Assembly (NCBI GenBank): GCA_026392045.1
Contig: JAPLCU010000036.1
Location: 1 to 41,453 of the forward strand
Direction of reading: 5' to 3'
Source: Armatimonadota bacterium
GTDB lineage: Bacteria; Armatimonadota; UBA5829
Length of the DNA stretch: 41,453 bases
The position numbers were made by a program, and so were the translations under genes. The first letter of the stretch is position 1. Every line of letters begins with the position of its first letter. Of the stretch, positions 1 to 41,453 are shown one piece after another. Below the pieces are notes generated by a model. It made no database searches and was not told the DNA's origin. It saw only the letters and a list, made by a program, of their open reading frames with translations.

Positions 1-51
1 TGTTTAAGCAAAGGGAAAATGTCCCCTTAACTGCAAAGGGATTTTGTCCCC
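1..51. repeat. Left end of the IS, two tandem repeat units
   Basis: Two 19-bp units lie at 8-26 (GCAAAGGGAAAATGTCCCC) and 33-51 (the same except for three A-to-T changes in the middle). The outer unit is identical, inverted, to the inner unit at 1557-1575. They are likely transposase binding sites. Confidence 0.75.
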
Positions 52-87
52 TTTGGCTTTATTGGGTTTATCGCTTTTGTTGCTGAA

Positions 88-128
88 ACGGAAGTTTGGT
101 GGGACGGCAGTAGCCGTCCCATTTCCGT
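88..128. repeat. Nested hairpin inside the IS left flank
   Basis: A 7-bp perfect stem (GGGACGG 101-107, CCGTCCC 114-120, loop CAGTAG) is enclosed by a second inverted pair, ACGGAA 88-93 and TTCCGT 123-128. It lies downstream of the transposase stop. No T-run follows on either side, so it is not a convincing intrinsic terminator. It could be a dispersed repeat or part of the IS. Confidence 0.5.
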
Positions 129-212
129 ATTCAGCCCCTCAATGCGGCGCTCAGGTCGCTCCCCAGCGTTGCCCTATCCTCCGCTTAAGGTCAAGATATT
201 ATATCATTTTGG

Positions 213-1490
213 CTAAGCAATTTTAGTTGCTTGATATGGCTTGCCCGGATCTCGTCTAAGTGATGTTGTTGGTCTGCGCGCCGGAGCTTGTCCATCAGGC
301 TCAATCTTCTTTCTATGAGCAAGGTAGACCCATTCGCAAGAATCAATCCCACCGCGATATTTGCGACGTCTTTTTGCCTTAAACGGTTCCCCAAGTTCTG
401 TTGAGGAAAGTGTTGCGATAACTTTGTTGTCGTAATAAACGCGCCAGGAACCATCAAGTAATTGCCTTAAATCCGCAACGCAGCCTGCATAACTCCGCCC
501 GCCAGGGCCTGGCTCAATATCAAATATAAGCCCACAAAATCGAATAGCGTTGTCATTGGCTACTTTTGCGCTGTAGCGGAATGAGCATATCTTGTCCAGG
601 TCGATAGAATTATGCAGCCGCCGCCAACGATGTTGTGATGGCGCGCATACCCCAAATTGTTCGTTGAATGCATCGATATAGACATCTTCCAGGTAAGCAT
701 TTCCACCTGCAATATCCTTTATCCCCTCCAGTTCAAGCATAGCCACCAGCCGATCCTGAAGCGTCTCAAAGAGTTTCTCCACACGTCCTTTCGCTTGCGG
801 AGAGTTCGCGAATATGGCCTCTATGCCCATTTCTTCAAGAGCCTGGCCTACTTGCGTAGGCTCCTGGCGATCCGCCAACTCTTCTTCGAGGCTCCAGTAG
901 CTGTCATTTCGCTTTAGAGCTGTGTGTTTGTCTTGATAGACACTGCACGGAACTCCGTGCCTGTCCACAACCCTTCGCAAAAGTTCCAGGTAAGCCCAAC
1001 TGCATTCGTGCGGACAAAATAATGCCGCCAATATCTTGCCGGTGGCATCGTCTATCGAAGCCATAAGGCAGCATTCTTCTACGTCAGCTCCAAACCAGCG
1101 ATGAGGACTTCCATCCCAAAGAATCATCAATCCTTCGCTGGTTTTGCGGGATCTGCGCTTGTGATGCTTACGAGACTTGCGCTTTCGCTTAGGGGCAATG
1201 CCTTTCTCACGCCTCAATACACGAACAGTCTCACGGGATACTTCTATGCCTAGCTTCACAAGTTCTTCGGTGAAATGAGTGTCATTGAAAATACGATATT
1301 TGGATTCACTAAGATCGAGAATCTCAGACCGGACTTCAGCGCTTATCTTGTTAGACGGAGACTGCCCTCGATTTCCATGGGCAAGCCCTACAAGACCAAA
1401 CTCTTCAGCCCGCTTCTTGAGCCTCTTTGCATGCCGATAACTTACCCCCATTATTTCGGCTCCATCATCAAGAGAAACTACGCCATCCAA
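213..1490 (-). CDS. ISNCY-type DDE transposase
   Basis: This protein is the catalytic component of the insertion sequence. An N-terminal helix-turn-helix (VSLDDGAEIMGVS, about residues 5-17) is followed by a basic linker (KRKRKSRKHHKRRSRK) and an integrase core containing WFGADVEE, SIDDATGKI and NSPQAKGRVEKLFETL, which give the three acidic residues (D, D, E) of the DDE fold. The C-terminal part is the beta-rich domain usual in this group. The start is uncertain. The TTG at 1490 cuts into the expected N-terminus, and the same frame continues upstream with sensible codons (NQNDATRYDVLRRV), but it offers only ATT (1556) or CTG before a stop. Family members normally begin 15-25 residues further upstream, so the true start may be ATT at 1556. 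Apart from the start, the frame is intact. Confidence 0.85.
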   Translation of the reverse strand: MDGVVSLDDGAEIMGVSYRHAKRLKKRAEEFGLVGLAHGNRGQSPSNKISAEVRSEILDLSESKYRIFNDTHFTEELVKLGIEVSRETVRVLRREKGIAPKRKRKSRKHHKRRSRKTSEGLMILWDGSPHRWFGADVEECCLMASIDDATGKILAALFCPHECSWAYLELLRRVVDRHGVPCSVYQDKHTALKRNDSYWSLEEELADRQEPTQVGQALEEMGIEAIFANSPQAKGRVEKLFETLQDRLVAMLELEGIKDIAGGNAYLEDVYIDAFNEQFGVCAPSQHRWRRLHNSIDLDKICSFRYSAKVANDNAIRFCGLIFDIEPGPGGRSYAGCVADLRQLLDGSWRVYYDNKVIATLSSTELGEPFKAKRRRKYRGGIDSCEWVYLAHRKKIEPDGQAPARRPTTSLRRDPGKPYQATKIA

Positions 1491-1556
1491 AACACGACGA
1501 AGAACATCATAACGAGTTGCATCATTCTGATTTATCTTTATAACCTCTTTCTGAAT

Positions 1557-1609
1557 GGGGACATTTTCCCTTTGCAGTTAACAGGGGTCAAATTCGCTTT
1601 GCATAGACA
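1557..1609. repeat. Right end of the IS, two tandem repeat units
   Basis: An inner unit at 1557-1575 is a perfect 19-bp inverted copy of 8-26. An outer, more diverged unit lies at 1584-1602 (GGGGTCAAATTCGCTTTGC), and the element closes with TAGACA at 1609. The unit spacing of 27 bp resembles the 25 bp at the left end. Confidence 0.75.
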
Positions 1610-1626
1610 GCATGCTAAAATCGTAC

Positions 1627-1655
1627 TTGCTTAAAGCTGAGTTCGGATGTATAAT
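1627..1655 (+). promoter_or_regulatory. Candidate sigma-70 promoter of trpB2
   Basis: TTGCTT (1627-1632), a 17-bp spacer and a perfect TATAAT (1650-1655) lie about 55 bp before the trpB2 start and just outside the IS right end. The -10 is consensus and the -35 is weak (3/6). Confidence 0.55.
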
Positions 1656-1709
1656 GCGGCATAACAAAATATATGCCGTGCTTGTTCACGGTCTTCAGGA
1701 GGATGTATC

Positions 1710-3014
1710 TTGCAAAGACAATTTAATCTCGAACAGAATGAGATGCCGCAGGAGTGGTACAATATAGCCGCCGATCTTGGCGAGGTGCCGCCACCACTGC
1801 ATCCAGGAACTCAGCAGCCATGCGGGCCGGAGGATCTTGCTCCCATTTTCCCCATGGCTATTATAGAACAGGAAGTGAGCACAGATCGCTGGATCAAAAT
1901 CCCGCAGGAAGTGCAGGACAAGCTTGCGTTGTATCGGCCAACACCGCTTTACAGAGCGACTGAACTCGAAAAAGCGCTCAAAACACCCGCAAAGATTTAT
2001 TATAAATACGAGGGAGCAAGCCCGGCTGGAAGTCATAAACTCAATACAGCTATTGCTCAGGCGTATTATAACAAAATCGAGGGCACCAAGCGTATCGCTA
2101 CAGAGACTGGCGCAGGTCAGTGGGGCAGCGCTCTTTCAATGGCTTGTAATTTCTTCGGACTCGGCTGCACCGTTTATATGGTGCGATGCAGCTATGACCA
2201 GAAGCCTTACAGGAAGTCATTGATGCATGTCTATGGCGCTGAAGTATTCCCGAGCCCAAGCGCTCAGACGCAATTCGGTCAGAAAATGCTGCTGGAAGAC
2301 CCCAACTGTCCCGGAAGCCTCGGTATTGCGATCAGCGAAGCGCTGGAAGATACCGTTACCCATACCGGTGTTAAGTATTCGCTCGGAAGCGTTTTGAACC
2401 ACGTGATTTTGCATCAGAGCGTTATCGGCCTTGAAGCGAAAAAGCAGATGAAGAAGGCGGGAGTCTATCCGGATATAATCATTGGTTGCGTGGGTGGCGG
2501 AAGCAACTTCGGCGGTTTGGTTATGCCATTTATGGCTGATAAAATCGCAGGCAAAAATCTCCGAGCAATTGCAGTAGAGCCCAGCGCTTGTCCGACTCTC
2601 ACTGAAGGTGAATATAAATACGATTTCGGCGATACTGCTCAGATGACTCCGCTGTTGAAAATGTACACTCTTGGAGCCAACTTCATTCCGCCCTCTATTC
2701 ATGCCGGCGGACTGCGCTATCATGGAATGGCTCCATTAATCAGCCTCCTGGTTAAGAAAGGCCTTTCTGAAGCTATGGCATTGGACCAGCTTGAGGTGTT
2801 TGAATCTGCAGTTCTCTTTGCTCAGACAGAGGGAATCCTGCCCGCGCCAGAATCCGCACACGCGATCTGCGCGGCTATAAGAGAGGCCAATATTGCAAAA
2901 GAAGAAGGCCGCGAGAAAGTGATTCTATTCAACCTCAGCGGACACGGATTCCTTGATCTTGGCGCTTACGATAGCTATCTGGAAGAAAAACTTATGAGTA
3001 CTGCTGGAAAGTGA
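1710..3014 (+). CDS. trpB: Tryptophan synthase beta-like protein TrpB2
   Basis: A PLP enzyme that makes tryptophan from indole and serine. At 434 aa, and with an N-terminal extension before the catalytic core, it belongs to the TrpB2 branch rather than the shorter TrpB1 that pairs tightly with TrpA. The PLP-binding lysine is in [11 protein letters not shown] (K110), the phosphate-binding glycine loop is [10 protein letters not shown], and ETGAGQWG is the catalytic-glutamate region. The start is TTG at 1710, chosen because AGGAGG (1697-1702) lies 7 bases upstream. The ATG at 1702 is out of frame and stops after seven codons. No trpA or other trp gene is nearby, so it may act alone in indole salvage, as proposed for TrpB2 proteins, or pair with a distant trpA. 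Confidence 0.93.
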
Positions 3015-3038
3015 TGCTCTTTCACGGATGACCAATTA

Positions 3039-3063
3039 CGGGCGGGATTACAAATCCCGCCCG
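3039..3063. terminator. Hairpin between convergent trpB2 and folP
   Basis: A 10-bp perfect GC-rich inverted repeat (CGGGCGGGAT 3039-3048, ATCCCGCCCG 3054-3063) lies between two genes that face each other. No T-run follows on either strand, so it may act as a bidirectional barrier or be a dispersed repeat. Confidence 0.45.
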
Positions 3064-3092
3064 AACAAAGTATGTCTGGCCCAACAAAACAT

Positions 3093-4322
3093 TTATTTCC
3101 TAACAATGGCATCAGACATTTTTGCTGTTCGAGCCATTTCTTTTACATCATGAACGCGCACTATGTCGGCTCCGTTGGCGATAGCTATCGCAACTGTTGC
3201 GGCCGTGCCTTCCAACCTTTCCTCGGGCGGGACATCGCCAAGAACTTTGCCAATTGTCGATTTTCTTGACGCGCCTACAAGCAGAGGCCTTCCGATTGAT
3301 TTAAGCTCGCGAAGCCGCCTGAGGATTTCCAGGTTCTGCTCTGTGTTCTTAGCAAACCCAATACCCGGATCAATAATAAGCATTTTCTCATCAGCGCCAG
3401 CGTCAATAAACACTCTCAGCCGACTGCGAAGAAAACCTGATATTTCGCCCATCACATCCTCATAATCGGTATCTGCCTGCATGTCTTGCGGAGTGCCCCT
3501 CATGTGCATTAGAATGGCCGGACATCGCCGCTTTGCAACAAGATCAGCCATCGCAGGGTCGAAGCTGCCGGCGCTTATATCATTAACTATGAGCGCTCCG
3601 TTATCTAGCGCAGCCTCGGCAACCTCAGACTTATACGTGTCGATGGAGATAGGCGCGCTAATAGCGCTCGCGAGTTCCCTGATGACTGGGAGGACCCGCG
3701 ACATTTCTTCCTTAGAAGATACCGGTTCGGCTCCAGGTCTGCTGGATTCTCCTCCAATATCGATTATATCTGCGCCAGCATTAACCATTTCCAGGGCATG
3801 CTCCACGGCGATTTGAGCATCAAGGAACTTGCCGCCATCCGAAAAAGAGTCTGGAGTGACGTTCAGCACGCCCATAATGAGTGTTTTTTTGCCAATTAGA
3901 TCAAACATCGCCGTGAGTTTCGTATCGATGTGGGCGCTGGGAGCTGGAACCGCCGGAATGCCCTCGAAATTCTTAATTGCATTATCGATGACAACCTGCA
4001 GCTCCTTACACCCGAATCCCTGTTCAAGAAGATTGTTCATTACGCCATCAAATTGCTTGCGTGTCCCGATCAGAATAACATCGCTCTGGGCTATCTTGGC
4101 CGTAATAACATCTCGACTTATCGCAGCATCGCCGCCATTTGCAAGAAACGCCTCTTTGAGAATATGAACTATCGGGCGACGAACGGCACACAGTTTCACC
4201 ATATATTGCCTGGATTTGGGAAGCATGTGGCGGACGCCGCCGGATTCCACATTGACCAGCTGCATTTCACGAATAATATCGGCGTCGCTACTCAAACATA
4301 GCACACGAGCATTATGGAGCAT
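3093..4322 (-). CDS. folP: Dihydropteroate synthase
   Basis: Condenses p-aminobenzoate with 6-hydroxymethyl-dihydropterin pyrophosphate in folate synthesis. The TIM-barrel signatures are clear: MGVLNVTPDSFSDGG, GADIIDIGGESSRPGAEPV, ISIDTYKSEVAEAAL, IVNDISAG, IDPGIGFAKNTEQN and VGASRKSTIG. At about 409 aa it is much longer than the usual 270-290 aa, because roughly 145 residues precede the barrel. That N-terminal region (SRQYMVKLCAVRRPIVHILKE... and GTRKQFDGVMNNLLEQGFG) is seen in some clostridial and deep-branching FolP proteins, and its role is unknown to me. The ATG at 4322 is preferred over a TTG at 4343 because GGTGGAG lies about 8 bases before it. It lies 241 bp downstream of the nucleoside phosphorylase gene on the same strand. 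Confidence 0.93.
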   Translation of the reverse strand: MLHNARVLCLSSDADIIREMQLVNVESGGVRHMLPKSRQYMVKLCAVRRPIVHILKEAFLANGGDAAISRDVITAKIAQSDVILIGTRKQFDGVMNNLLEQGFGCKELQVVIDNAIKNFEGIPAVPAPSAHIDTKLTAMFDLIGKKTLIMGVLNVTPDSFSDGGKFLDAQIAVEHALEMVNAGADIIDIGGESSRPGAEPVSSKEEMSRVLPVIRELASAISAPISIDTYKSEVAEAALDNGALIVNDISAGSFDPAMADLVAKRRCPAILMHMRGTPQDMQADTDYEDVMGEISGFLRSRLRVFIDAGADEKMLIIDPGIGFAKNTEQNLEILRRLRELKSIGRPLLVGASRKSTIGKVLGDVPPEERLEGTAATVAIAIANGADIVRVHDVKEMARTAKMSDAIVRK

Positions 4323-4563
4323 TATCTTCTCTCCACCTTTCAATTACTGTTAATTATATCAGTAGCAATGGCAAGCGCTTTGCATATATATTAGTATAGC
4401 AAGTCCAAAAGGAGTGTGCCTTATGCAAACAGGAACGTTGAAAATCAAAATACGAATTATGCGCTCCACACCACGCACATGTCTTAGTTCTGCGAAGCCA
4501 TGGGCTAACGCAGAGCGCAGACTCGCGTGTGTATGGGAGGATAACAAATACGTCTAGCCGCCA

Positions 4564-5340
4564 TCACAGAATTAAAGCTTTATTACTTGCACAATTGCAC
4601 GATCTTTCTGCCGGAATAAGCTGCAGAGCAGTGTTGATCACGGTTTGCAAATATTTGGTCGACGAGGCCATCGCTGCTCTTACAGCGTCATGCCCAAGAA
4701 GCGAGTCACTTAATCCAGCAGCGAGATTGGTTGCGACTGCAACAGCGCCGTAGCAGAGCCCTGCCTCCCGCGCAAGCGCCACCTCCGGCAGATTCGTCAT
4801 ACCAATAACATCTCCGCCCCACGATGCGTATAACCTGATTTCGCTGGGAGACTCATATCTTGGCCCATCAACTCCTACATAGACTGCGTTAGAAAAGAAA
4901 CCAACGCCAACATCTGCGCAGGCATTTTCGATGGCTCTTGATATCTCTGGGCAATAAGGTTCAGTAAAATCAGTATGCACCACAGGTCCGCGTTCATCGT
5001 CAAAGAAAGTGTATGCTCTGTGCCTGGTAAGATCGATAAAATCTCCAAGAACTACGAGGCTGCCGGTGTTTATCTTGGGATTCAGAGAGCCGACCGCACA
5101 TACACCAATTGCACAATTCACCCCCAGGGTTTTGAGGGCTGCTATTTGAGCTCGATAGTTTATCTGTGCCGGTGGCACACTGTGATCCAAACCATGTCGC
5201 GGCAAAAAATATACACCTGGATGAGCAGGGCTTTCAATAATCTGCACGTCACCGAATCGAGTATGCACCGGAATTACCCGACCAGCGTTGAATTCCTCCA
5301 TCTCGTCAATTCCCGTTCCGCCAATAACTGCCACACTCAT
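4564..5340 (-). CDS. MTAP-family purine nucleoside phosphorylase
   Basis: Cleaves a purine nucleoside with phosphate to give free base and (methylthio)ribose-1-phosphate. Family signatures in order are GGTGI (8-12), the phosphate loop FLPRHG, PPAQINYRAQ, VCAVGSL, the substrate segment VDGPRYES, IGMTNLPEVALARE and the C-terminal VATNLAAG. True methylthioadenosine phosphorylases carry two Asp residues after the Thr of that last motif to read the 6-amino group. Here an Asn takes the first position, the pattern of members annotated as 6-oxopurine or methylthioinosine phosphorylases. The specificity is therefore more likely for hypoxanthine/guanine nucleosides than for MTA. The length (258 aa) is normal. 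The ATG follows GGAGGG with a 5-base spacer. Confidence 0.88.
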   Translation of the reverse strand: MSVAVIGGTGIDEMEEFNAGRVIPVHTRFGDVQIIESPAHPGVYFLPRHGLDHSVPPAQINYRAQIAALKTLGVNCAIGVCAVGSLNPKINTGSLVVLGDFIDLTRHRAYTFFDDERGPVVHTDFTEPYCPEISRAIENACADVGVGFFSNAVYVGVDGPRYESPSEIRLYASWGGDVIGMTNLPEVALAREAGLCYGAVAVATNLAAGLSDSLLGHDAVRAAMASSTKYLQTVINTALQLIPAERSCNCASNKALIL

Positions 5341-5658
5341 GATAACCCTCCATTACCTATATAATTACTGCGACATAAACCTCACAAAATCCTTCGCTAA
5401 CGATTTGTTTACTGAAGATAGTGTTTGGAGAGTTTGGTATACGGGTCTTGATGCGTATGATATAACTGATTTTGGATGAAGCAATACTACTTTTCCCTGG
5501 TAGAACCTCCAAGGACACCGGTATTTTCATAAAATCAGTGTATTTCATTACGAATTACCTTGATTATATTGAAGGGGTAGGGGTGATTGATGTAGAATAC
5601 TATAAGCGGGGCTTAATAGAGAGCCTCGATCTATCATATATAAGGGAGTTGTTTATTT
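5341..5658. other. Divergent intergenic region, no gene seen
   Basis: This stretch of 318 bp separates the leftward phosphorylase gene and the rightward STAS gene. It is AT-rich. On the minus strand, TTGTGA (5387-5382) lies 17-18 bp before TTATAT/TATATA (about 5358-5364), a weak candidate promoter for the phosphorylase. Short open frames here have no ribosome site and no recognisable motif. Confidence 0.5.
5569..5598 (+). promoter_or_regulatory. Candidate promoter of the STAS gene
   Basis: TTGAAG (5569-5574), an 18-bp spacer and TAGAAT (5593-5598) lie about 60 bp before the ATG. Box matches are 4/6 and 5/6. Confidence 0.35.
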
Positions 5659-6009
5659 ATGGAGATGGATCTTCAGATTAACGTTCGGAAGCATGAGGAA
5701 ATACCTGTAATTGAACTTAGCGGGGAAGTGGATGCTTATACTTCAGCCCGATTCCGTGAGATAATGCTTGATATCATTGATAGCGATGGAGTAAAACTGG
5801 TGATCAGTATGAATGATGTAGAGTATATTGATAGCTCAGGTTTGGGCGCTCTCGTGGGCGGGCTGAAAAGGGTCAGTGAGCGTGACGGCAAAATCGTGAT
5901 AATATGCGACAAACCTCAGGTCAAGAAAGTTTTCGAGATTACCGGGTTGGAAAAAGTCTTTCCTATTTATGGCACAGAGGAAGAAGCTATAGCAGCTGTG
6001 CGCAGCTAA
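5659..6009 (+). CDS. STAS-domain anti-sigma factor antagonist
   Basis: A 116-aa single-domain SpoIIAA/RsbV-type protein. In this family the unphosphorylated form binds an anti-sigma kinase and frees a sigma factor, and the kinase inactivates it by phosphorylating a serine. The conserved loop is EYIDSSGLGALVGG, with the target serine at 59 or 60. LSGEVDAYTSARFRE near residue 20 and KKVFEITGLEKVFPIY near the end complete the fold. The ATG at 5659 follows AGGGAG by 10 bases, and a second ATG at 5665 is also possible. No kinase or sigma gene adjoins it, so its partner must be encoded elsewhere. A glycosyltransferase gene follows after 150 bp. Confidence 0.9.
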   Translation: MEMDLQINVRKHEEIPVIELSGEVDAYTSARFREIMLDIIDSDGVKLVISMNDVEYIDSSGLGALVGGLKRVSERDGKIVIICDKPQVKKVFEITGLEKVFPIYGTEEEAIAAVRS

Positions 6010-6158
6010 GACCGGGCAAGACTCTATTGCATTATAAAGTTCTTGCTTTAACCAGAAAGGTGTCCACTACACGTTTCGCACCTTATATGCAAGAGTATAT
6101 GCGTGTTTTTTCCAACATTGATTAATAGATTCAGAAGGGGGCAACCCAGAATTATTGG

Positions 6159-7490
6159 TTGCTACGGGTTCTATTTATGACTGCTGATGGAAACAAGGTC
6201 AAGAAGCAAATTGCTGTTTCGGCGCCCGAAGAGTTTGCGCTTAGGGATGAAGTGCGCTGGCTCAAGAGTGAAGACCTGAATCTTTTTGGATACCTGCGCG
6301 ATTCAATGAACAAAATAGAGCCAGTGTATGTCTCAACATACCCGCCGAGCGAGTGTGGAATTGCCATGTTCTGCAAAGATCTATCTTCATCTGTGGCGAA
6401 ATACACACCATTTTCAAAGCCGTCCATCATTGCTGTGAAGCGTGAGCATGAGATCGAGCCTTACAGTCGAGTTGTGCGGTATCAAATACTTCGCGAAAAT
6501 CGGCAGTCATATTTAGACGCCGCCAAATTCATAAATGATTCCTCGATAGATATTGTCAGCTTGCAGCACGAGTATGGTATTTTCGGCGGAGATGATGGAG
6601 AATACGCTCTCGATTTCTTGGAAGCGCTCGAAAAGCCGGCGGTTGCTACACTACACACAGTTCTTCAGAACCCCAGCCCAAACCAGAAACGAATATTGCA
6701 GGAGATGGGAAGGCTTTGTAAGGCTATGGTCGTTATGGTTAAGATGGGCCGCAAAATATTGTTGGAAACTTACGATATTGATCCTAAGAAGGCGACAGTC
6801 ATCCCGCACGGCGTGCCGAATGTTCATCGTGTTAAAGCATCTAGCGTGAAGAATGCGCTGGGGCTGTCCAATGCGAAGATCATGTCTACATTCGGATTGA
6901 TCAATCGAGGCAAGGGCATCGAATATGTGATCAAGGCTATGCCCAAGATTCTTGAAAAGAACCCGAATATGATCTATCTGGTGCTTGGCGAAACTCACCC
7001 GGGAGTTCGCAAGTACGAAGGCGAGTCATACAGAAACATGCTGGCGGAAACAATCAATGATTTGGGAATTTCCGAGAATGTAAGGTTCAATAACCGATTT
7101 CTTTCATTAAGTGAGCTTGTGCGATACCTCTGTGCAACCGATGTATATATCACGCCGTATCTTAATAAGGACCAGATATGCAGTGGGACGCTAGCCTATG
7201 CTGTTGGCTGCGGAAAAGCCATTCTCAGCACTCCTTATCTTTATGCTGAAGAGGTTTTGGCTGATGGCCGCGGGAAACTGGTTGATTTTGAATCGTCTGA
7301 CAGCATAGCCGAAAACGTAAACTTGATAATGGAAGACAAAGAGCTTAAAGAGAGCATGGAGAACGCTGCATACATTTATGGACGCCGCGCGGCCTGGTTT
7401 AACGTAGCAGTAGATTATCTCGATCTGTTCCATAGGATTGTGACTGCGCATCAAAGTCGTGATCAGGCCAATATTAATGCAAAGGAGTAA
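6159..7490 (+). CDS. GT4-type glycosyltransferase
   Basis: A GT-B-fold enzyme predicted to move a sugar from a nucleotide donor to an unknown acceptor in the cytoplasm. The N-terminal domain begins at VYVSTYPPSECGIAMFCKDL (about residue 56) and contains VSLQHEYGIFGG. The C-terminal domain contains VIPHGV, FGLINRGKGIEYVIKA and the donor-binding segment GTLAYAVGCGKAILSTPY...EEVLADGRG. About 50 residues of unfamiliar sequence precede the fold. The start is unclear: TTG 6159 and ATG 6177 both lack a well-placed ribosome site, and ATG 6306 would begin at the conserved region. The next gene starts inside its last codons, and the two commonly occur together, so they are probably a functional pair. 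Confidence 0.85.
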   Translation: MLRVLFMTADGNKVKKQIAVSAPEEFALRDEVRWLKSEDLNLFGYLRDSMNKIEPVYVSTYPPSECGIAMFCKDLSSSVAKYTPFSKPSIIAVKREHEIEPYSRVVRYQILRENRQSYLDAAKFINDSSIDIVSLQHEYGIFGGDDGEYALDFLEALEKPAVATLHTVLQNPSPNQKRILQEMGRLCKAMVVMVKMGRKILLETYDIDPKKATVIPHGVPNVHRVKASSVKNALGLSNAKIMSTFGLINRGKGIEYVIKAMPKILEKNPNMIYLVLGETHPGVRKYEGESYRNMLAETINDLGISENVRFNNRFLSLSELVRYLCATDVYITPYLNKDQICSGTLAYAVGCGKAILSTPYLYAEEVLADGRGKLVDFESSDSIAENVNLIMEDKELKESMENAAYIYGRRAAWFNVAVDYLDLFHRIVTAHQSRDQANINAKE

Positions 7491-8507
7491 TACAACAATT
7501 TACCCACCAATCGTATTTGAACATTTGGAGACCCTGACGGATTCAACTGGGGTCATTCAACATGCCATATTTTCCATACCAAACAGGAGAACCGGCTATA
7601 CAACAGATGATAACGCTCGCGTGAGAGAACTGGTTCACGGCAAACTCTGCAGTTGGTGAGCAAGTATCTTAGCTTTCTTCATTACGCGCAGAGTCCGTCG
7701 GGGCATTTTCACAATTTTATGTCTTATGATCAGGTATGGCTTGATGATCAGGGCAGCGAGGATTGCTTGGGCCGAGTTCTCTGGGGATGCGGCTACACTC
7801 TAAGAGCCGAACTGCATCCTAACGTGAAAAAGGTTGCTCGTGAAATATTCGATGCTGCGCAAAGATGGATTCCCCTTACACATTGTCTGCGCGCTCGCGC
7901 TTACATGGGAATGGGCTGTTATCATTATCTGGAACATGTGCCTGATCATAAAGAGATAAGCGCCGCGTTTAAGAAAATTGCTGATTCCATTTGTAGAGAT
8001 TTCAGAGCTAACGCCAAACCGGACTGGGCATGGTTTGAGGACTTCATGAGTTACTCGAACGGTATGATTCCAAGAGCTCTCTTTATGGCCTATCAGATGT
8101 TTGGAGATGAGGAATACCGCAAGGTAGCAGTTGAGAGTATTGAGTTCCTGACTTCGATTTGTATCATAGACGGTAAGCTGTATCCTGTTGGATGCAACGG
8201 TTGGCTTATAAAAGACTCTGAGCGTGCCTGGTATGATCAGCAACCAGTTGATCCAATGGGGCATACTCTGTCTTATATTTCCGCCTATGATGCAACAGGT
8301 GATCGCAAATACCTTGAGCTTGCCAAAATCTCTTTTGATTGGTTCTTCGGTAAGAACTCGGTTGGGGAGGCTCTCTACGATCCGGTAACCGGCGGTTGCT
8401 ATGATGCGTTGGGGCCTGATGGGCCGAATCTGAATCAGGGTTCGGAATCCACGATAGCATGCCTGCTTGCGCAGTTGGCAATGCAGCCGTATTTGGATAA
8501 GTTATAG
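7477..8507 (+). pseudogene. Glycosidase-like GT partner, frame broken near 7620
   Basis: Two adjoining open frames together make one protein of the glycosidase-related family that travels with the preceding GT4 gene. The first (7477-7659) ends properly through FSIPNRRTGYTTDDNAR and then runs into nonsense and a stop. The second frame picks up as TGSRQTLQLVSKYLSFLHYAQ and continues through HNFMSYDQVWLDDQGSEDCLGRVLWGCG, WAWFEDFMSYSNGMIPRAL and the end of the usual alpha/alpha-barrel-like domain. From memory of the family, about ten residues that normally lie between DDNAR and TG are missing. This fits a deletion of roughly 25 bases between 7620 and 7629. It could be a real null allele or an assembly error. 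The second frame alone could start at TTG 7653 but would lack the N-terminus. Confidence 0.8.
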
Positions 8508-8511
8508 CATT

Positions 8512-8538
8512 ATGTCCGGCCGATAGGCCGGACATTTT
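8512..8538 (+). terminator. Rho-independent terminator
   Basis: A perfect 10-bp stem (ATGTCCGGCC 8512-8521, GGCCGGACAT 8526-8535) with a GATA loop runs into TTTT. It lies 5 bases after the stop of the glycosidase-like gene, closing that operon. Confidence 0.85.
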
Positions 8539-8590
8539 GCCAATTCGCCATCCTGAGATTCTCGAAGGATTATCTGATTGAGGTACACGA

Positions 8591-10099
8591 ATGTTAAGAC
8601 AAATGTTTGCAAAGAAATCCATCAGCCTGCTTTTGCAGGAAAGCAAGAGTGAGAACAGACTCAGGCGAATACTTGGGCCTGTTTCTTTAACGAGCCTTGG
8701 TGTGGGATGCACAATCGGCGCAGGTATATTTGTCGTGACTGGCTCAGCAGCGAACACGGTAGCAGGGCCTGCATTGATTTTGTCGTTTGTTGTGGCTGGT
8801 ATTGCTTGTATTTTCTCCGCTTTGTGTTATGCAGAGTTTGCAGCTATGGTTCCTGTCGCGGGTTCGGCATATACTTATGCCTATGCCACGCTTGGAGAAT
8901 TGTTCGCCTGGATCATAGGATGGGATCTTATCATTGAATATACCATAGCAGCCTCATCAGTAGCCAAAGGCTGGTCAGGTTATTTTCAGAGTTTTCTGAA
9001 AAGCATACACAAGGACTTCCCTCAAGCAATTGGGAGAGCGCCATTTGAAGTAACTGGACCGACGGGCCATATTGATCTGCCAGCGTTGTTGATTACACTG
9101 ATACTTACTGTGGTGCTTGTGATAGGTATCAAAGAGAGCACGCGATTTAACAACATAATGGTAGGTCTAAAAGTAGCAATCGTCTGTTTTGTCATCGCTG
9201 TTGGCGCCTTCTTCGTGCATCCCGGCAATTGGCATCCATTTGCTCCTTTCGGCTATGGCGGCGTAAAACTGCTTTGGGGAAAATGGGTATTTGGCACAAT
9301 TGTCAACGGCAAGCCGTTGGGAATGTTGGCGGGAGCCGCGATGATCTTTTACGCCTACATCGGTTTCGATACAGTGTCTGCGCATTCTGAGGAAGCCCGC
9401 AATCCTCAGCGTGACGTCCCTATAGGGATCATTGCTTCACTGATTATATGCAGCATACTTTATATTGCCGTAGCTGCAATTTTGACGGGCATGGTGCCGT
9501 ATAATATGATTGACACCAGTGCACCAGTTTCGAACGCCTTTAGGCAAGTGGGTTTAGGTTGGGCGCATTTTATTGTGTCGCTGGGTGCAATGGCCGGTCT
9601 GACTTCTGTTTTGCTTGCTTTGATGCTTGGGCAACCGAGAGTTTCTCTTGCGATGGCAAGAGACGGTCTTCTTCCGCCGAACTTTTTCGGAGCTATTCAC
9701 CCAAAATTCCGTACGCCTTACAAATCCACCATACTGACTGGTTGTCTGGTGGCCATAATGGCTTCTGTGATCCCTCTTCAGGTGCTTGTTGAGCTCATTA
9801 GTATTGGAACGTTATTTGCATTTGTTATAGTGTGTTTGGCTGTGTTGATTGTGCGTTACACGAATCCTGGCGCGCATCGTCCTTTTAGATGCCCAATGGT
9901 TCCGCTTGTGCCGATTTTGGGTATGTCAATATGTTTGTTACTGATGTCTTCTTTAGACAGCGTCAACTGGCTGCGGTTGGGTATATGGATGGTGGTTGGA
10001 CTTGTAATATATTTCCTTTATGGAAGAAGGCACAGTGTTCTCGAAAATCTTAAGAATTCAGAGCCAGATGCAACACCGATAGAGGCTAAAAAGGGGTAG
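8591..10099 (+). CDS. APC-family cationic amino acid permease
   Basis: An inner-membrane amino acid transporter of 502 aa, of the CAT (cationic amino acid transporter) type, with 12-14 predicted membrane segments. The N-terminal GVGCTIGAGIFVVTG (about residues 37-51) is the substrate-binding helix 1 signature of the superfamily. FYAYIGFDTVSAHSEEARNP (helix 6 and the following loop) and QPRVSLAMARDGLLPP (helix 8 region) are typical of CAT/YfnA-like members. The start at ATG 8591 is supported by GAGGT 9-13 bases upstream. It stands alone after a terminator. The exact substrate cannot be told from sequence. Confidence 0.9.
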   Translation: MLRQMFAKKSISLLLQESKSENRLRRILGPVSLTSLGVGCTIGAGIFVVTGSAANTVAGPALILSFVVAGIACIFSALCYAEFAAMVPVAGSAYTYAYATLGELFAWIIGWDLIIEYTIAASSVAKGWSGYFQSFLKSIHKDFPQAIGRAPFEVTGPTGHIDLPALLITLILTVVLVIGIKESTRFNNIMVGLKVAIVCFVIAVGAFFVHPGNWHPFAPFGYGGVKLLWGKWVFGTIVNGKPLGMLAGAAMIFYAYIGFDTVSAHSEEARNPQRDVPIGIIASLIICSILYIAVAAILTGMVPYNMIDTSAPVSNAFRQVGLGWAHFIVSLGAMAGLTSVLLALMLGQPRVSLAMARDGLLPPNFFGAIHPKFRTPYKSTILTGCLVAIMASVIPLQVLVELISIGTLFAFVIVCLAVLIVRYTNPGAHRPFRCPMVPLVPILGMSICLLLMSSLDSVNWLRLGIWMVVGLVIYFLYGRRHSVLENLKNSEPDATPIEAKKG

Positions 10100-10195
10100 G
10101 GGACACAAAATCAAATATCGGCCTGAAGAAAATGCTTATGTTTGCCGAAAAATATTATAGCAGAGTCGTCATAGTGGGTATAGGCTAGAATAGAA

Positions 10196-10311
10196 AGAGT
10201 TCAGTCTTAGTGTATTTGTCATTCCGAACTTGATTCGGAAACTAAGCCGTAAGCTCAACAGATCCTGAATCGAGTTCAGGATGACATGCAATTCCCGCAA
10301 GACTGAACTCT
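10196..10311. repeat. Nested palindromic repeat (possible cruciform)
   Basis: An outer 13-bp perfect stem (10196-10208 with 10299-10311, AGAGTTCAGTCTT) encloses a second stem, TGTCAT 10217-10222 with ATGACA 10281-10286. Inside that are two side hairpins: TTCCGAA-CTTGA-TTCGGAA (10222-10240) and TCCTGAA-TCGAG-TTCAGGA (10263-10281). The second core recurs at 17824-17842. This is a cloverleaf-like dispersed element in the intergenic region before the response regulator. Apart from this element and the promoter at 10324, the 10100-10385 gap shows nothing. Confidence 0.75.
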
Positions 10312-10323
10312 CTCCTAGAATAA

Positions 10324-10352
10324 TTGACTGAGAGGAGTCATGGTGTTATACT
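10324..10352 (+). promoter_or_regulatory. Sigma-70 promoter of the response regulator
   Basis: TTGACT (10324-10329), a 17-bp spacer and TATACT (10347-10352), each 5/6 to consensus. Transcription would start near 10359, leaving a 27-base leader before GTG 10386. It lies just after the nested palindrome. Confidence 0.7.
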
Positions 10353-10385
10353 AGAGCCGTTGGATTGCAATTAGGAGGTCCCGGC

Positions 10386-10802
10386 GTGCTGCACAAAAAG
10401 ATTCTAGCCTGTGATGACGAAAAACATATCGTCCGATTGATACAGGTAAACCTTGAGCGAGCGGGCTTTGATGTTATTACGGCAAACGATGGCAAGGAAG
10501 CCCTGCTTAAGATACAGAATGAGCGCCCAGACCTGGTGGTGCTTGATGTAATGATGCCGTATATGGACGGCTTTGAAGTTTTGCAGAATTTGCGCAGACA
10601 TGCGCATACACGAGACATTCCTGTGATTATGTTAACCGCCAAGGCGCAGGATGCAGATATCTTTAAGGGATGGCAATCCGGAGTTGATTGTTATCTCACT
10701 AAGCCGTTTAACCCAATGGAGCTGCTGTCATTTGTCAGAAGGATTTTTGATTACGGTGATGGCGGCCCCGGTGGAGACAGACGATACGAAATCAGTCTTT
10801 AG
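10386..10802 (+). CDS. Single-domain response regulator
   Basis: A CheY-like receiver of 138 aa with no output domain. The acidic pocket is CDDE (D10, D11), the phosphoacceptor is D54 in VVLDVMMPYMDG, the switch Thr is in VIMLTAKAQ, and the conserved Lys is in YLTKPFNP. GTG 10386 is chosen because AGGAGG (10373-10378) sits 7 bases upstream; an in-frame TTG at 10365 lies before that site. With no DNA-binding domain it probably acts through protein contacts. No histidine kinase is encoded nearby. A small membrane-protein gene follows after 34 bases and is likely co-transcribed. Confidence 0.88.
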   Translation: MLHKKILACDDEKHIVRLIQVNLERAGFDVITANDGKEALLKIQNERPDLVVLDVMMPYMDGFEVLQNLRRHAHTRDIPVIMLTAKAQDADIFKGWQSGVDCYLTKPFNPMELLSFVRRIFDYGDGGPGGDRRYEISL

Positions 10803-10836
10803 GACAGATAATACGAATAATTCGAGGAGAAAGTCT

Positions 10837-11040
10837 GTGAGCGATCGAAAATCAATTGCTATTGCTTTAGGAACAGTTGTTGGCATAGCTGCAGTGGCAA
10901 CAGTTGTAGGCCTGTATGTTGCGAAGATTCAGGACAGTCCAAAAATAGTAGATGTAAACGATGTTTTTGAGCAGGCCAAGATGACCGTTAAGAAACTTGA
11001 TGATGCGGTCGAGTTTCTTAAAAAAACAAATGCGGCATAG
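10837..11040 (+). CDS. Small single-TM protein, YtxH-like
   Basis: A 67-aa protein with one N-terminal membrane helix (SIAIALGTVVGIAAVATVVGLYVAK, about residues 5-29, given by its end motifs) and a charged, probably helical tail ending in VKKLDDAVEFLKKTNAA. The layout resembles YtxH-type general stress or membrane-anchored coiled proteins, but similarity is too weak to assign. GTG 10837 is chosen because GAGGAG (10824-10829) lies 7 bases upstream; the longer upstream frame overlaps the response regulator and has no ribosome site. It is followed by an intrinsic terminator, so it closes the unit begun at 10324. Confidence 0.7.
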   Translation: MSDRKSIAIALGTVVGIAAVATVVGLYVAKIQDSPKIVDVNDVFEQAKMTVKKLDDAVEFLKKTNAA

Positions 11041-11050
11041 AAGTATACTG

Positions 11051-11081
11051 CGGCGTCGGGGATATCCTTTGACGCCGTTTT
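11051..11081 (+). terminator. Rho-independent terminator
   Basis: A 7-bp GC stem (CGGCGTC 11051-11057, GACGCCG 11071-11077) is followed by TTTT, 10 bases after the small membrane-protein stop. The 13-base loop contains a further GGATATCC palindrome. Confidence 0.75.
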
Positions 11082-11219
11082 ACTCTTGAGCGATACGCAG
11101 TATAATATATGTTATGTTAACCTGTGTAGCAATCCGCCTATTCCGCCCCTCTTCAATACGCATTATTTCTCTTTACAGAATAATTTGCGTTAAGCCTTAG
11201 GCATCGAGTGCGCAAGAAT

Positions 11220-12131
11220 TCAAACCCGAATATTCAGATCAGTCCCGTCCACACTACACGTCCCACTTTCCGTAAGCCCAAGAATCTTAGTGGTGTACCC
11301 AGATCGCTGCACAGCAAGATTGCCGCAGGTTGGGCAATATGTGTTCTCACCTGCATCTGTTTGAATATTGCCGAGGTATACGAATTGCAGGCCGCTTTCT
11401 TTGCCTATTTGCAAGGCTCTATCAAGCGTTTCGGGGGGCGTTGGCGTCCCCCACTCCACTTTGGCCCGGACTGCCACATCCAGTATACCCTGCACCGACG
11501 GAACTTTTGTCAACTCGTGGTGAAAATGCTCTTCAATACTCTTGATATCGACTCGATAGACGTCCAAATACGGTCCAATCATATCCAGGTGCTCAGGCGT
11601 GGCGTAGCCGTTGGTCACATATACTGTGTAAAGGCCAGCCTGCTTGCAGAGTTTCGCGCAATCCAGAGTGTAGTTTAGCCAGATGCTCGGTTCGTTGTAT
11701 GTCCAGGCCACACCCTCGCAATTGTTTGCGATTGCCATCTCGACAAGCTTTTCCGGGCTGACGCCCGTTTTGCAGGCGCATTCTGCAGACTTCACAGCAT
11801 CCGCAAAAGCAATCTCCCAGTTCTGGCAAAATACGCATCTGAAATTGCATCCCAAACTGCCAACCGAAAAACACTTGCTTCCGGGCTTAAAGTGGAACAC
11901 GGGCTTTTTTTCAATTGGGTCTGCAGCGGCTGAGGAAATCACGCCGTAGATCGTCGTATAGAGCGTGCCGGCGTGGTTTATGACGGTGCGGCAATACCCT
12001 ACCCCACCCTCGGGAATCCGACACCTGCGCTGGCAAATATTGCAGCCCATCTTGCTTTCGCCAAGATTCTGAGCAAGTAAAGCCTCTTTCAATGCCCCGA
12101 CAGTTTTCAGAGCTTCAATTTTTGTATTCAC
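11220..12131 (-). CDS. amrS: AmrS-like radical SAM protein
   Basis: A radical SAM enzyme of the AmmeMemoRadiSam (AmrS, formerly PflA-like) group, 303 aa from the chosen start. The [4Fe-4S] motif is CNFRCVFC (C95, C99, C102), the CxxxCxxC form typical of the superfamily. An N-terminal CNICQRRC...YC cluster and a C-terminal CPTCGNLAVQR segment are further metal-binding candidates seen in the family. The reaction of this group is not settled. GTG 12131 is preferred because AAAGGA lies about 7 bases upstream; ATG 12146 is an alternative. Its usual partners are AMMECR1 and Memo proteins. An AMMECR1-domain gene lies 26 kb away at 38510, but it is secreted, so the two may be unrelated. Confidence 0.9.
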   Translation of the reverse strand: MNTKIEALKTVGALKEALLAQNLGESKMGCNICQRRCRIPEGGVGYCRTVINHAGTLYTTIYGVISSAAADPIEKKPVFHFKPGSKCFSVGSLGCNFRCVFCQNWEIAFADAVKSAECACKTGVSPEKLVEMAIANNCEGVAWTYNEPSIWLNYTLDCAKLCKQAGLYTVYVTNGYATPEHLDMIGPYLDVYRVDIKSIEEHFHHELTKVPSVQGILDVAVRAKVEWGTPTPPETLDRALQIGKESGLQFVYLGNIQTDAGENTYCPTCGNLAVQRSGYTTKILGLTESGTCSVDGTDLNIRV

Positions 12132-12209
12132 GTAGATTCCTTTCATAAAATAGTTATTACCCATGCTGTCACTATACATATATCGCGTGTATCCACCAAT
12201 AATATCTAT

Positions 12210-13471
12210 GTGGATTATACTACAAACAGCGCTCTGAATAAGCTTAAGCATCTCGTGGCAATCTTATCGGGAATTGCGGCTTTTGCCGTCATTCGATGGC
12301 AGAACACGCCTCTAATAGTCATAATTGCGACATTATTCCTACTAACGGCCGTAATTGGACTGATCTACTCCCGCGCGCCACAGATTCGCCTTAATAAAGA
12401 GTTGAACGAAGCGCCAACGGACTCCTCCTTGGTCCAAGATCAACCAAAGCTAGCGGCTGAACTAGATAGGCTTCGGCATTTGTCTCGCGTCTTATGCAAT
12501 ATCGGTCCTTATTCCCACATCGACGCAATCAAGGAAGTTATAATAAATGGAGCCTGCGATGTTCTGGAAACACCATTGGTTGCCATGTTTGTAATTAACC
12601 AACGCACAGGCGTTATCGAGCGCGTTAGCGCAGACGGAGTGACCGCAGAACTCGAAGACGCATTCTTAGAGTTTGGGGAACCATATTTAACCGATACAGA
12701 CAATTTTGAAGCCGATATTCTGCAATGCCAAGTAACGGCGTTAGGAGCGTTCTTGCCTCTCCTATACGCTCTGGATCAGGCGTTACCGGAGTGCTTGCAG
12801 CGTTCTATCCTACAAGACAAGAAGCCGTGAATAAAGAGCGCCTCATTGAAGCCATTTCGATCCAAGCATCAGTGATCTTATCCTTTGCTTTGTCTGCACA
12901 GCAATCCAGAGGCCTACTCGATGAATACGCTAGTGATAACCAAAAACTATCCGTACAGGCTAGCCTCGACGGCTTGACAGGCCTTCTTAACCACAAGACA
13001 CTTCAGCAAAAACTCAGCGATCTCTGCAAGCAAGACGCACGAGTCAACTCCCACAAATTTTGCCTGCTGATGATCGATGTAGATCACTTTAAGCGCTACA
13101 ATGATACGTATGGTCATCAGGAAGGCGATGAAGTGCTTAGAATGGTAGCTGAGGTCATAACCTCCAAGATAAGGCAAAGCGATTTTGCAACCCGATACGG
13201 TGGCGAAGAGTTTGCCGTTGTTATTCGCGCCAGCAAGGACGAAGCGCTAATCTTGGCAGAAAGAATACGTCAGGCTGTGGCAAGCACAAAGCTTCGACTA
13301 GGCTCTATCGCAATCAGCACAGGCATCGCCGAATATCCCGCAGATGGAAACTCCCCTGCCGAAGTAATTGAAAAAGCTGACAAGGCTCTCTACAAAGCAA
13401 AAGCCTCCGGCAGAAACTGTGTATTAGCTTCTGAGCAAACCGAAATAAACGAAGAACCTCGCGCAGCTTAA
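12210..13471 (+). pseudogene. TM-GAF-GGDEF diguanylate cyclase, frameshifted
   Basis: Intact, this would be a membrane-bound diguanylate cyclase of about 420 aa. The first frame (12210-12830) gives two TM helices (LKHLVAILSGIAAFAVI and PLIVIIATLFLLTAVIGLIY) and the first half of a GAF domain. The reading then has to move to the frame beginning ATG CCA at 12725, which completes the GAF domain (NGVRSVLASPIRSGSGVTGVL) and gives a full GGDEF domain with the active site RYGGEEF and the inhibitory I-site RQSD five residues before it. A single missing A in CTGCAATGCC (about 12720-12727) would explain it. The second frame alone (12725-13471) would still encode an intact catalytic domain. No slippery run is present, so a mutation or sequencing error is likelier than programmed frameshifting. 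The GTG start has no clear ribosome site. Confidence 0.82.
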
Positions 13472-13489
13472 ATATCCCACAAATAACAA

Positions 13490-13512
13490 TTGGGGCACAC
13501 CGTGCGCCCCAA
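13490..13512. terminator. Hairpin between convergent genes
   Basis: TTGGGGC (13490-13496) and GCCCCAA (13506-13512) form a 7-bp stem with a 9-base loop, in the 63-bp gap between the facing cyclase and nuclease-like genes. The A/T tracts beside it are short, so efficiency is uncertain. Confidence 0.5.
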
Positions 13513-13534
13513 ATACAAAGGAGATTCTGCAGCC

Positions 13535-13954
13535 CTATTCTTCTTTCACAGCAGCTTTCTCAAGAACACCCTCAATCATATAGATAGGAGCTTTAGCTCG
13601 CAAACTTAAGGCGATAGCGTCGCTGGGCCTGCTGTCGATATCGATGATCTTTCCATTAGACGCAACACTCACCTTTGCGTAATAGGTGTTGTTCCAGAGA
13701 TCATCTATAAGTATGTGCTCGACCGTGCCGCCAAGCTTGTTGATCGCATTCAGAAGCAAATCATGCGTGATCGGACGATCCGCCGCCGCCCCCTCAAGCG
13801 CTAAGGAAATAGCCATCGCCTCACCCATAACCTTGACTTCTTTCTCTTCGAGGTTGAGCTCTTCTTCCAGTGAGCCTTCGTCGCGGTCCAGGGGATTCTG
13901 AAACACTCTTTCTTCCGGCATATCCTCATTTTCAAATTTGAACTCGTCCGCCAC
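13535..13954 (-). CDS. Bifunctional nuclease (DUF151)-like protein, odd N-terminus
   Basis: The last 95 residues match the bifunctional nuclease (DUF151) family: EAMAISLALEG, DRPITHDLLLNAINKLG, the hallmark IDSRPSDAIALSLR and APIYMIEGVLEKAA. The family's first strands (typically ...PVVLLK...LPIWIG.EA) are missing. In their place are about 45 acidic residues (for example DEGSLEEELNLEEKEVKVMG). Some family members degrade DNA and RNA, but many are untested, and the loss of the first strands makes activity here doubtful. The start is GTG 13954, with AAAGGG 9 bases upstream. It follows rho on the same strand after 92 bp, so it may be read through from rho. Confidence 0.75.
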   Translation of the reverse strand: MADEFKFENEDMPEERVFQNPLDRDEGSLEEELNLEEKEVKVMGEAMAISLALEGAAADRPITHDLLLNAINKLGGTVEHILIDDLWNNTYYAKVSVASNGKIIDIDSRPSDAIALSLRAKAPIYMIEGVLEKAAVKEE

Positions 13955-13974
13955 TGGTCAATACCCTTTCTCAA

Positions 13975-14002
13975 GCGGCGCTGCCCTGTAGGAGAACGCC
14001 GC
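13975..14002 (-). other. Hairpin in the rho to DUF151 gap
   Basis: GCGGCG (13975-13980) and CGCCGC (13997-14002) form a 6-bp GC stem 45 bases after the rho stop. No T-run follows in the direction of transcription. It could be an mRNA processing or pausing element. Confidence 0.35.
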
Positions 14003-14046
14003 ACTAATATCTATATCCGATAATCCATACCCGAACAGGATATCAC

Positions 14047-15339
14047 TTAATCAAGGTCACTACCTTTGAGAGTTTTGTCTACAAGCTGCAGAAAATCCTT
14101 GTTGGATTTTGTGTGCTTGAGACGATCAATCAGCAGTTCGGTGGGTTCTTCCAGTCCCGCTAACAGCTTGTGCAGCTGCCAAACCCTCTTTAGCTTATCC
14201 TCATCGAAGAGCAATTCATCATGCCTGGTGCCCGATCTCTTGATGTCGATTGCGGGGAATATCCTGCGTTCGGCCAAGTTTCTTTCGAGCACAAGTTCCA
14301 TATTACCAGTAGCTTTGAACTCTTCGAAGATGGCGTCATCCATTCGGCTGCCGGTTTCAACCAACGCCGTTCCGATGACTGTCAGCGATCCGCCTTCCTC
14401 AATATTGCGCGCAGCGCCAATGAAGCGTTTCGGGCGATACAAAGCGCTAGGGTCAAGACCGCCTGAAAGCGTTCTACCACTCGGGTTTACTGTGAGGTTG
14501 GATGCGCGTGAAAGACGAGTGATGCTATCAAGCAATACCACAACATCTTTACCGGATTCCACAAGTCTCTTGCTCATCTCAAGCGCCATGTCGGCAACCC
14601 GCATATGGTTCTCAGGAAGCTCGTCGAAAGTCGAACTAATGACCATGCCATTAACAGAGCGTCTGATGTCAGTAACTTCCTCGGGGCGTTCGTCAATGAG
14701 CAGCACAATCAGCACTACCTCAGGGTAGTTTGTTGTGATGGCGTTCGCTATCGTCTTCAACAGGGTGGTTTTACCAGCTTTAGGAGGCGCTACGATAAGG
14801 CCTCTCTGTCCTTTGCCGATTGGTGAGATTATATCTATAATTCTTGAAGCCAAAATCTCTGGCTTGGTCTCAAGAATATATTGTTCGTTAGGGTAAATCG
14901 GGGTTAGATCATCGAAGTTTTTGCGGGATCTAGAGGCATCGGGGTTTTCGTTGTTGACTGCCTGAACACGAAGCAAGCTATAAAACTTCTCCGAATCCTT
15001 CGGCGGCCTAATTTGCCCGGATACTAGATCACCCGTCTTAAGCGCAAATCGTTTGACCTGGGACTGCGACACATAAACATCGGTGATCGTCGACGAGAAA
15101 TTCGAATGCCTCAAAAAGCCCCATCCATCAGGCAGGATTTCAAGCACTCCCTGGTCAAATATGAGACCGCTTTTCTCGGCAAACGCCTTGAGAATGCTGA
15201 ACACCAGGTCCTGGCGCGTGGAATAGCCATTTTCTATGCCTAAGACGGTTGCAATTTCTTCAAGTTCTGGTACTGATTTTTTTTCTAATTCGGAAAGTTC
15301 CAAGGGCTCCAATGCTTTCACCTCTTTGGGAATGACCAC
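14047..15339 (-). CDS. rho: Transcription termination factor Rho
   Basis: A hexameric RNA-dependent ATPase/helicase that ends transcription. At 430 aa it is close to the E. coli length. It has an N-terminal Rho helical domain (SVPELEEIATVLGI...), an OB-type RNA-binding domain (GVLEILPDGWGFLRHSNF, about 64-81), Walker A APPKAGKTT (184-192), Walker B VVVLLDSITR with the following LSRASN, the Q-loop region SGRTLSGGLDPSAL, and RIFPAIDIKRSGTR. The start used is GTG 15339, although the upstream ribosome site is weak; a GTG 18 bases further in is possible. In the 216-bp gap upstream, TTGAGC and TTATAA about 18 bp apart form a weak candidate promoter, and AGGGGT-TACA-ACCCCT (15437-15452) forms a small hairpin. 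Confidence 0.97.
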   Translation of the reverse strand: MVIPKEVKALEPLELSELEKKSVPELEEIATVLGIENGYSTRQDLVFSILKAFAEKSGLIFDQGVLEILPDGWGFLRHSNFSSTITDVYVSQSQVKRFALKTGDLVSGQIRPPKDSEKFYSLLRVQAVNNENPDASRSRKNFDDLTPIYPNEQYILETKPEILASRIIDIISPIGKGQRGLIVAPPKAGKTTLLKTIANAITTNYPEVVLIVLLIDERPEEVTDIRRSVNGMVISSTFDELPENHMRVADMALEMSKRLVESGKDVVVLLDSITRLSRASNLTVNPSGRTLSGGLDPSALYRPKRFIGAARNIEEGGSLTVIGTALVETGSRMDDAIFEEFKATGNMELVLERNLAERRIFPAIDIKRSGTRHDELLFDEDKLKRVWQLHKLLAGLEEPTELLIDRLKHTKSNKDFLQLVDKTLKGSDLD

Positions 15340-15555
15340 AAGCTCGTAAGGAGTTATAACAAATTTGTTACCACACCGCTCAATATACTAAGCAAGCGCG
15401 AATAACGAGCTAGGGTTGGAATATAATACTTGATGGAGGGGTTACAACCCCTGAGAGTCCAGAAGAAATCTAATGAGGACTACAGTTATTTATTATTATA
15501 GGGCTAATACCAACTTTTGTCTACCCCTTAAACCAAAAATAACATAAAAAGATGG

Positions 15556-16098
15556 CTAACATTCTGGTTTGAGCGCTCCGACATACGGAAGATTACGATA
15601 TCGCCCTTCATAATCAAGCCCATAACCAACTACAAACTCATCATCTATCTGGAATCCACAATAGTCTACCATGATATCTACGCGCCGTCTGCCAGGCTTG
15701 TCGAGAAGCGCGCACAGTTTCACACTGGCGGCGTTTCTGGCTAGAAGATTCTCCACGAGATAGCTCATGCGCAAAGTCCACCCCGTATCGACAATATCTT
15801 CCACAATCAAAATGTCACGCCCAGCAACCTCAGCATCCGTGTCTTTCAGTATACGAACAACTCCCGACGAAGACTTTTCGCCTCCATAACTGGACACCGC
15901 CACGAAATCGTAATCTACCGTGAGATCGATACACCGCAACAAATCTGCCAGAAATACAGCCGAACCTTTCAGGATTCCTATAAGAAGTAAAGGCTTAGGG
16001 GCATAGTCGCGGGATATTTCCTCGCCTAACTCACGAACCCTCTCTCGCAGTCTTTCTTCAGATATCAAGATGTCGATTACGCAATTATCTGCGTTCAT
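15556..16098 (-). CDS. hpt: Hypoxanthine phosphoribosyltransferase
   Basis: Purine salvage enzyme that joins hypoxanthine or guanine to PRPP. The length, 180 aa, is normal. The PRPP loop is ILIVEDIVDTGWTL, with Glu-Asp and Asp as the metal and ribose contacts. Trp stands where most members have Leu or Tyr. LIGILKGSAVFLADLLR is the N-terminal loop I region, and FVVGYGLDYEGRYRNLPYVG is the base-binding C-terminal motif. The ATG lies 3 bases after the guaA stop, so translation is probably coupled. Together the two genes supply GMP by synthesis and by salvage, and the phosphorylase at 4564 could feed hypoxanthine or guanine to this enzyme. Confidence 0.96.
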   Translation of the reverse strand: MNADNCVIDILISEERLRERVRELGEEISRDYAPKPLLLIGILKGSAVFLADLLRCIDLTVDYDFVAVSSYGGEKSSSGVVRILKDTDAEVAGRDILIVEDIVDTGWTLRMSYLVENLLARNAASVKLCALLDKPGRRRVDIMVDYCGFQIDDEFVVGYGLDYEGRYRNLPYVGALKPEC

Positions 16099-16101
16099 TG
16101 C

Positions 16102-17655
16102 TTATTCCCATTCCATGGTTGCCGGCGGCTTTGAGCTGATATCGTATACAACTCTATTGACGCCGGAAACTTCGTTAATAACTCTGTTGCTGATTCGCTC
16201 AAGCAGATCATAAGGAAGTTTCGCCCAATCGGCGGTCATCGCATCTTCGCTCGTAATTGCGCGCACAATGATAGTGTCGTCATAGGTTCGCTGATCGCCC
16301 ATAACACCAACGCTCTGAATTGGCGCAAGAATCGCAAAACCCATCCAAAGGTCTCTATAAAGACCAGCGCGCTTGATTTCCTGCACAACGATATCATCCG
16401 CATGCCTGAGCGTATCAAGCCGCTCTTTAGTGACCTCTCCGACGATCCTGATCGCAAGACCAGGCCCCGGGAACGGCTGGCGCCAGACCATGTCTTCGGG
16501 CAGGCCGAGTTGGGCAGCCACCTTGCGGACTTCGTCCTTAAACAGCCACCGAACCGGCTCGCACACCGTCAGTTTCATATCTTCCGGCAGCCCGCCGACA
16601 TTATGAGGAGATTTGATCACGGCAGCATTCTTGGTGCCGCTTTCGATAACATCCGGGTAGAGAGTCCCCTGACCCAGGAAATTGGCGTCTTTTATCTGCG
16701 AGGCATGCTCCTCAAAAACTCTCACAAATTCCTCGCCTATAATTTTCCGCTTGGTTTCAGGGTCTGTTACGCCTGCAAGGCGCTTGAGGAACCTCTCTTC
16801 AGCATCAACATAAACAAGCTTGATCTTGAAATGGTCTTTGAATGTCTCCCGGACCTTATCTGCCTCACTAAGGCGCAGCAGGCCATGATTCACAAAAATG
16901 CAGGTCAGTTGGTCGCCAATCGCCTTGTGTATCAGCGCGGCTACACATGCGGAATCGATACCGCCGCTCACACCGCAGACCACCTTACCATCGCCAACCT
17001 GCTCTCTTATCTCCTTGACAGCAGACTCAATAAACGATGCAGGAGTCCAAAGACCCTCAAGCCCGCATTCGTTATATAGGAAATTTCGCAGGATTTCTAC
17101 GCCGCATGGTGTATGCACAACCTCCGGGTGGAACTGCACGCCGAACAGCTTTCGTGCCCGGTTTTCCATTGCGGCAACAGAAGCGCTATCAGTATGAGCC
17201 GTGACTACAAAGCCCTCAGGCGGCGTTTCCACTAAATCTCCATGGCTCATCCAGCAAACCAGGTTCTTACCAAGACCGGCAAAAAGACCCGATGAGTCTG
17301 TCACTTGCAAAACAGCCCGGCCGAATTCACGGCTTTCAGATGGCGAAACCTTTCCTCCAAGCTGATACGCCATAAGCTGAGCGCCATAGCAAATACCGAG
17401 GATAGGAACACCGATGTCATAAACGGCAGTATCGCACCTTGGCGCGCCGTCTTCATAAACGCTCGACGGTCCACCTGAAAGAATAATACCTTTGGACTTT
17501 CGCGCGCGAATTTCCTCAACGGGAGTGTCAAACGGTAATATCTCACAATAAACACTGCACTCGCGAACTCGTCGGGCAATCAGTTGAGTGTATTGTGCGC
17601 CAAAATCAAGGATTAATACTGAATCTTCTATAGATGAGGGCTTGTTTTCAGCCAC
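16102..17655 (-). CDS. guaA: GMP synthase (glutamine-hydrolysing)
   Basis: Converts XMP to GMP with glutamine-derived ammonia and ATP. An N-terminal class I glutaminase domain has its nucleophile Cys89 in GICYGAQ and the His-Glu pair in FGVQFHPEV. An ATP-pyrophosphatase domain has the P-loop CGVSGGIDS, and the C-terminal dimerisation domain includes [12 protein letters not shown] and ends KPPATMEWE. It is full length, 517 aa from GTG 17655. That start is chosen because GGAGG lies 5 bases upstream; the ATG at 17667 lies before that site. It is transcribed from a near-consensus promoter at 17770-17742 with about 80 bases of leader, and it heads an operon with hpt. Confidence 0.97.
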
Positions 17656-17741
17656 GCGAGCCTCCATAAATACGTCGTCCGAAGGGGATATTCAGCGGAA
17701 AAGTCTTCCTGGACGAACTTCTTGCGGAATTTGTCCAATAC

Positions 17742-17770
17742 ATATTAACAAAATTGTCTAAAACTGTCAA
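17742..17770 (-). promoter_or_regulatory. Near-consensus promoter of guaA
   Basis: On the minus strand a perfect TTGACA (17770-17765), a 17-bp spacer and TAATAT (17747-17742) precede guaA by about 90 bp. The leader can form a hairpin from GGAC/GTCC arms near 17710-17737, but it does not match a purine riboswitch core that I recognise. Confidence 0.75.
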
Positions 17771-17796
17771 CGAAATGCTAAGAGCTCATGCTGAGA

Positions 17797-17842
17797 CCTC
17801 ACTCTTCGTGAGGATACTTGTCATCCTGAACTTGATTCAGGA
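17797..17842. repeat. Two dispersed hairpin repeats
   Basis: CCTCAC-TCTTC-GTGAGG (17797-17813) is followed by TCCTGAA-CTTGA-TTCAGGA (17824-17842). The second has the same core as the element at 10263-10281, and the first resembles the hairpin style at 41412-41428. They lie between the divergent guaA and tatA promoters. Confidence 0.6.
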
Positions 17843-17899
17843 TCTGTTACGTTTGATACACCAAAGTTTTTTTCTATCCTATTAATCCAATAAATAGCG

Positions 17900-17905
17900 T
17901 ATAAT
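17900..17905 (+). promoter_or_regulatory. Candidate -10 box for the tat-hyp operon
   Basis: A perfect TATAAT lies 52 bp before the first tatA start. The region 17-18 bp upstream has no recognisable -35 box, so an activator or alternative contacts may be needed. Confidence 0.4.
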
Positions 17906-17957
17906 AGAATATGTCAGGAAGTGAGCCTGATAAAGCTTGGCTGGAGCGAGGTTTTGT

Positions 17958-18194
17958 ATGTTCGGAATCGGATCGCAAGAGCTGATCATTATTTTTGTTG
18001 TGGCGCTCATAATTTTTGGACCTAAGAAGTTACCTGAAATAGGAAGGTTGCTGGGCCAAGGATTAAGAGAGCTCAAAAAAGCATCTCGCGATGTCATGGA
18101 CTCGCTGGAATCGAATGACATCGAGCAAGATCTAACCCTGAAAAAGGAGACTTTGAAAAATGATACCGATAGCATGGGTACCGGGGACTCCTGA
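17958..18194 (+). CDS. tatA: Tat translocase subunit TatA/E, copy 1
   Basis: A 78-aa inner-membrane protein of the twin-arginine export pathway, which carries folded and often metal-loaded proteins across the membrane. A short N-terminal TM helix (QELIIIFVVALIIFG, about 7-21) leads to the FGPKKLPEIGR hinge and an amphipathic helix (LLGQGLRELKKASRDVMDSLE). ATG 17958 is preferred over an upstream TTG because GAGG lies 7 bases before it. Its last 35 bases overlap the second tatA gene. TatC is not in the window. Confidence 0.93.
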   Translation: MFGIGSQELIIIFVVALIIFGPKKLPEIGRLLGQGLRELKKASRDVMDSLESNDIEQDLTLKKETLKNDTDSMGTGDS

Positions 18195-18354
18195 AATTGT
18201 CATAATTGTGCTTTTGATTGTTCTTCTGTTCGGCATAAAAAAATTGCCGGAGTTGGGCAAATCGTTGGCGGAAGGAATTCGCGAATTCAAGAAGGCATCT
18301 AAAAAGATTACAGAAGAGGACGAACCTGAGGTTCCCGCAAAAAAGACAGAATAG
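18160..18354 (+). CDS. tatA: Tat translocase subunit TatA/E, copy 2
   Basis: A 64-aa paralogue of the preceding gene: TM helix EIVIIVLLIVLLFG, hinge FGIKKLPELGK and amphipathic helix SLAEGIREFKKASKK, then an acidic/lysine tail. It starts inside the end of copy 1 in another frame, with AAGGAG 10 bases upstream, so the two are translationally linked. One copy may act in the TatB role, but both have TatA-like FG-KKLPE hinges rather than a TatB pattern. hypF begins 41 bases later. Confidence 0.92.
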   Translation: MIPIAWVPGTPEIVIIVLLIVLLFGIKKLPELGKSLAEGIREFKKASKKITEEDEPEVPAKKTE

Positions 18355-18395
18355 CAGCCTCCGCAGCAAGAACTAATTACCTCATCGAGGCAAAT

Positions 18396-20678
18396 TTGGA
18401 AGTCTACAGAAGGAAATTCCGCATAACAGGCGTGGTGCAGGGTGTCGGATTCAGGCCTTTCGTATATCGCCTTGCGTTAAAATATGATCTTTCAGGTTGG
18501 GTGCGAAACACATCCGGCAGCGTGGAGGTAGAAGTCGAGGGAGATATCTCTTCCATTAAGGCATTTGCCTCTGGGCTCCAAACTGAAGCGCCAAATCTCG
18601 CCCAAATTGATTCACTCAGCGCAATCGAAGCTGATCCGGTAGGTTATGCCGAGTTTTTGATCCTTGAGAGCAAGGCTGAAGAGACCGCCGAGGGCGTGAT
18701 TCCGGCTGATGTTGCCACTTGCCCAGACTGCCTGATGGAGATCGCATCACCGAAAGACAGGCGCTTCGAATATCCATTCACAAACTGCACCAACTGCGGC
18801 CCGCGCTTCACGATTATCCAACGCGTGCCTTATGATAGGCCAAACACCACAATGGCCACATTTCCCATGTGTGAGGACTGCGCCAGAGAGTATCAAGATC
18901 CTCTTAACAGGCGCTTCCATGCAGAGCCGACAGCTTGTCCGGTGTGTGGACCGCGAGTCTGGCTGGAAATAGACTCTCAGAGAATCGATACTGATCCGAT
19001 TTCAGCGACAGCAGAGCTTTTGCGCAAAGGAAAGATCGTCGCTATCAAGGGTCTGGGCGGATTCCATCTTGCCTGTGACGCCCGCAATGATGAGGCCGTG
19101 AGTGAGTTAAGGGTGCGGAAAGGACGTGTCGCGAAGCCATTTGCGCTGATGGTGAGGGATATAGATGAAGCAGAACTTTTATGTGAGCTGGATGATGCAT
19201 CCAAAGCTCTCCTTTTATCCAACCAGCGCCCAATAGCGCTTGCAAGAAAGCGAGAACCAAGCCGGGTTTCGGATTTGGTCGCCCCAGGCAACCGCCAACT
19301 TGGGCTTGTGATACCATATACCCCGCTGCATACTTTGCTGATGCAGCAATGTCCGCCGGCAATCGTTTTGACAAGCGGCAATTTGAGTGAAGAACCGCTC
19401 GCGTTTACCAATGGATCAGCCAGGACGAAGCTGTCTAAACTTGCAGACGCTTTTCTTATGAATGATCGCGATATACATGTGCCATGCGATGATTCCGTTG
19501 TTCGATCTCTGCCGGGCGGCGACGCAATCATTGCGCGGCGCGCGCGCGGCTGCGTGCCTGAAGCGATAGATTTGCCTATTAACTGCGATTGCATTCTCGG
19601 CACGGGAGCGGAACAGAAAAACACGTTTTGCCTGGCGTGGGGCCGAAAAGCGGTTCCCAGCCAACACATTGGCGATCTTGATACAGCCGAGACTTTCGAT
19701 TACTATCAATATGCCATCGACCATTTGCAATCTCTATTGGGACACCAGCCGAAAGTAATCGCCCATGACCTGCACCCAAGCTATATGAGCTCGCGATATG
19801 CCATGAGCCGGCCGAACGTGGAGCTTATTGGCGTTCAACATCATCACGCGCACATAGCTGCCTGCCTTGCGGAGAACGGACGAAATGAACGCTGCATAGG
19901 GCTTGCGATGGATGGAACAGGCTATGGAACGGACGGAACAATATGGGGAGGCGAGATTCTGCTTGCAGATTTGGCGAGTTTCGAACGAGTCGGTCACTTC
20001 GCTCAAGTCAGAATGCCTGGCGGCGAGGCGGCAATACGCGACCCGAAACGCATGGCCGCAGCATACCTGCACGAGGCTTTCGCCGCAGATAATGAACACA
20101 TTTCTGAATGCCTGGGATTATCTTTCCAGGCGCTCGAACAGAGAGTTATTCGCCATCAGTTGGAAACAGGACTGAACTCGCCGCTGACATCCAGCGCAGG
20201 CAGATTCTTCGATGCGATCTCAGCAGCAATCGGAATATGTGCTGAGCGCAGCTTTGAGGGACAACCCGCTATCGAACTCGAAATGGCAGCGGATGAGCAT
20301 GAGCAAGGAAGCTATCCCTACTCAATTGATTTTAATGCTGGGCGGCTTGTGCTGAATGCAATTCCAACATTTAAGGCTGCGGTGGAGGAGCGGCTGGCCG
20401 GAATAGCTCCAGCAACCATTGCGGCAAAATGTCACAACTCTGTTATTGAGATGCTCGCTTGCGCTTGTGAGAAGCTGAGGGAACGTGAAGGGATTAATCT
20501 TATAGCTCTTTCCGGCGGTGTTTTTCAAAACGCAATCATACACTCGGGATTAAAAGACAAACTGCAAACCATGGGCTTCGAGGTTCTTATACACAAGAAA
20601 ATGCCGCCAAATGATGCTTGTATATCGCTGGGACAGGTTGCAATCGCTGCAGCGATTCTTAAGATAAAACAGGAGTAA
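18396..20678 (+). CDS. hypF: Carbamoyltransferase HypF
   Basis: Makes the thiocarbamoyl group on HypE from carbamoyl phosphate, the source of the cyanide ligands of NiFe hydrogenase. All expected domains are present in 760 aa: acylphosphatase (GVVQGVGFRPFVYRLA, about 12-27), a zinc-finger region with four CxxC pairs (CPDC, CTNC, CEDC, CPVC), a YrdC-like domain (AIKGLGGFHLACDA) and a Kae1-like carbamoyltransferase domain (HDLHPSYMSSRYA, VQHHHAHIAACLAENG, MDGTGYGTDGTIWGGEILL, LSGGVFQN). The start is TTG 18396, with GAGG 5 bases upstream. It is co-directional with tatA upstream and hypC downstream. Confidence 0.97.
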   Translation: MEVYRRKFRITGVVQGVGFRPFVYRLALKYDLSGWVRNTSGSVEVEVEGDISSIKAFASGLQTEAPNLAQIDSLSAIEADPVGYAEFLILESKAEETAEGVIPADVATCPDCLMEIASPKDRRFEYPFTNCTNCGPRFTIIQRVPYDRPNTTMATFPMCEDCAREYQDPLNRRFHAEPTACPVCGPRVWLEIDSQRIDTDPISATAELLRKGKIVAIKGLGGFHLACDARNDEAVSELRVRKGRVAKPFALMVRDIDEAELLCELDDASKALLLSNQRPIALARKREPSRVSDLVAPGNRQLGLVIPYTPLHTLLMQQCPPAIVLTSGNLSEEPLAFTNGSARTKLSKLADAFLMNDRDIHVPCDDSVVRSLPGGDAIIARRARGCVPEAIDLPINCDCILGTGAEQKNTFCLAWGRKAVPSQHIGDLDTAETFDYYQYAIDHLQSLLGHQPKVIAHDLHPSYMSSRYAMSRPNVELIGVQHHHAHIAACLAENGRNERCIGLAMDGTGYGTDGTIWGGEILLADLASFERVGHFAQVRMPGGEAAIRDPKRMAAAYLHEAFAADNEHISECLGLSFQALEQRVIRHQLETGLNSPLTSSAGRFFDAISAAIGICAERSFEGQPAIELEMAADEHEQGSYPYSIDFNAGRLVLNAIPTFKAAVEERLAGIAPATIAAKCHNSVIEMLACACEKLREREGINLIALSGGVFQNAIIHSGLKDKLQTMGFEVLIHKKMPPNDACISLGQVAIAAAILKIKQE

Positions 20679-20685
20679 ATTATAT

Positions 20686-20904
20686 ATGTGTCTTGCAATA
20701 CCAATGCGAGTGACTCAAATAGAGGGCGCAACAGCTATCGTGGAAGTAAGCGGTATCACACGGAAGGTGAGGATTGACCTGCTATCTGATGTTGAGCTTG
20801 GCGATTTTGTGCTTGTGCATGCAGGTTTGGCGATAGCGAAGATCGACACCCACGAAGCCGAGGAGACTCTTGCGCTTCTGAAAGGGTTGACTAATGAAAT
20901 ATAG
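20686..20904 (+). CDS. hypC: Hydrogenase maturation chaperone HypC
   Basis: A 72-aa HypC/HybG chaperone that binds HypD and delivers the Fe(CN)2CO group to the hydrogenase large subunit. The essential cysteine is residue 2 in MCLAIPMRV, exposed after removal of Met. GDFVLVHAGLAIAKID is the second family signature. ATG 20686 follows AGGAG by 10 bases, and the gene overlaps hypD by 11 bases. Confidence 0.96.
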   Translation: MCLAIPMRVTQIEGATAIVEVSGITRKVRIDLLSDVELGDFVLVHAGLAIAKIDTHEAEETLALLKGLTNEI

Positions 20905-21985
20905 CCACGAGTTTCGAGATTGGGAGATCGTTCAAAGTATTGCGGAGCGTATACGCGGTATTTCCAATAGGCCTGCAACCATTATGGAAGTCTGCGGCAC
21001 ACATACCATGTCTGCTGCTCGTTTTGGATTGAAGTCGCTGTTTCCTGATGGCGTGAGATTGGTTGCGGGGCCTGGCTGCCCTGTCTGCGTCACCGCCCAA
21101 CAAGACATCGATGCGTTTCTTGCGCTGGGAAATATACCCGGCACAGCGCTAGTCTCATTTGGCGATATGTTGAGAGTGCCCGGATCGAGCGCTTCATTAG
21201 AGCAGCAGCGCGCCGCCGGCGTTGACGTGCGCATTGTTTACTCTCCATTGGATGCGGTTGATATCGCTGCCAGAGAGCCGGAAAAACAAGTGGTCTTTTT
21301 TGGGGTAGGATTTGAAACGACGACCCCGGCCATTGCGCTTGCAATTAAAACAGCGGCCGAACGGGATCTAACCAATTTCAGTGTTTACTGCGTTCACAAG
21401 ACCATGCCTGCCGCTCTTCGCGCCTTGCTTGCAAGCGGGGAAGTGATGGTATCGGGGCTGCTGCTGCCGGGTCATGTCACCACAATCATCGGAACGCGCG
21501 CTTATGACTTCATCGCTGAAGAGTTCCATGTGCCATGTGCTGTGACGGGATTTGAGCCAGTGGATATGATGTTGGGAATCGAGTCCGTGCTCAAACAACT
21601 AGCAGACGGTGATTCAAAAATCGATAACATGTATGCGCGCGCTGTAAGTAGCGACGCCAATCCTTTAGCTAAAAAGCTGCTGGATACCATATTTGAGCCT
21701 TGCGACGCAGAATGGCGAGGACTTGGCGTAATTCCTGCAAGCGGCGTGCGAATTCGCTCTGAGTATTCGTTGTTCGATGCAGCCGAGCGTTTTGCTGACA
21801 TAATTAAAGCAGTCCCTGTCGCCCCGGTAAGCAAGTGCCTGTGCGGTGACGTCCTGCGAGGCGCAATACAGCCTGCGCAATGCCCGCTGTTTGGTGTAGA
21901 TTGCACAACATCCAATCCGATTGGGCCTTGTATGGTTTCCAGCGAAGGCGCATGTGCTGCCGCGTATCGCTATGGAGGTAGCTAA
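20894..21985 (+). CDS. hypD: Hydrogenase maturation protein HypD
   Basis: An iron-sulfur scaffold on which the Fe(CN)2CO unit is built, together with HypC and HypE. In 363 aa it shows VCGTHTMSAARFGL (about 31-44, the cyanide-transfer cysteine), GPGCPVCVT, VFFGVGFETTTPAIAL, TGFEPVDMMLGIE and the C-terminal cluster-binding cysteines CLCGDVLRG, QCPLFGVDC and GPCMVSSEGAC. The stop is followed directly by the hypE ATG, with no base between. Confidence 0.97.
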   Translation: MKYSHEFRDWEIVQSIAERIRGISNRPATIMEVCGTHTMSAARFGLKSLFPDGVRLVAGPGCPVCVTAQQDIDAFLALGNIPGTALVSFGDMLRVPGSSASLEQQRAAGVDVRIVYSPLDAVDIAAREPEKQVVFFGVGFETTTPAIALAIKTAAERDLTNFSVYCVHKTMPAALRALLASGEVMVSGLLLPGHVTTIIGTRAYDFIAEEFHVPCAVTGFEPVDMMLGIESVLKQLADGDSKIDNMYARAVSSDANPLAKKLLDTIFEPCDAEWRGLGVIPASGVRIRSEYSLFDAAERFADIIKAVPVAPVSKCLCGDVLRGAIQPAQCPLFGVDCTTSNPIGPCMVSSEGACAAAYRYGGS

Positions 21986-22999
21986 ATGACACAAGACGAT
22001 ACCCGCAGAGTGCTGCTGAGCCACGGAGCAGGCGGCAAGATAATGACCGAGCTCATCGAGAGCGTTTTTCTTGCTAATTATGGCTCGCAAAACGTCACAG
22101 GAGATGACAGCGCCATCGTTAACATCGGCCTGGATAAAATTGCGTTTACCACTGATTCATTTGTGGTGGATCCGATATTTTTCCCCGGGGGCGATATCGG
22201 CCGCCTGGCGGTTTGCGGCGCTGTAAATGACCTGCTGACCGCAGCCGCAAAGCCTCTCGCGCTCTCCGTGTCTTTCATAATTGAAGAAGGATTGGATATG
22301 AAGACTCTTGAGGCGATCTCTGAATCGCTTCGAGAAGCTGCTAATGAGGCGGGCGTGCAGATCGTCACGGGTGACACCAAAGTAGTTCCAAGAGGCTCGG
22401 CCGATAAGGTCTTTATCACCACGGCAGGCATCGGCATTGTGCTGAAACCGGATGTGTCCGGCTCAGCGGCGAAGCAAGGAGATAAAGTGATTCTAACTGG
22501 CAGCCTGGGTGAGCATGGCGCCGCAGTGATGCTCGCGCGGGCAAATCTGCTTGAAAATGAGAGCATAAAGAGCGACGCTGCGCCTTTGGTTGACATAGTG
22601 TTGGGCTTAATTGATGCGGGTTGCCAGGTTCATGCGATGCGCGACCCAACCCGCGGGGGCGTTGCATCGTCATTGAATGAAATAGCGCGGCAATCTGGAG
22701 TCTCTATTGAAATTGATGAGACCGCAATCCCTGTAAACCCATCAGTGGCGGCTGCATGCGAGGCCCTGGGCCTGGATGTAATGCAAGTTGCCAACGAGGG
22801 CAAGATGATTATAATCGTCTCGCCTGATGATGCCGACAGGGCGCTGGAAATTGTGCAGAGTCGTCGATACGGGAAAGATGCGGCGATAATAGGCGAAGTA
22901 GGCCCCGCCCCACCCTCTCGCGTTTTGGTGAGGACAGCTTTCGGAACAAGCCGAATACTCGATATACCCGCCGGAGAACTTTTACCGCGAATTTGTTAG
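21986..22999 (+). CDS. hypE: Hydrogenase maturation protein HypE
   Basis: Dehydrates the carbamoyl group placed by HypF on its C-terminal cysteine to a thiocyanate. The protein is 337 aa with a PurM/AIR-synthase fold: LLSHGAGGKIMTELI, GDDSAIVNIG, VCGAVNDLLTAAAKPLALS, GDTKVVPRG and MRDPTRGGVASSLNEIA. It ends in LLPRIC, so the acceptor Cys337 is intact. Its stop codon overlaps the stop of the facing beta-helix gene by 4 bases, leaving no room for a separate terminator. Confidence 0.97.
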   Translation: MTQDDTRRVLLSHGAGGKIMTELIESVFLANYGSQNVTGDDSAIVNIGLDKIAFTTDSFVVDPIFFPGGDIGRLAVCGAVNDLLTAAAKPLALSVSFIIEEGLDMKTLEAISESLREAANEAGVQIVTGDTKVVPRGSADKVFITTAGIGIVLKPDVSGSAAKQGDKVILTGSLGEHGAAVMLARANLLENESIKSDAAPLVDIVLGLIDAGCQVHAMRDPTRGGVASSLNEIARQSGVSIEIDETAIPVNPSVAAACEALGLDVMQVANEGKMIIIVSPDDADRALEIVQSRRYGKDAAIIGEVGPAPPSRVLVRTAFGTSRILDIPAGELLPRIC

Positions 23000-25900
23000 T
23001 GTGAAATGATGTCAGACTGAGTTCTGACCCTCAACAGACGATGGAGATTACCACCGATATTCTCGCACGACGAAATCCCGGTCACTGCTACGTAGCTGAC
23101 GGCGGGAGCGAGCGTGACTCCATCAGGTAAGATGCACTTCACCGGATTCAACGAGCCGTCGTCTATCTTGAACCACATAGCCGGGCTGTTCGCATCGCGT
23201 TCAATGACCTTGCCCCAAGTCTTGATAAGCAAACCGATATTGTTCAGGCCGTTCGCCATCTGGAATACGCGTTCCTTTTTCACATATTCCCAGCCCCAAA
23301 CACCATCCTGTAATCCGAACGTGCCGCCGCCGAGGGAGTCGTTGTTTAGAGTAAGAGGAGTTACCGTGCCAGAGCCATTTCTGGATGCCACAGAAGCTAT
23401 TATACACAGTTCGCCACTATTATTGACTGCCACATTTCCCGAGACATCCGCTCTGTCACCCACAACCAAACCATGATTCGCCTTTTCCACTCGTATTCCA
23501 CACGCGCGGTTGTCGGATTCTATATAGAAGCAATCAGAGAACGCAGCGCTAACAATGCCCCCACTCAACTCTATGCCAACATTAACATCGTTCTTTTTGA
23601 CATCAAAAATCCCTGGCCACCACTCATCCGCGCCGATATCCACAGAAAGTCCCTGAATGCGCTTTTGGCCATCCATGTCGGTCAAAGGCAAGCCCGGCGC
23701 GGAGTTCCATCCGGCATTGATACAAGGAGACACAGCTTTTAGATGGTAGTTTCCATTTATCCGATCGACAAACATTGGGTCGGCAGAGATATCGCCTGTG
23801 CCGGGTGGAATCCCTGAGTAGTTGGAAGACGTGTTGCCGTAAACACAGTTGTTGCGCAGTGTCGGCGTGCCGGTGTTTTTGTATATCCCCGAAGAGTTGA
23901 ATGCTACTATATTATTTGAAATCGCAGGCAGCGACGATGCGGTAAAGATGCCGCCACCATTGGTGTTAGCGGCATTATCAGTAATGGTGTTGTTGGATAT
24001 CGTAACAGGGCGGCTGCTGTAGCAAAAGATGCCGCCACCATTGATGCTTGCGGTGTTGCATGTAATGATGTTGTTGCATATTGTGCCAGTGGAGCAGTAG
24101 ATTCCGCCGCCTTGGCTACTTGCGGTGTTGCCGGAAATTTTATTGCCAGATATCGTGGCCATGCCAGCAACGCAGTAGATACCACCACCATAGGTGATTG
24201 CAGTGTTGCCAGTAATAGTATTATTGGATATCGTAGCCGAGCTGTCGCCGCAGTTGATACCGCCGCCGTAGCTTGAGCTGTTTGAGACAATAGTGTTGTT
24301 TGATACCGTAGGCGAAGAGGAAGACGAGCAGTAGATACCGCCGCCGGAGTTTGACGCAATAGTGTTGTTTGATATCGCAGGCGAACTACCTGAGCAGCAG
24401 ATACCGCCGCCGGAATTTGAGACAATAGTATTGTTGGATATCACAGGTGTGCCAGTGGAGCAGTAGATTCCGCCGCCTTGGCTACTTGCGGTGTTGCTGG
24501 TAATAGTGTTGTTTGATATCGCAGGTGAACCACCTGAGCAGTAGATACCGCCGCCGTAAGTGGTAGTCTTTCCATTGCGAATAGTGAAGCCGTCAATTCC
24601 AGTGGACGCTGTAGTGATTGTGGGTATCGTGACCACACTCCCGCTCTGGTTGCCATCTAGTATGGTCAGGTTTGTGGTCCAATTTCTCTCGCCTTTTGAC
24701 GTCTCAGTCCCGGCAAATCCGCCATAAAGGGCAACACCGTCTCTGAGCGCAATGTTCTCAGTGTAAGTTCCCGCAGCTACCCATATCTCCATACTGATCA
24801 CAGATGCGTTTAAGGCGCCCTGAACCGTCTTCTTGGCAAGACTCCAACTCAGTCCATTGTTGCTATCGTTGCCATTTGGCGCAACATAAATAACCACAGG
24901 ATTCCAGGTTTCCCCGTAGGACTCATCCGCGCCAATATCCACAGCGTTACCTTCAAGTCTCGCCTGACCATCAATGTCCATGGAGGGCATGCCTGGAGCT
25001 GAATTATAGCCAGCGTTTCGGCATGGCGAAGTTGGCTGAATATGGTAGACTCCTCCAGCCGACTTGACGATCAGTGGGTCTACTGAAATATCTCCGGTAC
25101 CAGGTGACACCCCGGAGTAGTTGTAAGATGTGTTGCCGTATACACAGTTGTTTTGCAGTGTCGGTACGACGCCATATATCCCCGAAGTATTGAATGCCAC
25201 TATGTTGTTCGATATCGTGGACGAAGACGATGAGCATTCGATGCCGCCGCCTAAACAGTAGGAGCCGCTTAAGGTGTTGCCAACAATAGTGTTGTTAGAT
25301 ATTGTGGACGAGGTGCTTTCGCAGTAAATACCACCGCCGTATGCGAATGAGCTGCTGTTTGCAGAGTTGCCAGTAATAGTGTTGTTCGATATCGTAGGTG
25401 AGCCGTAAATGCAGCAGATTCCGCCGCCGTAAACCTGGCTGGAGGTTCCACCTACAGTGTTGCCGGTAATGGTGTTGTTCGCTATCGTAAGTGACGAATA
25501 ATAACAGTAGATGCCGCCGCCGTACTTGATTGCCTTTCCATTGCGAATGGTGAAACCGTCAATTCTGGTGGTCGCAACAGCACTGGTATATGATGATGTG
25601 ACCACACTCCCGCTCTGGTTTCCATCCAGTATGGTTTTGTTTGCAGTCCAGTTTCTCTCGCCTCTCGATACTTCGGTTCCGGCAAATCCGCCATACACGG
25701 CAACGCCGCTTCTAAGGCGAACGTTCTCCAGGTATGTTCCCGCAGCTACCCAGACTTCCATGCCCGAAACACAAGCGTTGACACCCGCAGTCACAGTTCT
25801 TTTGGCAGTATCCCAAGTCAGCCCAAGGCTGTTGTCGTTACCATTCAACGAAACATGGATAGCGTAGTTCTCCGGGAAGCTCCAGGTTTCTCCGTAGGAC

Positions 25901-28900
25901 TCATCAGCGCCGATATCCACTGCGCTGCCTTCGGGTCGCGCTTGGCCGTCAATGTCCGTGGAGGGCATGCCTGGGGCTGAGTTGTTGCCAGCGTTTCGGC
26001 AAGGCGAATTAGGCTGAATATGAAAGACTCCGCCAACCGACACGACGATAAGTGGGTCTGTAGCGATATCGCCTGTGCTTGGCGAAAGATGAGAAGAATA
26101 GTTGTAATACGTGTTGCTATAAACACAATTGTTCTTTAGCGTAGGGACGCTATCACCTTCGGCAATACCTGAAGAATTGAATGCCACTATGTTGTTCGAT
26201 ATCGTGATCGCGTACAAGTAGATATGAATGCCGCCGCCAGCAGAGCCATAGCTATCTTTGTCACTGCTTGCAGTGTTCAAGACAATAGTATTGTTCGATA
26301 TTGAAGAATGGCTGGAATAATAGATTCCACCGCCAAAGCTAGCGTAACCTGTGTTGCTTCGTGCGCTGTTGCTGGCAACAGTGTTGTTTGATATTGTAGG
26401 CGAACCACCACTGCAGTAGATACCGCCGCCGTAGGGGCATCCATTGCCGCTGCTAGCTGTGTTTCCGGAAATAACATTGTTCGATATCATTGGCGAGCCA
26501 TTGGTACATTGTGCTCCGCCGCCGTAGCTGTAACCATTGCCGCTGCTGGCTGTGTTTCCGGAAATAACATTGTTCGATATCATTGGTGAACCGCTGGAAC
26601 AGGAGATACCACCACCGTAGCTGTAACCGTTGCTGGTAATTGCAGTGTTGCCAACAATAGTGTTGTTCAATATGGTGGGCGAGCCGCCGGAGCAGTAAAT
26701 GCCTCCGCCATAAACATATAAGCTGCCGCTTGCAGAGTTGCCGGTAATAGTATTATTGGATATCACAGGCGAAGAGTAGTAGCAATAGATGCCACCGCCG
26801 TAGCTTGCCTTACCGTTGCGAATGGTGAAACCGTCCAAAATGTTTGTAGTCCCAGCGTTGGCTGAGAATCTTACCACGCTGCCTGAGCTTTGGCCATCGA
26901 GTATTGTCTCGTTTGCATCTGGATTAATACGAGGGAATGCCGGACGATCTGCCAAACTCACTTCATCGCCCGCAAATCCACCATACAGCGAAATCCACTT
27001 CGCTACCGTGATGCGTTCATTGTATATGCCTTTCGCAACCCAAACCTGATCACCAACGCCGATGCCAGGCGTGGCGAGGGCTGCGTTTACCGTGAGTTTT
27101 GCTGTTGCCCAAGTCAATCCATCATTGGAGTCATCGCCGCTCTTGCTGACTTTGATAATACTCTGGCTGACTCTTACAATATTCGTGCCGTCGCCCCAAA
27201 CGGTTCCGTCGAACTCATCCGCGCCAATGTCTACGTGATTACCGCTGATCCTCGCCATCCTGTCAATGTCAAAGGAGCCAGCTATCACCGCCGTATCGTC
27301 TCCTGAGTCTATGCATGGTGAATTGGAAAGAATGTGTGCGCTCAACTGATCTTGAACAATCACGGGGTCTTGTGAAATATTGCCATTTGCCCCGATGGGA
27401 TATGCAAACCCGGAAAAGTTATATGCAACGTTTCCATAAACGCAGTTGTTTTGCATGATCGGTTCAGCGTTATCTGAATAGACGCCAGCATTGTTGAATG
27501 CGATGATGTTGTTTTGCAAGAGTGTACCGGGAACGGCGCAGTATACCCCCGCATTATCTGATGCGCTGTTGGATATAATTGTGTTATTTGTCAGAATTGG
27601 AACGAGGCTGGGCGCAGCTGCATAAGAGTTAGCGAAATAGACCGCGCCACCCTGTTCCGCGCTGTTGCCTCTTATCACGTTATTGATAATACGAACGCCT
27701 GAGCGGTCACAGTAGATTCCGCCTCCCTCATAAGCAGTATTTTGCGTGATTATATTGTTAGCAATTTCGGGTGAAGCGCCAACGCAGACAATTCCTCCGC
27801 CGCGTCGTGCATTGCCTTTAGTGGCAGAAGCACCGCCGCGAATAGTAAACCCATCGACCGCACTCGTGAAATGTCCGAGGAATGCTGATACAACCGTCCC
27901 CAAGCCGTCCCCATCAAGAATTGTTTGACGCAGCGACCAGTTGCGGTCGGCTTTAGAAGTCTCATTGCCTGAAAAACCGCCATAAAGATAAGCATAAGGG
28001 CGGAGCAAAACGCATTCTGTGTAGGCGCCTTGCGCGACCCAAACTTCTCCACCCGCTGCTGATGCGGCATCAACTCCAGCCTGCACCGTTAGCTTTGATT
28101 GGCCCCAACTTAAGCCGTCGTTCGCGTCATCGCCCGTTGGGCTGACACGGACTATAGCGTTAGGCCCTCCGCTCCAGGTTGTGCCGTCATATTCATCTGC
28201 GCCGATATCGACGCATTGGCCATAGGTTCGTGAATTGGAATCTATATCAACCCATTCCGGTTGAATATAAGCATCATTACCGGCGTCTATGCAAGGAGAA
28301 TCTGACAGCAAATGGAAGTTTCCGAACTGATGCGCAGCCATTTTGGGGTCCTGCGAAATATTGCCGTCTGAGCCGGTCGGGTCTGTGCATCCAGCGTAAT
28401 TGTAGCCAGTGTTGCCGTATACGCAGTTGTTGCGCATTTCTGTGGTTACAGTGTATGTAGCGCCTGTTTGGACGGACACCCCTGATGAATTGTAAGCGAT
28501 GAGATTGTTCGTCAAAATTGCTTTGCAGGATGAAATGGTTGCTGTTAAGCGTATGGCGCCATCAAGACAGGCGGAGTTGCCTACAATGGTATTGTTTGTA
28601 ATTGTTACCACACCACTGATGCAACGTATGCCGCCGCCGTCGCCCGATGACCCATTTCCATAGATGAGATTACCCACAACTGTGCTTGTGGTCAAAGTGT
28701 TGTTAGCGTCAATTTGAATTCCAGACTCTTCATTCCCACAAATCCTATTGTTTTGGATCAGCGGCGAGGATTGCATACATGATATTCCAACCGAATTATT
28801 TACGATCAAATTATTTGAAATTACAGGTGAGGAACTCACGCACTGTATCCCGCCGCGTCCACTACCCATTGCAGAATCATAGACGTAATTATCCCCATTA

Positions 28901-29319
28901 CGGATGACAAAACCATCCACCATGGTCAGGTTGCTGATATTCGCTGGTGAATAGATCACTGAAGTGGTAGAGCCTGCGCCATCCAATGTGGTAGGGTTCA
29001 CAGATGGATTGCGCTGCTCTCGGGCGCTTTCCGTGCCCGAAAACCCACCATAAAGACTTACCCTGTCCTTTAGAATGATCCTGTCGCTTGTGAAGCCGCT
29101 ATAGGTATAGACGCCCTTAGCCACCCATATCTCATCATCAGCAATAGCCGCGTTGATGGCTGCTTGCACAGTCTTCTTGGATGATTCCCATGAAAGACCA
29201 TCCGAGCTGTCATTCCCGGCAGGACTCACAAAAATGGCGCTGCAACTACACGCTGTTGCCCATAAGGTAATCCATATAGTTACTGCCAACACAATTCTTG
29301 CTTTATTAATGCCGATCAT
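22996..29319 (-). CDS. Giant exported five-module beta-helix protein
   Basis: 2107 aa. A signal peptide (residues 1-28, hydrophobic IVLAVTIWITLWATAC) may end at CSCSA or at the first Cys as a lipoprotein. Five homologous modules follow, about 28-387, 388-717, 718-1151, 1152-1475 and 1476-1902. Each opens with a VSP.GND..DGLSW..AK.TV cassette, then WVA.G.Y, LYGGF.G.E and DGFTIRNG. A right-handed parallel beta-helix (repeated GGGIYC..SSP.ISNNTI..N) follows, and the module closes with NNCVYGN, SPC.NAG and VDIGADE. Residues 1903-2107 form a different, probably OB-like C-terminal domain. Such helices often bind or cleave polysaccharides or act as adhesins; no catalytic residues can be named. The ATG follows GGAGG by 7 bases. 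It lies 50 bp downstream of the H-X9-DG gene. Confidence 0.88.
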   Translation of the reverse strand: MIGINKARIVLAVTIWITLWATACSCSAIFVSPAGNDSSDGLSWESSKKTVQAAINAAIADDEIWVAKGVYTYSGFTSDRIILKDRVSLYGGFSGTESAREQRNPSVNPTTLDGAGSTTSVIYSPANISNLTMVDGFVIRNGDNYVYDSAMGSGRGGIQCVSSSPVISNNLIVNNSVGISCMQSSPLIQNNRICGNEESGIQIDANNTLTTSTVVGNLIYGNGSSGDGGGIRCISGVVTITNNTIVGNSACLDGAIRLTATISSCKAILTNNLIAYNSSGVSVQTGATYTVTTEMRNNCVYGNTGYNYAGCTDPTGSDGNISQDPKMAAHQFGNFHLLSDSPCIDAGNDAYIQPEWVDIDSNSRTYGQCVDIGADEYDGTTWSGGPNAIVRVSPTGDDANDGLSWGQSKLTVQAGVDAASAAGGEVWVAQGAYTECVLLRPYAYLYGGFSGNETSKADRNWSLRQTILDGDGLGTVVSAFLGHFTSAVDGFTIRGGASATKGNARRGGGIVCVGASPEIANNIITQNTAYEGGGIYCDRSGVRIINNVIRGNSAEQGGAVYFANSYAAAPSLVPILTNNTIISNSASDNAGVYCAVPGTLLQNNIIAFNNAGVYSDNAEPIMQNNCVYGNVAYNFSGFAYPIGANGNISQDPVIVQDQLSAHILSNSPCIDSGDDTAVIAGSFDIDRMARISGNHVDIGADEFDGTVWGDGTNIVRVSQSIIKVSKSGDDSNDGLTWATAKLTVNAALATPGIGVGDQVWVAKGIYNERITVAKWISLYGGFAGDEVSLADRPAFPRINPDANETILDGQSSGSVVRFSANAGTTNILDGFTIRNGKASYGGGIYCYYSSPVISNNTITGNSASGSLYVYGGGIYCSGGSPTILNNTIVGNTAITSNGYSYGGGISCSSGSPMISNNVISGNTASSGNGYSYGGGAQCTNGSPMISNNVISGNTASSGNGCPYGGGIYCSGGSPTISNNTVASNSARSNTGYASFGGGIYYSSHSSISNNTIVLNTASSDKDSYGSAGGGIHIYLYAITISNNIVAFNSSGIAEGDSVPTLKNNCVYSNTYYNYSSHLSPSTGDIATDPLIVVSVGGVFHIQPNSPCRNAGNNSAPGMPSTDIDGQARPEGSAVDIGADESYGETWSFPENYAIHVSLNGNDNSLGLTWDTAKRTVTAGVNACVSGMEVWVAAGTYLENVRLRSGVAVYGGFAGTEVSRGERNWTANKTILDGNQSGSVVTSSYTSAVATTRIDGFTIRNGKAIKYGGGIYCYYSSLTIANNTITGNTVGGTSSQVYGGGICCIYGSPTISNNTITGNSANSSSFAYGGGIYCESTSSTISNNTIVGNTLSGSYCLGGGIECSSSSSTISNNIVAFNTSGIYGVVPTLQNNCVYGNTSYNYSGVSPGTGDISVDPLIVKSAGGVYHIQPTSPCRNAGYNSAPGMPSMDIDGQARLEGNAVDIGADESYGETWNPVVIYVAPNGNDSNNGLSWSLAKKTVQGALNASVISMEIWVAAGTYTENIALRDGVALYGGFAGTETSKGERNWTTNLTILDGNQSGSVVTIPTITTASTGIDGFTIRNGKTTTYGGGIYCSGGSPAISNNTITSNTASSQGGGIYCSTGTPVISNNTIVSNSGGGICCSGSSPAISNNTIASNSGGGIYCSSSSSPTVSNNTIVSNSSSYGGGINCGDSSATISNNTITGNTAITYGGGIYCVAGMATISGNKISGNTASSQGGGIYCSTGTICNNIITCNTASINGGGIFCYSSRPVTISNNTITDNAANTNGGGIFTASSLPAISNNIVAFNSSGIYKNTGTPTLRNNCVYGNTSSNYSGIPPGTGDISADPMFVDRINGNYHLKAVSPCINAGWNSAPGLPLTDMDGQKRIQGLSVDIGADEWWPGIFDVKKNDVNVGIELSGGIVSAAFSDCFYIESDNRACGIRVEKANHGLVVGDRADVSGNVAVNNSGELCIIASVASRNGSGTVTPLTLNNDSLGGGTFGLQDGVWGWEYVKKERVFQMANGLNNIGLLIKTWGKVIERDANSPAMWFKIDDGSLNPVKCILPDGVTLAPAVSYVAVTGISSCENIGGNLHRLLRVRTQSDIISH
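23614..29238 (-). repeat. Five tandem coding modules in the beta-helix gene
   Basis: Module boundaries on the DNA, in coding order: 29238-28159, 28158-27169, 27168-25867, 25866-24895 and 24894-23614. They share the opening and closing cassettes but differ in the number of helix coils. Modules 3, 4 and 5 are closest to one another (SPCRNAG...APGMPS.DIDGQAR and GETW in 3 and 4), suggesting recent duplication of that part. Confidence 0.8.
26442..26586 (-). repeat. Near-identical 52-bp units inside module 3
   Basis: 26442-26493 and 26535-26586 match at 51 of 52 bases and are 93 bp apart. They encode two successive coils reading ISNNVISGNTASSGNG. Such little divergence between neighbours suggests recent slippage or recombination, i.e. 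a coil-number polymorphism. Confidence 0.8.
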
Positions 29320-29369
29320 CAGCTAACCTCCGATAATTGTTCAATTCTCATCAAAGCGTGGGTTGCTTG

Positions 29370-30272
29370 CTAAGGTGTTATCTGAATAGCTTTGTGGATG
29401 CCCTGATAAGCTGGAGCCGTATTTATGTAATTATAGAACGCTGAGTCTGTATAATCCCAGTTGCTGTTGGCCTGCGCAATTCCAACCGGTGTCTTGAAGA
29501 ATTCTCTCGCATTGTAGAGCTTGATATGCCCATCGGCAAACAGGATGTGCGAGCCATTGCCATGTATCTTCACAGTTGGGTCTGTAACCGGTGAAGTTGA
29601 ACCGTCCTTTATGGCAACGTCCGGCCTCATATGGAATGGCGCCTGGATCTGGGAAGTGGAATCGATTGTCGGCGCTGTAGCCACGCCTGTAGTGGGCATA
29701 TCAGAGCCGTTTACCCTAGGTACTGCACACGTGACAGAAGCAACCAATCTATCTGTCTCGCGCACGATCATCATTTTTGATCTGTTTCTAATGATGCTTT
29801 CCGGTTTTTCTAAGAGAGTGAAATTAAATACATAAGTAACCGCAGCGGAAGCTTTTTCAGTTGCGTTTACGCCAGCCTGCGCAAAGAGAGCGGCCGGGCA
29901 TTTCCAGACGCTGGAGGTATCTTCCTTGGCCACGATGGCTTCCATATAGTTGTAAAGACCTTCTACCCATGTAGTACCATAATGGAACTTGTAAGCTTTG
30001 CCGGTAGCAATATCTGTCCCAACCCAGGACAACCGACAACTGGGAACCAAATTGCCGGTAGCGACGCGATTGGTTGGATAGGTATCGTCCCAATCCGCAA
30101 GGTACATTTTGATAGAGTTACCGATCTTCTTGAGATTAGCCTGGCAATTCGATACAGCGCTCGCCCCCTTTGTGATAGCAATTACCGGGGACAAAATGAA
30201 TGCCGTAACTGTCATTACTACTACTACATAAAAGATTTCCTTGATAGACATACGTTTTTTTGTATGAGGCAT
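29370..30272 (-). CDS. H-X9-DG prepilin-like protein, degenerate signal
   Basis: 300 aa. The C-terminal half carries the H-X9-DG motif, HGNGSHILFADG, and SNCQANLKKIGNSIKMYLADWDDTYPTN matches the DUF1559/type II pseudopilin-like proteins abundant in Planctomycetes, Verrucomicrobia and Armatimonadota. The N-terminal helix (IFYVVVVMTVTAFILSPVIAI) stands where the usual G-FTLIELLVVIAIIAILAA lies. However, the Gly before the cleavage site and the Glu at +5 are absent (RMSIKEIF), so prepilin peptidase may not process it. ATG 30272 is chosen over an upstream start because AAAGGAG lies about 7 bases before it. It probably shares a transcript with the beta-helix gene. Confidence 0.82.
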   Translation of the reverse strand: MPHTKKRMSIKEIFYVVVVMTVTAFILSPVIAITKGASAVSNCQANLKKIGNSIKMYLADWDDTYPTNRVATGNLVPSCRLSWVGTDIATGKAYKFHYGTTWVEGLYNYMEAIVAKEDTSSVWKCPAALFAQAGVNATEKASAAVTYVFNFTLLEKPESIIRNRSKMMIVRETDRLVASVTCAVPRVNGSDMPTTGVATAPTIDSTSQIQAPFHMRPDVAIKDGSTSPVTDPTVKIHGNGSHILFADGHIKLYNAREFFKTPVGIAQANSNWDYTDSAFYNYINTAPAYQGIHKAIQITP

Positions 30273-30684
30273 GTTCTTCTCCTTTGATCTGAAAAGTTGA
30301 GCAGACACATTTGTGCTTTCTATAATATTGCTGGGATATTGTATTGACTATCAGCAATCCCACGCTAAACAGAACAAGTAAACGTCTACAAAACACTACG
30401 CACTATCCGAGATTTATGCAATCGCCCAAGTGGCGCCATCTTCGCTGTCGCTGCCATCCACGAGCAATAATGCTGATTTACAATTTTTTATTTCTTTTCC
30501 ATATCCCCTCAAGAACCGCACGGGCTTCTATGTGCAATATATCCTCAATATACCTGTTTGTCAAGTCACTTTTCTGCAATTACTGATCGATTCGCGAGTA
30601 TTTCCGAAGACCAATTCAAAAATGCCATTGACGGCTGCCTGCCATATCGTGCTAAAATATAAGCGTGATGGGTAGACATTTTCT
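30273..30684. other. Divergent intergenic region, no gene seen
   Basis: 412 bp, AT-rich, between the leftward H-X9-DG gene and the rightward transporter. It contains an ATTGCTG/CAGCAAT inverted pair (30327-30333, 30352-30358). On the plus strand, TTGACG (30628-30633) and TAAAAT (30653-30658) have a long 19-bp spacer, a weak candidate promoter for the transporter. I looked for a manganese (yybP-ykoY) riboswitch and saw no match. Confidence 0.5.
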
Positions 30685-31578
30685 ATGACTAAAATATTGA
30701 CTGAAGCTCTTATAGATACGCTTAGAATGGCGCCGTTTCTGTTTGTGATTTATTGCCTGGTTGCATGGATCGAGCAGAAATATGGTAATTCTATTCAGGA
30801 GAGAATACGCTATGCCGCTAAGGCAGGCCCTCTGATCGGTTCGGTATTCGGTTCTGTGCCTCAATGCGGTTTTTCGGTGCTTGCAAGCGCGATGTATACC
30901 CGCAGGCTTATCACCATTGGCACTCTTTTGGCGGTATTCCTTTCCACCTCAGACGAAGCTATTCCGGTTATACTTGCGCAGCCGGATAAGATCAAATTGA
31001 TCATCCCGCTGCTTCTTACCAAGATCGTCATCGGTATTCTTGGGGGGTATGGTGTGGATTTAGCGCTGAGAAGCTACCTTAGACCTCATGCCGACGAAGC
31101 TCATGATCACGATGCCGAGATAAACAGCCGAGGTTGCTGCGAACATGATATCATCCACAGCGACAAGCGGCTTCAACTGCTGATCCATCCGCTGGTGCAC
31201 ACGGCCAAAATCTGCGCGTTTTTGTTTGTGGTAACTGCGGCGATAAACTACGGCATAGAAGCTTTAGGCCCGGATAATCTTAAGAATCTCTTGCTGAAAA
31301 ACTCAGTGTTGCAGCCGATCATTACTGCATTTTTTGGGATTATCCCGAACTGCGCCGCTTCGGTTGCCATTACCGATGTCTTTCTCAAAGGCGGGATAAG
31401 CTTTGGTTCAGCTGTCTCCGGGCTATGCGCAAGCGGAGGGCTGGGAATACTTGTCCTCTTCAAAGAAAACGGCAACCTGCGCGACACCATCCGTGTGATC
31501 GGATTGCTACTGTTCGTGAGCATAATTGCCGGAATCGTTATTCAATCCATTGGCTGGAATCCTATCAAACTGCCCTAG
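30685..31578 (+). CDS. Putative ten-TM heavy-metal exporter (ArsP_2-like)
   Basis: A 297-aa polytopic inner-membrane protein. Two homologous halves each carry an intramembrane Cys motif: GSVFGSVPQCGFSVLASAMY in the first and FFGIIPNCAASVAITDVFL in the second, the pattern of the putative manganese/heavy-metal exporters (ArsP_2 family). A cytoplasmic or periplasmic loop between them is rich in His and Asp (HADEAHDHDAE, then RGCCEHDIIH), a likely metal-binding site. The metal cannot be read from sequence. The start is ATG 30685 with only a weak ribosome site. The last 14 bases overlap the end of the convergent membrane-protein gene. Confidence 0.8.
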   Translation: MTKILTEALIDTLRMAPFLFVIYCLVAWIEQKYGNSIQERIRYAAKAGPLIGSVFGSVPQCGFSVLASAMYTRRLITIGTLLAVFLSTSDEAIPVILAQPDKIKLIIPLLLTKIVIGILGGYGVDLALRSYLRPHADEAHDHDAEINSRGCCEHDIIHSDKRLQLLIHPLVHTAKICAFLFVVTAAINYGIEALGPDNLKNLLLKNSVLQPIITAFFGIIPNCAASVAITDVFLKGGISFGSAVSGLCASGGLGILVLFKENGNLRDTIRVIGLLLFVSIIAGIVIQSIGWNPIKLP

Positions 31579-33130
31579 CGCTACGACGCAACCTGATCAC
31601 CGAAGTTATAACAATCAACACCGCCATTACTGCAAGAGTCCAAAGCATAACCGCCACTTTCTGCTCGCGGGTGAGGTCAATTGTGCTCGCGAGGAACCAG
31701 GGCGCGCATGTAACAACAAACACCTGCACTCCAAGAGCAACGTCCGGCGCCCCCATTTGCTTGCCGAAGAACGGCGCGGCAGGTATGAGAAAGAAGAGAC
31801 CCGCCGTGAACCCCAGCATAAGTCCAACTACAGCCTCGAATCGCCAAAAGTAAGCAGCAGCAAATACAATGGCAATCGCAGCCGCTACAACCGCAGCGCC
31901 TCTGGCAACACCACCGATTGGGCGAGCAGCATCCTTCGCCCAACCATCCGAAATCGAAGCCATTATGAGTGACAAAACTGCGCCCAATATAAGGCCGATT
32001 AACACATACGACTCGAATATATGCACCGCAGCGCCTGTACCACCTGTGCTCTCAGCAAAAACTCTTACAAGTCCAATTGCAGCAAGCGCTGCCACTATTC
32101 CGGCGCCGCCATTGGCAAGCTCAAGTTCAGGGCCGCCGCTCTTAGCGCGGTCTATCAACATATAGACAAAAGGCAAAGATGCGAGGCCGCCAATGGAGGC
32201 AAGAGCGACGCCATAACCTCCGAGCCATCTCATGGAAATCGCAGCGCAGGCTATCGCGAGCAACACGCAAAGCGCTCCTGCTTCATTTGCTCCAATAAAC
32301 CCCGCACCGACGCGCAAACCTCCAGACGCAGCGCTGAGCAAGTATACTGCCAGCACTGTGACACACCCCGTAATTACACAAAGACCAGCCTCAGGCTCAT
32401 TGGCAATGACTTCGCCGAGCAAGCCAACAAGGCGCCACACGCCCACAACAATTAAAAGAATACCGAGTATTGTCTGTAACACACCAGGCTTGCAGCACGC
32501 AATTACCAGCGAAGCAATGATGGCAACCAACAGCGCCATAGCGCAGGCGTCGATTGCAAACAAAGTGCCCATGGCAGCGCCTTCAGCATATTTGTAAATA
32601 CCAATTGCAACCGCACCCGCGAGAACCATAGAAGTTAATGCAGCGCTTCGCGGGCCCAGCAACCCTCCATTTGGCCTTCCATAGTAGAACACGGCGACTG
32701 CGAACCAAGCGCCCAATGCCAAGACCAGAAGATACAACATAGGCGCTTCCCTGAAGTAATTGCGTAGGAAAGCAACCTCAATTAGAGCAAGCCCAACGCC
32801 GAAGAAAGCATCTGAAGAAGCAGCGAAACCCGATCCAACTCGCCAGCGCGAGTAAAATGCCGCAGCAACAACGGCAAGCCCGCCAATAAGGAACATTAAT
32901 CCAAACCGCCAACTGAGGTCTTTGGGCTGAAACAGCAGACCTATAAGCAGCAGTCCGACAAGTAGCAGCGCTACTATTGTCAATATTCGAGTAAGAAAAC
33001 TGCCGCGGCCTTCATCTTCGGCGCTTTCAGATGGTTCTCGCAGTCTCAGCATCACCGAGTATGCTATAGCGAGAATTCCAACCGCATACGGTCCAAACCA
33101 TGCAAGATACGAAATTAGTCCACTTTTCAT
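31565..33130 (-). CDS. Polytopic membrane protein of unknown function
   Basis: 521 aa with about 14 predicted membrane helices and few charged loops; I recognise no family. Features are an N-terminal helix (SYLAWFGPYAVGILAIAYSVML), a short acidic loop (EPSESAEDEGRG), Gly/Ala-rich helices throughout and a basic C-terminus (RLRRSARAV). Alanine and glycine content is notably high. It is the last gene of the envelope cluster: its ATG overlaps the VanW stop by 4 bases (33127-33130), so it is very likely made together with VanW and the macroglobulin. It might be an exporter or a membrane anchor for the cluster, but that is a guess. It overlaps the convergent transporter by 14 bases. Confidence 0.8.
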   Translation of the reverse strand: MKSGLISYLAWFGPYAVGILAIAYSVMLRLREPSESAEDEGRGSFLTRILTIVALLLVGLLLIGLLFQPKDLSWRFGLMFLIGGLAVVAAAFYSRWRVGSGFAASSDAFFGVGLALIEVAFLRNYFREAPMLYLLVLALGAWFAVAVFYYGRPNGGLLGPRSAALTSMVLAGAVAIGIYKYAEGAAMGTLFAIDACAMALLVAIIASLVIACCKPGVLQTILGILLIVVGVWRLVGLLGEVIANEPEAGLCVITGCVTVLAVYLLSAASGGLRVGAGFIGANEAGALCVLLAIACAAISMRWLGGYGVALASIGGLASLPFVYMLIDRAKSGGPELELANGGAGIVAALAAIGLVRVFAESTGGTGAAVHIFESYVLIGLILGAVLSLIMASISDGWAKDAARPIGGVARGAAVVAAAIAIVFAAAYFWRFEAVVGLMLGFTAGLFFLIPAAPFFGKQMGAPDVALGVQVFVVTCAPWFLASTIDLTREQKVAVMLWTLAVMAVLIVITSVIRLRRSARAV

Positions 33131-33855
33131 CTTTTCACCTCATTGTTATCGGCATACGCCGGAATCGAATATAAGTCATTGCTGATTAAATCACGCCGAA
33201 AGCTCCCGTCGGCAAGCGGCATCAACCTATATGTCAAAACAGTCTCGCCGCCAATAGTTGAACGCCCGCGAGACAGGATTTGAGTAATTATTTGAATATC
33301 AGATTTCTCTCGTGATTTGCCCAAAATGCTGATTGCCAGTCTAGCGCTCGTCGCGGACGCCTTAATGCGAATTGTATTGCCGGTTGTGTTGACGAATTTC
33401 AGATCAGCGATACCAAACGCAGTAGTCGCATCCCTGCCGGGAGGAACCGAGCTAACTCGACGGCTGTGAGCATGGCGCTCGGTAACTCTTAAACCCGCCA
33501 AGAGAGCAGCATTGTAAAGCGTTGAAGATACCTGGCAGACTCCCCCGCCCCACTCCGGCCGCAGTTCACCCGCAACAATAGTTGGCGCGCGCTCAAACCC
33601 CTGCTCCATCCCGCATAAACCCACCGCATTGTAAAAAGAAAACTCCTCACCCGGTCTGATAAGCATTCCGTCGATCTTAGAAGCCGCGCGAAGAATGTTG
33701 TGCCTTTGCTGAGGCGTGCGAGGCGCCAGATCCGTCGAGAAAGATGCAATCTTGCTAACGCAAGCTGAATCCCACAACGCCATGACCGCAATGCCAGCGC
33801 CAGCAATTATGATAACCACCAATATAGCGAACACGGTCTTCACTGTGCGCATCAT
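33127..33855 (-). CDS. VanW family protein
   Basis: 242 aa. One N-terminal TM helix (VFAILVVIIIAGAGIAVMAL) is followed by an extracytoplasmic VanW domain: FSTDLAPRTPQQRHNI, GMLIRPGEEFSFYNAVG, the hallmark EWGGGVCQVSSTLYNAALLAGL and ERHAHSRRVSSVPPGRDA. VanW occurs in some vancomycin-resistance operons and widely in other bacteria; its biochemical role is unresolved, though links to peptidoglycan are repeatedly seen. The family often carries peptidoglycan-binding or G5 domains, and none is present here. The ATG at 33855 overlaps the macroglobulin stop by 4 bases. Confidence 0.93.
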   Translation of the reverse strand: MMRTVKTVFAILVVIIIAGAGIAVMALWDSACVSKIASFSTDLAPRTPQQRHNILRAASKIDGMLIRPGEEFSFYNAVGLCGMEQGFERAPTIVAGELRPEWGGGVCQVSSTLYNAALLAGLRVTERHAHSRRVSSVPPGRDATTAFGIADLKFVNTTGNTIRIKASATSARLAISILGKSREKSDIQIITQILSRGRSTIGGETVLTYRLMPLADGSFRRDLISNDLYSIPAYADNNEVKR

Positions 33856-36800
33856 CTAACTATCAGCCTCCCCTCGGCGGAGTGCGCATAAATATCAGGC
33901 TCATAAGAACCCTGCGCAAACGCGGGCATCACATGAAATGCGCCCTTTATCTCCGGCCTGAAGTCGTATTCGATCGTGCGCTTGCCATTGTATACGTAAT
34001 CCACGAGGAACGTGACGCGGTTATCATAAACGGTCTCGCCTCCCCACCAATAATCCCATTCGTAATAATCAGACGACTGTCTCGATCTATCAACAACTTC
34101 GCAGCCCGAAGGCAGCATGTCTTCTACCGTCAAATAATAGAAATCTTTTGGTGATCTAAGCGTAAGCCGACATCGGATAAGCTCGCCAACAGTTGCCGTG
34201 CCGCCAAGCGGCTCGGGCTTGTAAATCAACCCTTCTTTGGGGTCTTTTACCAGCCTGAGCCGGAAATATTCTCGGCTGATCGACACTTTTCCGGATTTTG
34301 CGGGCACATCTTCAATGGTCGAATAATACTTGAGACTCGCCCAATAGAACAAATCACCGGGGCCGTTTTTTACAATTCTGACGCTGTTTCGTCCCTTTTG
34401 GATGTATTTAGCCCCAATATTTACGCGCACTTCGGGCTTATGCAGAGTATCCGGTCCCATTGTGACCTTGCGCATCAGTTTGCCATTCACATAGATTTGC
34501 GCAGTGTAGTTTGGCGTTAGGGGTTTATGCACTTTCAGATAGTCAGCCAGCGCATACACGACCGATGCAGTGTCGTAATTGGCATTATAACGGTCGCCTC
34601 GCCGTCGATCCACAAGCCAGCGCACTCCCTTTGCTATGCATGGATTCTCCGGGTCCACCGCCAAAAGCGCGCGCACGGCATAGGCGGTGGTTTCATACTC
34701 ATTGCACGAATAAAAACCCCATGTGAATGATTCCGGCCAGGAACAATGCGTCAGTGTCTGCACAGCCCCCTTGATTAGCTTAGGAACGAGCATGCGAGCC
34801 TTTTCGCGCTGCCCCATCTCATTGAGCGAGAGTATCATCAGCGCAATGCTATAATTTTGAAGTTTAGGGTCTTTCAATACGGGTTGCACCCACTCAGGCT
34901 TGGCCTTTCCAGCAAGTGTGAGGACATATATGACAGTCGCGCGCTTGCCGAGATCGGTCACGTTGGGTAAACCGTCCAGAGTGGCTTGAACGCCCTTGTT
35001 GAGCACTTCTTCGTCGATTTCAAACCCCGCCTGCTTTGAGCGAATCAGGCCATAGACCACATACGCGGTCATCCACTCATCTTTCTGGCCATATTCAGAC
35101 CAGCTCCAACCGCCGCCAGGAAGTTGCCACGCATACACAGTTTTCAGATCATGCTTGACCATTTTCTGCAGCGTTGCGTATTGTTCGGGAGTTGCTGCTC
35201 CAAGGTCTTTCAACGCCTTATACATCACCACATTTGGTAGAAGAATATCCATGATTCCCTCTGGGGAATTCATTTCGTAGTCTTTCAAGGCCTGAGTTAT
35301 TCCAAGCGCAGCCCCGGCAATGCTGGGCGACAGGCCCATATCAATGCTGCTCGCGTTGGTTATGATATCGCCTGGGACATTCAACGCGAACTCAATCGAA
35401 GTTTTGGTTTGCCCGGCGTTCATAACATACTCAGGCACTCCGTGAGGCAACACAGGCGCTTCCATCTGCATCGCGTCCTGATCGCCCTGACCCTGAGCGT
35501 AGACCGTGAGAGTTGCAGCGCCGGGTTTGGTGGGTTTAACATTCCATTCAACCCTTGTCAAGCTATTTGGGGTGATTGTAACCGTGCGAGAATTTTCGCC
35601 AACGATGTCAATCCCGCTCGCGTCCAGCCAAACTCGCACATTTTGGCTGCGCTCAGTGTAGTTATGAACAACTGCGCTCAGGATGAGGTCATCACGTTGA
35701 CGGAAGAACCGAGGCGTCTGCAGCCTTACGAGTATATTCTTGGTAACAATCACCAACTGCTTCGCGCTGCCCACGGCGGTTCCCTCTGTTACAGCACGAG
35801 CAGTCGCGCGCCAAGTCGTAAGATTATCCGGCATCTTAAATGATACAGTCGCGACGCCGTTTTTATTCGTGACTATGCTCGGATTCCAATAAGCGGTGTC
35901 GGGGAAGTATTTACGCACCTTGCCCTGGAACTTATCCTCGCCGCCATAATAATCATCGTAAAAGCTGGCTGCGGTCCGCACATTGTTGCCCACAGGGCCG
36001 TGGAAGAACCTCTTGATATCAGGAGTCGTATCTTCGCGAATAGCGTAAAGGCTCTCGTCTACCACGCCCAGCGAAACCTCTGCAGGCACTCCCTTGCCAG
36101 CCTTGTTTGTGGTAGTGATAGTGTAGGCAGCTGTCTCACCAGGCAGATAACGCTTTTTGCTTGCTTCAATTTTCACATTCAAGAAGTTGTTGCTCTGCGA
36201 GATTGGAATAGGAGCCTCAGCAGTGGCAAGCTTTTTGCCGTTTACCAGAGTGGCGCAAACATAAACATTTGGAACATAATCTTGCGCCAGCGGAACCTCT
36301 ATGACCTTTGTGGAAGAAGTCATGTGGATCACACGCTGGGAAAATAGCCGACGACCCTCTACTGTGAACAGTATATAGCAGTCTTTTATTGGGCTGGAGA
36401 TCATAACGCGTGCGGTCTCGCCGAGCTTGTAGAGTTTCTTATCAGCCGTTACCTCCAGCGCCGGTGGCTGGTAGTTCTCACGCTCGTATTCATCACTCGC
36501 AACGTAGAACCAGTTCTCACACTTTATCTGATTGCCCATGCTGTCCGTTGCGAGGATCTCGATTATGTATTCACTGTTTTCTTTAGGAGTGAATGAAAAC
36601 TCCCCGCGACCATCAGAATTTAGTTGAACCTGGGATGGAGTCACCAAATCGCGCAGGTTCTTATTGTAATTGATCATCTTATAAACCGAAACCGACGCCC
36701 GAATATTCGGCACAGGTTTACGGTCGTAATCGACTGCAAATATGCTAGTCTTAACCTGTTGGCCAGGTTTATAGATGTAGTTGTCAATCTGAGCGCTTAT

Positions 36801-38513
36801 AAAAAATAGCCCTGGGGTGACCATAACGCCGCCACTGATATCTATGCTGCGGCCGCCGGCATCTGTAACCGTTGCCTCCACGGTGTAGCGTTCCTCTTCA
36901 TCAGCATGCTTTGTGGGTATTCGAAGTTTAAGCACACCATTTTCATCCGTCTGACCCTCTCCTTCCAGCACAACTTCGCCATATCCGCCGTAATAATCTC
37001 CGTCACCCTCTTGGTCGGAGTAGAATTCATCATAGAAGCTGGAGTCTGAGTCCCCATCAGGATAGTAGTAGAAGTAATCCTGCGCCTTGTAGACCGTATA
37101 AGTGACCTTCGCCCCTGCGACAGCGCCGCCGAAGTAGTATGAAGCCTCTACATTTGCCTCAACCTCGTTTCCTCCAACATAACGCGGCTTTGTAAAGCTG
37201 ACAGAGGCCTTGAACTCGGGCTTACGATATTCCTCCACACGGAACAGGCGCTCGTAATTCTCGCCCTTATATTCAGCGCTAATCGTGTAATATCCGGGCC
37301 TGGTTTCCGGGTCCATTACGATCTCGCCATTAAATGAGCCGAATCGATTTGTCTGCAAGCTGAGATTTTTGACGGTGTTGCCGTCTGGATCGTCAATCTT
37401 CACAGGGATGCTCTGATTTGCGACCGGCATAAACCTGCCAGGCGAGGAATCCCTGAGAATGCCTTTGAAGTGCACCGTGTGGCCAGGGCGATAGATGGGC
37501 CTGTCTGTGTATATGTAACATTTAGCCGTTTCGCCTACGTCAATGTCATAGCTGTTAGCGATTGCATAGGAGTCTCCAGAGCTTCCGAGCACGGTAAGCG
37601 AATCTTTAGGCAAAGCTTCCGTAATAAAAAGGCTGTCAGAATCGGTCTTGCCCATAATTGGCAGCTTGCTGTGTGAAGTAAAGAACTCAAGATTAACATC
37701 CTTCAATGGCTTTTTCTCAGTAAAGCTGGTGGCATAAACAAGAATTTTACCAGGTGCGCGCTTGGTGACTAATGCGAGATCAGTAATCAGCGTCTTAAAG
37801 AGCTTTTCGGTGGTCTCCAATTGAACATCAACCAGATATCCGCCTTTGGCTTTTATCTTCAAAATTGCGTTGCGTTGGAAGTATCCCTCAGAGTCCGTGC
37901 GAACCTTTACGATTCGCTCATATACCGGCGCTCCGATATTTTTCCATTTGACGAGTGAATCATCGTAAGGTTCTTGCTTGCCGCCCCGCGCGCGAACTCG
38001 CTTGGCAAAATCAAAGCTATAAACACGCACTCGAAGCTGTGTAGCTGCTTTGCGTGAGTAACCATTTAGAGAAATAAACACCCTTTCGCCGGGAGTAAAG
38101 ATGGACGAAATGCTTCCGTAAATTTGAGGCTGCCTCGGAGTCATTTGAATATCATTCAAAGTTGTGGTTTTGCCTTCTCTGACAACAACTGGCTTTGAAT
38201 AATCTTCGATATAATCGGTCTCGTAACCACGAGCAGATGCATAGCCCGAATACTTGCCAACTGGAACATCTGTGATGACATAATTCCCCTGCTTGTCAGT
38301 CACGCCGTAGATAGTCGGCCGATATTCGTTGTGGAGAGTCAATGAGATTCTGGCTCGAGCCAAAGGCTGCTTGCGCTCGTTCAGGACACGCCCTTTGACA
38401 GTGCCCGTGGGAGTTTCCTGAGCAATAGTCAACCCGAACATCAGGGCTATCAGCCCCACAATCAACACAGTTAAGGCTGTAATCTTGGTGATGGATTTTG
38501 CATTACTGGTCAT
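33852..38513 (-). CDS. Alpha-2-macroglobulin-like protein without thioester
   Basis: 1553 aa with an N-terminal signal peptide or anchor (ALTVLIVGLIALMFGLTIA, to about 31). A carboxypeptidase-regulatory-like domain (about 37-105) is followed by macroglobulin domains (YIYTDRPIYRPGHTVHFKG, about 335), the A2M core (WNPSIVTNKNGVATVSFKMP, about 880) and an alpha/alpha thioester domain (about 1063-1330) ending with macroglobulin-like strands. Typical bacterial A2Ms trap periplasmic proteases through a Cys-Gln thioester (YPYGC.EQ). Here the aligned segment is DYEMNSPEGIMD, with Ser1083 for Cys and Gly for Gln, so no thioester can form. A Tyr/Asp/Ser-rich acidic insert occupies about 477-512. The ATG overlaps the upstream AMMECR1 stop by 4 bases. 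Confidence 0.92.
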   Translation of the reverse strand: MTSNAKSITKITALTVLIVGLIALMFGLTIAQETPTGTVKGRVLNERKQPLARARISLTLHNEYRPTIYGVTDKQGNYVITDVPVGKYSGYASARGYETDYIEDYSKPVVVREGKTTTLNDIQMTPRQPQIYGSISSIFTPGERVFISLNGYSRKAATQLRVRVYSFDFAKRVRARGGKQEPYDDSLVKWKNIGAPVYERIVKVRTDSEGYFQRNAILKIKAKGGYLVDVQLETTEKLFKTLITDLALVTKRAPGKILVYATSFTEKKPLKDVNLEFFTSHSKLPIMGKTDSDSLFITEALPKDSLTVLGSSGDSYAIANSYDIDVGETAKCYIYTDRPIYRPGHTVHFKGILRDSSPGRFMPVANQSIPVKIDDPDGNTVKNLSLQTNRFGSFNGEIVMDPETRPGYYTISAEYKGENYERLFRVEEYRKPEFKASVSFTKPRYVGGNEVEANVEASYYFGGAVAGAKVTYTVYKAQDYFYYYPDGDSDSSFYDEFYSDQEGDGDYYGGYGEVVLEGEGQTDENGVLKLRIPTKHADEEERYTVEATVTDAGGRSIDISGGVMVTPGLFFISAQIDNYIYKPGQQVKTSIFAVDYDRKPVPNIRASVSVYKMINYNKNLRDLVTPSQVQLNSDGRGEFSFTPKENSEYIIEILATDSMGNQIKCENWFYVASDEYERENYQPPALEVTADKKLYKLGETARVMISSPIKDCYILFTVEGRRLFSQRVIHMTSSTKVIEVPLAQDYVPNVYVCATLVNGKKLATAEAPIPISQSNNFLNVKIEASKKRYLPGETAAYTITTTNKAGKGVPAEVSLGVVDESLYAIREDTTPDIKRFFHGPVGNNVRTAASFYDDYYGGEDKFQGKVRKYFPDTAYWNPSIVTNKNGVATVSFKMPDNLTTWRATARAVTEGTAVGSAKQLVIVTKNILVRLQTPRFFRQRDDLILSAVVHNYTERSQNVRVWLDASGIDIVGENSRTVTITPNSLTRVEWNVKPTKPGAATLTVYAQGQGDQDAMQMEAPVLPHGVPEYVMNAGQTKTSIEFALNVPGDIITNASSIDMGLSPSIAGAALGITQALKDYEMNSPEGIMDILLPNVVMYKALKDLGAATPEQYATLQKMVKHDLKTVYAWQLPGGGWSWSEYGQKDEWMTAYVVYGLIRSKQAGFEIDEEVLNKGVQATLDGLPNVTDLGKRATVIYVLTLAGKAKPEWVQPVLKDPKLQNYSIALMILSLNEMGQREKARMLVPKLIKGAVQTLTHCSWPESFTWGFYSCNEYETTAYAVRALLAVDPENPCIAKGVRWLVDRRRGDRYNANYDTASVVYALADYLKVHKPLTPNYTAQIYVNGKLMRKVTMGPDTLHKPEVRVNIGAKYIQKGRNSVRIVKNGPGDLFYWASLKYYSTIEDVPAKSGKVSISREYFRLRLVKDPKEGLIYKPEPLGGTATVGELIRCRLTLRSPKDFYYLTVEDMLPSGCEVVDRSRQSSDYYEWDYWWGGETVYDNRVTFLVDYVYNGKRTIEYDFRPEIKGAFHVMPAFAQGSYEPDIYAHSAEGRLIVR

Positions 38514-39151
38514 GGTGATTTCCTCCGCGCTTTTGGCGCCTCTTTGAGTTCATGAAGCGCCACGGTCTCGAAAACAAACATCTCGCACGGCTCTCCACTT
38601 TTTAATCGCGCCTGTCTCCTTGCCTCAGCAACGCGCCATGAGTTTGTCTTTGCCTCTCCCGGCAATATCACGCCAGTTCCAGCCACTCCACGCACAAGCA
38701 GACCATAAGAGATGGGCGGATATTGTTGAGGGTCTTTGACGCGTTTCATTGGACCAACGATTGAAACAGTGAATGACAGCTTGTCAAGCTCATTCAAACG
38801 AATAGGCCGATATCTAATGTCTGAAGTGGCAGCCCCGATGGCAGCCCGAATAATTTCGTCTTTAAGACACTTGGTCGCAGGCTCAAAGGCGCCTTTGCAG
38901 CCTCGGCGGCGTTCATTCTTGGCTATAGTCACAAAAACAGCAGCTTTTTGATTGAATATTGCGGGCAATTTCTGCGGAATGGGAGTAAGCTTACCTGTGG
39001 TCAAATAGGTTCGGACTGTTTCACGCGCCAATTTGACCGCTGGCTTGCACAAGGTGTTTCGATGCTGCGCGAAATCGTCAAGAGGCGACGCAATCGCGCA
39101 TGAGATCGCAAGAGAAAGGCAAATAATTGTGCAAAACGACAAGAATCGCAA
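38510..39151 (-). CDS. Secreted AMMECR1-domain protein
   Basis: 213 aa. A clear N-terminal signal peptide (FLSFCTIICLSLAISCAIAS, cleavage near 22) precedes an AMMECR1 domain: LARETVRTYL, AAVFVTIAKNERRRGCKGAFEP (the family's FVT...LRGCIG pattern), IIRAAIGAATSDIRYRPIRLNELDKLSFTVSIVGP and ISYGLLVRG. AMMECR1 proteins are normally cytoplasmic and are linked to AmrS and Memo, so export is unusual. The catalytic role of the domain is unsettled. TTG 39151 is chosen because GGAG lies 9 bases upstream. Its stop overlaps the macroglobulin ATG, and SpoIID-like gene 39225 ends 73 bases upstream. Confidence 0.85.
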   Translation of the reverse strand: MRFLSFCTIICLSLAISCAIASPLDDFAQHRNTLCKPAVKLARETVRTYLTTGKLTPIPQKLPAIFNQKAAVFVTIAKNERRRGCKGAFEPATKCLKDEIIRAAIGAATSDIRYRPIRLNELDKLSFTVSIVGPMKRVKDPQQYPPISYGLLVRGVAGTGVILPGEAKTNSWRVAEARRQARLKSGEPCEMFVFETVALHELKEAPKARRKSP

Positions 39152-39224
39152 TGGAATCGCTCCATATCAGCAGTAAGACTTATCAAGCCTTCATTTGATA
39201 TTAACGCACCACCAAGCTATTAAG

Positions 39225-40379
39225 TTACTGCATGTCGGATATTTTTTCTACAGCAACCTTGCTTATTCCTGCACCAGAATAATAAAAAGCCAATATTTGT
39301 TGATAATTCCATCCAGACTTTGCGCGGGCGTATGCTCCCCATTGGCAAAGACCGATACCGTGCCCCAGTCCGTGACCGCAAAATGTGTATGTGTCACCGC
39401 TTTTCGTCAGGCGAAACCTGGCGCTTTTCACGCTCCCCCAGCCCAGTTTACGGCAGATTATATTCCAGAAAACGTAGGCGTCGATCTCACGCGAGCGACT
39501 TCCTGCAATTTCCATATACAATGCTCGGTCTGATGCATCATTTTTAATGACACGTAACCCCTTTATTTGTTTGCCGACATTAGTTCGTGAATCCGAGGCC
39601 AGGGCTGAGGCCAGGTCTGATGCAGTTACGGTGAAGTTCCAATCATAGTGCGGCGAGGCTTTGCAGGCTGTCGCGCTATTTAATATGTCTTTCCTTATTC
39701 TTAAATACGGCGCATTTCCGAGCGATTGTGAAGCATAAGAAGAAGCGCTTACACCCCCGCAGCAACTGCCATAAAGCGCCTGAATTGGTTTTTTGCGATA
39801 TGTTAAAATTTGGCCGGACGTTTGGCGCACGGCGGCATTAGTTTCAGAAGTCTCGGTCTGGATCCCCCTATATACCTGGCAGTGAGTGGCATCGCAAATA
39901 TCGAAACCATCGCGTTTGTGGTCTTCATAACGGGTCAAAGCCAGAGTGCGGGCAACAACCGCCTGCGCTTTCAATGCTTCAATCGGCCACTCTTTGCGCA
40001 TTTCGTTCGCGACAACTCCGCGCACATAGTCCTCAAGACTAACTTCGTTTACAATCAGCAAATTGCCATCGCGAGCGCTGAATAGCAGCTTGCCTGTGTA
40101 ACGATGGTCTTTATCCCAGGCGCGAAGTCTAATTGCAGACGTGTTTTCCAGCGTCAGAGATTTCGCTTTCTTATGATTGCCCGCATACGCGATATCCAGC
40201 ATTGATCCATGCGATGAAATAGTAAAATCCTTCGAATGAACAGCCGACGGGGCGCCGGATTCGCATATAATGCGGACGCTGCCAGGATGTGTCGTGCGCA
40301 GAATGCCCACCCGCAAAACAGGTTCGCCGTAGCATTCACAGCCCATCAAAAAGAAAATAGCCGCAATAATCAGCCTCAA
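39225..40379 (-). CDS. SpoIID/LytB-domain lytic transglycosylase
   Basis: 384 aa, exported, probably as a lipoprotein (FFLMGC at 9-14 fits a lipobox loosely). The SpoIID/LytB catalytic core contains VSLEDYVRGVVANEM (Glu126 is the candidate acid), WPIEALKAQAVVARTLAL, YRGIQTETSETNAAVRQTSGQILTY, YGSCCGGVSA and the zinc-binding GHGLGHGIGLCQWGAYA near the C-terminus. In Bacillus, SpoIID cleaves denuded glycan strands during engulfment. Here there is no sporulation context, and homologues without spores act in wall remodelling. The start is TTG 40379 with AAGGAG 8 bases upstream, overlapping the transpeptidase stop by 4 bases. Confidence 0.92.
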   Translation of the reverse strand: MRLIIAAIFFLMGCECYGEPVLRVGILRTTHPGSVRIICESGAPSAVHSKDFTISSHGSMLDIAYAGNHKKAKSLTLENTSAIRLRAWDKDHRYTGKLLFSARDGNLLIVNEVSLEDYVRGVVANEMRKEWPIEALKAQAVVARTLALTRYEDHKRDGFDICDATHCQVYRGIQTETSETNAAVRQTSGQILTYRKKPIQALYGSCCGGVSASSYASQSLGNAPYLRIRKDILNSATACKASPHYDWNFTVTASDLASALASDSRTNVGKQIKGLRVIKNDASDRALYMEIAGSRSREIDAYVFWNIICRKLGWGSVKSARFRLTKSGDTYTFCGHGLGHGIGLCQWGAYARAKSGWNYQQILAFYYSGAGISKVAVEKISDMQ

Positions 40380-41314
40380 CGCTTATTCTCCTTGCCAAAG
40401 TAAGCGCTGAAAATGCGCCGTGCGATGGGTGCGGCGGTATCATAACCATGACCTCGATTAACAAATACCACAAGGACAATCTCAGGCTTCTTATATGGCG
40501 CAAACCCAACAAACCAGCCATTTCGTTTGTCTGAATCGTCTGCCGCTTCCGGGCTTCCCGTCTTACCAGCGATTTCTACTCCGCCGACGGCCGCGTTCTT
40601 GCATGTGCCTGAAATTACCGCGAGCCTCATAGCGCTGCGAATCACGGCAAGATTCCTGCGGGTCTTCGAGTTGTCTATTCCAGCAACATGTGCGTTTCCG
40701 TTGGCGATGCGGCGCACCATCTCGGCGGCTTCCAAAAGAGTTATCTTAAAACCATTGGCCTGTCCAACGGCCATCTGCGCCGTTTGCGCAGGATGTATGA
40801 CCGGCGATGCCGGCAAATGCCCCACAGCCTGAACTCCTTTGTAGCCGGGAACCTTGCGATCAAGAGCGAATACACGCGCATATTTCAGCAAACGTTTAGG
40901 CCCCAATTTACGGCCAAGTCCATAGAAAGTCACATTGCACGATTGAGCTATTGCTTCTGGAAAGCTAATCGTGCCGTGGCCGTTCGGGGTGGTGCAATAG
41001 AGCAGGACATCGCCGATGGGCTGATTTCCTGAGCACCTAAACTTCGCGCCCGCAGAAGTTATCCCTTCCTGCAAGGCAGCAAAGCCGGTCACAAGTTTGA
41101 AGACAGAACCGGGAGGATGGAGCTGGATGGCTGAAACTTTGGGGTTTACGATTGCGAGGATTTTGCCATCGCTCACCCGCATAATCACGGCGCCGCCCGA
41201 GTGATTTCCGAAAGCAGTTTTTGCACTCTCTTGCAGCGCGCGTGTATCTGCACCGGCGTCTATTGATATCATAGATACTAGCAGGACAGCTAACGCCCAC
41301 ATAACTTGGCGCAC
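40376..41314 (-). CDS. Minimal penicillin-binding transpeptidase
   Basis: 312 aa, essentially only a transpeptidase domain after a signal peptide (VMWALAVLLVSMISIDAGA). The active-site motifs are intact: SxxK as PPGSVFK (Ser70, Lys73), SxN as QSCN (Ser125, Asn127) and KTG as GKTGSPEA (251-253). The family is usually 450-700 aa with a membrane anchor and a dimerisation domain; this one has neither, so it may be periplasmic and rely on partners. GTG 41314 follows GAGGTGAT at about 8 bases. It is the first gene of the envelope cluster. Confidence 0.92.
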   Translation of the reverse strand: MRQVMWALAVLLVSMISIDAGADTRALQESAKTAFGNHSGGAVIMRVSDGKILAIVNPKVSAIQLHPPGSVFKLVTGFAALQEGITSAGAKFRCSGNQPIGDVLLYCTTPNGHGTISFPEAIAQSCNVTFYGLGRKLGPKRLLKYARVFALDRKVPGYKGVQAVGHLPASPVIHPAQTAQMAVGQANGFKITLLEAAEMVRRIANGNAHVAGIDNSKTRRNLAVIRSAMRLAVISGTCKNAAVGGVEIAGKTGSPEAADDSDKRNGWFVGFAPYKKPEIVLVVFVNRGHGYDTAAPIARRIFSAYFGKENKR

Positions 41315-41359
41315 AGATCATCACCTCTACAAATATGCATGTATTTCAATTACGCCTAT

Positions 41360-41388
41360 ACGTTAGTAGATTGAGCGGTTCTTGTCAA
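41360..41388 (-). promoter_or_regulatory. Candidate promoter of the envelope cluster
   Basis: A perfect minus-strand TTGACA (41388-41383) is followed at 17 bp by TAACGT (41365-41360), a poor -10 (3/6). It lies 46-74 bp before the transpeptidase GTG. The mismatch suggests regulation or an alternative -10 a little downstream. Confidence 0.4.
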
Positions 41389-41411
41389 CGATATTATTTG
41401 CAGGAAAGAGC

Positions 41412-41447
41412 TCACTCTCGTTGAGTGACGGGAGGGCGAGGCTCCCG
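41412..41447. repeat. Paired hairpin repeat at the window end
   Basis: TCACTC-TCGTT-GAGTGA (41412-41428) is followed at once by CGGGAG-GGCGAGG-CTCCCG (41429-41447). They resemble the intergenic hairpins at 17797 and 10222 in style and may belong to a dispersed family. Confidence 0.55.
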
Positions 41448-41453
41448 CCGAGC

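Follow-up and report, generated by a model that had tools for sequence, protein, structure and literature searches.

A six-gene cluster on a contig of an uncultured Armatimonadota bacterium joins two gene modules, one made of a polytopic membrane protein (MEM), a bacterial alpha-2-macroglobulin (A2M) and a VanW-domain protein, and the other of a PBP transpeptidase, a SpoIID-type lytic transglycosylase and a secreted AMMECR1-domain protein. The MEM–A2M–VanW module is conserved across Armatimonadota, and further parts of the cluster recur in other phyla. On balance, we favour the view that the cluster encodes a periplasmic envelope complex centred on the macroglobulin, which would trap proteases and couple this trapping to peptidoglycan cutting and re-cross-linking. 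The finding bears on a standing question, namely what purpose bacterial macroglobulins serve and why cell-wall enzymes adjoin them.

The cluster and its junctions

The stretch of DNA analysed here (the window, 41,453 nucleotides) is an entire contig of an assembly of 206 contigs that is 98% complete. The original prediction had described six genes. Their coordinates, all on the minus strand, and five Pfam families were confirmed:

40376..41314, minus strand: PBP transpeptidase gene, 312 aa with a signal-like N-terminus (ORF list, Pfam, motif alignment)
39225..40379, minus strand: SpoIID/LytB-type lytic transglycosylase gene, 384 aa, TTG start (ORF list, Pfam)
39160..39163, minus strand: GGAG Shine-Dalgarno-like sequence, 8 nt before the AMMECR1 TTG (read directly)
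38510..39151, minus strand: secreted AMMECR1-domain protein gene, 213 aa (ORF list, Pfam)
33852..38513, minus strand: bacterial A2M gene, 1553 aa (ORF list, Pfam)
33127..33855, minus strand: VanW-domain L,D-transpeptidase-type gene, 242 aa with an N-terminal TM anchor (Pfam, alignment)
31565..33130, minus strand: MEM polytopic membrane protein gene, 521 aa (AF2 fold, family profile, neighbourhood)

Four junctions are 4-bp stop/start overlaps (40376-40379, 38510-38513, 33852-33855 and 33127-33130) and the fifth, between SpoIID and AMMECR1, is a 73-bp gap (39152-39224), again as predicted. At the first of these overlaps the PBP stop meets the TTG start codon of SpoIID. The GGAG sequence upstream of the AMMECR1 TTG provides a good ribosome-binding site, and the start is followed by a hydrophobic signal-like stretch. 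Predicted promoters (13, against 10.8 in shuffled sequence, sd 3.7) and terminators (16 against 11.2, sd 4.3) were both near the shuffle expectation. Between the start of the PBP gene and the contig end there are 139 bp, so that the operon may extend upstream and a gene may be missing; no repeats were found close to this end.

The wall enzymes and the AMMECR1 protein

The window PBP contains the Pfam Transpeptidase domain (PF00905, 5.8e-35) as its sole domain. The transglycosylase domain is absent, and the score against the PbpC model NF051885 was 34 for a cut-off of 900. Alignment showed intact active-site motifs (SVFK, SCN and KTG). The SpoIID protein was recognised by Pfam at 9.7e-33 and carries the conserved Glu of VANEM. 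VanW matched its Pfam family at 2.9e-45, with 153 bits for a curated cut-off of 27, and its Cys107 and His130 were invariant in an alignment of 32 sequences. The intact active-site residues of PBP, SpoIID and VanW in the window were counted in favour of a macroglobulin wall module.

The AF2 model of the window VanW was confident (pLDDT 91.7). Its comparison with PDB structures gave no fold match, in accordance with the reported failure of VanW domains to superimpose on YkuD enzymes (PMC12729407). The function of VanW, initially regarded as unsettled, no longer is: in C. difficile, VanW domains act as L,D-transpeptidases, although some VanW proteins showed no such activity (PMC12729407, PMC11986978).

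The AMMECR1 protein was identified by Pfam at 5.4e-32 and reached 91.4 bits with the NCBIfam model for AmmeMemoRadiSam A, below the cut-off of 99. No Memo or radical SAM neighbour was detected by Pfam among the genes of the window cluster. All aligned AMMECR1 proteins, that of the window included, share the cysteine of the GCxG motif. Most AMMECR1 proteins inspected have a hydrophobic signal-like N-terminus, the starts having been called mechanically and several N-termini being unclear. The literature search returned no relevant paper linking AMMECR1 or SpoIID to a macroglobulin.

The macroglobulin: trap or scaffold

Pfam analysis of the window A2M revealed a CarboxypepD_reg domain at its start, followed by MG2, a bait region, the A2M domain, a thioester-domain remnant and bMG10. 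The thioester itself is absent: the alignment shows MNSPEG at about residue 1081, where relatives have YPYGCTEQ. The description of this A2M as thioester-less therefore holds for the window protein but not for its clade, as most relatives keep the thioester. In the genomes of the neighbourhood survey, which were chosen without the CxEQ pattern, it is kept in nearly all relatives, and in a second set of contigs it was present in 104 of 109 A2Ms, a proportion biased by the use of the CxEQ pattern in gathering part of that set.

Loss of the thioester would fit a module for growth or shape, in which PBP, SpoIID and VanW build a specialised wall layer while A2M acts as a structural, S-layer-like scaffold rather than as a trap. 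Under this explanation, which we consider unlikely, it is natural that three wall enzymes outnumber the A2M, and both the CarboxypepD_reg start and a weak match to an anammox S-layer glycoprotein (E 8e-5, far under the cut-off of that profile) point in the same direction. However, the CxEQ thioester is kept by most relatives that have this gene order, as one would expect of a trap but not of a scaffold. The window A2M also retains a bait-region domain, and MagD, a thioester-less A2M of P. aeruginosa, does trap protease (PMC5764988).

Gene order in relatives and in other phyla

The survey of A2M–VanW neighbourhoods covered 60 relatives and found this type of A2M in 33 genomes, the window genome counted. 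VanW lies directly 3' of A2M in 26 of the 33, and the most common junction between the two genes, found at 20 of 39 loci, is an overlap of exactly 4 bp. MEM–A2M and AMMECR1–A2M gaps are mostly shorter than 60 bp in relatives. The recurrence of such tight junctions indicates that the arrangement of the cluster reflects more than chance. Six genomes of the same family (G001, G002, G004, G005, G007 and G009) gave no A2M match at E <= 1e-60. As most neighbours within one phylum share ancestry, these adjacency counts are not independent events; recurrence across phyla, in differing arrangements, is stronger evidence.

The membrane gene had been taken for an orphan. In relatives, a protein of 450-620 aa with many hydrophobic segments is usually found upstream of A2M, and these proteins are homologous to one another. 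A profile built from them without the window sequence picked up the window MEM at 1e-37 and matched none of 11 unrelated polytopic proteins. MEM is present in 65 of 151 genomes of the phylum, and in 56 of these 65 it lies within 1.5 kb of A2M: 53 times upstream on the same strand, twice downstream on the opposite strand and once, the case of the window, downstream on the same strand. Where MEM is not adjacent, it and the A2M matches are on different contigs, mostly in fragmented assemblies. MEM is thus a standard neighbour of A2M in Armatimonadota, which rules out a unique orphan, and it is its position in the window that is unusual.

The AMMECR1 gene, to which no explained place had been given, also has a recurrent one. 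In 16 loci besides the window, from several phyla, it immediately precedes A2M, and in three more it lies beside PBP–SpoIID. The order SpoIID–AMMECR1–A2M–VanW was found in G037, where PBP is on a different contig, and in L151, where the locus is cut by the contig end. In four Melainabacteria-type loci (L167, L185, L186 and L203) a divergent SpoIID–PBP arm faces AMMECR1–A2M, with VanW following A2M in L167, L186 and L203; in L188, a short contig, the arm facing AMMECR1–A2M consists of PBP only. Acidobacteria and spirochaete loci (L158, L184 and L217) have DUF1175 upstream of A2M and SpoIID nearby, with PBP adjoining SpoIID in L158 and L217 and DUF2135 also present in L217. The comparison of gene order in relatives, proposed with the original prediction, thus left the prediction standing: pieces of the cluster, and sizeable portions of the entire set, turn up again in genomes both near and distant.

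In an A2M tree (FastTree, with long branches, so that deep branching was given no weight) the window protein groups with L149 and L151 (support 98) inside a mostly Armatimonadota set of 41 rows, and the Melainabacteria group is placed apart from this set. Distant A2M lineages therefore have gene content in common, in differing arrangements.

The PBP–SpoIID–AMMECR1 triad is separate from A2M in three relatives of the same class, G019, G021 and G025, the last being fragmentary. In G019, a single contig, about 1.47 Mb separate the triad from A2M–VanW, so that linkage is not obligatory. This separation is what would be expected of two operons adjacent by chance, with MEM–A2M–VanW devoted to envelope defence and the triad to another task. 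Such an explanation seems to us rather improbable, somewhat more so than a scaffold function, since the modules are joined or facing each other in the window, L151, G037 and the Melainabacteria-type loci, AMMECR1 alone adjoins A2M in further lineages, and in E. coli a protein with PBP-like and SpoIID parts, YfaQ, is encoded next to A2M.

The fold of the membrane protein

The window MEM matched no Pfam family. Its AlphaFold2 model (pLDDT 83.5, pTM 0.87) was compared with known structures using Foldseek, and 34 membrane-integral pyrophosphatase chains were found below E 1e-3, the best at 9e-9, with TM-scores up to 0.70. No other fold passed this threshold, the next unrelated match having an E of 0.07, and a viral structure library gave no match at E 1e-3. 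The MEM family profile agreed with the pyrophosphatase profile at 96.2% probability over 433 columns. Taken as a single sequence, the window MEM reached 1.7%, which is no match, and the fold assignment therefore rests on the family profile and the structure. Generic hydrophobicity was ruled out as the source of the likeness, as the 11 other polytopic proteins and the reversed MEM alignment all remained below 5% probability. The motifs DVGAD, GADLVGK and DNVGDNVGD are present in 19 of 20 pyrophosphatases and in none of 28 MEM proteins, and no conserved acidic column was detected in the MEM alignment at the threshold used. A separate true pyrophosphatase is encoded on another contig of the same genome (C82). 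Judging from the predicted model and the motif comparison, MEM is probably a protein of pyrophosphatase fold devoid of pyrophosphatase activity.

A proposed function for the cluster

A wall-remodelling or wall-guarding complex, as first suggested, is still the best reading in view of the recurrence and the motifs, the complex itself being what we infer. The A2M would act in the periplasm both as a protease trap and as a sentinel against intruding proteases. With its thioester lost, trapping by the window protein would be non-covalent, by analogy with MagD. Peptidoglycan could then be re-linked in two ways, VanW being predicted to form 3-3 cross-links as an L,D-transpeptidase and the minimal PBP to form 4-3 cross-links as a D,D-transpeptidase, while trimming of the glycan strands by SpoIID would allow a breach to be rebuilt. 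MEM would most likely anchor or regulate the complex at the inner membrane, in the way MagB does for MagD, and a probable role of the secreted AMMECR1 protein is to bind or modify either A2M or the wall. In the window lineage, the MEM–A2M–VanW unit has joined the PBP–SpoIID–AMMECR1 unit. A system directed against the secreted effectors of predators or competitors, rather than a general repair system, is the least probable explanation: the mag operon is reported to be co-expressed with type VI secretion operons (PMC5764988), but among the cluster-adjoining genes examined none was identified as serving secretion, immunity or another form of defence, and the idea overlaps the guard-and-repair model, differing in the threat only.

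In several phyla, these data connect A2M with the VanW proteins, only lately recognised as L,D-transpeptidases, and with paired PBP and SpoIID genes, and genomic context is gained for a family of mPPase fold lacking the catalytic motifs and for extracytoplasmic AMMECR1 proteins. What is new is the set of A2M partners and their spread; the idea that A2M and wall enzymes cooperate is older, a joint action of A2M and the wall-building enzyme PBP1C being an earlier proposal cited in PMC5764988. Parts that recur in several phyla and can be recognised in E. coli suggest a widespread, little-known system for guarding and mending the wall. More tentatively, and with slightly less confidence than in the complex itself, we propose a multi-phylum macroglobulin system that would couple protease sensing to 3-3 and 4-3 cross-linking through VanW, PBP and SpoIID and would include the catalytic-motif-less, pyrophosphatase-fold MEM and an extracytoplasmic AMMECR1, the mag/yfa operon being its proteobacterial branch with a PBP–SpoIID fusion. 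MEM and the extracytoplasmic AMMECR1 would then be parts not previously described in a macroglobulin role.

Comparison with known systems

Among single components, the window VanW resembles LdtCd4 and LdtCd5 of Clostridioides difficile in being membrane anchored and in having a VanW domain with catalytic Cys and His. It differs from them by the lack of a PG-binding (PG4) domain match and by its location in an A2M neighbourhood, in a phylum outside Bacillota. MEM shares with H_PPase (PF03030) the fold, 15-16 helices and a family profile match of 96%, but the catalytic Asp/Lys motifs checked (DVGADLVGK and DNVGDNVGD) are absent from all 28 MEMs, and the window MEM measures 521 aa against about 700 for pyrophosphatases. 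With protein A of the AmmeMemoRadiSam system the window AMMECR1 has in common the domain and its GCxG cysteine; it is distinguished by its signal-like N-terminus, its setting in a wall-enzyme cluster and a score under the NCBIfam cut-offs.

The A2M–PBP1C pair (pbpC, Proteobacteria, type I A2M) had been named as the known A2M partnership in proteobacteria. As in that pair, the window A2M adjoins a peptidoglycan cross-linking enzyme, and the hypothesis of protease trapping and wall repair is shared. However, the window has no transglycosylase-type PBP1C, its A2M copy lacks the CXEQ thioester, and the partners are a minimal D,D-transpeptidase, a VanW L,D-transpeptidase and SpoIID.

The mag/yfa operon (type II A2M) is closer, and is the closest known system, because YfaQ, encoded beside YfaS, carries both PBP-like and SpoIID parts. 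The E. coli order is yfaA–yfaT–yfaS–yfaQ–yfaP, with DUF2138, DUF1175, A2M, DUF2300 and DUF2135, respectively, and yfaS is annotated as a pseudogene in MG1655. YfaQ matches Pfam SpoIID above the cut-off (E 7e-6), and in profile comparison it gave 96.5% with the SpoIID family and 88.5% with the minimal PBP family. Of the PBP motifs, SxxK is kept (SLWK), while SxN (SCG) and KTG (KTW) are degenerate. YfaQ thus has the look of a PBP–SpoIID fusion that has partly degenerated, a suggested identity for this E. coli protein in which the PBP half rests on the profile match of 88.5% and the motif alignment. SpoIID is not mentioned in the report on the mag operon (PMC5764988), and the literature search yielded no relevant paper that dealt with macroglobulins of Armatimonadota or with YfaQ and YfaS together. 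AMMECR1, VanW and MEM were also considered as remote forms of YfaT, YfaP or YfaA and rejected, there being no profile match.

The six window genes contain no DUF1175, DUF2135 or DUF2138 (Pfam) and have instead VanW, a secreted AMMECR1 and a membrane protein of pyrophosphatase fold. The window PBP and SpoIID also differ in being separate, with intact motifs, and close relatives of the window A2M keep the thioester. Like the mag/yfa A2M, the window A2M itself has no CXEQ thioester. Both systems are multi-gene operons of secreted partners with an adjoining membrane protein; in P. aeruginosa, MagD binds MagA, MagB and MagF, and MagB holds it at the inner membrane (PMC5764988). Both, finally, contain PBP-like and SpoIID domains, fused in YfaQ and encoded by two separate genes in the window.

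Genes flanking the cluster

The polytopic membrane protein gene MEM, which ends the cluster, is convergent with an arsenic efflux permease gene, and their stop regions overlap by 14 bp. Two minus-strand genes lie downstream of MEM, and a short repeat is present at the contig end opposite the PBP side.

30685-31578 (+), arsenic efflux permease (NF037962 match, 2e-79)
29370-30308 (-), 312-aa protein with a pseudopilin-like N-terminus (weak DUF1559/SBP_bac_10 match, E 0.0026)
22996-29319 (-), secreted 2107-aa protein with many NNTI-type repeats (from its translation alone)
8-53, 21-nt repeat GCAAAGGGAAAATGTCCCCTT, two copies

Judged likewise from the translation, the NNTI-repeat protein resembles a right-handed beta-helix.

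Other A2M loci

In three Melainabacteria-type loci, VanW is faced at an equivalent position by a convergent ORF of about 485 aa; a Pfam search of the L186 copy gave no match.

L186:13529-14974
L203:13624-15105
L167:13760-15226

Three genomes of one genus (L123, L125 and L128) carry a distinct A2M clade, whose loci contain neither VanW nor MEM and are flanked by other multi-TM proteins.

A weak Peptidase_MA_2 match was found in a separate gene close to A2M in L217, a locus with DUF1175–A2M, SpoIID and PBP. In E. coli (yfaQ, L227:3149-4798), YfaQ contains, besides its PBP-like and SpoIID parts, the sequence HEYLH in its DUF2300 C-terminus, possibly a zinc-peptidase motif.
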